From Cloeon dipterum (Eukaryota; Arthropoda; Insecta; Ephemeroptera; Baetidae), in NCBI RefSeq assembly GCF_949628265.1, contig NC_088787.1:14250501-14314500 (forward strand): 64,000 nucleotides of DNA. The letters run 5' to 3'. The notes under the pieces were generated by a model, which did not search any database, was not told the DNA's origin, and saw nothing but the letters and a program-made list of their open reading frames with translations. The stretch's first letter is position 1; the number at the start of each line of letters is the position of its first letter. Positions 1 through 64,000 of the stretch are shown in pieces. Position numbers and translations under genes: made by a program.

Positions 1-15
1 GCTCGGTTGCCTACA

Positions 16-1872
16 TCAAAAAGTCTCCATATCGTCCATCTCCTCCATGTTCACATGCAGGTCCAACAAGTCATCTTCATAAGACGTGAGGGACCGCTCA
101 GGCACATTGTTGTTTGTCTTGAGGGGAATGGCTCTCCTGTCCTGACTGTCATTGACACAGCCAGACTCAGGGCTACTGTCTGCTCTGCAGTCAGTGACCG
201 GCGACGGAGGTGGATTCCTTACAATGGCTCTGGGGTCCTCCTCCTCGCCGCTTGTGGGTTCAGTCTTCATGTCCAGCTCTCCGTCCTCCAGCTCTCCATC
301 CTCAATTTCAGCCTCAGTGACTGCAACAAAAATGAGAAATCTTTAAATAGTTTTTGGATTTACACCCTTTTTGAGTAACTTTGGTTTAAGAACATCATCT
401 TAATTTTAAAAAAACGAGTACAGCTTTTGAAAAATAGGATGTTGGTGAGAAAAAGGGGTATATGTCATGAAATGATATCTAAATTGGCACGAAACCCGTC
501 TGAAACTTTTCAACCCTGATAAGAAAAAGTTGAGAAACTAATTTTTTGGTATTCCCTTTTTGTGACAAATACCTTTGGCATGGTTAATAGGCTGAGAATT
601 GGCAGCCATGGCAGCTATTGCTATCTCTCTCCTCTTTTGGGATCTATGCAACCGCTTGACCTTATCTTGTTCCCTGCGATTGTCCTCAAAAATCTCCAGG
701 CATTCACCACTGTTGCAGGTATTCCTGACATGGAAGAGAAACACACCTCCACTAGTGCGTCGGCGAGTTTGGTTCTGAAACAATTGGAATATAACCTCAC
801 CCATCATACAAAGGGCAAATTTATCTACCATGATGAGCATTCCTCCATTGGCCTCAACACTTTTAGTCAGCTTGTAGATTTCTGCAGCCTTCTCTTTTCC
901 AATAACCTTCACTATTCTCACTGAAATAATAATAAAAATAAAGAACATTGATTGCCTGGCAGCTGAAAACTTACAAATGAGGTCTCCTTTCTCCTCATTT
1001 AACTTTTCTGTGACATCCTTGGCAAAATCTTCAATTGAACTATCCAGGGTGACTTGCAGATCTTTCAGCTCCCTCTTGGTTCCTTTTCTCTCAGTGGCGT
1101 TCTTTGTCCTCCAACCCAGTCTACTCTTCACGTTGCCGCTCTCCCTTTCAGCGTGGCTTCTCTTATTACTAGCAGGAAAGTTTGGACTCCTTCTACGAGG
1201 AACGTCATCTGCGAAATCCTCAGGACTGTCGGAGTAACCAGCACGGTGGGACAAGTAGTCGTAGGACTCAACATTCCTGTCTCTTTTGCCAGGTCGCTGA
1301 GCAACATCACAGCCAATTAGTCCTCTTGTCAGAACTTCCTCCTGCAGGCCTGAGCACCAAATGTCGTACTTCTTAGTTTTTGCAGCTGCGGTTGGTGGAA
1401 GAGGACGGGGCTTGATTGCCTTCACCTTGCGCTTCTTTGTGTGGCGATGTTGATCGCCAGTGTCATTATCCGAGTCACTGTCATCAGAGGAAGAATCCTC
1501 CTCAGGCTCGCTCTCATCTGGAAGTTGTTGGACAGGCCGCGGACCTGGGTCAATTAGTTCTGCTGGCCGCTGAAGTGGTACATAACCGAAGTCAAGATCG
1601 ACCTGCGAACCCAACAAAATTACTAATTAACATGTTTCCTTCGAACTCACAGCTCCTGAAAAAACGTTCTGTTTGCAGAAAGGCGGGGAATTTTAGAGCC
1701 CATATTCAACTTCTTTGGTATTTATGTGCATTGTATTTTGTGTATGTATAAATGCATTATTACATCAATTTATTTTTGTTCAACCGAGGTTTAATCTATA
1801 TCAATGATTTTAGCTGGTATTAAATTCCGAATTTCACTTTACCACATCCTCGACGATTTCGCCGTCTTCCAT
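16..1872 (-). CDS. PHAX: Phosphorylated adaptor for RNA export (PHAX)
   Basis: Nuclear adaptor that binds capped U snRNA precursors and links the cap-binding complex to the exportin CRM1. Five coding exons in gene order: 1872-1843, 1602-975, 920-829, 774-573, 320-16. They join to 1257 nt (418 aa) with no frame break. The short first exon reads MEDGEIVEDV, comparable to the MEDGQLSDSD region near the N terminus of vertebrate PHAX, and was chosen because it ends at a GTAAAG donor in phase with exon 2. The RNA-binding domain spans exons 2-4: EEKGDLI, then RIVKVIGKEKA, EANGGMLIM and TRRRTSGGVFL. The N-terminal third is acidic and serine-rich. The C terminus ends in DLLDLHVNMEEMDDMETF, like the Asp-Leu-rich vertebrate tail. 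The 55-nt intron 775-828 cuts the RNA-binding core. The 3' UTR runs off the left edge. Identity is firm; exact 5' UTR is not. Confidence 0.93.
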
Positions 1873-2606
1873 CACAAGAATTGTGTAGGATTTGGCTCCA
1901 ATCGAGACAATAATGGACTGAATCGGCTGTGTTTGGTTACCGTCCTTTTTGCACACTTCTTGTACACAAACTCCGCCTTCATTTCGTTACGTTGATCGAA
2001 GGCAGCAAACTGGAAACGGCGCCATAACATTTTTAAGCGGGAGATACAAAATCGTCGTGGTAGCGGCAAAAATATAAATCGTTTAACAAAATTAAACTTT
2101 TTATTACACCTATAGTAATTATACTTCATCTCTTGACTAAATTTGTGGTATTTAATTTGAATTTGAAGGCTTGATATCAAAAATAAATATTGACAAAATG
2201 GCTTTTAAAAAGGACCTAGAACATAAAAAATTAATAAACTTCTTATGGATATATTAATAATTAATAAAAATATATGAACTTACATTTTTTACTTTTAATA
2301 TTTATTTTTATTTAATTACACTGTAACGCAGCCATATCCATTTTAAGGTCTAGACGGTAACATAATTTTATCATTATTTATGAAAAATACGATGGGAAAA
2401 TGCTATTAATAGTAGCTTTGTATTTTTCACTGATCATTACAGCGATTAAGTTGATAATATATTTGACGAGAATAAACAAACTGGAGTGTACACAATTAGA
2501 AAAGCTTTCGTGCAATTAGAGATAATTATATTATATGGAATACATTTTGATACACAATTCAATCAATTTGCCTGCACGAGATCTCAATATTTCATTTTTT
2601 TCTGTT
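1873..2606. other. Spacer between PHAX and the C18orf32-like gene
   Basis: Contains the 5' UTR/promoter side of PHAX (about 1873-2050) and the 3' UTR of the C18orf32-like gene. An open frame reads through 1873-1990 in phase with the PHAX start, but an in-frame stop lies just upstream and no family match is seen, so I treat it as 5' UTR. The rest is AT-rich with no recognisable feature. Confidence 0.5.
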
Positions 2607-2849
2607 TCAGTCATCTTTGCTTTTGTTTGTACTAGTTGCGCCGCTGAAAGGACACGCAGAGGCTTCTTTTTCACTGGCAGTTGCAATGGTCGGTTCTCCG
2701 GGTTCTCCCTTCAGTTCCGCAGCATCAGCAGGCTCGTTTTTCTTATCCTCAACCTTCCAAGGGTTCCAGAACATCAACACGATTGGTTGGATGAACTTGT
2801 GCCAAACGAAGAGCAGAATTGGGATCAAGAAGCATGGCACGCAAACCAT
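2607..2849 (-). CDS. UPF0729 family small membrane-associated protein (C18orf32 homologue)
   Basis: Single coding exon of 80 aa, close to the 76 aa of human C18orf32. It starts MVCVPC, the invariant opening of this family (human MVCIPC), followed by a hydrophobic segment (residues about 7-25, IPILLFVWHKFIQPIVL) and a charged, low-complexity tail ending KSKDD. The ATG at 2849 was chosen because a splice acceptor (CTTAACAG, ending about 2858) sits 8 bases upstream, so the longer reading frame to 2882 is intronic; a non-coding first exon is expected upstream. The human protein has been tied to lipid-droplet/ER localisation; function in invertebrates is essentially unknown to me. Same strand as PHAX and OPA1 on either side, no overlap. 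Confidence 0.85.
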   Translation of the reverse strand: MVCVPCFLIPILLFVWHKFIQPIVLMFWNPWKVEDKKNEPADAAELKGEPGEPTIATASEKEASACPFSGATSTNKSKDD

Positions 2850-3185
2850 TTTCAGGCCTGTTAAGTTTAGGAAAATTAACAAGTGATAAAAACCAGTCGA
2901 AAATAGATATGATTGTGCCCAAATAATAGAAAGAAATTTTAATTAATTTGAAGGACAGGTGTAATGATATAAATATGCAACATTTTCTTATAAGTGTTTG
3001 CTAGATGTTTATTCTGTTTTTAACTCTCACAAAATTGAATTAAACTTCGTTCAAAGGAAAAATATGCCTAAAATATAACAGCCACCGCTAACACCCGAGC
3101 AGCGGATGAAAGTCACAAATTTAACTGAGCGCCTTAACAGAGGAAACAACGAGCTATGTGACTATCACAAAATGAAAGGAAAATA
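2850..3185. other. Spacer: 5' side of C18orf32-like gene and 3' UTR of OPA1
   Basis: Holds the presumed 5' UTR intron of the upstream small gene and the OPA1 3' UTR. A minus-strand AATAAA (TTTATT on the plus strand at 3008-3013) lies about 175 bases past the OPA1 stop and is its likely poly(A) signal. Confidence 0.5.
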
Positions 3186-6023
3186 TTAGTTGGATTTCTC
3201 TTTGTTCAGCGCCTGAACAAATTCCTCCAGCTTCTCCTGAATGTGCCGCACTCTCTTCAATTTTTCTGCTAGAAGCACGCGGCGTCCTGTCAACAGCTTT
3301 TCCTTCTGGTCACGGTCCTGACCAAAGTCTTCGAGCACCTCCTTGATCTCTTTGTCCAGTCTTCGGGCTTCCCTGTTGACGACCTGCTGGCGGAGGGCTT
3401 TCGAAGTAACCTTCAGCATTTGCTGGATGCGCCAGAAGAGGACGATGTCGTTGCATTCGTCAGCTGCCAAGCCCTGCTGGTACAAGAAGTAGCCCTTGCG
3501 GCAGGAGTAAGCCTTTTGCAGACTATTCCTCAGGAAGTGCCTTCGGTACAATGAGTCCCACGTCTCGAGGATCATCGGCTCAGTGATGTCCTGCTCAACG
3601 GAGCCCTGCAGATTGCCCTTGATGGTGATGATTTCGTCCGGCTTCAAAATGGGAAGGTGGGTCGGGTCTTTGTACAGGATTTTGTCGAGCTCGTTTCGAA
3701 TGGCGCTCCGCAGCGACTGGTCTGGAGTCGAGTATTTCCAGTAGATCCACTTGTCCTTGGTGCTAGGACCAAGCAGTTCTTGCAGTCTTTGCTCAGTTTC
3801 GTTGAGCCGTTCCTTCAGGCAGCTCTCGAGGAACTTGATTGCGTTGTCCCAGTGCTGCTTGTCGTGCACGGCTCGGTCCTCAAGGGCGTTCAGCTGAATG
3901 ACTCGCAGCATGTCCGCCGCCTTGTCCTCCCAAACGTGCTTCTTCAACGTCTCCAGAAGAACAGCTTCCTTCAGGTTGTTGAGCACCTCGTCGCTGTCTT
4001 TGGACACCGAGGACTTCTTCATGAAAGTCTGCAGCTCCTTGTGCAGGCCTTCCCAGCCGGCCTCGACGGAGCCCATGGGTAGAGTCTGGTCCGCCCACTC
4101 CCGCAGCTTAATGTCCACCAACGTGTTGAACTGGCCCGAGTTTCCAGACTGTCCAGCCGGTATGTAGATGTTCTCAAAGACGTGCGATGAGACCTTTTCC
4201 CACAGTCGCTGCATGAACAGCTCCTCCCACTGCTTGGCGGACACCTGGCTCAAATTGACCATCTCGTCGAGGATTTCCCCTCTCGCCTTTTCGAACAGCT
4301 CGTCCCGGTCAAGCTCGCGCTGGCGAGGGAAATTATTCTTCCATTCCGTCTCCAAGTTGAACCTGGTGGCTTTAAAAGCGTCCGCCTGCTGCTCCACCGT
4401 CTCCCGCACCATCTTCCAGAAGCACTCGGACACGGCCATACTGAGGTTCCTCGTGGTCACCTGGGCGGACATGATGCGCCCATCCTTGAAGATCTTTGAC
4501 TTGCGGAAGAACTGCTCTTCATACTCCTTGATGGTTTGGATCGAGTCTTCCTTCCTGCCTCGGCCGGTCACCACCGCAAAGTAGCCCAGGGCCTTCATGG
4601 GGAAGAGGCGGCCCGCCAGGATCTTCTGAATCCGGTCTGGGTTGGTCAGGTTTTCCTCGGCCATGTCCACCTTGGTGAGCACGAAGATCGTCCGCCTTCC
4701 CTGAGGGTCGACCTGACTCACAAGATCGGTGACGTTGCTCCTCTCAGCGTCCACGGACCCGTCCTGGATGCACAGGATGATGGCGTTCGGGTTGGACATG
4801 TACAGCTCCGACATGTGCTTGATGGCGTCTTTGGTGTGTCTCTCCATGTCCTGGGTCACGGTGCTAATGATGCCGGGCAGGTCAACCAACACCATCCTTT
4901 GGAGACCGGGCCCCTTCACCGACATCGAGATCACATCGTTGCTGACAGTGTGGCCGCCGCGGACGCTGTTCTTCATGCGCAGCTCCACCTCGCGCCTCAG
5001 CTCGGCCAAGTCCTGCTCCTTGGTCAGGTCAAACTCGCGCGAGCTGTCCTTGAATTGGGCCACGTGGTAAGGCCCTTCGCTGAGCGTGACCTTCACTGGC
5101 GATCTCGTCATCATCTCTCCGGCGCCTCTTGGGAAAATTCGGGCTTGCGCGATCATCTCCAGGACGGAGGTTTTACCTGAGCTCTGGTCTCCGACCACCA
5201 CTACCCTGGGCAGGTGGTCTTGAGTGTTGTAGCTCGAGTCAAACTCGGAAAGCTCGTCCAACACTTCGGAGTACATGTCGATGAGAGACTTTTTCACCCT
5301 CTTAGGGGGAGCCCCGGTTTTGCGAAGAAGCAACTGACGTCGGAGCTCCCTGTTCTCCTTCTCAAGTCGGTCCACTTGCTTTTGGTACTTCAGTTGGTTC
5401 TGCATCAGCTCGTCTTGCATTCTTTCCAGTCTTGAAGTTAGGTTTTCGGAAGGAGCAGGCGAACCTGCATGACTTTCCTGATTATTATTTTTGGCCACTG
5501 GTATTCGAAGGAAGTTTTCAGAGAACCCATTTTCGCCTTCAACTTCCGCCTTTTCAGTAGCCTGGATAGCTTCTTCCAACCTGCGGTCGAACCAATCCCT
5601 CATGTTTTGATATTTGGCCTCCCCGAGTTCTTTGAGCTTAGGATTGACTTCAAAACTGTCTTTCAGATTGCTACTGAGTTTGATCAAATTCTCTCGAAAA
5701 GCATCAATTTTTTCTGGCGGCGGCATATACTGTTCTAGCCACTTCATATCAGGCAGATTTTCTTTCCACTGTTCGTAAGATTTCTGCAGAGTCATTCCAC
5801 CCCCAAGGGCACCACCTAGGACTAGATACCGGATCTTAAGGGCGCCTCTAAGAAGCCTTCCTATAAACATCGCGGCGCCTCTCTGTTGCAGAAGGACGTG
5901 CTGCGTGTTAGGCACAAGAAGGCGATTTTTGTTCAGCATCAACATGGTGATTCCTCGTTGCTGAGGCTGGTACCGCAACGGCCGATTGGCACTGATGAAG
6001 GTGAGGGGTGCTCTTCGTAACAT
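3186..6023 (-). CDS. OPA1: OPA1-like mitochondrial dynamin GTPase
   Basis: Large GTPase of the inner mitochondrial membrane that drives inner-membrane fusion and cristae shape. One uninterrupted exon of 945 aa, near the usual 950-1000. The ATG at 6023 (MLRRAPL) is used; the frame runs upstream to 6053 without another ATG before a stop. An Arg-rich, acid-poor N terminus is a plausible mitochondrial presequence. A hydrophobic segment (about residues 64-80, [12 protein letters not shown]) is the inner-membrane anchor, and a coiled coil precedes the GTPase domain (about 195-235). GTPase motifs: G1 GDQSSGKTS (278-286), G3 DLPG (381-384), G4 TKVD (450-453). Middle and assembly regions follow, ending with a heptad-rich C terminus ([14 protein letters not shown] onward). 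Divergently placed from TDRD3. The lack of any intron contrasts with its intron-rich neighbours. Confidence 0.95.
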
Positions 6024-6837
6024 TGTTGCTTTCAGGGCGACTGATTTGATCACTTCATGTCATCAGTCGTGTTTTGTCAGTCACTGCAGTTGAAGGTCAC
6101 TTAGCGTGTTGTCCATTGTAGTGCAGATTTCACCTGTTAAATTACACACCATCAGGCCTTCCTAATTAATTTTACGAGTCCGTAGATGTGTTATAACGAA
6201 TGATGAGTTTTCCAGCAATATGTCATGGAGGGAGACATGATGAAATGCAACTTGTTTAGTTAGTTGAGTAGTCAATATAAATTTATCAGAGGTTCAGATC
6301 ATAAAAATAAATTTTTTCTAGCATTTGGGCACACACTTATTAAGGTTTTCAACTCAAATATTATTCTAATATTGTCAACACGAGAGAATTTAGTATTACC
6401 TGGATAAATTGGAGGAGGAAAATTACAATTTTCAGGACACTTAGATGCTTATTTTGCAGAACAGCAGCGCGAGCCTTGGGCAGAGGCAGAGTGGATCATC
6501 AGTTATTTTAGCTTTCAGCTGGCTGCATGCGGTTTGAAGGTCTTTTTACCAGAGTACTAACCTAAGAAAATTATTGAGTATAAAACATGATCAATTTTCA
6601 ATTGATTTGGCTAATTAAAATTATTTTTAAACGCATCATGAAAATAAAAAATACCATTAAAACTTGATTAAAGATATATAAAATCATTAAAAACATATTT
6701 ACCCAATCTGTTAAATAGTTGGTTCAAAACATGTTATGGTGGCTAAAGTGTTCTATTGGTTACCGGTTTGTTTTCATGACCGATTTTTGTTGGATAGCCA
6801 TATAAAGTAACCGAAAATAACATTAACTTTGGTAAAC
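6024..6837. other. Divergent promoter region between OPA1 and TDRD3
   Basis: About 0.8 kb separating two start codons that point away from each other, so it must hold both promoters and 5' UTRs. AT-rich; I see no clear TATA box, Initiator or other named site that I would defend. Confidence 0.5.
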
Positions 6838-9800
6838 ATGGCGGTCGCCGAAAGGTTAAAACAGGAGGGATGGTAAGAAAATTTGAATTAACCGTGTTCT
6901 TTAGGTCTCCTCTTAATTTTTGATAGTAAATGTTTCAAGTGTGTTTTTCTCTTTGCGGCCCATAACCATTTCCCACATGAAAATCTTACAAAAAGCTCAC
7001 GGAATCCGTTTGTAACAAAACAGCATGCTGCTTTGTTTTGTTTATTCCGCCGGGTATCCTCAGTTTTAGAGTCTGTCCCCTAATTAAGTATTATGTTTAT
7101 CATTTGCAGGTTCCTGACCCCGGAAGGCTTGGAGTCTGTTACAGACAGTGGAAATTTGTCGGATATCAAAGCAATTATTCGGCGTGCACTTGACGTAAGA
7201 GCGTGTTGTGAATTATATTTTCCATGCTGTGAAGCATGCATAAATGTTTTAAGTTTGCAATGAAATTTGAAGCATTATACGCTTCCTTGCACTCACAAGT
7301 GTACCTTTTTCAACGATCAACTTAAATTTTGGGCATGCATGTGTGTGGAACAAAAAGAACTCGCTTACTCTCGTGTAAAATGGATCTCGGATTGCAAAAT
7401 TTTACATTAATTATTAAAGCCCATGTTTAACGCATTTTCATTAAATTTTAGATGGACCTCAAGGAGATCGCAGAGTCTTCATTTATTGATGATATTGTCA
7501 AGTCAAAAGTGGAAGCGGTAAGTTACCCTTTTTTTGAAAATTAAATGTAATCACGTTTGATTTGTAATAGTTCTGGCAATTCTTGCATTATAAATTGTAT
7601 TACTTCATGATTTTTTTTCTTTGTAGATTGAAGGTCACTGTGTAGTCCAGATCCAGAAAATCAGAAATATATCTGCACCCAAAGTGAATGAAGAATCTGG
7701 GGCAGCTCCTCGAATGCTGAAATTGCTCTTGACTGACGGCACTTCAACATGCCAAGCCATTGAAGTTGAGCACCTTCCATCTTTGAGGTAAGTTTCATCG
7801 TACTGAAATTAATAAATGTCTGACTTGCACAACTATGCAGTCTCAATACACCACCTGGAACAAAGCTCAGATTCAAGCCAGGAACCATTCCTATCTCGCA
7901 TGGTTTTATCCAACTGAAACCAGCGCTGCTGGAATTTCTTGGTGGCCGAGTGGCTCCCTTGGTGGAAAAATGGGAGTTAAACAGGGTAAGAATTGAAATA
8001 CACTCTGAAAAAAGGTAACAAGTTAATTTTTTGTATAAACAGACCCTAGCCAAACATAGCCGGGGAAGGATTGGTGAGGAAGGTGGTCCACCACCATGGA
8101 TTCCATTTGGGCAAAAAATAATGAAGGCTCAACCAAGCGACCGAAATTTCAAGGTGAATTTACATTAGAAAAGTTTGATCTGACGTCCAACGTTAAAAAT
8201 AATTTCAGTCACTGGATACAGGAGAAAAGGAGAACAAGGAAAATCCTGAGTTCGAGGCTCAGAGGAAAGACGCGATTGCTGAGGCTGCCAGGGCCGGAAG
8301 TAAAAAGGTTTTCGGCGGAGGCACTAAGCAGGCAAGGACCTTTAAATTTACAATGCGCTTTATCTAATAATATTTTCATCAGATGCTGGACCACAATGTG
8401 CAGCAAGTCGTCAACATGGGTTTCTCGGTTAGTCAAGCTGAGTATGCTCTCAAGCAAAGCAGAAACAATGTGGACCGTGCTTTGAAAATCCTTCAGGTAG
8501 CTGTGTTTTCTTGTGTTTATATTTATGTCATCTAACAAGTTAATATAATTAGAAAGGAGAAGAATCAACCGTGCAGAATTTCCCGAGCCAGAAGAGAATC
8601 GACAAACCTGAACCAAGAGGCCGCAAGAAAGGTGACCGCGAGAAAGATGAAGACGGTGTAGCTGCAAAACCATCAGGAAAAGTGTCTCTGTTTGACTTTT
8701 TGGAAGACAAGTTACCCATCCGTAAGTCAAAAACATGAATTTTTAAATTATGGTATAATGTGAACGACTTTTATTTGCAGAAAAAGAGCCTGAGAAGAAA
8801 AATAGCAATTTCCTCTCCGACAGGAAGGACAGAAAAGACTTCCATCGTGAACCAAACCATGGTGGTAGTGGTTTTTCAGGCGGTTCCAGTGGCCGAGGTG
8901 GTCGTTACCAAGACTCATGGTCCAGGCAAAACGACCGTGTTGGCCAAAAGCCGCCGCGTTTCCAGCAGCAGGCTCAAAGACTCCAGCAGAGACAGCAGAA
9001 CATGAGTGCCAACAAGCAGTTCGACTCTGGGCTCAACTCTTCCTACTCGACGTGGTCCTCAGGCAACAATGACTACAATGGCCAGTGGGGCAGCTTCAGC
9101 GGTCTTGCAAATGAGAGCATCAGCAAAGATTTGTTCAGGAGTAACAACGACGACGTCGGCCAGTGGAAGATGCCTCCTGAGCCAAAGGGCAAGCGAAGAC
9201 CTGAACCTGAAATGAAGGCACCGGCGTACCAGTCTGCTTTCCAACAAAAGTCGTCTAGAGGGTTCTCAGACTTCGGCAACGACAGCAGATCTTCAGATGT
9301 GTTCGGGGACGCTAACCACGTCCCATTTTCTGTGAGTTTCAGCAGGAACTTTCAGTCCCCTCAGAATGACGTTCCTTCCGCTTCATCACTCTGCGAATCG
9401 CGGTGGGACTGGCACGAGGGTGATAAGTGCATGGCGAAATACTGGGAAGATAACAGAGTGAGTACAATTTTACTATTTAGTCATGTCTTTTTAAATATTA
9501 TAACGTATCGGGTGGGGGCAGTAATCCTGATGCCGTTAAAATTTTTACATTTTTGAAGAATTCTTGTTTTCTTGTTGAATTAAAATTCCGGAAATTTTCC
9601 CTGAAGCTTAACGTCTTTATTACGCTCAACTAGTTTCCGCTTATACCTGAAGCACTTTTTCATGATCAGAAGATTTCAATCAGTTATAAAACAAAATACA
9701 AATGTCAGAAGACTATTTGTTTCGTAACTGATTTTATCAATTTAATGAGATTATTTTAATCATGAAATTATTAATGTTGTGTACAAATATTATGTTCGTA

Positions 9801-11344
9801 AATTAGGGTTTTGGGTAGAAGACGAAACCAGTTGAGCGTAATAAAGAAGTAGTTAAGCCTCAAGGAAAATTCCCGGCATTTTAATTTAACTCTTAACTGT
9901 TTTATAAATCAAAATAAATATCTTGTAATCCAGTTGACCAATAATAATAAACAAAGTGAAATAGCCGTTATTGAATTAACTTGAAGGATTGTTCACTTGA
10001 GGAAGGCATTTCTGCTGATTAATTAATCGGATTTGTTTTTTGTTGATTGAAAGTTTAGATTTTATTTCTCTTGACATGTTGTGTTGGTGCCCTAGCCGTG
10101 ACGGGTTCAACTTGCAATGAACGAGGGCAAGTCTGTTAATTCAAAAATATTCAACCAAATGAAAACGCAATGCTCTCAAACTCATTCTAACTTAACTTTA
10201 ATGGTGTGATTTTGTCCCGATTAAGGTAGAGCATTCTCTAGTTCAGCAGCAGTGAAAGAAGCATTTCCAAAGTAAACATAATCGGTTCAGTTCGTAAATA
10301 GGTTTTAGTTGAAATAAAACGCAGCTCCCTTGGTGTATAGCGAGCTATTTATTTCCCGTAATGACGTGCTAACTGTAACTTAAGGCTTTTGAGCTCTCTA
10401 CCAGCGTTTGTTAAGAACGGTTTGTAATTTAAATCGGTCAAAATATGCCCAAATTAAAGCTGATTAATTCTAATAGCTGTTAACAAATTATTTAACCTGG
10501 CTGTTTTGTGGATTTGTCTTCTTCAGCGACTTAGCGTCTGCAAAGCTCAAGTCTGACTCATTTTTTTTTACCCGGTCGCATTAAATAATCCCTCTTGCAC
10601 AGCTGTGTTCTGGCCATACTACTGCTTTTTAAACATTTGATGTCGTACTATAAAAAAGAATCCCAACAATGAGATCACATCCAGCAGCTCTTCTTGAGTT
10701 ATAACCACTTGCTCAAAACCAAACCACAACAGGAAATACTTTCATTTTTTTCTTGGATCAATTACCACATATTAAAATATGAAAAAAAAATGTTGTAAAA
10801 GTCCGTATTATTAGTCATGCATGTTCTTAGACATTTTGGGCCAGTGAGAAGCAAACTAATTTAGTTGTTCCTTAAGTCACAAGGAACAGTTTTTATTCCT
10901 TATAAAAATTATTTAATAAATTGAGACAGTAATATCTACTTCAACTCAATGAAAATTGGGCTCCAAAAAGGAGCTAGCTGTGAGATTATAAATTCTACTT
11001 TCATCTACTCATGTTTTTAAAATAATAATCTGACTAATATTGCAAATCGATAAACATATATATTCGCAATATTTCAATGTGCTACACAATTTAAATACTG
11101 TTTCTCTTTTCAAAATTCCTCTTAACCAAGTATTTTTTCTCACTGAATCGCTGTAAATGTGCAGAATTTTGTAATCCTTTGCTTATTTATTAGGAGTGAA
11201 AAAACGTCTAACTTGTTTTTGCAGCACTATCGCGCCGAAGTGACAGGTGTGAGTGCCAAAACCGTGGTCGTCCGTTTCCTGGAATATGGCAACTTTGAGG
11301 AGGTTTTGCATGAGGACTGCATACCCATTACTGAATACGACTAG
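6838..11344 (+). CDS. TDRD3: Tudor domain-containing protein 3 (TDRD3)
   Basis: Scaffold that reads arginine-methylated proteins through its Tudor domain and partners topoisomerase 3-beta on mRNA and chromatin. Eleven coding exons: 6838-6872, 7110-7194, 7452-7517, 7627-7787, 7841-7985, 8043-8153, 8209-8331, 8383-8496, 8553-8721, 8781-9457, 11225-11344. Total 1806 nt, 601 aa. Domains in order: N-terminal DUF1767/OB-fold ([14 protein letters not shown], then [21 protein letters not shown]), UBA domain filling exon 8 (residues about 243-280, VVNMGFS), the LFDFLE motif in exon 9, a Gln/Arg-rich RGG-like stretch (SSGRGGRY), and a C-terminal Tudor domain ([10 protein letters not shown], then [12 protein letters not shown]) split by the last intron. 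Intron 7 (8332-8382) uses a GC donor, CAG|GCAAGG, which keeps the conserved KVFGGG segment coding. The last intron is 1767 bp and holds a MITE-like element. Confidence 0.94.
9574..9890. mobile_element. MITE-like element with ~65-bp terminal inverted repeats
   Basis: Inside the last TDRD3 intron. The left arm (9574-9640, beginning GTTGAATTAAAATTCCGG) and the right arm (9822-9890) are imperfect inverted copies. They share TTTATTACGCTCAACT and the GGAAATTTTCC/GGAATTTTCC core. Total length is about 317 bp with no coding capacity. The four bases TCTT flank both ends and could be a target-site duplication, but four bases in AT-rich DNA prove little. No superfamily can be assigned from sequence alone. 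Confidence 0.7.
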
Positions 11345-12204
11345 CCCGAGGCCCCAGCCACATCAAGAATGTGGCCACCGCCGTGGAGTAGTTTAGCTGG
11401 CATTGAACTTTGAGAGGCACTCCATTTATGCCCAGTGCCTTTTTGCCCCGACCCAGTGTAGTGACTGAATATAGTGCTACAACAGACATTTGATTGGCAG
11501 ATGACGATAACACTTGATATAACTACTTTTTGTTGTGTTATTTTTTGTTAATGCAGAGTTTGCTTCTGTGATCCCCTACTTTTCTTAATTTATATCAGTG
11601 CAATGCATTCCTAACTTTCCATGGGCTGCTTTGTTTTCTTTCAAACCATTTTCTTTTAATAATTCGCAATATTTGTTCACTTTTCAATAGTATTTGAATT
11701 AAACCAATATGGGACAGCATCCTAATTATTGATTCTAAAATAGAGTGGAAATTTTGGAATGTGTTGATTTGTTCACATGTTCAGGTAACATAAAAGATGT
11801 CCAGCCTCCTAAGGTACCCAATAATAAAGAGGTGTAATCTGTGTACGCTCTTTGTCTTATTTTTTCTCACTTTTAGAAAAAATTAAAGAGACTTAAGTTC
11901 GTTATTTATGACCTAGCTTGCTTGCTTTTCGAAGAATATGGTTCGTCTGTTAAGCCGCAATGAGGAAAATGCCTTTGAGTGGATTCCCCGTCACCGCTCG
12001 CTGATTCTCTTGAAACAAGTCGGCTCCAGTTCGCAGCTATCAAATCGCAATAAGGAATATGAGAGCGCGCGGCTAATTTTATCTTTACAATAGCAGGATT
12101 GGATCACTCGGATTAGTTTAATTCCCAGTCAGATGACAGTGAGCAAAAAATACTGTAATTTAAACGCCATAATAGCTTTACAGAAAACATTTACGAATCC
12201 TTTT
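11345..12204. other. TDRD3 3' UTR and following spacer
   Basis: TDRD3 3' UTR, most likely ending after the poly(A) signal at 11823-11828. Beyond that nothing recognisable before the dispersed repeat copy that starts near 12205. Confidence 0.55.
11823..11828 (+). terminator. Poly(A) signal AATAAA, TDRD3
   Basis: AATAAA about 480 bases past the TDRD3 stop, followed at 20-30 bases by a GT/T-rich run (GTGTAATCTGTGTAC, then TTTGTCTTATTTTTT), the usual context of a cleavage site. Confidence 0.6.
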
Positions 12205-12470
12205 TTACCTTTCCCTGAAATGCTATCTAAAAATAAGGAAAAAGCTCAAAATTTCGAAAATTTCTCAGGTTGTCGTTTAATTAGGCTCAAAAGTTTGCAT
12301 GCTAATGAAGCGGCAAGTAAAATCTCGATTTATTTCACTATTTCGAAAAATTTAGCTCGTAATTTGCACACGATTGGATAGATCGCGACTAGAGGGATCG
12401 AAATCAAGCGGAACATTATTGACGATCGAACCGTTTCATATTTTGCCCAAATCTGAAATGTAACAGTTTC
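12205..12470 (-). repeat. Dispersed repeat family A, copy 1
   Basis: Shares with five other segments the blocks CAAAAGTTTGCATGC, TTGGATAGATCGCGAC and AGAGGGATCGAAATCAAGC, in the same order and spacing. No coding capacity. Lies between TDRD3 and Sulf1. Confidence 0.75.
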
Positions 12471-13192
12471 CTGGTCCTATGATTTCATTATTGCACACTA
12501 TAATGATCAACAACTCAACTGTATGTTATACTTCATTTCACATGTATTATAAATATGTAGTGAATCACTTCTTGTTATTGTCAACAGTGCTAAAAATGTT
12601 CTTAATTGGTGGCCTGTATATAGATATTATATAGTTCAACAAAATAACTGAATTATTTGTCATCGAATTATTGTGTTTCCTCTTTCAAATATCATCAGAC
12701 GTTCAAATCAAACGCTGTGAAGTAACCCTCATGTTACCCCTTTTCCCGCCCATGCGGTGAATCGCTTTGGCTTACGCTCGATTGGGCATTGTTGTCTTGC
12801 TGTGATTGGCGTGTTTCCGGTGCTGCGGCTGCACGCAGCATCCTCCAACCCCCTCCACGCCTCATTGCCTGCTCAAGTGCTCAGTCTCAGTGCTCTGTTC
12901 CACACAAAACAAACAACCTCGCCTGCCGTCGCTGTCGCTCTCTTCGCTCCTCTCCTCTTGCTCTGTCACATCTCTCCGCTGAATTCTCGCGCAAAGTCCG
13001 CTAAGTGTAAACAAATTATACGTACGCCACTTTGCGCCGAGAGTGCAAAAAGGCCATCAATTGTCGCGCCACCCTCCAGCCAAAGCAGGCGACGGTAAAA
13101 TCAACCTTGTCGGCCGACGGAGCGAGCGTTTCCCATCGTCTATCGTTTTACAATCTCCGACTCGAAACAGCTGCGGGACCGTCTTTTGGCAG
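12471..13192 (+). other. Likely Sulf1 promoter and non-coding first exon
   Basis: The segment 12760-13190 is clearly richer in G+C than its surroundings and ends in a good donor (GGCAG|GTGTGTGC at 13192/13193). It reads as a promoter plus 5' UTR exon for the Sulf1 gene downstream. A matching acceptor lies at 13546 (CATTTTTTCAG), giving a second 5' UTR exon that runs into the ATG at 13633. Small open frames here overlap in several registers and match nothing known to me. Exact transcription start is not visible. Confidence 0.45.
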
Positions 13193-13632
13193 GTGTGTGC
13201 TCTATCGAAATTTTCTCCCCTTCTATTCAACTCATTCATTCATTCATTTGAATGCCGCAACTAAATGAGCAGCAGGTGCTGGAAACAATGATCTGTATTT
13301 CTATAAACTGTTTCTTTTCTAGGTAATAAACGCAATCCTTTCTCCTTTTCATTTTCAATTATTTACAATCCTATTAATTCTTCATCGAACAGGAAAAATT
13401 ATTAAAAAGAAGATCACGATTTCTGCAAAAAAAAAAAATCAGAAATTGATTTTCATTACACTGCAGAACTTTATTTCGAACTTGAGCCATGATTTTAAAA
13501 GAGAGGTCAAGTGTAAAATAAATAAATGCCATGCTCATTTTTTCAGGGAATGCTGAGTGAAGGCCATGATCACATTTAACTAAAAGCCATCATCATCTCG
13601 TCTTAGGTGTGGCGAGTTAAAATCTTTTAACC

Positions 13633-16600
13633 ATGTGGGCTGCGATCATCGGCTTGCTGTGCTTGACCATTGGAGGTATTTCAAAATTGATGTCTAATTT
13701 TTTAATGCAATACACTGCAATGCACTTAAAGCGGTTCATTCACATTAAAACGAAGGGTGCTGCTCTGCACGTCTAATGATTTATTCAATTATTTAAATCA
13801 GGCAACGCCCTTGCATGCTGTTGTAATTTTCACCAAGTGTTTTTGACGTCTGATTCCTTGGAGCGTGTTTATCATTTGCATCCCCGTTGCGTTGCTTTTC
13901 TTTAATTTTCTTCCCACTAGCAATTTGTGGCGCGCTGACGACGGTATAATTTGCTCAATTGATTGCTCGCAGGAATTTGCGCTCTGCAACAGCCCAATGC
14001 CACTGCCGAAGACAGCACTAAAATACCCATCCAAAGATATCCCTCCCAAGAGCAGGCGAGAAATTCGGGAAACAACAGAATAGGTATGACTGTGTCTTAG
14101 TCATCCACAAAAAAATTCGTTGCAACGTTAAATTTTCCCTGTAATAGCGCAAAAACCAGTTGAAAATTCCCATGACCAAATTCAGAGCAGAAATCCATTG
14201 CCCCGCACTCAAGAGCCGGCAGAAAGGAGAGGCAACAAACACAGGAAGCAGAATTCCTTCAACAGTCCTCTGCCCACACCAGGCATTTCGTCCAGCTCCA
14301 GTAGAAAACCAAACATAGTTTTAATTTTGACGGACGACCAAGACGTGGAGTTAGGTATATAATTAACTTGCGACATAATATTTGCTTCTTAAGAGTAGAT
14401 AGAGCTTTACAGGCCAACAATTAATCACATTTTGCATTTTTTTTTACTGTAAAAAGTAGTTCATTGAGTTAATAGTTTGTGAAATTTAGCAACAGTTTAT
14501 AATCTAAAGGACCAAGTAACAGATAAATTTCATATTTTGCCAAATTTCTTGCATAATTAAACGATTTTTTTCGCTTGATTTCGATCTCTCTCGTCGCGAT
14601 CTATCCAGGAAAAAGTCCCAAATTTTTAATAAATCGTGGTAATAATTGCTGCTTGCCATTTGATTAGCATTCAAACTTTTGAGCTGATTTACTAAAAAAA
14701 TTAAATGGTAACCTGGGCATTTTTAAGTCTTTTCCTAAATTTTAGTTTCAAAGTGTACTTTATTGTGTTTCAGCAGGGCCACTCTGCCCCATAAATTTTA
14801 GATAAGAATTTCAAGTAACGAGTAACGGTAAAAAGTATTCCTGAGATCAAATTTTCACCCAAGGTTTGCTGCGTAGTGGAAATTGAATAAATGTCTTCAT
14901 TCTCATTGAAATTCAGAGTTTTTGTCTGGCTGTGGCATACTCATGAAATATGGCGATCTAGATTCGGCTAAACTGGTTGAATTGAATTAAATAACACTGA
15001 ATTTCAACGAGGTTGAAGTCTGTTATTCAAAATCCACTATGTAAAAATGATTTTTCATAAATTTTCTGTAAAGCTTAACTTTAAGTGGAAATAATTGTCA
15101 GATGAAGAAATAGCTAACCAAATTCTGTTGTACTCTCCAGGTTCTCTTCAATACATGCCCTACACAAACAGTTTGCTGAGGCAGGAGGGAGCTGAATTTC
15201 GCCACGCATACGTCACCACTCCCATGTGCTGCCCGTCTCGTTCTTCTTTGCTGACTGGTTTGCTGGTTCACAATCACCAAGTAAGTTCGCGAAATAAAAT
15301 TATTTTGAAAGACAGGACCAATATTTGCCTGGCAGGTTTTCACCAACAACGACAATTGCTCTGGAAACGCTTGGCAAGCAATATACGAGACCAGATCTTT
15401 CGCCACCTACCTTTCAAATAATGGATACAGAACAGGTAAATTGATGCAAGTGATAAGTTATTCCACCAGGGTTGTCTTAAATAGTTTGCATGTTCTTTAA
15501 AGTATTTTTTTATCGTGTACTGCAGCCTGTATCTGCATGTTGTAGACGCTCGCGATAATGATTGTGCACAGTGCAAAGTCAGCAACGGTCTTTATTTACC
15601 CAGCTATCACGCTTGTTGCCAATTATGTTTAGTCTTACGTGAGTTTGTGTCCGTAAGGTCACGTAGTTCTGTCCTGGAACGCCAACTGTTTTCGCTCGTG
15701 AAAAATAACAGTTAAATTACACTATTTTTACTCGCACGCAAACATATTTCTTTTGGAATTGATAAAACCAACTCTTTGCTACTTAAACGTTAGAATATTG
15801 AAAGTCTGAGGTACTTCTGAGAGTAAAACAAACAAAAATTTCAAATGCATGAGGGTTTTCAAATTATTTATAGAAATTTCCAATTATTTACGCACTTGAA
15901 AATGATCTTCTAATGTTTAGATGATTTTTAGGCTACGTGGGTAAATATTTAAACAAGTACAATGGCAGTTACATTCCTCCTGGCTGGAGAGAATGGTCAG
16001 GCTTGATCATGAACTCTCGCTTCTACAATTATTCTATCAACAAAAACGGGAAACGCATCCGACACGGTGACGATTATGCCAAGGTGTGATCTGTAGCATC
16101 AACTACCGCACGCGGAACTAATTTTTCGTGTCTCACAGGATTATTACACGGACTTGATCGCAAATGACTCGATTGCGTTTTTGAAGCAGTCCAAGCAGAC
16201 GTTCAGCAAAAAACCTGTCATGCTGGTTATGAGCTTTCCTGCCCCGCATGGCCCTGAGGATTCGGCGCCTCAATACAGAGATATGTTTTTCAACGTCACT
16301 TCTCACCAGTAAGTTGACATCGTAAAAGCTTTTGTTCTCTCATATTTTTTTCTCTCCCTTCACGCAGCACTAAGTCTTATAATTATGCGCCAAACCCGGA
16401 CAAACAATGGATCCTTCGAGTCACTCAGCCCATGGAGCCGATTCACAAACATTTCACGGACCTTTTAATGACCAAGCGACTGCAGACGCTGCAGTCAGTA
16501 GACATGGCTGTCAAGAGGGTAACATCCTGCAAACATGAGCTGTTCATTTGACTTGGTAATTCGCAAGACAGGTTTATGAAACTCTGCGGGACTTAGGAGA

Positions 16601-19302
16601 ATTGGATAACACGTACATTTTCTACACGTCAGATCATGGATATCATTTAGGCCAGTTTGGTCTTGTGAAAGGAAAAAGCTTTCCTTTCGAGTTTGACATC
16701 AAAGTTCCTCTTCTTGTCAGGGGACCAGGGATCGATCCAGGCACCATGTAAGCGCTATTTTGTTAATCTTTCGCGTCATGTGGACTGTGCTAAATAAATT
16801 TTAATCCATTTTTATTCCAGCATTGATGATGTTGTCCTAAATGTAGACTTGGCCCCCACATTTCTGGATCTCTCGGGCGAAGACCCTCCAGGCCACATGG
16901 ATGGCAAGTCTATAATTCCTTTGCTGCTTAAAAGTTCCAATCGATCCAGGCGGAAACATTTTAAGTGTGATACTAGAACTAATTCCCCTCACAAGAGCAT
17001 TCAGTTGTCATTTTATGGTTTAGGTCTTGGCCGGATACGTTCCTAATCGAGAGTAGCGGAAGGAGAGAAAATTATGGCAAACCTTCTATGAGTAAAACTG
17101 ATAGACTAAACAAAGAGTGCAAGTCACCTGTGTTGCAGGCGCCTTGCCAGCCACGACAGAAATGGTACTGTGTCAAAGACAATGGAAGGTGAGCTTTTAA
17201 ATGTTTTAGAAGCTTGAAGCAATGGCTTTTGATTTGCTCGTAGATGGCGGAAACACAAATGCAAAACGTCCGGCGCAAACCGTGGCGGTACACGCAAGGT
17301 GAGCCGCAGAAAGTGTACTTGCTTCCCTCCAAGTTTGATTAACTCGGGACACCTGATGTTCCCGCTTAACAAATCTGAGCAGCAAGTGCAGAGGAAATTT
17401 TTACGCAGCCACCTCCCGCCTTCGCATCATCAAGCAATGATGAGAACTGGGTAACTATTGGTTTCCTTGCAACCCTCTCGGCTCAACTTCATTCAGCTTG
17501 ACGTGATAAAATATTTTAGATTTGTAAAAACTCCTCTTCTCAGACCTCAGCGGTCAATCCGGCAAAAGCGCAGACGGCGCCGTGGGAAGCGCAATTTGAT
17601 GGGGGTGATCGACGCGGTGGTCGGCGGTGTCACGAAGCAAATGCACGATTTGATTCAAGAGAGCAACGCAACGGCGGAGTTCGCAGTCACGGACATAGTG
17701 ACTGCCACGGTACGTGGAGCAAACAGAATTATTTTACTCTAGGGCTAATTTGCTCTTGCAGCCTAACACGACCAGAACGGAGGCTGCAAAGTGTCGAGTC
17801 ACTCTCCAGGGCACAGTGAATTGCAGCCCTTCCGTCTATGGCAATAGCAAGCAGTGGAGGCGTTCTAAACAAGACATTGATGCAAAGATTGCTGAGCTGA
17901 AAGAGCAGCTAGAGTCATTGAAGGTACTTTGTCGAGAGCACTTATTAAAATTTATTAGGAAGGGCTCTGCGGATCATTTGTCGACTCCCTCAGCGCACCC
18001 TACTTAATCCACATTAGTTTTATAGCCACGAGCCCCCCATCTTTTCATTATCAAATTAATAAACTGCATTGTGAAAAAATTATGTTGGGTTTATGACGAC
18101 GTGTTAATAGGAAATTCGCAAACATCTACGCGAGAAGAAGCCTCAAATTAACACGCCTGTTGAAGAGATCGAACCAGAGGAGGACGAGTCTGAAGAAGGC
18201 AATGACGACGACGGCGATGAGAACGATGATGATAATGACGACGACACCGATGAGGATGAGGAGGAAGAGGGAACCGAAGGGGAAGACGACCTGACCAAAG
18301 AATTTCCAATTATAACTAGTTAGTTTAATTTAATTAATTTGAGCTCTTAATTGAGATCTCAATGCAGCTGCTCCAACGACGACAACAACCAAAGCAACGC
18401 CAACCCAGCGGCTGCACCATCCAAAACTTTCACCAACGACTGCGAGGACAACGCTCAACACCACCTTATTTGCTGGTTCGAGCGGCACGAATCATATCAA
18501 TGGTTTTTTTGCTAATCGAAACGGAAATGTCTGCATCTGCCACCCAGAGCAAGTGACTTATTTTAATTTTAATTATATTTTAATTTTTCATTAAAAAAAA
18601 TAATTGATATGGCGCTTACATTACATTGATGACACGTTATTTGCAAAGGTAGAAATTAGCACTTGAACCCATGGAAACCAAATTTTCCATTTCCGCCCCT
18701 TTCTTTACGGTGCCACCTCTTTTATTATAGTTTCTTTTAAATAACGAATGCTACCTTGATAGTTATTGGAGTTGTCTGCTCTTAGACCACATTAAATTTA
18801 AGACACCAACTTCCAATCCAATTTCCTTCCTTTCAGTACTGTTGCCGAAGAGCGGCGTCGGGCCAAAGAGCAGCGGCAGTTGAAAAAGGAGCGGAAGCTG
18901 CGTCGCAAGTCCCGTCTAGACCTGGAATGTTTGCACGAGAGGATGAACTGCTTCAGCCACGACAACGACCACTGGAAGACGGAGCCGCTTTGGAGGGAAG
19001 GTCCGTTCTGCGTGTGCATGAATGCCAACAACAACACCTACTCGTGTCTGCGCACCATCAACGCCACGCACAACTTCCTCTACTGCGAGTTCACCACGGG
19101 CCACATCACCTACTACAACTTGCGTACCGATCCGTACCAGCTGTTCAACGAGGCGCACAAACTGCTTCCCACGGAACTGACCACCCTGCAGGCAAGGCTG
19201 GCTCAGTTGAAGGACTGCAGAGGTGCGCTCGAGTGCAGGAACAACAACCCTCCGCGGCCCATCAATCCCGAGGTTTTCCGGCGCAGAAAACCAGGTAACT
19301 GA
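13633..19302 (+). CDS. Sulf1: Extracellular heparan sulfate 6-O-endosulfatase (Sulf1)
   Basis: Secreted sulfatase that trims 6-O-sulfates from heparan sulfate and so tunes Wnt, Hedgehog, BMP and FGF signalling. Seventeen coding exons: 13633-13675, 13973-14083, 14148-14354, 15141-15280, 15336-15435, 15932-16083, 16139-16308, 16368-16518, 16572-16747, 16821-16964, 17024-17188, 17244-17450, 17544-17709, 17762-17923, 18111-18318, 18368-18548, 18837-19302. They join to 2949 nt, 982 aa. Signal peptide [15 protein letters not shown]; sulfatase fold starts at [12 protein letters not shown]. The formylglycine Cys is about residue 150 in [28 protein letters not shown] follows. The hydrophilic domain has a basic run ([12 protein letters not shown]) and an unusually long Asp/Glu run in exon 15. 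The Sulf C-terminal domain is clear ([34 protein letters not shown]). Intron 16 has a GC donor (GCAAGT at 18549); a GT donor four bases later breaks the frame. Confidence 0.93.
14455..14775 (+). repeat. Dispersed repeat family A, copy 2
   Basis: In Sulf1 intron 3, plus orientation. Contains GTTTGTGAAATTTAGCAA, TTTTTCGCTTGATTTCGATC, CGCGATCTATCC and CATTCAAACTTTTGAGCTG, the reverse-orientation counterparts of copy 1. Confidence 0.75.
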
Positions 19303-19862
19303 TAACTTGTACATTCCTCGCTAATTTACTCGCGCAAACAGAACTGACTAGTTTGAAATAATTTTAACTAATTAATAGCGTATCATTTAGCTTGCTGCAA
19401 CGCAATCTCACTCAAAAACACGACATTCCGCATCTAGACTTAACTCTTCTAAAGCCGAACTATTGGTTTTAAGCGCCGCTCTTGCAGTTACTCTCGCGCA
19501 AAATGTCAATTAATCTCCTGCCCAAAATATATTGTATCTTAAAGCAGAGAGGATTGTTTTGTATGGATACGTCTCTTTTATCATCGCCATACGCTGTCGA
19601 GACGGCATAAATATAATTTTGATAAAACTCTATTTATGTTAGATCGTCTGCCAAATATAATGGTGCAACTGTGAAGGCTTATTTAGATAGCAGAGCGACA
19701 TACTTTTTAGAATCAAATTTGTGATGCATGTTAGTGTTTTAGTTCACTATATAAATCTCGCTCTACTGCTACAAGACAAAGTACTTCTATGTACTGACTA
19801 ATAAATTATAAACATGCTTGTTCCAATCAACACTCTATTTATTTATTTTCCAAAATCATGCC
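19303..19862. other. Convergent 3' UTRs of Sulf1 and the MFS transporter
   Basis: Tail-to-tail spacer. The Sulf1 AATAAA (19800-19805) and the transporter's minus-strand signal (TTTATT at 19838-19843) lie only about 35 bases apart and facing, so the two 3' UTRs probably overlap. Confidence 0.6.
19800..19805 (+). terminator. Poly(A) signal AATAAA, Sulf1
   Basis: AATAAA about 500 bases past the Sulf1 stop, followed by a T-rich stretch. The best candidate for this gene in the convergent spacer. Confidence 0.55.
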
Positions 19863-21916
19863 TCAGTCCTCAGTAGGTTTCTTTTTGAAGCAGAAATCTT
19901 TAGTAAGCCAAACAACTGCTGTTAGCATTGCTACTATGTTGATTGCGATAACAACGTAGACGAAAGAGCCAGTCACGTCTTTAATAGTTCCTGATAGAAA
20001 AACGTCAATTCCAGGTTAGATAGTCATATTCTTTAGTCAACTTACCAAAGACAGGCCCCAGAGTCATGAAGGCTATTGATTTCATCAACATTGAAAGTCC
20101 GATGGCTGATGGAAGTCTGTGCAACGGAACAATTGCTGGTAGAATTAGCGGCATGAAAACTGTCCGAACTCCTTTGGCCATTCCCAAAAATAATCCCATC
20201 ACCATCACATATTCATATTCCAGGAAGATCATGACCACTGTTGAATTTCTCTCGTTTTAACACACAAATTTAATCCTCTTTGAACTTACGTGCTCTAAAT
20301 AAGGACAATCCCACGATGCTAATGAGGTACATCGATCTGTTTGATAGTTTTAGGAATTCAGCAATGTAAGGTGCTAGTAATCTGCATTTGTTCACTTAAA
20401 TGATTATTTTTTCAAATTTTTTAACTGTTTTGTCGAACCTAAATATTAAGTCTGTGGTAGCTAGCGAAGACTGGTATTTCGCGATTTGGTATGTGTCGAA
20501 GCCATGCAGCTCTTTGAATATCACTGGAGTCAGAAGGAAAAAATTAATTTCTGCACAGAAGGCCAAAGCGATTCCTGCTGCAGTTATGACGTAAGTTGGA
20601 TTGGTCAGTAAGTCAAGATCAAATAGATCGACGATTTTTCCGAAACAGGATTTATTTTCTTGGCCCTGTAAAAATACATTTTTGTCAATCCATGTAGCCC
20701 GCTGCGTACAACTTCTATACTTGTTCTGGCGACTGAGTTTCTGCACTCGTGTCGAATTCCTCATTTCCATCACTGGAGCTGTCATCTCTGATCGTGAGAC
20801 TGATATTTTCCAGCGAGTTTGTGTCCTCTTCCATGATTTGATCAGAATTTTTCCTATTTTTAGAGTAAAATCTCGAATTGTGAAGTAAAACTGAAATAAC
20901 GTTTTTTACCGTTGCTGTGAAACGCTCCTACCTAGCTTGGGCAGCCTTTGCTGATACTGATCGTCGTGGTCTCCGTCCGCCACAGCAAACAACGAGTTTC
21001 CGACGTCCACCGAGGTCAAAGTCGCCGTCCTTGTTCTCCTGGGCACCGTTTGCAGGGTGTCGTCGCCCTCCTGAGGCAGCAGCGGCACCTGCTCCTTGAC
21101 TGGCACCCTGTGCCACTGTACCGGCTGCAGGAGGAGCGAGGCTGGGACGCAGTGCAACACAAGTGCGGCCACAATGAGCATTGTCTGCGAGGCGGTGTAA
21201 TACCTGAGCAAGAAACTCACGGCCAGGGGCAATAGTACATTGCCTAGACCGCTAATTGTCATCGCAAGGCCCATGGCGCGCGCCCTCCTTTTTGTGAAAT
21301 ACGAGTTGATTGAATATACACTTGCTGGACTCACTAACGAAAAACCGAGACCTGAAAGTATTGCAGAAATGTTTCAAACTCCGTTCAAAAAGATATATGG
21401 ATTTTTAGTGCTTTCCGAAAATCACTCCGAAGGACATGATGAAGTACGGCATGGAAACTGCCATCGAAGTTAAATATGTGCCACTAAACACAAGAAGTCC
21501 GCCGAAAACTGCGACTTGTCGGCACGAATATTTTTTTAGTAGTGGCCCATTCAGCAGACCTGTGTCATTTTAAAGTTATTTAGTTCTAGAAACACTGCAT
21601 ATAAGTACGACAAACCTAGCGCATTGTTCACCGCCGAGTTAATATTGAGGATTAGAGACAGGTTCGCGACAGTTATGCCAAAGCCTTCAATAGCATTTGA
21701 ATATATCAGTGAAAAGTTTTGGATGACGGCTACAATAAAAATCTGAAAGCATTTTCTGTTTTAATTCTACTACGGTAATAAATGCGTTATAAATCTTACA
21801 TGATTTAATCCAAATGCTAGAACAACAGCCCAGCCCCATCCTCCGTCTGGTGCTTCCAATGCTATACCCCTGGCCAAGGCTTTTTGAGAAAAATATTTCC
21901 CATGATTTCGAGCCAT
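19863..21916 (-). CDS. SLC16-like (monocarboxylate transporter family) MFS protein
   Basis: Twelve-helix major facilitator of the monocarboxylate-transporter family; substrate cannot be read from sequence. Nine coding exons in gene order: 21916-21800, 21742-21616, 21559-21416, 21351-20932, 20890-20721, 20665-20439, 20381-20290, 20237-20046, 19990-19863. They join to 1617 nt, 538 aa. The family signature before helix 1 is clear (APDGGWGWAVV), as are a helix 4-5 region (NSYFTKRRARAMGLAMTISG), a long hydrophilic central loop (exons 4-6), and VLLHNSRFYSK, which resembles the loop of other MCTs. Two splicing oddities: intron 3 (21352-21415) would need a GA donor (TTTCG|GAAAGC), and intron 4 (20891-20931) is only 41 nt. 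Both joins are forced by frame and by family continuity (GVIF+GLGFSLVSP). Start ATG gives MARNHGKYFS, directly before the signature. Confidence 0.87.
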
Positions 21917-22243
21917 ATTGCTATTGAACGTTCACGTAGCTAGCTGCATTCATTTTCTGTTCGAACTTGCATGCATATGGGGGTAAAATTGCCATATTTA
22001 CACATGATAAGATTTGCAGGAAATCTTAAAAAAAAGGTTAGCAATATATACAGCGATTAAGTGATAATATGAAAAACCTTCATTTGGGCAGCGCCTTCGT
22101 CGAGCCAATTTGAATGAAAGACAAGTTCAAATTAAATGTTACTCTACTCTTTATTTAAGTCATTAAAAGATAGAATACAGCGTAACACAATTTTAATTCT
22201 CTTTCGCTATCAATAATCAATTCAGTAAAAATCAAAATCGATA
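21917..22243. other. Spacer: MFS transporter promoter side and EPG5 3' UTR
   Basis: A minus-strand poly(A) signal (TTTATT on the plus strand, 22150-22155) lies about 90 bases past the EPG5 stop. Otherwise nothing recognisable. Confidence 0.5.
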
Positions 22244-25200
22244 TCACAAAATGATGGTTTTATAGAGTTGCCGAGCTATATCAGCAAAGATAACCTCAAT
22301 ATTTTCAAGGCTAGTGTTTTGATCCCTTATCTTGTTGATGGCATCGCTCACAACTTCTTTTAATTCAGGTGGGTTCAGCTTTGCTTGCGACATCGACTCC
22401 AGTGAGGCAACTGCTTGCAGCGTTTGAGCTGTTGGACTATAGGCAGTGTCATCTTGCAAGCTCCTAATGAGCGAAACATCATATATGGCGATCAATTCGT
22501 TAACATGAAAATACTCACAATGAAGACGAACTCAGGTTGCCTAAGGCGCCAGGTGATGTCGACTCATGTCTGCATTTGTATTCTTCGCCCAGCTTAGGGA
22601 ACTGGGCAAAAACAAGGGCTGCAGTGAACCTGGCCAAAATGCGCAGTCTGACTGACGCCTGCGTCTGTTTCCTCAGTCCGATGGCTCCGAGCAGGTCCCA
22701 TCCCTTGTCTTCCCCAACATTCGCCAGGTGCACGCAAAACGCAAGAACGTGTTTGACAAGCTTGTCAGGCAGTTTCTCATGTTGTGTGCCGCTTTGGATA
22801 AGAAGCAAAACCGCGTTCCACAGGAGGGGAATCTTCTGCTCAGTTTCTTCACTGATCTTGATTGCTGGAAGCAATGTGATCAACTCTGTGAATGAGTGTT
22901 CCTGCTGTCCTAGTTTCAGGTGGAGAGCGTAAATACTAAAAATCTGGCCTTCGTTGACCAAAAAATGTTCTAGTGGCTCTTTTCCTCCTTGTGACGGCAC
23001 TGCTGGCTGCAGAATGGAAACTGCTCTAGCCCAGTTTGTGTTTGGCACTGAAATTAAATAGAGAATCAATTAAAAGCTAAAATTTCGTCGGTACAAAATA
23101 TAAAGCTTCAAAATCTAAGTTGAGTGTTCGTTTTTAAATACTCTTTTAGACAGTTTGAGAGAAAGGTAGGAGAAGAAGTATCATATTAAATTACCTGAAT
23201 GGTCTCTGAAAAATGACTCAAGGGTGCTTTCCATAATAGTGCCCAATGTTTTCTGATCTGACACGCTGATAGTCGCGGCTTTGAGCAGACCAAGGACCAC
23301 TAAACTGCCTCCAGTGTGCGTGGATAGCCATTGCTTGAGACCCTTGACCAAAACCTCGCTCAGTGTAGCGCTGTTGAGAGTGCCACTTAATAGCTCGCCT
23401 ACTAGAAGACCACTTTCAGAGATTTGCTGGCCAAGTGGCACAGCTGAAATTTTTAATGCTTTTAGATATTTAAAATGTAGAAAAAAATATGAAATACTTT
23501 GCGATATGATGTCTTCAGTTTGGTCCAAGAGTTTGTGAAGAGCTTTTACAAACGCTTCAGGATTTTTAGAAATCAGTGCTTTGAAACGTGTTGAGCAAGA
23601 GTTTAGCAATTTCGCGCAAGCTCTCATGAAAGCAAGCCTTTTGCGAACGGTCGTGGAATGAAAATACTTAGTATGAGTTGTAAATCCTGAAAATAAAAAC
23701 ACAATATTCAATCACGATGTTCACTCTCTCAGAACTCTCAGAGCCTTACCAGATATTTCCTGGAGTAGATGAAACACGGCCACATCTACAGGATGCAGCT
23801 CAGGGTGGCCAGGCAACACAACCCTGGCGTCTGAGCTCATGACGAACCAGTTCAGCACTTGGTCATAGCTGCCAGAGTCGACCAAATGCCAGGATAGTTG
23901 TTGACTGCAGTCGTTGATCAGGACAACAACTTTTGGATTCTGCTTGACACTGGGCTCGGATGACAGCTTCACCAGCAAACTCATCAGATGCAGGTGATTT
24001 TTGTCGCTGGGAAACTTCTGGATCCACACCAGCCACGGCACCTAGAAATAAAAATTGTAAACCAAATTTCCACAAATGAAAACACAAACATGCCTGGATA
24101 AACACCGCACCAAGGAAAAGGTGGTTCTGGGGCAAATACTGGTCGGACAGCTTGGTCATTGCTTCCACATCTATGACCCTCGGCCAAAACCGATCCCAGG
24201 GCAGAGCCAGAAAGCTGTGGTGAATGACTGAGAGAACGTGTTCAGACACGTCTGCATAGTTGAGAGCGTACAGTTGAAATACGAAGCAAAGCGTGTTGGT
24301 CGAGGCAGGAAGAGTGTCAAGCAGGAAGCTTAGGATTTCAACGTAGGAGTCACACATTATTTTGGCAACAGGTGCGTCTTGAGCGGTCCAGGGCAGGAGC
24401 ACTGTTTTATCGTCGGTGAACTGCTGGATCCAGGCGGCCGTTTGCTGTCGGTGACCGGCCCAGGGAAGAACCCAAGGTGCGAACAGGTCGTGCAGAATGG
24501 GCCACAGCTGCTCCGACAGCGAGTCTCCAAGTGCGCCTCGCGCCTGGTTCAGAGTGCCGATCACAAGGGTGTGCCCAACCATCGAGAAAAATACGCTGAG
24601 TGGATTGACATATGTTCTGTATTTTGGGTACACGCCATGCAAGCCATACTGCAACCGCTCTCTCTTGAAATAATCGGCAAGCAATGCAGCTGTTTCACAT
24701 ATCTGTGAAAAAGGTTGCGCATAATAAGAGATCAAGAAATTTAAACATTGTATACTAAATGTCTTTAATTTTATGCTATTTAATATAAGGAATTTTTTAT
24801 CAATGAAAATGTGTACGGAAACTATCTGTAGTTAAAATAAAAAAGGGATGAAGCGAATTTTCAATTTACATATTTTTAGAGACGGGTGTTTCATGGACTG
24901 CAATTTTCAAATTTTTGTTCATCGATGCTATATCCCAAGAATTCATTAAGGCAGTAATTTATCTACGAGTGCGCGCAAAAAGTGCGTAGTATGAAATAAA
25001 TTAGTGTGTCGTTTGCCATGAAACAGTGAGGTTCATTCCTCTTCCTGAGAGGCCACCCGCATTTCAATTGACGACGAGTACGAACTTTTCCGAGAAGAGG
25101 AAAACGGTGAAGTTGGACAGCGAGACATCGGGTCGTGGGGAATGACACGACCGCTGACAAAACTCCGATACGCAATACGTGTGTCCCGGGGCGGACCTGT

Positions 25201-28200
25201 CCGGGCACAGCAGGAAGAATACATGCATCGACAAATCGCGAGCCAAGAAATCAGGAAATTTCCCCACATTGCTGCTCTTACAACGTGGAGGAAACCAGGG
25301 TCAAGAGAAAGAAGCAGGAACGAGACCTAACTTGCGAGTATGCTCACGTCCAATACAGGTTAAAACGCAAATTCATGATATACATTTCACGTACAAGGGA
25401 AGCTCGGCGTTGTCTGACGATTGAGAAAATACCGCGTATTCAACGTGTGCGGGGAGAGAACTCTTAAGCTCCTGGCTGATCAGTCAGATTCAGATGCAGC
25501 GACACCGTAAGAAGGTGAAAATAAACGAGCATATCCCATGCCGAAATGAATAGACGCACATGCCGGCGATACAAGTCATGCGAAACATTTAAGAAACGGA
25601 ATTAAAAATACGAATCTACAAGACCAGCTGGACACTCATCCGCGTGCTCCATCGTGAGAGAGCCTGAGGGCGCAACCGCGACCTTAATCGAGGAAACCTC
25701 AGGGGTCGTTTGATGTGTCACAATAAAGCAAGAATTCTAGCTTCTTATTCTAATTATCAGGCAAGAAATGCCTACAACTTACCACTTTAAAATCAAGCAG
25801 TCGTTGCTGAGTAGCGTAAATTCGTAATTGGTCTTTCAGTCCACCCCCTTGCCTCAACTTGTGCAGATCATTTGGCGTTAGAGCATCAAGGACAGACCAC
25901 CAAACATCCAGTGATAAAGTTTGTGCATCAGAGAGTTTGAGCACAAGATTAAGAATTTCTCCATAATGTTCAGGAAAGTTGTGCATCAAGATCTTTTGAA
26001 GGTGAGACAAATACGTCTGAAAAAATATACACTAGAGACTTTTTAATTTAATAAAAAAAAGAAAAATACCTCATGGAGAATGAGACGATCTTCCTGGGGC
26101 TCTTTGCCAGAGATGATGAGAGCTTGTCCAAGGCTTTGAATGAATTCAGATATTTCCTTAAGTCTTGGTCTACTCTTGACAAGCCACTGCGTCACATCAA
26201 ATTTTGAAAGGATTGCAAAGCACATGTCGGGGTTTGAGGCACCAACAACTTTGGCGTACATGGACAAAAATGTGGGTGTCGGGGCCAGGTGCGGCGAAAA
26301 ATGTGGACTGAGGAGACCAGTGAGGTGTGGGGCTGACAGAATTTTGTTCAGCAGCTTTTCGCACTCACTCTCAGACCTGCTGATGAACACTTGGCCTAAC
26401 TGTTCCAGGCAGGAAGAGAGCAGTTGTTTGGTTGGTGGGTAGAAAGAGGTTTCTTCTGTGTATCGTGCGACCAGGTAGTAAAAGACAGCAACACCTGTTT
26501 CGTCGAATCCTCGCTCTGACACTAGCTTGTTGACCAGATTTTCTAAATACACAGCGGAATGGCAGACTTTTTGGGGCGGAGGCTGGAGGCTTTTGGAAAT
26601 CAGGCTCTGGTGATCCTTCCTATTCTCTCCAATTTGGTGCTTTGCGCTCGAGTTGGCTCTCCACTCACGAATCTAAATAATATGTTAGTATAGTAAGAGG
26701 ATCAGTGAGTGGATTTTTTTTTCAAATATCACCTGAAGGGTCCTTCGAAATGCACCAGCACATTCCTTGGCTCCAGACTTCTTCCTTGCAGCTGGGTCAC
26801 ACCACTTAACAAGAGGCACCTGGACGTCAATCTCTTTATACAGGATAGAAATCTGTTCCAGTAGGGTGCAGTCCAAAGCGGCCAACTCTGATGTGTGCAA
26901 TGCGTGGGCCCTGTTAAACACATGGTCATTCAAAGAATATAATCAATGTTATTTTTTTTCCTACAGTGCGAATTCAAAGAGGGGTTTGAAATTGCTTTCC
27001 AAACTTGATAACGTTACTGCAGCATTGAGGAGTTCCTCTCGTGGAAGGAATGGCACAACGTTTTTGAAAATCCTAAGCGCAGGAGCAGCAACTGGCCGTT
27101 CGTAAGTGTGAAGTCGACTCAGCATTCTTGATAATGCAGAAGAACTATCCTCGTTCTTGAATGAATTTTTAAAGTCAATGATCCTGAAAAAAATCAAACA
27201 TACCGTAAAACACGCAAATTTGATTAAATAAAAACCTTATGTGCTGGGTGTTCCAGTCTCTTACTGCCTCTCTCCTTTTTTCTTGAATCTCTTCAACATC
27301 CAAGAACTCCAGCCAATTGTTCTAAATTTCAAAAAAAAAAAAATCAAAACCATGAAACAAATTTGGAGTGAAGAAGAATATTACCATGTCTCCATAGAGT
27401 AGTTTTCCCAGTTTGTTTGGATCATATTGTGCAGGTAAAGCAGGCAAATACAAATTCGGTTCATGCAGAATGGTCTCGTCCATCCAAAAGCTGAATGTTT
27501 TCAGCAATCTACAAAATATATTTATATCAAAACAAAACTAGGCGTTCAAATGATAACAAACTTTGCGGTTTGCCCATGCAGAAGTCTCCTCTCTCCACCT
27601 TCCTCCTCAGCTCCTTCGCCTGTAAAACCCGGGTCGGTGGCTCTCGTTTCATAGAGCTCAGCTGCATCAACCAGTCTTCTTTTCAGTCTTTTCAAGTAAT
27701 TTGTGTTAACCATTCCCTCAAAAAACCTACAGGTAACAAAATATTTAAGAAAATTGAAATTCATGGTGCTGAAGATTATACTTTAAGCCCACTGATCCAC
27801 GATCTACTGAGTTGATTTCGCTGCGTGGAACTCTCATTAGGTAAAGTGTAAAAAACTTTTGCCAAAAGATTGGCAACAGTGGGTGATCAAGAGAAGTGTC
27901 CAGGGCCTGTTGAGCCCATCTATAAATGGCTAGGTAAGAAGTAGGAATCGGCGCCACTTTTAGGGTGCTAGAAGCTTTCTGTATATTGCAAATTATTAAT
28001 AATTAGTTTTGATCATCACTTGCGCTCTTACTTTCATGGCTTGGTCAAGATTAGTTTTATTCAAATCAGCAAGCTCCACAACAAATTGCCTCCAGAGTCC
28101 ATTACTAATCTCAAACTCTTCTTGCTCCGTTTCAATCACAAACAAAGCTAGCCAGGGCGCCTCTGGACAGGAAACTCTGCCTAAGAGGGAATTTGTTCCA

Positions 28201-31200
28201 GAGTTCATGGACACCCAGCTTATGATAGATGATAAGGCATTTCCTGCAATTTTTAAACCGTATAAGGCAGGTGAAACATCAACATCTGAGGTGACAATAA
28301 TTCCTGTAAATTAAATGAATCACTAAAAACTTTTTGGTTAAGTTGGTAAGTTAATTAAAAAAATTCAATTAATAAAGTTTTGCAAAAGTTGAAGGGCACT
28401 TTCAAGAAAAAACAAAAATGAGTACCTTGCTTCATTATCCCTTGTCGGATGATGTCCCGAATTTTATTGGTAGCCACATCTCTGGCGTAATGGTGAGGAA
28501 ATGATTCTTTCAGAGTGATATCAAGCAGGTGAATGATGGATGAATCTTTTGCCCACTCTGGATAGCCGAAGAGAACCGACAGCCATAACTCAGAGAGTGC
28601 ATGGGGTGATTCAAGGTGATACCTAGAGAATTGAGATTAAAATATGGCCAAATTGAATTAAGCTTGAAATTGCCTGTCAAAGTTTAAGAACTGTGCTTGA
28701 ATCATGTTGGCAACCTGTTTTAGGACGGGCCCTGGAGACTCCGTTATGAGCAAACTTTTAGCCATTTTCATGTAGCCTCGATCAGCAGTAATCAGCGTCA
28801 GAAAGACCGAAGTGAAGTCTTTGTTGCTGGTCAGTGAATCGACGCACGGCATGAAGAGAGGCATGATGAAGTTGAGGGATTCACAGACCGCGTCATACTT
28901 TGCGTGGGAGAGGAGAGTGGACAACAGTGGGAATCCTTTGGAGCAAATCAGCGGGATACTGTGCCCCCAAGTTGTGGCCAGCAAAGTGACAAAGCAGGCT
29001 ATTGGCTCTTTCTCTTTCACTCCTTTTAACAGGACCTCGGTGTCCTCCACGTCTGTCACCATGTTCATCACGTCAGCCTTTAGATTCCTACTGTCGTTGG
29101 TGTGCAGTCTCAAGCGCGAAATCAACCCCCACGACCAGGAAATCAAACTCTGCTCTGGCGAAGACTGGCTGCGAACCTACAACAAAGTTATTAGTTTCCA
29201 AAGTATCAAACAAAAAATATACCATTGCAGCGAGCGACGAAACACCTTCTGCTACAGTTCCAGGACTAACAGGGCCAGACTTTTCGGGTGCGTGGCGCAA
29301 ACAAGTATCAACCACAAGGAGAGCAACGTCAAGTTGCAGTTGCCATTCTAGAGAACTCCAGTCTAGAGATCCAAGAATTGAGCGTGCGACTAAGCTCTGC
29401 AGAGTGCTGGGGTTGCAGAGCAGCCACTCTGCAAGTATTTTTAAGTCCTCTTCATCAGGCCGCCACAATTTCATTGGCAGCTCTTTCACCAAGTATATGC
29501 TTAGCTGCAAAATAGTGATAGAGTAAAAACGAAAATGCACATTTGGATTCAAGTACCTTGCCGACACTCTCCAGGTCTTCCTTCAAAGCGCCCAATAGTT
29601 TTGACATCAAATAGGGGTACTTTTCAGCTAAATTGGATAGCAAACTTCGACAAGTCTTACTACAGATGTCTTGTGTTTTCCTACTGGAAAATCCAACCTA
29701 AGGATAAAATTTATTTGTATAAAAACTATATTCTTAATTATTCAGTTTACTCGAAACAAATCTAGCGTCACTTCCAACACAAAATCTATGTCTTCTGGTC
29801 CACGAGCCATCGCCATGTTGGCAAAAGTGTTGAGGAGAAAGTAAACCTCTGCTTCGGGCATAGTGCTTAGTTTAGACTCAAATTCTTCATTTGTTTGCGA
29901 CAGCTCCTTTTTCCAATCTGTGCCAGTAGCAGAGGTTAGTACAGATAAATTATTCTAGCTGATCTCATGTGCGTGTACCTCTTTGGTAGTTGCTACCAGA
30001 CATTTCCTGCTGGTATTCGTGGTGAAGCAAGCAAAATAGCTGCCACAATACTTGACACGAAGTAACGTTGTAAGGAATTATAGCCAAAAACTGCCAAGCG
30101 CCGAGTTTCTGGGACGAAAATATGCACTGCGTGGCTCTTAGAAGGAGATTGTCATATTCCACCTACAACCAAGGCAAGAATTAAATAATAAAATTTTGTC
30201 TGTTTAAATTCAAACCTGGAGTCTAGCCAGCATGATTGGGTCATGTCCTCGTTGGCTGGCACCCACTCTGAAGATCTCCCAAACATCTGAGACATACTGA
30301 ACCGTGTGTCTAACCAAGCGACTCAGCCGTTTGGCGAATTGCTTGTATTTGTTTGAGTTGTAAGTCTGGAGGCCATTCCCCAGAAGAAGAACTAGTGACG
30401 ATGCAAACGCCAGAAGTCGCAATAAGCTGCTCTCAGAAGCACTCTCAGGAATGTATATCTCGTTGCTTTCTCTTCTTTGGATGCCAAGGACGTGTCTGAA
30501 GATACCGTCAATTGGCACCTGGTTGAGCAGTGCCACCAGGTCGTTCTCTGCCAGGCCGGACTGAATTTCTTCCTCGCCTTCGTCGTCCAGCAGGACCCAG
30601 CTATTGTGTTCATAGGGCTTTTCAACCTCCACCGGAGGATTCATCAATAGTGAAATCATAGCCACAGCGTGGTCCAACAAGGCTGAGTTTGTGCTCGGAT
30701 AGGATTCAATGACGTTCCACAATGGAACCTATTTGAGATTAAAAAATCAGCTTTTTGTAAAACTTTCAGATAGCGAGTGATTATTTAGGTAAATTTGTGA
30801 AAAATCCTCTTAACCTTTAATTGAAATACTATCAAAATAATTAATAAAAAAATGCTGAAAAATCCCAGTTTTCCATGAGAAAATCAGCTCAAAAGTTTGC
30901 ATGCCAATCAAGCGGCGAGCATCAATTGTGTTCTATATGGGAATTATGATTTATTTCGCAAAGAGGGAAATTTAGCTTTAAATTCGCAACCCATTGGATA
31001 GATCGCGACAAGAGGGATCAAAATCAAGCGAAAAATCATTAGAAAACTGTTTAATATTACTTTAAACTCCTTAGTAAAGCTCTAATTGATTAGAGGTCTC
31101 ATTGTCAGCCAGCGTGGCTGCGTCGCGCCAGCGGGCTAATTTTTGGAAATGTGGTTGGCTGCCTTGACTTTGGCTAAGCTGCGCGAGTCAAAAATTCAAA

Positions 31201-33091
31201 TATATTGAAGTGCTGGAGAAAGAAAAATGTCTTTGACCCTTCAAATTTCAATTTTAACTATTTATCAGCCGCAGTTGGGCTTAAATTTTGCTTCAGCCGT
31301 TTAGCCGGCCTGCGCTGGTGAGACTACCAAGATTTTAACTGCGCTAAAATCAAGACTACTGGTGTAATGTTTGTCAATGAAGTATCTCACCTGGATCAGA
31401 GGAGTGGCCCATTGAGTCACGCCAGGGGGACTTGTAATGACGTGCAGCAACAGAAAAATGTGATCTTTGGCTGTTGCAACGCGGAGCAGAGTGGCACCCA
31501 GCCTTAACAACCATCCTCTTACATTCTCGATAAATATTTTGTCTTTGATGTGTTTCTTGCTGAAGTGAAAAAGGATTGAAATCACATTCCACAAAGCAGT
31601 TGCAGGCGGCCGAGGAGGCAGCAGCTGCACAGGAGTACTTTGAGGCACATTTGCATACAAAATCAGCATCTCTTGCAACAACTGTTCCACCTAAAAATTA
31701 AAACTTGAATTTACGCTGTTAAATTGTAGGTGTTGCGTACAAACCTGAAGACGAAGAACTTCTGCTCGGTACGCAAATAGACTGAGACTTTCATTTAATA
31801 AACCCCTGATGGAGGACAAGTTCCTGTTCAAGACGCCTAACTCTTCCTGGTTCATATCCGCAGTGGGGAAGGTGTGCGAAACTGACACTGAGACGCCATC
31901 CATGCACTTTCCCTTTTCAGTTACAATAGCCTCCCCAGGGGTCCAGATGGTTTCCTGTTTGGCCTTGGCCTCGCTCGTCAACTGCTCCAATTCCATTTGA
32001 CCACTCAGCAACCTGGTCCTCATTTGCAGGTAAGACGATAAGAGATCATACAAGGGATGAGACTGCAGTCCTTTTTGTGTCTCGTGAAATTCAGCTACAA
32101 ACTCCTGTGTCATGGCAATCTCATGGTTGAAATAGAGAGCAGAGAGTTGAGCTTCATTTAGAGGGACGACCTCCTTGAGCAGTTCGTCGTTAAGAAAAGG
32201 CTCTGGTGGGGCTTCTGGAGCTGTTGGTTCAGGGAAAAGCAGATCCTGCTCCATTGGCAAGGATGGATAGAGTGACATTGGAGCACTTGCTCTCACATGC
32301 ATTGTGACGTGCGAATCAAAAGTCTTGATTTCTTCTGTGCTGAGAGACAAGTCATGGAAGCTGGAAACGACTTCGGTCGTTTTTTCCTCCTCTTCTGTAA
32401 CCACCGATGCTTCTTCAACAGACTGCTCAATTTCTGTTGGGGCCGTGACCACGGGTTCCTCTTCAGGGCTGCTGGTCTGCTCTTGAGAGGAATCAGTAGC
32501 AGACCCATTTCTTTCCACCTCTTTTCTCAGCAGTTCAGCAATCTCTGGCGTAAGGACCGGTTCAAAATTGGGCTCAGAGGGCTCTCCAATTTCATCCTCA
32601 TCCTCTCTTGACGCTTTCCTTGCCTGTTAACAAAAAAAATTGTAGTAATAGCATATGTACAGATCCATTTATACAATAATAAGATAATTGTTTCACAAAT
32701 GAACATCATAAAATATGTATCTAATAATCTTATCATGTGTGTGATAAGTGTTTTGAGCATTTTGTTTAAATTTACATATTAATGTTAAAATATGATATTG
32801 TTAATTAATTATGTCGTGCTAAAATATGTATCTCGATGTAACTATGTAGTGAAATTAATTTGTTTAATAATTGTTTGTTATTCTTGCGAAATCAAACGAG
32901 AGCAGTCTGTTGCAGCTCTAAGGTTTAGCAATGGAATCTTAGATGATGTGATTAGCTAAGTTTTGATTTTTCGCAGCTATAGCACATTCGATCTGATTAA
33001 CAACGGCATAAAATGATATGGTAATTATTCGAGTTAACTATTCAGTCTATTGTACCTTTTTAGAACGGCTCCTCTCCTTAGTTCTCTCCAT
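22244..33091 (-). CDS. EPG5: Ectopic P-granules protein 5 homologue (EPG5), autophagy tether
   Basis: Very large Rab7 effector that tethers autophagosomes to late endosomes/lysosomes. Twenty-five coding exons, gene order: 33091-33056, 32623-31745, 31690-31391, 30728-30216, 30162-29979, 29917-29751, 29697-29557, 29504-29223, 29176-28674, 28622-28426, 28303-28032, 27978-27782, 27726-27562, 27508-27385, 27321-27236, 27183-26965, 26910-26733, 26672-26070, 26016-25783, 24702-24094, 24041-23750, 23686-23498, 23443-23195, 23047-22519, 22463-22244. Joined 7368 nt, 2455 aa (human 2579), in frame throughout. Alignable blocks: ENDLVALLNQVPIDGIFRHV, YRWAQQALDTSLDHPLLPI, TKQLLSSCLEQLGQVFISR, LSWHLVDSGSYDQVLNWF. 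The protein has a low-complexity acidic N terminus and is otherwise helical with no catalytic motif. Two introns (28623-28673 and 24042-24093) use GC donors. Exon 19-20 intron (24703-25782) is the longest and contains a GC-richer block. Confidence 0.95.
24960..25720. other. GC-richer block inside EPG5 intron 19
   Basis: Base composition and CpG content stand out from the AT-rich surroundings and both strands carry overlapping open frames. The best minus-strand frame (25033-25269, 78 aa, true ATG) starts with a hydrophobic stretch resembling a signal peptide (MWGNFLISWLAICRC) and ends in a Ser-rich tail (SSSRKSSYSSS). I recognise no family. It could be a nested small gene, a fragment of a transposon, or simply stop-poor GC-rich DNA. 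No splice or poly(A) evidence decides it. Confidence 0.3.
30808..31075 (-). repeat. Dispersed repeat family A, copy 3
   Basis: In the EPG5 intron between exons 3 and 4. Contains CAGCTCAAAAGTTTGCATGC, CATTGGATAGATCGCGAC and AGAGGGATCAAAATCAAGCG. It abuts a family B copy, so the intron is largely made of two insertions. Confidence 0.78.
31092..31320 (+). repeat. Family B repeat (AGAGGTCTCA terminus), copy 1
   Basis: Begins AGAGGTCTCA and continues with GC-rich sequence (CAGCCAGCGTGGCTGCGTCG) that parallels the other two copies, then GTGCTGGAGAAAGAAAAATG, matching their internal CTGGAGTAAAAAATG block. Right boundary is uncertain. Confidence 0.6.
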
Positions 33092-34276
33092 AGCTCCAAC
33101 AACTTACTAGAAAATAACACCGAAACCTTCAACAAACTTCGCCATCAATGGTCACATGCTTTACAGCTGTGTTGATTTGTTCTGATTGGTCCTCAGCCAA
33201 GGACGACGTCGCTTATTTGCTGAATGAAGCGGTAAACTTTTTCCGTCTTTGAAAGTTACAAGTGTCAAAATATTAATGCTCAACTACGTGGATTTAATGA
33301 TATTATCATAATCATAAAATATTATAAAAACATTAATAATATTATGATATTTAACATTATAGTTTTAGAATCGGGTTACTGATTATTACACCATCAAACT
33401 ACAAAACAGATTTTGAAAAGCTTGAAAAAATATTAAATTTACATATTATATGATCACAGAAGTACACAATATTACTGCATTTTCATTTTTTCCTGAACAA
33501 CATTAATGTAGAGCTTTATAGTCCAAAAATTAAGAATATATCAAGGAGAGAGTCAAGCTAGATTGCATTTTTTTCGATAGCAAGTAATAGTTCAGAGTTT
33601 ATTGTTTGTGAAATTTAGCAATAATTTATTATCTCTAAAATGTGCAATAATAATCAAATTAGTACCAAACTTAATGGTAAAATTTTACATTTTTCCAAAT
33701 TTTATGAAAAAAATAAACGGGCTTTGAATGATTTTTTCGCTTGATCTCGATCTCTCATCGCAATCTCAATTGTGTGCGAATTCAGAGGAAAATTTCTCTA
33801 TATCGTGATTTAACATAATGGAGACAAGTAAGATGCTTGCTCCACTTATGATTAGCTCGCTATAAATTTTCAGCCAATTTTCTCAAAAATTGGAACAATT
33901 TAGAAAATTATCATCTTTTCCCTAATTTTTAAGATAGCATTTAAAGTAAAGGGGAAAAAGAATTTGTGCCAAATGTCCAGTAAAGCTTTACTTTCATTCG
34001 TTTACTTTTATGTATTATGCCATCATAATAAGTTCATACTCCAATCCAAACACTCTGAAGAGAAAATAATCTTAACATGGTGCAATGTTATAACGACGAG
34101 TGCCAGGTTTCCTAATGTGATTTCAAGTGGTCATTATAATGGTTTCGTAAAAGCTGTTCATCTCTAACCAGGTTTTAAGCTTGATTGAAACAAAGTTTTT
34201 CTGAGATTCCCCCAAAACTAAAGTAGATTTACTGTCAAAAGTCGACGAAAAATAATACAAAAATTAATACACAAAA
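33092..34276. other. Spacer between TBC1D5 3' end and EPG5 5' end
   Basis: EPG5 promoter side (33092 to about 33250, locally GC-richer), then AT-rich DNA holding repeat family A copy 4. No gene seen. A plus-strand open frame at 33964-34167 has no family resemblance. Confidence 0.5.
33590..33960 (+). repeat. Dispersed repeat family A, copy 4
   Basis: Contains GAGTTTATTGTTTGTGAAAT, TTTTTCGCTTGATCTCGATC, TCATCGCAATC and the TGTGCGAATT block in family order. Intergenic, upstream of EPG5. Confidence 0.75.
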
Positions 34277-37200
34277 TCATCTTCTGATATCAACATTGAA
34301 TGGATCTTCCTGAGGTGCTCCCTCCACATCGTTGCCATCTCCTTCAGATAAAGAGAATACCTTCAAATTAACTGGTGAGTCAATAGAAGCAGAAGGCGGC
34401 ACAGTTTTTGATTTTTGCTTGCTTGACTGGACGGGTTGAATAAATGGTTTGACTTCACCTGCTTCCGTTGCTGGTTCAACATCCAAAACTAGGCAGTGAT
34501 AATTTTGTAAATTGTCTGATACCTGCATGTACAAACAAAAATGCAATAGCGTCAACACAAGAAAATTCGTACAACTTACTCCTTTCACTCCTTCGAGAGA
34601 TATTTTGACATGATCCTCAGCACCAATGTTAATAGATTCAAGGATGGCTAAGTGGTGACTTAGTTGGGCATGACTATCTTTTATTAGCTGGACAGCTCTA
34701 CTCAACTCTGTCATGACCAATAATGGATCCTGAAATTTCTCTGGTAAATAAAAAACAACATTTACCAGGTCAAAATGAACACATACGTCAGGTGGAAAGC
34801 CCTCCACTATAGAATTGTCAGTATTTGCATCCTGGGCAACTGCTTGCTTGCCCCACCGACTCGAAGATATTTTGCCGATCCTTATTATACAACCATGATA
34901 AGGACATGCAAATCATTTATCAATTTATATACCTTTTAGAGAGTGGATTACTCTTCTTAGAAACTTTGTTCTTTTTGTCCTGGATTGATTGTTGCTCACT
35001 CATCGGCTCCTTTTCAATTAAATTAAGCATCATTATTGTTTATTTTCCTCTCGCCATGACGATATTATCACCTTTAGGGAGTTGGTTTGTTTTAATTTCA
35101 GTGGTCCTCGGTTCAAATTAGTCTGACCTCCAATTGTTATCACAGGCAAGTTTTGGAAAGCAGTGCTGGCTGGGAGACAATATTTCTGAACAGAATAATG
35201 GTTATTCCCCTTTTTTAGAGTTGCCCAATGAAATTGAAAATTAACAACTATTCATTTGTTAGATTCATGTTTCTAATCTCAAGGTAAAAAATGCTGACTC
35301 AAAGTGCATCTAGAAGGTACTAAAGAAAACCAGCTGTTGTCTCAAGACGAAGGGACACACAAAAATGAGCAAGCAGTAAATATAATAAGGTAAAACATTT
35401 ACGTCTGGTTCCATGAGGTACAAGGAATGGTCAATGATGCTTGAAATGTCAACAGCCCCTGGGTATCGCATGAGAAGTGTAAGGCAAGTTGTGTTGTCAC
35501 CATTTATCACTGAAACGTATTTATATTTCAAACGATTGCGATTGGAAATGAAGAATTTATTACATCTATTTTTGATAGCAAGCAGCATTGCTACCACGAT
35601 GAAATCTACCAGCATAAATTTTCTGCCATTAAATTCTGCGAAAATTGCATCCCACAGGACAAGCAAATCTTGGAGGGGAAATTCACGGCCAAAGAGCAGA
35701 CGCAACCAACGACTGTAAAATTAAAGTGCATTAAAACAGGAATATTCAATCAGAGACACTGAATGCCAAATTGAAACCGCTGTTATATTTGCGGTAAAGG
35801 CTTACATGCCAAATAAGGTCAAAGGAATATCCAGTTTCTTCAAGTGGTTAGCTAGTTCTCGATCATTGGGCACCAACAGATTGTCGTTGATGTGATTTAA
35901 CTGCGCAAGCAACTCATTATCTTGCTTGTCTTCTGACTTCTTTGCTAACACCTTCAATTTTAAAAATTTAAATGGCCTTTTTCTAAGATTTGAACCAACA
36001 ACTGTACCTCCTTGCAAGTTTCATAGGGAAAATGTCCAGTACTTGTTGGAGCGACGTTGCTGATTCTGTAGCTTGACTCAATTGCGCTCATAATTCGGCA
36101 GAAAAGCGTGCTGAATGGAATAGAGGGTCAATTGAGGAACAGAATATATCTCGCTTAGCTTACTATGCATCTGCCTCGAGGTTCTGGGGGTCTAAAACTT
36201 GTATGATCTCACTTGAGACAGGTGCGTGCTCCCTGGCATGCATCAAGGCTTGGTGGTCGGAATGCAGAACGAACAACAGAGGAGCCAAGATTTCATGCAT
36301 ACCCTAAAATTCATCGAAAAACCTATTAAGACAAAAGGGATATGAAAAATAATATATTATAAATTATCTGTAGAGGACCAAGATTTTAGCTTAAATTAAT
36401 TTGAGATTTTTGGACCGAGGAAAAGGTAAGTGCCTGCACGCCTGATGAGATGCCCCGGGATCCTAAACATTTTCCCATAATTCTGAGACTGCTTCAGACT
36501 CCTGGTAAGTTTGAATCAACTTTTTAAACAGCTTTCCCAGGGTAGAAATATTTTTTTAGAATTCGTAAAATATTTCAAATTTTATCAGCTTTCCGAATTT
36601 TAAACAATTTATATCAAAATTAATAAAATTAATAAATTTTACAGCCAAACTCATACCCATAATCCTTTTTTTACTTGGAACGATTCTGTCGATCTATATA
36701 TTTTTTTACTTTTTTTCACTTAACTTAACATCTTTTACAGCTGTAAGAAGATTTCAAAATTCGAGATGTGAATGACCATTACTACAAAAACCGCAAATAA
36801 CAGAAAATTTTCCTTTACCATATTTTCGTCTTATTTTAAGCTCTGATGATAATAGAAAAAAAATTCGGATCAATAGGTGTGTTCTCCTTGTGAGACCTCT
36901 AATTAAAAAATAAAAAATTTGATGTATGCACTGACAAAAAATACTATAAACAATTATACTGGTTGAAATTCTAGAGGTCTTAGCCAGCCGCGCTGCGCCG
37001 CGCAAACCGACAAATTTTGGGTCACGTGGGCAGCCGCCAGCCCTGGTGAAAAAGGGACAAATTAAAAAGCGCTGGAGTAAAAAATGTCTTGCGGCCCGTA
37101 GGGCCGTTAAGCACTATTAAATTTCACGGCCACCGCCTTAAATCTCGCTGCTGGGAACTCCAGAAAATTGTATCCCATATGCGCAAATAAAATACAAAAC

Positions 37201-37966
37201 CATAAAATACCTGTCTGTAACACATGTCAGGATTGGTTCTGGCGTAGCAAAAGAGAATGGAGACCATCTTGTCCTGAATCGACTGCTCCCTGAAGAAATC
37301 GATTCCTGGGAATGTACGGACCACGTCCTGACGTATCACAGCCTGCAACTCTTTGTTGCAGAAGAATTTGTGCCAAGTGCTGCTGTCGTCTTGGCTGAGA
37401 GGATTGTCTTCGCCAGTGAGTGGGTTTTTCGGTGTGACATGATGGATAGCGGAGAGGCGCGCATAGTGCTCCCTCTGCGCCTCCAGCACCGAGGCCCACG
37501 CATCTGGACACGGAGGCAGCAGACGCAGCATCAGCCTCCAGCTGACGCTGCGGAATCGTGACGCCCTCAAGTTTCCGAGCACGGCCCTCCGGCGTAACTC
37601 TCCCAGGTCGTCTTCGCAAGAATCGCGGCGCAGATTTCTCCATTCTCTTCTGTTCAATTAAAATTACAAACTGTACAAATTCAGATTTTAATTGAAAATT
37701 TTTAACGTACTCATATTTTTCGACTACTGCTGCATTCACAGAAATAGGATTGTTGCTGGCTCTGTGAATTTCATCTAAAGCATCTTCTCCACTTGTCACG
37801 TTTACATCCTAATGAAGAAAAAAGTTAAATTTAGATTCTATGAAATAAATTGGCACATTTAAAGAGATGTCCGTAAATTGCTTATTTTTTTCTATGAATA
37901 CATCATACAAACCTCGTTCCTTTCTATTTCATTAGCCAAGTGTTCTTCAGCTATCACTGATTCCAT
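34277..37966 (-). CDS. TBC1D5: TBC1 domain family member 5 (Rab7 GAP)
   Basis: Rab GTPase-activating protein that binds retromer and switches Rab7/ATG9 traffic between endosome recycling and autophagy. Thirteen coding exons in gene order: 37966-37913, 37808-37711, 37649-37211, 36303-36164, 36110-36008, 35951-35806, 35712-35564, 35509-35403, 35185-35072, 35009-34933, 34880-34787, 34729-34580, 34522-34277. Joined 1917 nt, 638 aa, shorter than the roughly 800 aa human protein, mainly in the C-terminal half. The TBC domain starts at EREWRNL; the arginine-finger motif IxxDxxR is IRQDVVR, and the glutamine-finger YxQ is YRQGMHE, split exactly by intron 3. RWLRLLFGREFPLQDLLVLW closes the domain. The tail is acidic. 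Some acceptors (AAATTGAAG, TTGAAAAG) have weak pyrimidine tracts. Neighbours EPG5 in a related pathway; proximity may be chance. Confidence 0.94.
36973..37150 (+). repeat. Family B repeat, copy 2 (right end lost)
   Basis: In TBC1D5 intron 3. Starts AGAGGTCTTAGCCAGC and shares CGGCCCGTAGGGCCGTTAAG and CCGCCTTAAATCT with copy 3 in inverted orientation. The far terminal repeat is missing and the element stops about 60 bases from the exon 3 donor. Confidence 0.65.
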
Positions 37967-38547
37967 TGGATGACACAACTTCTATGCAGGGCAAATCAAT
38001 CTAGAAATAAGAAAATAAAGAATGACTTTATAAGATAACATGAAGAATCATAAAGTTGATAAAGAGAGATTAGTGAATACTTTTCCAGAGCTTAAACAAG
38101 ATGGATAATACACAGTTGTGTCGCAATCTCAATACCAGATAAATCATAACTATCCTAAGAACGTAACCATATTTTATATTTATATGTTTTGTTTCGCAAA
38201 ATTTATTTCGCGAAATTAAAGCATGGATCCGCTCTGCGGGGCGTTTATTTAAAATGGGTGCCTACGGCTATGAGAGGAATTTCCTCATTTCCTTTTTATG
38301 ACAGAGTAGTGCTCAACAATTAGTGCAGTTCTAAACGATTTCCGCTGTTTCAAAATTCTATGCAAGGGATGCATGAAATTTTTAGGTAAGTTAAAAGCAC
38401 TAACTGACGAAGCCTGGGAATCGCAACAGCAACTGGCTCTACAGTAAAAGGAGGTGACGTGGTATTTAATTTTTCCCTGAAATTTCCCTAACACCACCCA
38501 CCCACCCTTCCGGAATGAGCGATGTTTATTAATTAATCTAGCAACTA

Positions 38548-38905
38548 TAGTTCACCGAGTTTATTGTTTGTGAAATTTAGTAATAGTTTATTTCTACGAT
38601 GTGCAAAAATGAAATCAGAACCGAGGAAGGTAAATTTCTGATTTTTTCGAAAATTAAATGGGTTAACAATGATTTTTCGCTTAATTTAGATCCTTCTCGT
38701 TGCAATCTATCCAATGGTGTGCAAATTTTCCGAAAAATATTACTAAATTGTGAAATATATATGTAAATCGTGGTTTCACAGTAGGGAGCCTGTGCTCGCT
38801 GCTTGATTATTAGCATGCAAACTTTCTCAACAATTTAAACGGCAACCTGGGAAATTTCCAGCTTTTTCCTCATTTTTAGATAGTTTTTCAAGTAAAGGCA
38901 AAAAG
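38548..38905 (+). repeat. Dispersed repeat family A, copy 5
   Basis: Contains GAGTTTATTGTTTGTGAAAT, TTTTTCGCTTAATTTAGATC, GCAATCTATCCAATGGTGTG and TTAGCATGCAAACTTTCTC in family order. Confidence 0.75.
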
Positions 38906-39429
38906 GATCTTACAGCGAGAAGCAAATGTAGATTTAAAATTGGTAAAATTGAAAGGAGAGAAAGATAACATCTTGACCCTTAATTTTCATCACCGCAATT
39001 AAAATTGGCAGGTTTTTGTCAACATAGCATTACTTTGTAACACTAGGAATAAAAGTTGCTAATTTTGGAAACATGAATTTCCTGTACTCGGGACCAATAT
39101 TGATAGGTCTGTAGTAATTGACTGAGATGATTGACTTATCAAAATGTCATGTTCTTGTTCATGAGCACACTTCATTAACCATGACATTTTAAGCTATGAC
39201 AGCCCCGACTCAATTAATTGTTACAAAAACGAAACTTACTCAATCTTGCCGGGTATCAAAGAGTAGCAAATTTGCGCAATTATAGCAAATAAACAGGAGT
39301 TGACGAGACAGACAGCAAAAAGAAAACACAGCAGATCACGTGTGGTTTTCGTCACGTGACCATAATATTGAAGGTGGGGGTCTGTTGCGCTCTGGTGTTG
39401 CGCTTGAATGGCAAACGCGGGACGGGAAA

Positions 39430-39770
39430 TCTGGCGCATGAGAGAAAAATAAATACAGTAAAGTTTTACAAAAAAGTGTTCCATTTTTGAGAAAATCAGC
39501 TCAAAAGTTTGCATTTTAATCAAGCGACGAGCACAAATTGTCTCCTTACTGTAAAATCATTATAATGTAGGGAATTTTTGCTCATAAATCTCTCACCATT
39601 TGATAGATCTCGATAAGAGGGATCGAAATCAAGCAAAAAGTAAATTTATTTTTCCGATAAATTTGGCATTTGATTTGATTTCTGCACATTGTAGAAAAAC
39701 GAGAAAAACTTGCACTAAATTGCAATAAACGATATGAACTACTACTTGCTACATAGTCAACAACGCAAAG
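39430..39770 (-). repeat. Dispersed repeat family A, copy 6
   Basis: Contains AAATCAGCTCAAAAGTTTGC, CATTTGATAGATCTCGATAA and GAGGGATCGAAATCAAGC, in the orientation of copies 1 and 3. With copy 5 it forms an inverted pair about 0.9 kb apart. Confidence 0.75.
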
Positions 39771-40308
39771 TATTCTCATTGTCAGCCAGTAATGCTATGT
39801 ACTTCTAATTCAATCTAAAAATTTGGAAACTCAGAATTTTGTTAGTTTGCGTCACTTCCAGGCAAGGATGACTGCAAAATGAAATTCTAGGCGTGGTATT
39901 AAGCTTTCAAGCCAACAGCAAATTAGTTGGAATTTTATATGCGTGTTCTCCATTAAAAAGCATTTCAATGAAAATATATAAACACGCATTTCCTTCCAAC
40001 TCCTGAACTCTGCCTACAATCAGAGCAAAGTTTTGGCAATTTTTATCTTTTGATCTAAAAAGACACGCAATTATTACGACGCATGTAATGGAAAATTGGT
40101 GGGAAGTGAACACTTACTTTTTCAGCAATTCTGGTTTTCAAAAAAGGCAAATGTTTATGCATGATAAAAGTGATTTTGCAAGTCACTGTTTACCAATTTT
40201 CATGTAAAAGCACGGTAGCATAATTACAGCATCGAATATGTTATAAAACGATGAAGATTGAAACGCAAAAATGTATTCTGCTCTAGTCTTCTGTCTGGAG
40301 CATTCAAG

Positions 40309-42872
40309 ATGGTGCCTTTCACAACCATTATACTAGCCGCATTTTTTGTTACATCTGGCTGGGCCCATACGATTTCCAAGAGACAAACCACTGGTAATTT
40401 TTTGTTGTTTTTTTAATAAAATTCGGAATATTTGAAAATGCAATGCCATTTTTCTATTGCAGCCTGCGCCATCAATTTGGAGACTGATCTGCCGCTGTAT
40501 CAGCCACTCATGCTAAAACAGAGCTCAGCCTCAAAGGATCTGTATTCTTTCCAGTTGCCCGACAAGTCAGGAAACATTAACCTTGCTGCGAACGAGCCCT
40601 TGCGCGTTGCCTGCGCTGGCAAAAGCAACGTGATCGCAAAGCTCGGCGTTGCAGACATAAACGCAAAGTGCGCGGGCAGCAAGAGCATATAACCACGACT
40701 TCCGGTGTCACCCTGAACTCGATTGACCTGAACTGCACGGCCTTTGTGGGACACTCGGCCGTGAAGAGCACGACGGACAAATGCGAAATTGTCGGCGATT
40801 ATATCATCATTAATATTGGTTTCCAACTGGCCGACGGATTTTACACCTTAATCAAAACTTGCTTCGACGAGAAGAATAGAGACGCTATTTATTCCAAATA
40901 TCTAGAAACTCCGTCGATCGCCGGTCAAAATACAGCTGAGACTCGCCCTGCATTTGTCGAGGGCAGCTTCTACCCTGAATTTACCACCGACACCAAATAT
41001 TCAAAGGTGTGAGAGTAAATATAATTAATTTCCACAGTAATTTACTCCTTTAGGCGACCCAAAAAACCACCTTTGGCCAAATCTTGGGCTCGTCCACACT
41101 GGGCACCACGTACATCAAAGACGTCGATTACTATCTGGCCCGCGGCCACTTGGCTGCAAGGTCCGATTTCATTTACGCCACCCAGCAACGGGCGACGTTC
41201 TGGTACGTCAACGTTGCCCCTCAATGGCAGACCCTGAACGGTGGAAATTGGAACACCCTTGAAGACAACATAAGGGCGTAAGATTGATCTAAACCGTTTC
41301 CGTGATGATATTATTCGACATAGTTTCGCATGGATTCACCAGTTGCGAAAGTCCCCAATATGTAGCGTTAGTGGTTACTTAAGATTTTATGGCACTTTCC
41401 GTTGCGATTGTAGACTAATTTTTGCTGAAGTGCACTCTCCACTTCAAATGATTTTTGCATGTATGTAATGAAAACAAAATTCAGACCAGCAAATCATCGT
41501 AGTAACGTTGAGAAAGATTTTTTTATTTTACTTAAAATGGTTTTTCCCCGTTTCTACACAGATTAGCTGAACCAATATTTGTTTTCAGCACATTATAGGA
41601 AATAATTTAAAGGACTGAACGCAAAGCAAAACAAGGATTGAGTGATAATCACAACGGGCGAGTGCCTTAATATCGGAAGTATACGGTTGACGTTGTCAAT
41701 TGGAAGCTTCAAAACACTATTAGGGTTTTCGCAACTGGTGGAAACTGAAAACTGGCTCGACTGAAAAAGTTGAAAAATATCAACTCATAGCTTTTAAAAA
41801 TTGAAATGATTTTATAAATCCTAAAATCGATGGGAGATTCCAGATTAAAAGTTGACTATGGGGGAAATTTAAAATCATAAATTTATTTCGTTTAAATTAA
41901 ACACCCTGTTCGTAGCTATTTTATATTTATTTACTGCTTCTTAATTTTAAAAACCAGAATAAAACCCTCTTGTTGCGTATTAGAGGAATTATTTCACTTA
42001 AATTATTATAAATAAAAAATATGCAAGTTTGGGCTTGCGTTTTTTCGGAGGGTAAATTTGTGATTGCAGGGAGGCGAGTTTCACGAGATCGCGTAATTTT
42101 TTCTCAATTTGATCGTGCTAGTCTACCGTTTTCCACTACAAGAGGTGATTCAAAATCACTCATAAGGTGTGAAATATTTTACAAAAAATGTTTAACAGGC
42201 TGATTTTTCCTTGTTTCCATTTCCAAATGATATATTTTTGTTGTTTCGTTGTTTCTTTTTGGATGAAGGGGTGTAAGAGAAAATTTAATATGCTGATTCG
42301 CAGTAGAAACAAAGTTTTAATCTTAGCCAAGTATTGTTTATAAGACCAGAGCGTCTGAAACATTTTAGCTCTTTCCAAAATTTATTTTTATAGCCACCTA
42401 TATCATTGGAGTCCCCCGCAGATAAAAATTTCTTAAGTTAAATTCGTGTAATTTTCAGTCTATTTTAAGCTTGTGAAATTTCAGATTTGTGGTCCGCTAT
42501 GGACGGGATATAGTGGTCTACGTTGGCACCCATGGCATCGCAACCCTTCCTGACGCGAATGGACAGCAGAAAAATCTGTACCTGCACTTCGACCCTACCG
42601 GCGCGACAACCCCCAAAATTAAAGTGCCGGAGGTTTTCTGGAAGGTGCTTTATGACAGTTCGTCGAAGAGGGCAATCGTTTTTGTGGGCTACAACAACCC
42701 GTACAAGACCTCCTACACGAAGCTCTGCACTGACGTGTGTAATCAGGTTGCATGGCTCACCTGGCAACCTACAAACCAAAAGCTTGGCTTTGCATACTGC
42801 TGCGGCTTAAATGACATCAGGAAAAACGTACCCAGCATTCCACCCCTGGACGTTACTGGTCTTCTTTTCTAA
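40309..42872 (+). CDS. Secreted DNA/RNA non-specific endonuclease, copy 1 (frameshifted as given)
   Basis: Extracellular metal-dependent nuclease of the Endonuclease_NS family, insect dsRNase-like. Four coding exons: 40309-40393, 40463-41006, 41054-41277, 42485-42872; boundaries match those of the paralogue at 43732-45850. N-terminal signal peptide (MVPFTTIILAAFFVTSGWA). The catalytic region in exon 3 reads YYLARGHLAARSDF, with the His general base where the family has DRGH, followed by WYVNVAPQWQ and NGGNWN carrying the metal-binding Asn. Exon 4 holds the Cys-rich end (LTWQPTNQKLGFAYCC). In exon 2 the frame is broken near 40680: translation stops at TAA (40690-40692), while the frame one base back continues with TTTSGVTLNSIDLNC. 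One base is missing relative to a closed frame. Assembly error, allele or true pseudogene cannot be told apart here. Poly(A) signal AATAAA at 42921-42926. Confidence 0.82.
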
Positions 42873-43731
42873 AAAAATAACCTTTTTGATGTTGCTCTAA
42901 TTATTGATGAAAAATTATAAATAAAACAATTTAGGAGGGGAATTACTCATAATTGATGAAAACGCATATGTATGAATTTATAAGAAAACGTATAAACAAT
43001 TTTTGTTTAGCAAACACAGTTTGAAAGTAACATTGTTCATTTGAAAATAATCATGCACAAAGCAAGATTATATCAGCTGTTCATATACAAACGAAAGATT
43101 AAAAAAATTTAAATGCACAAATAATACGTTCATAATGGAATTAAATAACGAGCAAAAGTGAATTTCAACATTTGTCAGTGCCTTACTGACGTTAAATTAA
43201 TTAACAATAATAATAATATTTTTTCATGATATTTTGGACGATTTGTGTTTTTGGATCATGCTGAGAATAACTAGCTAGATAAACACATCCTTTTCTTTAA
43301 AATACAAACGCTATATAAAAACGACCAGCAGGGAGAACCCTTCTCAATCTTTGACGCTGCGGCGGCCACATGGTTCTACAATTAGTCAATTATATTCCAT
43401 CGCATATCTATTAATAGTGCAAAATAGGTTAGGACATAATATGAATGCTCTTGTTACTAACTAATGAAAGAATTTTTATTGAATAATATTTTCCTATATT
43501 AAACTATAAAAAACAATTTATTAATTTTCATGCGAGTATATTTCTCCACAAGTGAGTTAACTTCATTTCATTAGCCTTTGTTTTAATTATAAAATAATGA
43601 CGATGAAAAACGTTTAACAATGTAATGAGCCCAGAAACCACAGACCTTTGAAAAACTCAAAACATAAATATTGAGGTTATGTTGAGGCTTCGGTAACCAT
43701 GTAGTGGTTAACCATTATCTAAGTTTAGATT
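42873..43731. other. Convergent spacer between the two nuclease genes
   Basis: 3' UTRs of both genes. The copy 1 AATAAA is at 42921-42926; minus-strand signals for copy 2 are at 43475-43480 (TTTATT on the plus strand) and again near 43515. AT-rich, no other feature seen. Confidence 0.55.
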
Positions 43732-45850
43732 TCATACAAGAAGGCCAGTGATTTTGAGTTTTGGAACATTTGGCACAGCCCGGCTGAGGTCAGTCACTGC
43801 ACAGCAATATCCAAATCCAAGCTTTTGGTTCTTTGGCTGCCAGGTCAGCCAATCAATTTGGTCACAAATGTCCTCGCAGACAGTTTCCAAATCTTCTTTG
43901 TAGGGGTTGTTTACCCCAACGAAGGCAACGCCCTTGCCAGTAGAAGGCTCCAGGATGACTTTCCAAAAGATTGCTGGCACTTTGAGCTTAGCTGCTGAGC
44001 CGTCAACAGATAGGTAGAGAGGCTGTTCCTTGCCCTGCGCATCAGGCAAGGTGGCTATTCCGTGGGTGCCGGTGTACACGACTAACTCGTGCCCACCATT
44101 GCGCGACGCGAATCTGGGAAAAGCATAAAATAAATAATCACGGTCTTTGCGGGACATAGGAATGAGAAGCACTACTTTCTGACGTTGTCCTCCAGAGTGT
44201 TCCAGTTGCCCCCGTTGAAGGTTTGCCACTGCGGCGCGACATTGACATACCAGAAAGTGGCCCTTTGATGCGATGAATAGACAAAGTCCGCCCTGGCCGC
44301 CAGGTGACCTCTTGCCAGGTAGTAGTCTCCCTCGCCTATGTACTTGTTGGCAAGTTCCTCGGAGCCCAAGATATGAGCCAGTGTTGCCCTTTGCCCCTCC
44401 TTCACGTACTTGCTATTGACGTTCAAGTTGGGGTAAAAAGGGCCCTCAACAAACTGCGGCCGCTGCTCGCCACTCTGAGCCCCGCCGATGGACGGGGTCA
44501 TCGTAAATTTTGCGTAGATAGCATCTTCGTTTTTTGGGTCAAAGCAGGTTTTCAGCACGGGGATGAGTGTGCCGTTGGGCAGGTCAAAACCAATATCAAT
44601 TACCTGCAATCATTTAATTTTTATTCTTATGAAACCAATGCCTACGAAATAAAATAAAATTCATTTTTAACGGTTGATTTGGTCATAGTAACAAAAATTA
44701 ATGCGATTTTAAGACAATTTTAAAAAAGCTTAATATTAAGAGGTCTCATCCGCTATAGATTTAAGGCGGCGGGACCGGCTTAGCCGTATTTTTTACCCAG
44801 CGGCTGGCGCGGCTGACAATATGTTAAACGTGAAGTTTGATAGTGCTTAACGGTCCGAAGGGCCGCAAGATATTTTTTCTCCTGCACTTTTTTAATTTTT
44901 GACCCTTTTTCACCGGCAGCTGGCGCGGCGCAACACAGCTGGCTGAGACCTCTACTTACATTGCACAGATCTGTGCAATATTTCGAAATATTAAAATGTA
45001 TTGTACTTGTAAACAATTTTAGAGAGGAAATCAATTAATATACCTGATAATTTCCAGGTACTTCACACTTTTCTCTTTCATTTTTGCGTGCCGAGTGCTG
45101 AATCAAACTGGTGCAGTCTAGTTCTTTCATTGGAAGGCGTTTATCAGGCGACACATTGAGATCCGAGCCGCTTCCGCAAGAAACGGCCGACTCTTTGGTG
45201 CCCAGTTTGGCCAGTTTGTTTTCCTTGCCAGGGCAAGAAAGTATGATTACTTGGCCTGGCTGAAGTTGAAGCGTTCCCTTAGTATCAGGCATCACCAGGC
45301 GACCACTGGTGCTCAGCACCAGAGGCTGGTTTCTCGGGAAGTCTTTTTTCAGGTTAATGGCACACGTTTGCCCTAGTTTGTGAAAAAATAGTTCAATAAT
45401 TACAAGAAGTAGCGAGTCGTATAAATATTTGGTATTTTATGGCAGTATTAATAAAATTCTGAGTCAGCGTTGTTATGGGTTTCTTTTTATGCGGTTTAAT
45501 AAAAAATTAACTTGCTGATTCTATCTACAGTTTGCCCTGATTATTATTTCTAGCTTTAAAGTTGCGTATTATCAAGATCATTTATCAATAATTCTTTAAA
45601 AAAAATAAAAAATAGTGCAGTAAATATCTCAAAAAATATACCGCTTTAGTTATAAACAGTAATGTTATCGTTGCCTCCTGTTTACTAATTCTTAGGCGAT
45701 GACTTAGACAAAATGGTAAAATCTGATACCTGAGGAATAACTGTTGCCAATAGGTTTGGCGTTCGCATTGATTGGCTTGCGAACGCCAGCGTCCCTCGCA
45801 ATTACTCCGCATCCAAACACAAGCACAACCAGCACCGCCGTCAACCTCAT
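43732..45850 (-). CDS. Secreted DNA/RNA non-specific endonuclease, copy 2
   Basis: Intact paralogue of the plus-strand nuclease; likely secreted into gut or haemolymph to digest nucleic acid, as known for insect dsRNases. Four coding exons in gene order: 45850-45730, 45372-45044, 44603-44176, 44113-43732. Joined 1260 nt, 419 aa. Signal peptide MRLTAVLVVLVFGCGVIA. The N-terminal domain has conserved Cys (TCAINL, ILSCPGK, VSCGSG). The catalytic part reads YYLARGHLAARADFVY (His base), ATFWYVNVAPQW and FNGGNWNTLE (metal-binding Asn). The C-terminal region is Cys-rich (VCEDICDQIDWLTWQ, GFGYCCAVTD). Exon phases are identical to copy 1, so the pair arose by gene duplication with introns, followed or accompanied by inversion. 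A family B repeat sits in its second intron (45043-44604). Confidence 0.92.
44739..44953 (+). mobile_element. Family B element, copy 3 (complete, perfect 10-bp terminal inverted repeats)
   Basis: Starts AGAGGTCTCA and ends TGAGACCTCT, exact reverse complements, 215 bp apart. GC-rich interior with CGGTCCGAAGGGCCGCAAG and CTGGCGCGGC, non-coding. Located in intron 2 of nuclease copy 2. Looks like a small non-autonomous DNA transposon; no clear target-site duplication. Confidence 0.75.
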
Positions 45851-46772
45851 GCTCGATCGCCACTAAATGAGCTAAATATTAAGGCCGTTCAACGGCGACG
45901 GAGAGATGTGTTGTGATGTGGGAGCTAGAGGCGCATGACTGCAGCGCGAGTGACGTGGACCTATACTGTATTAGTAGTATTTATACACTGAATGTACCGT
46001 CAAGAGGCTGCGAGGCAGGTGATTGAACTGTTTGACAGCAGAGAACTCTTTTAATTAGCGTTTTGCTTCTTTCAGTTAGAAAATTTTTGTTTAAAATAAA
46101 AATTCATAAGGTCTTTTTAGAAAAAGTTTAATTTGTACGAAAATAATGTCTTTGTGCCCAGTGCTTATCATGACAATGAAATGCACGCAGTTCATTGAGT
46201 CGTTTCATCTATAAATTACAAAATCTCATTTAGTTAAGTACATACAGCTATGAGCAAAAATTTCTAATTAAAAACGTTCAGCAGATTTTCTGGTACTCAT
46301 GGATTAGCGCACAAGACCGACTTAACAAACTTTCGTGCTTAAATCAGACAAGTTTTCAGGACATAAATAATTCTCAAAACAATTTGGTACAAAAATGGCG
46401 GTTCACATACAATAATTCATCTTGTTTTCACGCACTTAAAATATATGCTTAACACATTTTGATTCATAGCATAACATAATTGGTGACGATTTCAACCCCT
46501 CACAAAAATATCAGAAAGTCGCAATAATCAACTCTTGTTTTGACTGTTTACGGGTTGTTCATGAGGTTGAAAATCGCATTAAAATGGTAATAAATCTCAC
46601 CTCAGGAGTTTTGATCATGAGCAAACTACTCAGTAAAGAAAAATGTATTCAAAAATGATAAATTCGCGTGTCGTAATAGTATTAATACTTACAATATTGA
46701 TATTGCTTTTGTCAGCTTCAAATTGCTTAAGTAGCAGGTCCACGAGTGAGCACAAGTACAATTAAGTAAGCA
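45851..46772. other. Spacer between nuclease 2 promoter and the zinc-finger array
   Basis: Promoter side of nuclease copy 2 on the left; the right half should be 3' UTR of terminal exon T20. No clear AATAAA was seen for T20 in the first 200 bases. Otherwise AT-rich with nothing recognisable. Confidence 0.45.
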
Positions 46773-47020
46773 TTAGGAGATTATGGGCTTCAAATCGCCG
46801 TGTTCCGGATGGAACGTATAGCCATGCACATTTTTTATGTGTCTTTTGAGATGGCTTACCCTGCTGAGCACGTTTTTGCAAATCGGACAGGTTGACTTTC
46901 CAAAATGAATGGACAAGTGGCGTTGGCAGGCTTTTCTGTCGCGGAATTCGCGGCCGCAGAGGTTGCACGTGCACGAACCTGTAGGGTCGGGCGTAATCAT
47001 TTGCGACGTTGGCACTTTGA
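46773..47020 (-). CDS. Array exon T20: two C2H2 fingers
   Basis: Last (3'-most) exon of the array in this window, 83 codons including stop. Follows the acceptor CTTTTTACAG; first two bases TC complete a split codon. Finger 1 CNLCGREFRDRKACQRHLSIH, five-residue linker FGKST, finger 2 CPICKN..LKRHIKNVH, then tail GYTFHPEHGDLKPIIS. Fifth Cys (RKACQRH) present in finger 1. DNA-binding isoform end is the likely role; target unknown. Confidence 0.8.
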
Positions 47021-47182
47021 CTGTAAAAAGACAAGGAAGGTTTTAACTTGGTTTACTGGAGTGAGAAAATTAGATAAAACCCCTTAAAATATTGAATTGT
47101 TAAAACTACTTCAACGCTATTAATAAAAATAAATAAACCCATTCCATTTATTTGTATATTTGCATCTCGCAAGCGGCACTAC

Positions 47183-47511
47183 TTATTTGTGTATAGCACT
47201 CAAAACCTTGGTCTTTGAACTGGAAATTATAATTTTAGACCGTTTGTTATTATCTTTCGCACTGCTGATTAGAGTTTCAAGCTTTTTTTTTGGGTTCCTT
47301 TCCTGAGTTTTCTTTGGCACAGGGTTATGTGCGAGTCGAATGTGTCGCATGAGATGCGATCTTTTGCTAAGGCAGCGGAAACATATGGGACAGGTGGTGC
47401 TGCCCTCGTGCATGGCCAGGTGATCCCAGCAAGATCTGTAAGAGGAAAAGACACGCTGGCAGGTACTGCATTCGAAGAGGCCGTTGTCGTTCCACACTAC
47501 TTTCGATTTTC
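47183..47511 (-). CDS. Array exon T19: two C2H2 fingers, long basic tail
   Basis: 110 codons after acceptor CACGTTGCAG, first split-codon bases GA. Opens GKSKVVWNDNGLFEC. Finger 1 CSTCQRVFSSYRSCWDHLAMH, linker EGSTT, finger 2 CPICFRCLSKRSHLMRHIRLAH. A Lys/Ser-rich tail of about 45 residues (KKTQERNPKKK, SSKTKVL) resembles a nuclear localisation signal and is unlike the short tails of other units. Minus-strand poly(A) signal at 47147-47152, about 35 bases past the stop. Confidence 0.82.
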
Positions 47512-48792
47512 CTGCAACGTGAAAATCAGCTTGACTGTCAAACGGTTTCGGTCCTTGCGCCTCTGATCATAATTTGGATGTGAAGATGTAAAGTAAGTTG
47601 CCTTGCTGACCCTCACCACTCACCGCAAAGCCACCTTGTGATAAAAAAACGTGTTTGTAAACATCACGGCTTAAAAAACCAAACGTGTTGTGCGGTTTAG
47701 CTTGTGGGCTCTTCTCTTCCGTTCTAATCTAACCATCCACCATTAATTTTCCACACAGAGTATAGCAATTTCAGTTTCTTTCTGTCTGCTTTCTTTTTTT
47801 GCGTTGAAATATATTTCTGGAAAGGCATTTTGCCTAAAATCCTTTTTGAATAGGACAGCCATCAGAAAGTTAAATGAGAATTTTTCCTTTCATAAATTCA
47901 CATTTTAGAAAAAGCAGAATTTGTTTTTCTTTGACGTTAGCTTTTAAAACAATTTTTGAGCTGGTGATTGTTTTAGGGAATGACGGGGTTTGCAAGATTT
48001 CTTCACTCGATTTTACTCAGAAATGAGTTTTCAACAATCGCTGATTCAGAATTCTCTGCAGGTTAAGAATTTTTTTGAGGTTAAGTACTGCTGATCCAAG
48101 GCCTGCGGGGCCGAAACAGTTGTACAATACGAGAACGTTGTTATTTAATTTTCACTATTTAGCTAACCGTCCAGAATTATAATTTTCCATACAGAGCAGA
48201 AACATTCAGTTTTTCTTAAATTAAAAGTTTTCACTATGAAACTTTTCAATTGTATAATTTAAGTCGATTAGATAAGTTCAGCTCCTCAATTTGACACTGA
48301 ATTCCGAATCAGTCGCATCATCACATCGATGTAATGAGCACAATTCTCCTTTATAACATTAACAAAAATAACCAAACAGATATTTTGATGATATGAGATT
48401 TAGCAACACACAAATAAAATTAGGGAATGAAGTATTTTCAAAAAACAATTTTTGTTTTTATTGAAACGATAATAACCTTTTAAATGCACATAATCAATTT
48501 TGCCACTCGTCGTTTTGAAACAAGAATATTGCTCTGGCGACTTTGACACGCGCGGTTGCTCACCAACAGTCAGTAATAAAAATAATTATTTACCAAGTAA
48601 GCCTATTTCGTAATTCTATTCTTGAAGAACCCCCAGTGGACTTAAATTTAATTACGCGACCCTTCGTTTCGCTGGACAGTTTCCAGCCGTTGTCATCGGA
48701 TGTAAACAAAATGAAGCACAAAAAGAAGAGACGACCAAACGGAAATAATTTTTTGATCCTTCGCTGGGTAAATTTCCAGTTCATGCTTTCGT
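47512..48792. other. 1.3-kb spacer between T19 and T18
   Basis: Intron upstream of T19 plus T18 3' UTR. A minus-strand poly(A) signal for T18 is at 48457-48462. On the plus strand 48630-48770 reads like a protein fragment (EEPPVDLNLITRPFVSLDSF, then KMKHKKKRRPNG) without a start or splice context; possibly a fossil coding piece. Confidence 0.4.
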
Positions 48793-49040
48793 TCACATAG
48801 GCATATTGTGGACGTTCTTCATGTGCCGCTTGAGGTGCGACTTGTGGCTGAGTTTGCGCGCGCAAATCGGACACGTCGTTTCCCCCGTGTGCACGTAAAA
48901 GTGTCTGAGGCACGAGTTGCGCAGGGTGAATTCGTGGCCGCAGGCACTGCACACGTACGCGCCGTCCCTGTAAATGACCTCGAGCTCAGCCGTCGAGTTT
49001 ATCATTTCGGCTTTTTTATTGTAATTTCGGCCCACGCCAC
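48793..49040 (-). CDS. Array exon T18: two C2H2 fingers
   Basis: 83 codons after acceptor GTGTTTGCAG, split-codon bases GT. Opens GVGRNYNKKAEMINSTAELE, so the first 25 residues are charged and without fingers. Finger 1 CSACGHEFTLRNSCLRHFYVH, linker TGETT, finger 2 CPICARKLSHKSHLKRHMKNVH, tail NMPM. The linker TGETT is the closest in the array to the classical TGEKP linker. Confidence 0.82.
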
Positions 49041-49877
49041 CTGCAAACACACAAAATAATGCCATCGTTCAGTGCAAAAGTTACGTGGGGGGTTTTTATG
49101 TAGAATTTAGTACATAATTAGATATCATGTGGATGCGCTGATGAGACTGACTTTGCCCTCTCTGAGGACGGGCAGTGGTGCGCCTGAGTGAGTGTTATAG
49201 GGCTGTTTGTACAGAGGGACGCTTTGCTTCCAAGTGTGCCATAGTTGCGTGCAAAGAAAAACCTCAACCAATTCAGAGGGTGGCAAAAATCAATGCTCTG
49301 CGTGTCGGGTGTCCAATGAAGGATTCGTTTTATTTTACAATCCTATTATTTACAGTTTGGCATTTTAGCATAACCAAGGAACTTTCTCATGACATTGAGA
49401 TTCAAATAATTATGCATTTTACTATTATAGTTACTTCACAAAGTGTACAGTGATTCAGGCCCCTGCAGCGAGTGTCCGTTATGCAACATGTGCGTCACGC
49501 GGGTAGAGCGGGTTGCATAGCAGCGAAATGGAAGGCAGGTTTCATAATGAAAAATATTTTCAATTTTACATAAAATGTGAACTTGAATATCATCTGCGAT
49601 GATACACGTTATGTTGCTCAGGCTATCGTTACTTTACAAAATATAAATAATTTAATGTCATTTCAAACTGTGTGGTGATTTCTAAGCCGCCCACTTGTTT
49701 TGAATCTAAATGATAATTATTGCGAATAATAATTGTGTAGCAGGACTAAAACAAGTAGCGTTCGATTGAAATTCAAAATATACACCATCACACATTTGCA
49801 AAATAGGCTTTCGGCCAAAATTGAACCGGTTCGATGGACAAATAAAGAAAAAACAATCACACACGGCAACTACTCGG
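49041..49877. other. 0.8-kb spacer between T18 and T17
   Basis: Intron upstream of T18 and 3' UTR of T17/T16. AT-rich, with no AATAAA on the minus strand that I would assign with confidence. A plus-strand frame (49175-49453) has no support. Confidence 0.4.
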
Positions 49878-50059
49878 CTAGCTGATTTGGTGGACCGTTT
49901 TTAGGTGTCGTTTCAAGCTTTGCTGGTTGCTGAGGGTGCTGGCGCAGAGGGGACAGGTGGTCAGACCAAGGTGCACGCTCATGTGCTTTTGCCGCGTCTG
50001 CTGCGTGCGGAAGAGCTTTCCGCACACGCCGCACCAGAGGCTGCCGGCGTCCAACTGGC
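49878..50059 (-). CDS. Array exon T17: two C2H2 fingers, minimal exon
   Basis: Shortest finger exon, 61 codons. The acceptor GAACTTTGCAG (ending 50060) lies directly behind the stop codon of T16 (50069-50071). Split-codon bases GC. Finger 1 CGVCGKLFRTQQTRQKHMSVH lacks the fifth Cys (Thr/Gln there); linker LGLTT; finger 2 CPLCASTLSNQQSLKRHLKTVH; tail QIS. With only eight leader residues before finger 1 it depends wholly on the shared N-terminal part for anything but DNA contact. Confidence 0.8.
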
Positions 50060-50068
50060 CTGCAAAGT

Positions 50069-50370
50069 TCACAGGATCAGGTTGTGCTTGAGCTGCATGT
50101 GGCGCTTTAGCACCGACTCGCGGCTGTAGACGCGGCCGCAAACGCTGCACCGCGTCTTACCCAGGTGCAGCGCGAAGTGGCGCACGCAGTTGGGCTTGTT
50201 CGAGAACGACTTTTGACACACGCTGCACTCGAAGCGCCCGGCCCGCACCACACATTGCGGCTGATTCACCGAGCCACCCCCCACCAGCACAAACTCCCCG
50301 AACGCGTCCAACTCTTCCTCGTCCTCGAGCACTTCATCATCATCATCGATCATAACTAATTCCGGCATGC
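50069..50370 (-). CDS. Array exon T16: two C2H2 fingers with acidic leader
   Basis: 101 codons after acceptor TCTGTTCGCAG, split-codon bases GC. The leader is strongly acidic (MIDDDDEVLEDEEELDAFGE), unlike any other unit, which may give this isoform a distinct activation or repression surface. Finger 1 CSVCQKSFSNKPNCVRHFALH, linker LGKTR, finger 2 CSVCGRVYSRESVLKRHMQLKH, tail NLIL. Its stop is nine bases from the first base of T17, so its 3' UTR must run through T17 or share its poly(A) site. Confidence 0.82.
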
Positions 50371-50818
50371 CTGCGAACAGAGCCGACACACAAATGGTCA
50401 TTTTCTCCACGTTCCTTGCTCCGCCAGCTTTTTGAGCCAAGCACACTGAAATTCTCGGCCAAGCTAGTTAGGAATCACACAGCTAATTACGAAGGCATGC
50501 CGATTCCATAGTCTAGATACTTTCCGAGGGATTGCCACTCAATACTTCACCCTCTAAAAATCACAGGCGTATATTGACCACCGGTAAAAAATAACGCTGC
50601 CATTGCCATGTGCGTTTATGATCGTGTGAAAATTAGACAATGCTAAGAAGTGTCAACTTTCTACTGAGGAAAAACCAGTTTCATAATTGAATAGAGGTCA
50701 CATTTTGTTCGATTTTGTGCACGATTTTCGATTGTCTTTTAAGGTGTGAGTTTCGACCGAACGTGTTTATGCATATAGGATAGATATTATATGTTTCTGT
50801 TCACGTGACGGTCACACA

Positions 50819-50979
50819 TCAGTTGCAGCCAGTGCACTGGTATTTGTCGTCCGCAAGTTGAAGGGTCATCAAAGGCCATTTATGTATTTCAAATTTCTTA
50901 AAGATATTATGCCCTAACACTTTTTTGGCTACATTTTCTACATCAGGCTGCAATTCGGCTGATTTCAAATCCTCAAATT
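50819..50979 (-). pseudogene. Array exon T15: truncated, finger lost
   Basis: Follows an acceptor like the others (TTTTTAATTGCAG, ending 50980), in the same phase (bases AA). Opens EFEDLKSAELQPD and reaches KYQCTGCN where finger 1 should begin with its Cys pair, then meets TGA. The opening AEFE resembles T7. It could be a decayed unit or a deliberate finger-less isoform end of 53 residues. I lean to decay because the first CxxC is present but the rest of the finger is not found in any frame just downstream. Confidence 0.5.
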
Positions 50980-51140
50980 CTGCAATTAAAAATACCTGCT
51001 GTCAAAGATGCTCTGTTCTGTTATTATGCTCTATCTACTCAAACAGGAGAAGTGAATATCGTACTCCTTACTTTCAGAGGGTTTCGTGTTCAATTTTTGC
51101 GATTGGTTTGCACAGTGTGAGCCATCGGCCGATCCACTTA

Positions 51141-51918
51141 TCAACTGCTCTTTCGCTTGGCACCACTGCTAAGTTTTTGCAGCCCAAGACAGTCTCTAAG
51201 AAAAAATGTGTGAATTGCGGGAAAATTAATTTTTTGCCGGCACCTACGTTTTACTAACTGGTACAATCCGAGGGATTTAAACGGAATTTTGTTCTTCCTC
51301 AAACCGTCCCTGGAGTATTTGCTGCCATAGTCTTGCGTCATAACTGCTTTCATGACCTCAAAAACTGCCGCTCTTTCGTCGCAGTCATCGAGTTTTCGGC
51401 TCAGGGCATTATGCTAATTGGATTGTTAAACAATTTACGCATTTTGAACTGATAGACCAGAGTGAGGTAACTCACGATTGTGACTACAAAGTCTTCATTG
51501 TCTAGTTTCATTTCAAAGGCATCCTTTTCGGCATCGTTGTTGATAGGAAAAAATTCAGATAGAAGACTCTCTTCTGACTTCTCAGGTGTGAATACGACTT
51601 TTGGACTGGGAGAGATTTCGACTGTCTCCGATGCGTTTGCTTGTTTTTTAAATGAGCGGTTCAAATGCGACAGCGCTCGCAGCATGTCTTTCTGTCTGTT
51701 CTCAATTCTAACCAACCGCTTCAAAATCTCAGCCTGACATTCTGAAAACAACCAGAAATTAGGCTCCAGCTTATTAAAATTATGGAAATTGAAACCTTCT
51801 CCTTCCGATCCTGCCATATTTGGTACGCTGAAGTAATCAACGATCTCACATATTTCTCCCTCATCCAAGGCAATTTCATTGTTAGATAATTGCATTTGCA
51901 TTTGCTTTACTCTTGTAT
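51141..51918 (-). CDS. Array unit T14: DUF4806-like domain instead of zinc fingers
   Basis: Enters at TTATTGCTTTGCAG (ending 51919) in the shared phase (bases AT), then three exons in gene order: 51918-51476, 51413-51259, 51195-51141, closing in frame. Leader TRVKQMQMQLSNN; a helical stretch EILKRLVRIENRQKDMLRAL; then FPINNDAEKDAFEMKLDNED and FVVTI, continuing HNALSRKLDDCDE and FKSLGLYQ. The order of helix, FPxxxxxExxxFExKL and the later conserved segment resembles DUF4806, a small domain of unknown function common in arthropod proteins; I recognise it by pattern only. The exon 2 donor may be at 51258 or 51254; only the first gives a tail (DCLGLQKLSSGAKRKSS). It is the only array unit with internal introns. 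Confidence 0.62.
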
Positions 51919-52246
51919 CTGCAAAGCAATAAATATAAATATCGCATTACATTCACTATATATTCAGTTTACGATTATTTAGAATGCCGCAAGGGCAACT
52001 AATGGTCATGCATTGATTGAATGTCTATTTTGTTAGTCTATTGAAAATTTTATTTTCACAGTCACTCATTATAATACACATGGAATGGTTCACCCATCGC
52101 AAGCACTATATGCTAATTTTTACACTTCGATCTCATTTTCCGACAGATTTAGCGAATTAACAATTTGCTAATTATCCGGATATTTTATTTTCATTAAATA
52201 GATTAATTTTTCAGTGTAGATCAGACGGAGAGCAAGTTAACAGAAA

Positions 52247-52458
52247 TCAATAGAGCTGCATTTTGTGCGAGTTTTTCAAGTGCCGGTTGAGATGCGACTT
52301 GAAAGTGAAACAGCGCGCGCAAATGGGGCACGTCGTTTGGCCCATATGCATGAGGAAGTGCTGAAAGCATGACGATTTGTTTAAGAACGAGCGTCCACAC
52401 GCACTACACACGTAGCGGCCGCCTCGCTCAAGCACTTGCAACTGGCCCGCAGAAACAC
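52247..52458 (-). CDS. Array exon T13: two C2H2 fingers
   Basis: 70 codons plus stop after acceptor TTATTTTTACAG, split-codon bases GT. Opens GVSAGQLQVLERGGRYVC. Finger 1 CSACGRSFLNKSSCFQHFLMH with the fifth Cys, linker MGQTT, finger 2 CPICARCFTFKSHLNRHLKNSH, tail KMQLY. Confidence 0.82.
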
Positions 52459-52899
52459 CTGTAAAAATAAGGGCACAAAACTTATGCTTCTGTATGTGTC
52501 GTTTTGCAAACTCGATTGCCGCTAAATTAGCATGAAGAAATAACTACACAACGGTCATTCACAATGCTAATGAAATGTGTGATTTTCCGTAGGAACTTAA
52601 GGCTTCAATATTGTGACGTTTCTCTTTTAAACTTGAAGTGCACGTCGTCAAAAAGCAGACTTCTTCAACCAGGCTCTTTACATTCAAAAGTTCAGCCCTG
52701 GAAACCTCTTGGAGGTTATAATTTCTATAGCGACGCTAATGCATGCCTACTTACAATAAGTAATTCAGATCATCGTTATTTAAAACATAAAAATGAACCA
52801 AGTCTTGATAGTCATCTTAAAATTCAGTTGCCTAGTTTAAAAAAAAATATTTAAAAAGCACAAAATCCTGCACTCGAAAGGATTTGCCCGTGTAATGGT

Positions 52900-53153
52900 T
52901 CATAAATTTAGCATGGGAAATTTGCTTCTCTTCTTTAGAATCGGCACATTTGAGGCATGAACGGTTCGCATGTGGTTGCGGAGGTGCGAAACAGTGCTCT
53001 GCACCCGACAGCAAATTGGGCAGGTGGTTTTGCCCTCGTGCTTAGGCTGGTGTTCCGCGAGCGCGTGTTTAGTTCGGTAAGTCCGTTCGCAATAATTGCA
53101 AGGGTAGGTCAAAGGTTCCTGGCCCGCTTGTTCCACTATTACGTGTTGCACCC
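52900..53153 (-). CDS. Array exon T12: two C2H2 fingers, divergent
   Basis: 84 codons plus stop after acceptor GTGCTGATTGCAG, split-codon bases GG. Opens GVQHVIVEQAGQEPLTYP. Finger 1 CNYCERTYRTKHALAEHQPKH has Leu, not Cys, at the core position; linker EGKTT; finger 2 CPICCRVQSTVSHLRNHMRTVH. Lys/Arg-rich tail (ILKKRSKFPM). With T5, T6 and T17 it is one of the few units without the fifth Cys. Confidence 0.8.
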
Positions 53154-54543
53154 CTGCAATCAGCACAAAAAGTTCGCTCAGAATTCTGTGGGCGTCCAGC
53201 ACTAACCAAGCATTCATTCTAGGCATCGGAAAGCAGCATTATTTGAAGAGATGCAACCGTGAAATTTCTCTACGCAACAATCACAAGAGTTTCATTCTTT
53301 GTGACTGTCAAAATACTCTCTACAAGATTCCTGACCTTAAAACCATACGAGCACAATAGAAAGATTAGCTGGATGCGAGTTGGACTAGAAATGGGCATCA
53401 ATTATTCAGCAAACCGAAAATTAGCGCGCTTAAATGGTTCGCGTTAGTTGAAATCGAAATTGTTAGCTTGTGTCCGCAAAAATATTTTTCGATAAATATC
53501 CCAAGCATCGCGAGTGTTGTTTTTTTTATAGATGATTACTCTCACTATCATTCAAAATACGTCAAGTTATTAATATGTATTTGTCAAATCAAGTTTCATT
53601 TTACTTCCGTGTTTAGCATAATTATTCACATTTAATTAAAAAAATAAACACATAATATATGTTTATATATTGTAGCTTGAGACCTCAGAACTCATTTTCT
53701 AAAGAATTATTAAATAAACAGACAGAATTTGATACTCAGGGTTGAGATCTACTTGGCAACGGCAAATATTAAAGAATGTTTCAATACAAACTCAATGTTT
53801 TATTACATGTAAGTGGTAACAAGTAATGCGTCAATTACAGAGAATTTACATTAATCAGTCGAAGGTATTTAGCTTTTAAATTTTCTGTTTCAAGAAAATG
53901 AAAAAAACATTTTAATACAGCATTTTCCACTCGCTAACAAAAAATAGGCATCAACTAAACCAGCAACGTAATAAGAGCATTTTGTTTCTTGAACAGTCTG
54001 AATGAATTCAAATTAAAGAAAATGATCGTTGCTTCAAGAATTCATTGACAGTTATAAGACATCAGTCATTTTGCCATTGCCAATTTCTAGTACGGTACGA
54101 GCTATAAATTTTACAATTAATATTTCAGGCTCAGAGCAAAATTATATTTTGGCAAAATATTGAAGCCCGGCTCAAAAAGCTGTGCACATTTTCATTAGAA
54201 CTCCATCTCTCTTCAGTTGGAGGCTTAGACATTCAAATCAGAGAATATATTTAATCCCAAAAATCTGCTATAATTATTGGATAAAATTCAGTTCAATTAA
54301 CAAGAAAAATTTTGTTTCAGAATCCAATGAAGGAGAACTAATTGAACTACTTGGAATAGTTTGGCTGCGTTATTTTGATTGAATTAAACTTGATTTTTGG
54401 CTACACTTCAAACTCTCCTCGTCTCGCATCAACTAGTGAAACGAACCGATCTGGTGTTTATCCTGTCCATGTCAATAACTAGCTCGGATCCTAAACGGAA
54501 AGCGAGAATCGGAAAAGCAAAATCGCCCGTTGAGCTCTCTGGC
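53154..54543. other. 1.4-kb spacer between T12 and T11
   Basis: AT-rich. Intron upstream of T12 and 3' UTR of T11. The first minus-strand poly(A) hexamer noted is near 53798 (TTTATT on the plus strand), some 750 bases past the T11 stop. No further finger unit found in any frame. Confidence 0.45.
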
Positions 54544-54977
54544 CTACGATCCACTATTGAAATCGGCGTGCGCAAACTGTTCGGCCTTTGTGTCAGGCTC
54601 TGCGGGCTCGGCCGGCTCCCCGGCGGCAGGCTTGGGCTTTCGTATTCGTTTGTACTCGACCACCTGATTGTGTGCCGCCCGCATGTGTGCCCTGAGGTGC
54701 GCCTCGGTGCAGAAGACGCCGCTGCACAGGGGGCACGTGGTCTTGCCGAGGTGCACCGCGAAGTGCTCGACGCACGCACGCCGCGTCGCGTAACTGCGTC
54801 CGCACGCGCTGCACTCAAACCTAGAGTCGGGCCGCTCGACGGCGTACAGGGCCTTGTGCGACACCGACGGGCCCGTCTGGCCCTGCGGCGCCGGGGGCGG
54901 CGCCGTGCTCGCGGCCGGCGGTGCCGTGCTCGCCGCCACTGGCGTCGGCAACAAAGAAAATTCCGCCGCCGCCAAAT
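54544..54977 (-). CDS. Array exon T11: two C2H2 fingers, Ala/Pro-rich leader
   Basis: 144 codons plus stop after acceptor TTTCTTTTTGCAG, split-codon bases AT. Far more GC-rich than its neighbours. The leader is Ala/Pro-rich (PAASTAPPPAPQGQTGPS). Finger 1 CSACGRSYATRRACVEHFAVH, linker LGKTT, finger 2 CPLCSGVFCTEAHLRAHMRAAH, followed by a Lys/Pro/Glu tail (RIRKPKPAAGEPAEPAEP). Several overlapping open frames on both strands are composition artefacts. Confidence 0.83.
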
Positions 54978-55783
54978 CTGCAAAAAGAAATAACGTGTGC
55001 GGGAGTGCGGCTCATATGAATCTCAATTCGACTGTGGTTTGGACAAAAACACACTTTGTTTTGCAATTTTTCTGCTTGTATTTTCCTTCTCTCTGCATAA
55101 TATATATATGTGTGTGGGGGTGTTCATTTTCTTTTTTTTTCGTTAACTCTCACAAGTGACGCAGCACATACACACACACACCCCGTGATAACAATTAGTA
55201 TAAGGCTACTTGCTAACTTCGGCCGTTTTGACGGCTCTCAACAAGGACTGATTTCTTTCTAATATAGAACAGTTTTCAACTGGTCTCACCTTCACACGCT
55301 AACACAGGGCGTTGGACTGGCTTTTAGGAAGTCTTATCTGGCCAAAAATATAAAATGCCAATCGCTAGTGACTAACAAAACACATGGTTCCAATCAGATA
55401 GGAAGAGCGTTCGATAGTTTAAAAAATTACAAGTCTTATCAAAATTTCAATTTCGTATCGATCAAAAAGCGATCGCCATTCAATTGAAATCTACTCTCAA
55501 CAATAAAAAGGTGACCAATTACGTGAAGAAGCAAGCCGGTGTCCAACCCCTTCTCTGTATGGGTCCTTATTCTCAAAATGGATCGACTTCTGACAATTAC
55601 ATTTCTCACGATTTTCGCCCTTCGGCAGCTCTAACTTAACATGATACACAGGAAGATGGCGTATTTACAAAAGAAGACCATATCATGTGTGTTTATTTCG
55701 AAGCCCGCGACCAGCAGAGTAATTAATAATATGTATTACTTTGAAAGAAATTCGTATTTGTAAGCAACAAAAGTGACTAAAGA
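54978..55783. other. 0.8-kb spacer between T11 and T10
   Basis: Intron upstream of T11 and T10 3' UTR. Contains a minus-strand poly(A) hexamer at 55692-55697 about 90 bases past the T10 stop, a T-rich run and a short (CA)n tract near 55170-55182. Confidence 0.5.
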
Positions 55784-55992
55784 CTACCGGAGTTGGCCGT
55801 GGATTTTCTCTAAGTGCTTTTTAAGATAGCACAGACTGGAAAAACTGCGTCTGCAGAGAGGGCACATGGTTTTGCCGGTGTGGCTTTCGAGGTGCCGCTT
55901 GCAATCCTGCTTGTACAAATAAGTGCGCGCACACACACTGCAATAGTAGCGGCCGTCCTTTTCGATCATAACAAGGGGGTGGCGCAGTGCAT
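55784..55992 (-). CDS. Array exon T10: two C2H2 fingers
   Basis: 69 codons plus stop after acceptor TTTTGTTGTTTGCAG, split-codon bases AT. Short leader DALRHPLVMIEKDGRYY. Finger 1 CSVCARTYLYKQDCKRHLESH, linker TGKTM, finger 2 CPLCRRSFSSLCYLKKHLEKIH, tail GQLR. Only 145 bases separate it from the T9 stop. Confidence 0.83.
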
Positions 55993-56137
55993 CTGCAAAC
56001 AACAAAACAAACTCAAATCGACTCCTCTGCTTGGTCGCTTATCTGATTTGCATGATTTTTTTTCATCTAAAAGGGTTAGTTGGTTGGTTGGTTGGTATAA
56101 TGTAGGTTGGTCACTGTCAGTCAGTTTTCAAAAAAAT

Positions 56138-56370
56138 TCAAAGCGGCGACTGCTTGTGAATGGTCTTTAAGTGTTTCTTAAGGTTCCCTGGACTACTGAA
56201 ACTATGAAAGCATATGGAACACGTGGTTTTTCCCAGGTGCATGGCCAGGTGTTTGGAGCAGGTGCCCTTTAACGTGAACGAGCGACCGCAATAACTGCAA
56301 GTATAAAGGCCGTCCTTCTCAATGACCGTTAGAAGTCTGTCGCCTGGCGGATAGCGCGCCCACTTAAAAT
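56138..56370 (-). CDS. Array exon T9: two C2H2 fingers
   Basis: 77 codons plus stop after acceptor AATTATTTTTGCAG, split-codon bases AT. Opens DFKWARYPPGDRLLTVIEK. Finger 1 CSYCGRSFTLKGTCSKHLAMH, linker LGKTT, finger 2 CSICFHSFSSPGNLKKHLKTIH, tail KQSPL. The exon has no ATG until finger 1, so it cannot be a free-standing gene and is easily missed by start-codon searches; this supports splicing to an upstream shared part. Confidence 0.83.
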
Positions 56371-56654
56371 CTGCAAAAATAATTCAACGCAATGCTCAGA
56401 CAACTTGGCATCAGCTTTTGGTTCAGCTTGATATAGCAACCAAACAAAACGAAAAGTGATCAGGTACACCCCACTAGGAACAGAAACTCGTCTAGCCTAA
56501 TGCTCTACAAAAACAGGGGCATGAATCGTTTATTTTGGTCTAAAATCGCTAACTGTATAAAAAATGCTGCGGTTTGCATTGCTATTGAAAAATATAACAT
56601 CCTCGGTCCTTTTCGCATGCAATTTTTCCCTGATCAACAGTATCTCTCTTTCTC

Positions 56655-56872
56655 TCAACAGAAGAAGGCCCTCTTGTGCACCGTGTCCAAGTGCCGCTTT
56701 AGGTGCGGCTCGTTGCTGAGCACGCGAAAGCAAATGGGGCAAGTGGTGGTGCCGAGGTGCAGGGCGAAGTGCTTCATGCAATTTGTCTTTTCGGTATAGG
56801 AGCGACCACACGCGCTGCACGAGTAGCGGCCGTCCTTCAGGATTACTTTCAGACCCGCGGGGTGCACCCGGT
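56655..56872 (-). CDS. Array exon T8: two C2H2 fingers
   Basis: 72 codons plus stop after acceptor GATTATTTTTGCAG, split-codon bases AC. Leader DRVHPAGLKVILKDGRYS. Finger 1 CSACGRSYTEKTNCMKHFALH, linker LGTTT, finger 2 CPICFRVLSNEPHLKRHLDTVH, tail KRAFFC. Minus-strand poly(A) hexamer at 56529-56534. Confidence 0.84.
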
Positions 56873-57350
56873 CTGCAAAAATAATCATTGCCAAACTGAG
56901 CCAAATCTGTGGTCAAGTCACACGGTGAGGCATTTCATTATCCAATCACCAAGCTTTCTACAGCACAGCGTCACCCTCGATTCCCTTAAAATCGCAACGC
57001 TCGATCGCGTGAAATTTGCTCTCACTATCAACATATTATTCATAAAGCATTTTATTATTTTATTCAGAGAGAAAACTTTTGGCAACTTTCGTGTGTTCCC
57101 TGATTGTTGGCGTTGGGTTCGATTTTCGCTCGGTATTTTGTTTATTCCCTTTCGAAATGAAATGGCAGCAGCTCGCGACGATGACTTAAAATCGATTTAT
57201 TTTAAAATTGCACACTAATATGCACACCGTAAACAGTGAGAATGAAAACACTATTCGGGAATGACTGTTTGCGATCGCACGTAAGAACAGCAATCAAGAG
57301 GAAAGATACATCCGAGTTAGAGAAGAGCGTATGTTAGACTTAGAATCACA
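56873..57350. other. Spacer between T8 and T7
   Basis: Intron upstream of T8 and T7 3' UTR, with a minus-strand poly(A) hexamer at 57196-57201, about 150 bases past the T7 stop. Nothing else seen. Confidence 0.5.
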
Positions 57351-57799
57351 TCAGTTCTGCACGGTCTCGACAAAGTTCTGCAGACTGAGGTTCTGGTGGA
57401 TGGTCTTGATGTGGCGGATGAGGTGCGACTTTTTACTCAGCACCTTTCCACAGATAAAACACTTGGTTTTGCCGAGGTGGACGGAGAAATGTCTCGTGCA
57501 GTACACCTCCCTGGTGAAGGGTTTGTTGCACGCGCTGCAGTGGAACTTGCCGTCCCGTTCGATCACCTTGAGGTGGTAGTTGTTGGGCCGCAGGTGGGCC
57601 GAGCGAATATGCCGTTTGAGCTGCGGCTCCGAATCGAAGCTCTGGTAGCACACAGAGCACGTCGTCTCGGCGAGGTGAGTCGACAGGTGCTCCGAGCACT
57701 CCATTTCCGCCGCGAACTCGGCCTCGCACGCGCTGCATTTGAACGATCCTTGCGTCGCGACCACCCTGAGCCAATCTTCGCTGTCTCGAGCCTCAAATT
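57351..57799 (-). CDS. Array exon T7: four C2H2 fingers (duplicated pair)
   Basis: 149 codons plus stop after acceptor TGGTGTTTGCAG, split-codon bases AA. Opens EFEARDSEDWLRVVATQ. Pair 1: CSACEAEFAAEMECSEHLSTH, linker LAETT, CSVCYQSFDSEPQLKRHIRSAH. A bridging leader repeats the usual pre-finger pattern (NNYHLKVIERDGKFH). Pair 2: CSACNKPFTREVYCTRHFSVH, linker LGKTK, CFICGKVLSKKSHLIRHIKTIH. Both first fingers carry the fifth Cys. The structure is that of two array units fused without an intervening splice site. Confidence 0.84.
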
Positions 57800-59632
57800 C
57801 TGCAAACACCAGACCACAAATCGCACATCAGATTTTTGCACATTCGCCCCCGTTTCGGGACTGCTGCGTGCCAAAAAACACACATTCACTCGGGCAGCCG
57901 ACACAACAAAAAGCGGAATCCCAAGGTTTTCCTCCCAACCCTCGGCGTTGCTTTAAGATATGGCTCAGGTGTGTTGCGCAATTTCGGTTTAAACTTGGCT
58001 GAATTGGCTCTAAGTATGATTTTGTGTGAATCAATATCTCTCGGACTAATGCATGAATTTTAGTTTAAAATATGAGCTCGAAGGTATATTTTTTTCTTGG
58101 AAGCCTAAGCTTGTTTCTTCTTTTTCTTCTTCAACATGGTTCTTGTCCAATTCCTTTAGCTCCTCCATTGGGTCCACGTTGCTCCACAAAATTTTCCTTG
58201 GTTCGTCTTCTTATACCAATAAGTCCCTTCCAGCTGTCAACGGCGATATTCGTTGTGGGCAAATCTGTATAGAGGTGTTATTTTACGTCTTCAGCTATTT
58301 GCTCTCCATGAGATAGTGCAGAACAATTTGTGCTGCCGTAGGCATGATCGCCTCGCATCGTAGTTTGTGTGTACTTTAATCAAACGGTTTTTCGGTTGAA
58401 ATTAATGAAATAAATAGCTTTGGCTAATTGTAGATTTTAATTTAGTGAGCTTACGACCGAGTATCAATGAATCAAGTGCAAAGGTTTCAAATTACTGGAC
58501 CCAAGTTTATGTACGTATTAGTAACATTTTATTGCTATTTGGATTTAACCAAACCAGATCTACATTTAACCACTTTAACTAAAACTGTGGACAGACCAAC
58601 AAAAGTCGAATTTAAAATTCTCCCTAGCCTCTATGACGTAATACTTTCATATTTTTATGATTTCAGCAAATATTTTATTGATGTGAATTGGTGTCAACAG
58701 CAAAATTTCGAATTGAGCGATGACAGCTTTGAGGGAATTAACATAAAAAGCATAATTATGCTTTTGTTACAGCTAATGGCAGTTCTTCAGATTCGTAAGC
58801 TAGCTATTGCGTGACAAATTTTTAACTAACAACCTCTTTCATTAGTAAGAGAAGAATACCCTCCGGCTTCTTAACCGTATGGCAAGTTAAATTCAAGTTG
58901 ATTTCTTTCTAATCAACTTTGTTGGAATCTTATTGAGCTTTTGAGGTTTTAGATTTTATCTTGCGTTTTGGTAACAAACTTGCTTAGGCATAATTTTGAA
59001 CTTGAAAAATGCTTTTCTTTTACTTTTTTCGATTGATACCCTTTGTTTCATTTCTGATAGATTTTAGTTGCAGAGCTATTAAAAATTTGTCACACTTGTC
59101 TTGGAGTCGGTAGCGCTCACCATCCTCCAAATAAGGTAAAATTACAAACTCATAAACTGCCTTTGATTTCGTCACAGGCCTAGAGTTTAATGTTTTCTTA
59201 TTACTAAGCGGGGGTTTTTTGTCACTAATATGCCATTCCAAATCTTTAAAGCAGTGTTCCTATCAATAGCGACTCCAACAACGGCCCTGAATTGATCACA
59301 AAATATAGGGCTCTCAACTTAACAACGTGGTTCCCAGTAAATTTTGGAGGCAGTAGTTTTAAAACAGAGACAACCCAATTTGTGTTAATGCTAACTGAAT
59401 TCCCAAGTTGCAATTTCAACTAGGGAAAAGGTTCCGCACCAGTTTTGATAATCAGGTAAGCAATGTTTGTTGCAAATACATAATTAAATTTAAAATAGGT
59501 TTACGACATTAATTTGAAATAATTATGAGCCGGTTAGAAATAGTCTTTGCTGAAATTAGATTTTTTGGCACATGGCAATAGATAATTGTGAATTAACGGT
59601 GAGTGGAACAAACGAGTTTCTGCTTGAACAAA
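57800..59632. other. 1.8-kb spacer between T7 and T6
   Basis: Largest gap in the array. Minus strand 58047-58285 reads like coding sequence broken by a frameshift and stops (HLYTDLPTTNIAVDSWKG, then PRKILWSNVDPMEELKELDK), possibly a processed-pseudogene piece. A plus-strand frame at 58467-58814 and a minus-strand frame at 59020-59241 have no family resemblance; short protein-like stretches near 59270-59400 look like decayed mobile-element sequence. Confidence 0.35.
58467..58814 (+). CDS. Orphan open reading frame, 115 aa, doubtful
   Basis: ATG-started frame on the strand opposite to the array (MNQVQRFQITGPKFMYVLV at the start, QIRKLAIA at the end). Composition is that of AT-rich DNA (Leu, Ile, Phe, Tyr, Lys). 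I recognise no domain and see no promoter, splice or poly(A) context. More likely chance or a decayed element than a gene. Confidence 0.15.
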   Translation: MNQVQRFQITGPKFMYVLVTFYCYLDLTKPDLHLTTLTKTVDRPTKVEFKILPSLYDVILSYFYDFSKYFIDVNWCQQQNFELSDDSFEGINIKSIIMLLLQLMAVLQIRKLAIA

Positions 59633-60354
59633 TCAATTCGGTTTGTGCTCATGTTCCCTATACAAATGTTGCATAAATTTAGACTTCCGTTTAAAAGATA
59701 AAGAGCAAAGAGGGCATTTGTACTCCAAATGTTCCTGACTCTTTTTTCCCACCTTCTTCAAAATGGTTTGGTCTGCATAGTGGTAGGAGTATAAATGGCT
59801 AACCATATCACTGTTTCGTGAAAAAACTCTCTTACAAATAGGGCAAGTAGTTTTCCCTTTATGGACATCATAATGCAAACTTAGAGAATTTTTTATCTTG
59901 AAACATTTTGAGCACAACTCACACTTGAACGAGCCCTTGGTCGCCCGTACTCTGTACGGGGGTCTATTCTCAGCTGATACAGACTGGCCATTTGGTTTAT
60001 GAGAGGAATTAATCGCACGCGTCTTCGCCGCATTTTTGGCAAATGTCTTCTTGTATTTATATTTTTTCGATATCTGTTGCACCGCACACGAAGCGGGTGT
60101 TCTGTAAGTTGAGGTTTTCCGCGTTGGCTGCACTCTTTGCGGCTCTGCACATTTCGACCCTCTTGAACTTTGGCGCTGGCTCCTTCGTATTGGCAATGGA
60201 GCTGATTGATCCTTGTCAAATGGCTTAAAATCCTTGATATCTGCCAGAGAGAACGTAGACACAATGATCGGAGTTGGGAATGAATCGTCCAGATCGACTA
60301 CTTCGCTATCTTCCAAAGTCTGCCAAGTTCCGTCCATAACCTCGTAATTCATTT
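59633..60354 (-). CDS. Array exon T6: three C2H2 fingers, longest leader
   Basis: 240 codons plus stop after acceptor CTGTTGTTTGCAG, split-codon bases AA. A leader of about 145 residues is unique in the array: acidic start (EDSEVVDLDDSFPTP) then basic (RRSQRQSSRGSK, KKYKYKKTFAK). Finger 1 CELCSKCFKIKNSLSLHYDVH, linker KGKTT, finger 2 CPICKRVFSRNSDMVSHLYSYH, a 20-residue spacer, finger 3 CPLCSLSFKRKSKFMQHLYREH. Finger 3 is appended rather than inserted, unlike T2-T5. Leu replaces the fifth Cys. Confidence 0.82.
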
Positions 60355-60912
60355 CTGCAAACAACAGCCTGTCAGTTTATAATTGTTTCGCCTAAGACAG
60401 GCACCGTGACCTAAATGTAGGTTTAATAATAAATTTGGGACGATTATCAGCGGTATCACCAAACCACTTAGCACTCAGTCATGCCCTATTCCCCCTATCC
60501 CTAGCCTCCACTAATTTTCTATATTTAAATCCATCTAATGCCGACCTCAATTCAATTCTAACGTATTTTAAGAGACAGACACCCTATATCCAGACGTGTG
60601 CATTGAATTTTAACACGCTGTGGATCCTTGAGGATTTCACAAATTCATCAAAGTATTTCGGGCAGCGCCATTGGGTGCCAGAACAGATTCGGTCTGCTTC
60701 ATTAGTTAAATGAACACGTCCCTCGAACCATAGATTCCACTCGTAAAATTTTATTTCTCTACTGACAGTCAAATTTATGTACATTATATTCGATGAGAAG
60801 GCAAACAGTGGCTTTGTTCACACGGCGCACTGCAGCCGGGCATAAAGAATAAATTAATCTATCACTGTAAACTAGCGTAAATGCGTTAAGAGCCACGTTA
60901 GCGTGAGTTTCG
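60355..60912. other. Spacer between T6 and T5
   Basis: Intron upstream of T6 and T5 3' UTR. Minus-strand poly(A) hexamer at 60750-60755. No other feature. Confidence 0.5.
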
Positions 60913-61274
60913 TCAGTTGAAAGTAGTAGTAGTAGTAGTAGCAGTAGTAGTCCTTTTCCCGTGTACCGACTTAATGTGCGTTTTCATATTATCGCGTCGG
61001 CTGAAGATTTTAAAACAGTGCGGACACTTGGTTTGGCCGAGGTGCAGGGCAAAGTGCTTTTTAAGGCTCGCCTCGCTGCTGAACGTCTTGTTGCAAACCG
61101 AACACGTGGTCTTGCCTAGGTGAAAGGCAAAATGATTGATCAGGGTCTGCTCGTGCGAAAAGTCGCTTGTGCAGACGCTGCAACAATAGCGCCCGTCCTT
61201 TTTGATAACCGTTAGTAGTTCCTCGCTCACGATAAGCTGTTTCGGCGCCCCCTCCTCGCCCACAAAATCAGCGT
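60913..61274 (-). CDS. Array exon T5: three C2H2 fingers, poly-Thr tail
   Basis: 120 codons plus stop after acceptor TTCTCTTTTGCAG, split-codon bases AC. Leader DADFVGEEGAPKQLIVSEE. Finger 1 CSVCTSDFSHEQTLINHFAFH (Leu, no fifth Cys), linker LGKTT, finger 2 CSVCNKTFSSEASLKKHFALH, linker LGQTK, finger 3 CPHCFKIFSRRDNMKTHIKSVH. The FSRRDNM segment is close to the second finger of tramtrack/broad-type proteins. The tail is encoded by an ACT-type trinucleotide repeat (60917-60952). Confidence 0.84.
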
Positions 61275-61844
61275 CTGCAAAAGAGAACCGGCGCTGAATG
61301 GTCAAGTCTATTGGTTGCTCATTTGATTTGTGAGAACAGAACAGCCCTCCGGACACCAGTGACATGCGCCCCCGCTCCTTCTATACCACACACTATTTGC
61401 AAGGGTAGCGTGAACAGCATAAATAAGGGGAAAGGAGAGTCAAAACGAGTCGCTCTGTGTATTTCGTTTATTTATTATTCTCTTCAATAAACTATAAAAT
61501 CCTAGTAAAATAAAAATTGATACTATGTTCAATAATATAAGTCAAAAGAACCGCTGCTTCTCTACGCGTTAAACTATATAAATTTTATGTATATATGTTT
61601 GTTTTCTTGTATATGTTTATGTATACTTTATAGTAGATTAATCTTATCTAACAAGAAGTTGCGTTCCAGTTTGGCAGCATAATGAGGTTACATGGTTGCA
61701 TGTTTAATTGTCTTGAGAGTAACATTGTTGTTTCTTGTATACGTGTTGTAGTGGTGTGTACGATCTAGTAAGGTATACGAGGTTTCTTGTTGCATAACTT
61801 AACTTATCTTTCTATACGATTATCGTCATCTCTATCTACAGCGA
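61275..61844. other. Spacer between T5 and T4
   Basis: Intron upstream of T5 and T4 3' UTR; a minus-strand poly(A) hexamer occurs near 61468, about 380 bases past the T4 stop. The stretch 61560-61840 is rich in GT/TATA simple sequence. Confidence 0.45.
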
Positions 61845-62158
61845 TCAGGCTATCTTATGTACAACCTTCATGTGATGCTTGAGGTAATAGGCGTTGCACA
61901 GACTTTTGTTGCATAGCTTGCACGTGGTAGTGCCCAAGTGCATGGCGAAATGCGTGGTCAGATTGGCGACGCAATCGAAAACTTTGTGACAAACCGAGCA
62001 GGTAGTTTCGCCTCGGTGTAGCGCGAAGTGCCTAATGCACGAGCCTTTGCTCATAAAAACGCGTTCGCACGCGCTGCATTTGAATTTGCCCTGGTGCTCA
62101 ATCACGCAAAGCGACCGCGCCAAGCCTGGCAGGGACCGAGCTTTCCTGTGCGGCAAGT
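61845..62158 (-). CDS. Array exon T4: three C2H2 fingers
   Basis: 104 codons plus stop after acceptor TTAACTGTTTACAG, split-codon bases AC. Leader DLPHRKARSLPGLARSL, basic. Finger 1 CSACERVFMSKGSCIRHFALH, linker RGETT, finger 2 CSVCHKVFDCVANLTTHFAMH, linker LGTTT, finger 3 CKLCNKSLCNAYYLKHHMKVVH, tail KIA. Fingers 2 and 3 are closest to those of T3 (CSVCFKVFD, LGSTTCQLCGKQLCN), indicating that T3 and T4 are sister duplicates. Confidence 0.85.
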
Positions 62159-62562
62159 CTGTAAACAGTTAAGTGAACTTGGTTGTAGACAAATGGCATC
62201 ACAAACATACAATTCATAACATACTAGCTAATTGGCCCCGCTGGGAAATGCTCTCTAGCTTCAGACTCATCTGAGTTTGCCACAGACTTGCGTGTGAAAA
62301 TATGCATTCGATTAGGGTCTTTGATTGATCTGTACTCTCCACGAGAAAAGCAGCGTAGTACTTGCACTCATTATTATTGAAGGTGTGTAAATTCGACTTA
62401 AAAATTGCCAGATACGTCAGGCAAATATATCAAATATGTAGCCTAGCCTTAAAAAAAAGAATAGGAAATTAGTAGTTTAGCGTGCTCGGCACGGGAATGT
62501 TTGTTTTCTAGGAAAAGGCACAACTGATTCTTCGTCTCTTTCTCTTTTAGAGTGGCTGTAGT
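62159..62562. other. Spacer between T4 and T3
   Basis: Intron upstream of T4 and T3 3' UTR. No clear AATAAA on the minus strand was noted. Nothing else seen. Confidence 0.45.
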
Positions 62563-62903
62563 TCACGACTTTTTCGATTGATCACCGCGGCTTCGCTTTA
62601 GATGGACGTGGTCCATGTGGTATTTGAGCTGCGTCATGTTGCAAAGCTGCTTGCCGCACAGCTGGCACGTGGTCGAGCCAAGGTGGAACGGAAAATGCGC
62701 TTTCAGGTTGACCAGCGTGTCGAAAACTTTGAAACACACTGAGCACGTCGTGCGGCCCAGGTGGAAATCGAAATGCCTAACACACGAGCTGCGGTTTTTG
62801 TATTTGCGTTCGCAAGCGCTGCAATAAAATTTGCCGTCCTTCTCTATCACTCTAAGATCGGCGGCCGTCGCGTCAGGTTCCGCGGCGTACATGAACTCGT
62901 TTT
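62563..62903 (-). CDS. Array exon T3: three C2H2 fingers
   Basis: 113 codons plus stop after acceptor GTGGGTGTTTGCAG, split-codon bases AA. Leader ENEFMYAAEPDATAADLRVI. Finger 1 CSACERKYKNRSSCVRHFDFH, linker LGRTT, finger 2 CSVCFKVFDTLVNLKAHFPFH, linker LGSTT, finger 3 CQLCGKQLCNMTQLKYHMDHVH, basic tail LKRSRGDQSKKS. Confidence 0.85.
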
Positions 62904-63046
62904 CTGCAAACACCCACAAAACACACGGTTTGATCAGTGGAGCAAGAGGAGTGATGTGTTTAAGACTTGGTTTATTGCGTTTTAGGCGTAAAGGCGGCCG
63001 AGTCACTCTCGGCACAGAATTCACCGACAAGCGAGCGAGCGTCTTA

Positions 63047-63345
63047 TCAAATTTGGTGAATCTGGTGCACACGTTCGAGGTGCACCTTCAGGTAAAACTC
63101 CCTGCCGAACTTTCGCTGACACACAGGACACGTGGTGGTGCCCAGGTGGACGGCAAAGTGCTGCTTGAGCGCGTCCTCATGACCGAAACTCTTATGACAG
63201 ATGGAGCAAGTGGTTTTCCCTAAGTGGGTTGCGAAATGCCGCACGCACGAGCTTTTATTCAAAAATCGCCGGTCGCAAACACTGCAAGAAAACGCGCCGT
63301 CCTTCATTATGACCTTGAGAGTGCTCGAGTCCAACGGACCAACGT
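63047..63345 (-). CDS. Array exon T2: three C2H2 fingers
   Basis: 99 codons plus stop after acceptor GGCCTGTTCGCAG, split-codon bases AC. Leader DVGPLDSSTLKVIMKDG. Finger 1 CSVCDRRFLNKSSCVRHFATH, linker LGKTT, finger 2 CSICHKSFGHEDALKQHFAVH, linker LGTTT, finger 3 CPVCQRKFGREFYLKVHLERVH, tail QIHQI. Minus-strand poly(A) hexamer at 62971-62976. Confidence 0.85.
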
Positions 63346-63629
63346 CTGCGAACAGGCCAACCCACAGCTTTTAATCCTCACAAGCAAAATCTATCTAAGC
63401 AAGTTGGTTTGGTGGTTTTAATAAAATTATCGAGTTCTACCAAGTTGGATTCCGTGTAAAAATCGTTTTATTATTAAGTCTTTCTCAGAGTTTACACATT
63501 AAGGGCTGGTGCGAAATTAGACAACACAGCTTGATTGGATTGCATCTATAGCGTGCGTGCTCCTTCTTTTTCAAGTCCATATAATCGTTTATTTACAGAG
63601 CACGGTGTCATGCAGTATACGAGCGCTGT

Positions 63630-63907
63630 TTAAGTCGTTCCAGTCTCACACTTAAGAAACGCGTCGCCTGAGGGGATGCCGTGCACGTGGCGCAAGTGTC
63701 TTTTCATGTGGCTCTTTCGACTGAGCACGTAGCCGCATATGTAACATTTTGAGGTGCCAAAGTGGATGGCCATATGCTTTTGACATGAATCACGGTGGTT
63801 AAATGACTTTCCGCACAATTTACAAGTAAACCGTGGTAATGTTCCTTCCTGAACCTCATGTGTAATAAATTTTGATGCCATTGAGTGAAACGAGTGGGCC
63901 TTGGAAC
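63630..63907 (-). CDS. Array exon T1: two C2H2 fingers (first unit in window)
   Basis: 92 codons plus stop after acceptor GGTTTTGTGTTCACAG, split-codon bases GT. Leader GSKAHSFHSMASKF. Finger 1 CKLCGKSFNHRDSCQKHMAIH, linker FGTSK, finger 2 CYICGYVLSRKSHMKRHLRHVH, tail GIPSGDAFLKCETGTT. Minus-strand poly(A) hexamer at 63588-63593, only about 37 bases past the stop, which marks it as a complete 3'-terminal exon. The shared upstream exons, and possibly more units, lie beyond the right edge. Confidence 0.84.
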
Positions 63908-64000
63908 CTGTGAACACAAAACCAACTCATTTCACTTCAACGCATAACAAGTATTTTTTTTTCACTATTTTTTACTTTAAACCCTTTTCAATTGACTCGG

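Follow-up and report, generated by a model that had tools for sequence, protein, structure and literature searches.

A tandem array of alternative terminal zinc-finger exons, probably the 3' part of a single Tramtrack-type BTB gene, in the mayfly Cloeon dipterum

Several alternative finger ends are encoded by the gene broad. In lola of Drosophila, common BTB exons serve 20 isoforms, among which 17 differ in their C2H2 ends (PMC11426971), and in mod(mdg4) a single BTB front end is combined with more than 30 alternative 3' ends (PMC11727487 and PMC12692577). Here we describe a locus of similar construction, contained for the most part in a window of 64,000 nucleotides of the C. dipterum genome (NC_088787.1, positions 14,250,501 to 14,314,500). 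Judging from its sequence, the array of 20 units found in this window is very probably the 3' part of a single Tramtrack-type BTB transcription factor gene, which would encode about 19 proteins with different C-terminal ends.

All 20 acceptors proposed in an earlier sequence-only reading of the window are present on the minus strand (Table 1), and in 20/20 units the reading frame is open from a phase-1 3' splice site until a stop. Each unit had been described as closing with its own stop; one is reached in every case, but unit 51919 apparently continues beyond its first in-frame stop (51401). Eighteen units encode a total of 43 C2H2 fingers (2-4 per unit), as previously counted. Preceded by G, the split codon reads Asp, Glu, Gly or Val in every one of the 20 units, in agreement with the prediction of Asp, Glu, Gly, Ala or Val. 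The stop of unit 50371 sits 8 bases before the next acceptor, that of unit 50060.

Table 1. Units of the array, named by acceptor position (window coordinates)
Unit	Position	Strand	Fingers	Matching proteins and remarks
63908	63630..63907	minus	2	joined to common part in Cloeon protein P0004
63346	63047..63345	minus	3	Neocloeon P0006, one-way best match
62904	62563..62903	minus	3	Neocloeon P0007, one-way best match
62159	61845..62158	minus	3	Neocloeon P0003 (96%)
61275	60913..61274	minus	3	
60355	59633..60354	minus	3	Cloeon P0009 (isoform X3), 100% over 240 residues, with common exons
57800	57351..57799	minus	4	Neocloeon P0001 (91%)
56873	56655..56872	minus	2	Neocloeon P0002 (91%)
56371	56138..56370	minus	2	
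55993	55784..55992	minus	2	
54978	54544..54977	minus	2	Neocloeon P0013
53154	52900..53153	minus	2	Neocloeon P0008
52459	52247..52458	minus	2	
51919	51077..51918	minus	none	Cloeon P0011 (isoform X4), suggesting about three exons; weak DUF4806 match
50980	50819..50979	minus		decayed; stop inside finger 1, finger 2 remnant downstream of stop
50371	50069..50370	minus	2	Neocloeon P0014 (composite)
50060	49878..50059	minus	2	Neocloeon P0016
49041	48793..49040	minus	2	Neocloeon P0005 (90%)
47512	47183..47511	minus	2	
47021	46773..47020	minus	2	Neocloeon P0015

Using simple splice-site weights made for this analysis, with any phase allowed, we found that the highest-scoring acceptor in the interval from the upstream stop to the first finger is in phase 1 in 18/18 finger units. 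It coincides with the originally proposed site in 17 of them; in unit 60355 an internal acceptor, likewise in phase 1, is preferred. The binomial p-value for this result (2.6e-9), as well as those for five related Cloeon loci, in which the same scan placed 61 of 66 finger frames in phase 1, overstate the case, since the units have been duplicated from one another and hence are not independent. Polyadenylation signals (AATAAA or ATTAAA) were found behind 13 of the 20 units, which is not a significant enrichment compared with Markov shuffles (10.2 +- 2.0; 13 or more in 35 of 300 shuffles), and AATAAA occurs 17 times in the sense and 14 times in the antisense orientation. The designation "terminal exon" is therefore based on the stops and on protein models.

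The unit without fingers (51919) had been credited with a DUF4806-like domain. Its tail alone does match this domain (19.6 bits, E 0.0011), but below the curated cut-off of 25 bits, and no match was obtained with the whole protein as the query (E 0.1). Protein P0011, which aligns to 51919-51077, is shorter than this DNA and deviates from the straight reading; the unit therefore most probably consists of about three exons. Unit 50980, described earlier as truncated, is indeed degenerate.

A BTB domain had been predicted beyond the right end of the window, together with a shared donor whose last base is G. Both were found: the domain is encoded by exons C2:14316459-14316277 and C2:14316212-14316000, and the phase-1 donor (CAAG/gtaggc) is located at C2:14315303, 803 bases past the window end. 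Five common exons (C2:14316459-14315303, all outside the window) encode a Tramtrack-type BTB protein (BTB plus acidic linker), and on the strand of the array the BTB exons and the donor precede the first unit by 0.9-2.1 kb. The protein has the N-terminal extension of the TTK group (xLRWNN-type; MASQQYSLRWNNY...) and a Pfam BTB match of 96 bits, and its relatives of solved structure include the TTK-type BTB of CG6765 (46 bits). The formation of hexamers is a property of TTK-group BTB domains (available text of PMC11426971). With one common donor followed by several acceptors of the same phase, each leading to its own stop, the locus shows the arrangement typical of BTB genes whose 3' terminal exons alternate.

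We propose that the common exons, ending with the last G of the phase-1 donor, would be joined in each mRNA to one array unit, i.e. one of 18 intact finger units, the multi-exon DUF4806-like unit or the decayed one. The products would share one oligomerisation domain, and each tail would presumably bind different DNA. Transcripts are to be expected for every unit, with probably a single unit per mRNA.

Joins of this type are found in database proteins, most of which come from prediction pipelines. For the window gene, three Cloeon proteins, covering few units, connect the common part to units 60355 (P0009), 51919 (P0011) and 63908 (the older P0004). In a second mayfly, Neocloeon, 18 listed isoform representatives (numbered between X1 and X20, and assigned without exception to a contig of the same length) have different tails behind one front end, which is 93.5% identical to that of the window gene. 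Among the representatives listed, 11 tails match window units (9 reciprocal best and 2 one-way matches) and 7 of the 18 finger units have no Neocloeon counterpart. Two proteins contain more than one unit: P0004 combines three of them in a row, and Neocloeon P0014 merges the counterparts of 50371 and 50060, so that some mRNAs may include several units.

Of 233 proteins fetched, 40 gave no match to the junction motif, 42 of the C5 subtype were excluded and 151 contained the motif; in all of these 151 the tail begins with E, G, D, V or A, as required by a phase-1 donor ending in G. DNA-contact residues are identical at 98 of 108 sites in the 11 Cloeon-Neocloeon pairs, an agreement favoured by the selection of these pairs by similarity, and at 223 of 1224 sites between units. 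In an alternative view, the units would be small zinc-finger genes in their own right, or remnants of tandem duplication, with no connection to the BTB exons, as could be suspected from their self-contained finger blocks with stops and from the decay of unit 50980. Such an origin accounts neither for uniformly phase-1 acceptors and proteins joining the BTB part to the units, nor for a junction that is the same across several insect orders and contact residues that are conserved, and we consider it extremely improbable.

The window gene has relatives in the Cloeon genome, where up to five related loci with about 60 tails were identified. One of them is arranged head-to-head with the window gene, its BTB exon being near-identical and its introns diverged. 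Both head-to-head genes carry in their last common intron a conserved block, whose 18-nt core is represented genome-wide (190 Mb) by two exact copies and one copy with a mismatch; the reversed control gave one match at up to one mismatch. The core is absent from the other three related loci, even with up to 3 substitutions allowed. Comparison of the last common intron with the 250 nt preceding 19 acceptors revealed no excess of Dscam-like docking/selector pairing over shuffles (word sizes 7, 8 and 9).

The presence of this block speaks for a variant of the model in which the units of this same gene would have their own promoters and be spliced in trans to the common exons, as in mod(mdg4) and partly in lola. 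Trans-splicing has been described for both of these fly loci of the same anatomy (available text of PMC11426971 and PMC4667647), and at mod(mdg4) it is driven by sequences of the last common intron (available text of PMC11727487 and PMC12692577). However, folding of the block does not exceed chance in either gene (z 0.15 and -0.21 versus Markov shuffles), and no credible Rfam match was obtained for the window gene: there was none over the whole window at gathering thresholds, and over the last common intron region the single hit, to a bacterial family, was sub-threshold and is attributed to chance. Moreover, all units are located on the strand of the donor within about 18 kb, a range that cis-splicing can serve, and mod(mdg4) homologues are cis-spliced in two Hymenoptera and a beetle (available text of PMC4667647). 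We therefore regard joining in trans as rather unlikely, albeit a serious contender, and suppose that the common exons are joined to the units mostly in cis.

A bolder and more doubtful scenario, which we offer as speculation, is that a single insect multi-tail BTB gene has grown in mayflies into a coordinated family (up to five loci, about 60 tails and more than 150 fingers). Gene conversion would keep the first BTB exons of the head-to-head pair near-identical, leaving the products of both loci able to co-assemble while their tails diversify, and the last-common-intron block would be a switch that assigns the common exons to one tail out of many, perhaps by trans-splicing, which might even connect the two head-to-head loci.

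The BTB clade of the window gene is split from all 12 fly BTB sequences used, which are provisional, with 100% ultrafast bootstrap. The suspicion that the array does not belong to lola is borne out by this separate clade, in which the BTB is 47% identical to the provisional fly lola sequence, and by the location of lola-type fingers on another contig: a provisional composite query of ECGKEP fingers gave four finger-pair matches at E<=1e-6 (150 of 901 candidates scored), all at C5:17.20-17.21 Mb. Orthology with broad was also rejected. Cloeon broad resides at C3:26.68 Mb (support 100; 88% and 73% identity by exon), and BTB exon 1 is 88% identical to the provisional fly Broad sequence in this orthologue versus 58% in the window gene. 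The BTB of mod(mdg4) groups with C1:19.83 Mb (support 100), which argues against the window gene as its orthologue; only two FLYWCH matches, both on C4, were found in the Cloeon genome at E<=1e-4. The same architecture and several database names could be taken to mean that one of these three genes has its mayfly orthologue in the window gene, and two Cloeon loci compete as the counterpart of lola, since fly lola pairs in the tree with C4:8.32 Mb (support 75) and the lola-type fingers adjoin a different BTB at C5:17.21 Mb. With the counterparts of broad and mod(mdg4) placed elsewhere and the clade branch fully supported, we give this view hardly any credence.

The window BTB groups instead with that of a gene with multiple tails known from thrips, termites, crickets and Hymenoptera; the two have both the clade and the junction of the last common exon in common. 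In databases this gene is named "broad-complex core protein isoforms 1/2/3/4/5", "bric-a-brac 1/2", "tramtrack", "abrupt", "jim lovell-like", "modifier of mdg4" or "lola H/M/V-like". The array had been regarded as a possibly distinct, undescribed expansion. It does appear distinct from lola, but "undescribed" is only partly right, since the gene spans several insect orders and already exists in databases under conflicting names. We found no description of it in the open-access literature searched, including the available text of PMC11426971, PMC4667647, PMC7250882, PMC11727487 and PMC12692577.

These results suggest that the manner in which lola and mod(mdg4) multiply their DNA-binding ends is not limited to those loci, as a further gene with an array of similar size is present in several insect orders, and in mayflies its relatives occupy up to five loci. 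At least eight conflicting names are in use for its products, among them that of broad, whose true Cloeon orthologue has a different location. In termites or ants, work on hormone-response genes could end up with the wrong gene. The near-identical BTB exon set against diverged introns, together with tails that have contact residues conserved between genera and different between units, offers a clean system in which to test how many DNA-binding ends can be served by one oligomerisation domain.

The kind of gene described here, a BTB gene with alternative 3' ends, is already known. With lola it shares the common BTB exons, but it belongs to its own BTB clade and carries C2H2 pairs instead of lola-type fingers. 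With broad it has in common a TTK-type BTB interrupted by an intron near the same residue. A single BTB front end is also a feature of mod(mdg4), whose tails are mostly FLYWCH (available text of PMC4667647), whereas those of the window gene are mostly C2H2. The closest likeness is to the insect-wide gene of termites, cockroaches, thrips, Orthoptera and Hymenoptera (80-83% BTB identity, the ...Q/[GDEAV] junction and tails mostly of two fingers); in Cloeon, five related loci were found. The window gene appears to resemble lola and mod(mdg4) in its working, and to be neither of them.

The sequence-only reading had proposed 20 minus-strand terminal exons, all entered in phase 1 from a shared donor ending in G, with a BTB domain upstream. 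All 20 acceptors (by whose window coordinates we name the units) were found in place, each followed by a frame open in phase 1 up to a stop, and 18 units do carry the predicted total of 43 C2H2 fingers. A simple acceptor scorer, unconstrained as to phase, picked phase 1 in 18/18 finger units (p = 2.6e-9; as the units are duplicates of each other, this value overstates their independence) and the very site proposed in 17 of the 18. We also located the BTB, which matches just past the window's right edge, on the strand of the units (genome searched: 190 Mb, 10 contigs; window: C2:14250501-14314500). The gene model comprises five common exons encoding 305 complete residues, MASQQYSLRWNNY through NESMGQEGIQ, plus a last G, and the donor (CAAG/gtaggc) indeed ends in this base. 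The split codon is consequently Asp, Glu, Gly or Val in all units, within the anticipated set, which also allowed Ala. Among database proteins of Cloeon, P0009 (isoform X3) joins the common part to unit 60355 and P0011 (isoform X4) joins it to unit 51919, while the older P0004 passes from the common part into unit 63908 and then continues through 63346 and 62904. That the units and the BTB front end are one gene with alternative ends is well supported at the level of genome sequence and database proteins.

Coordinates of the common exons, the intron core and the related loci (extended numbering continues the window beyond 64000)
Feature	Location	Strand	Remarks
Common exon 1 of 5	C2:14316459-14316277 = 65959-65777 (extended)	minus	gene model
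Common exon 2 of 5	C2:14316212-14316000 = 65712-65500 (extended)	minus	gene model
Common exon 3 of 5	C2:14315941-14315761 = 65441-65261 (extended)	minus	gene model
Common exon 4 of 5	C2:14315700-14315428 = 65200-64928 (extended)	minus	gene model
Common exon 5 of 5	C2:14315368-14315303 = 64868-64803 (extended)	minus	gene model
18-nt core GTTTTGGTGTGTGCTAGT	window gene C2:14314776-14314759, beyond window; the two copies: L009:3259-3276 (-), L010:4400-4417 (+)	minus in window gene	
Sister gene	C2, BTB start 14324334, tails up to 14341353	+	opposite strand to window array; array starts 8 kb away
C5 locus	C5:9.126-9.152 Mb	-	unit matches and adjoining two-exon BTB; at least 23 finger frames
C2 locus	C2:27.564-27.575 Mb	+	unit matches and adjoining two-exon BTB; at least 8 finger frames
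Small C2 locus	C2:10.564-10.566 Mb	+	adjoining two-exon BTB; at least 2 finger frames, one in phase 1

Several units depart from the simple pattern. The DUF4806-like domain ascribed to unit 51919 is matched, but under the curated cut-off; P0011 aligns across 51919-51077 yet is shorter than that DNA, and the unit therefore seems to consist of about three exons. Unit 50980 (50819-50979, minus) is a decayed copy, its stop falling within finger 1 and remnants of a second finger following. The stop of unit 50371 lies 8 bases ahead of the next acceptor, and a Neocloeon triangulifer protein (P0014) unites the counterparts of units 50371 and 50060, which together span 49878-50370 (minus). Elsewhere in the window there is an open frame of 957 aa (3186-6059, minus), which by eye we take to resemble a mitochondrial dynamin-like GTPase of the OPA1 kind, and two open frames (42477-44609) that resemble each other and lie on opposite strands, apparently related genes in inverted orientation.

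In N. triangulifer, another mayfly, the matches listed include at least 18 isoform representatives (numbers within X1-X20), whose front end shows 93.5% identity to that of the window gene. The tails (unit-encoded protein ends) of 11 isoforms match window units, nine as reciprocal best matches and two (P0006, P0007) one way only, because Cloeon P0004 scores higher in the reverse direction. Seven finger units have no Neocloeon counterpart among the matches listed, each row of which represents a 90%-identity cluster and may therefore hide some. Positions -1, 2, 3 and 6 of the C2H2 helix usually contact DNA. They are identical at 98/108 sites across the 11 Cloeon-Neocloeon pairs versus 223/1224 sites between different window units, a gap that is still wide even though the pairs were picked by similarity, which favours agreement; the contact sets differ among all 18 finger units. 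This pattern fits separately maintained ends rather than duplication debris. Tail turnover is visible as well, in five Neocloeon tails (P0017 to P0021) that are 28-38% like unit 60355.

Further loci were sought with one unit as the query and the best 150 candidates were scored, so that all counts are lower bounds. A sister gene with its own array lies head-to-head with the window gene, and the BTBs of the three more distant loci belong to the same clade. Over the five loci the best acceptor is in phase 1 in 61/66 finger frames (window 18/18, sister 14/15, C5 21/23, C2:27.56 Mb 7/8, C2:10.566 Mb 1/2). Frames outside phase 1 being left out and two fingerless window units taken in, at least 63 tails with 156 fingers were gathered, and for six tails of the sister gene the Cloeon database proteins include an identical sequence. 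For 43 of the 61 tails with a match, the closest tail resides in the same locus (window 17/18, C5 15/21, sister 8/14, and the remaining loci, D and E, 3/7 and 0/1), which suggests that the loci grew largely by tandem duplication inside each of them. The isoform numbers of the C5-type gene in N. triangulifer (P0090) go to X50, more than twice those of the window gene.

Exon 1 of the BTB differs between window gene and sister at 2 of 183 bases, both silent; 65-74% of aligned columns agree in the introns and 72% in exon 4. Residue 28 is Lys in both Cloeon genes and Arg in both Neocloeon genes. The simplest reading would be that exon 1 is kept alike by gene conversion; in exon 2, in Cloeon and Neocloeon alike, the window gene has His after ...ASFL and the sister has Asn, which counts against conversion there. 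The Neocloeon counterparts, P0001 (window gene) and P0022 (sister), are assigned to contigs that differ in length (8372279 and 9041796). This may mean that the two genes do not stand head-to-head in Neocloeon, or that its assembly is broken at this point.

Probably one promoter region yields a pre-mRNA carrying the whole array, the common donor is joined to a single acceptor and the message ends after the chosen unit; the joining could be in cis or in trans. According to PMC11426971, TTK-type (Tramtrack-type) BTBs form hexamers with broad heteromeric potential; if the BTB of the window gene acts likewise, one complex could hold different tails. PMC11727487 and PMC12692577 describe mod(mdg4) as trans-spliced, a process aided by stretches of its last common intron. 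Both head-to-head genes have, in their own last common intron, a partly conserved block of about 80 nt, which includes an 18-nt perfect core with two exact copies in the 190 Mb genome and none at the other three related loci. The block showed no unusual fold in either gene and, in the window gene, no credible Rfam match.

The identity of the gene was addressed by comparison with fly sequences. Using fly BTBs we searched the Cloeon genome for broad and lola, added BTBs from 26 further Cloeon places, and built a maximum-likelihood tree on 52 of 54 sequences, two being left out for gaps. Separate Cloeon loci pair with fly br, ttk, fru, lolal, bab, psq, lov and mod(mdg4) at support 99-100, and one pairs with ab at support 85, with Trl inside the pair. 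The window gene falls outside all these pairs. It forms a clade with four other Cloeon loci and a gene of thrips, termite, cricket, katydid, sawfly, wasp and ant, separated from everything else by a branch with 100% ultrafast bootstrap. The comparison used 12 fly sequences, against 24 TTK-type genes counted in Drosophila (PMC11426971), and a fly orthologue could therefore be among the remainder; the matches listed (120 of 828; 120 of 1282) name neither a fly nor a moth, beetle or true bug. The lola assignment is less tidy, appearing split between C4:8.32 Mb, which pairs with fly lola at support 75, and C5:17.20-17.21 Mb, where a lola-type finger pair has four matches (best 150 of 901 candidates) beside a different BTB. 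FLYWCH matches occur at two places only in the Cloeon genome, both on C4.

The same architecture recurs in other insects. Isoform-by-isoform comparison of 39 proteins from nine species showed that in seven the common part ends in ...QDSLQ, ...QEAVQ, ...QEAAQ or ...QDAIQ, after which the tails diverge; in Periplaneta the first residue is identical in both tails, and in Zootermopsis one tail departs an exon earlier. Two tail fingers are present in 32/39 proteins, four in one and none in six. Of 233 fetched proteins, 151 have the junction motif (40 lacked a match to it and 42, of the C5 subtype, were excluded). In all 151, which are not independent but come from several insect orders, the tail begins with E (55), G (51), D (39), V (3) or A (3), the residues that a phase-1 donor ending in G permits. 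Isoform P0130 of Zootermopsis nevadensis diverges an exon before the usual junction, and its C-terminal end is a FLYWCH domain, the kind of tail known from mod(mdg4).

Three features deserve further work: the expansion in mayflies, the BTB exon that is nearly identical in the two head-to-head genes, and the block in their intron. Among the matches listed, members of the clade are named broad-complex core protein, bric-a-brac 1 and 2, tramtrack alpha and beta, abrupt, jim lovell, lola H/M/V-like, modifier of mdg4, fruitless-like and several ZBTB names. The gene is a poorly named, new member of a kind of gene that is already known, not a new kind.
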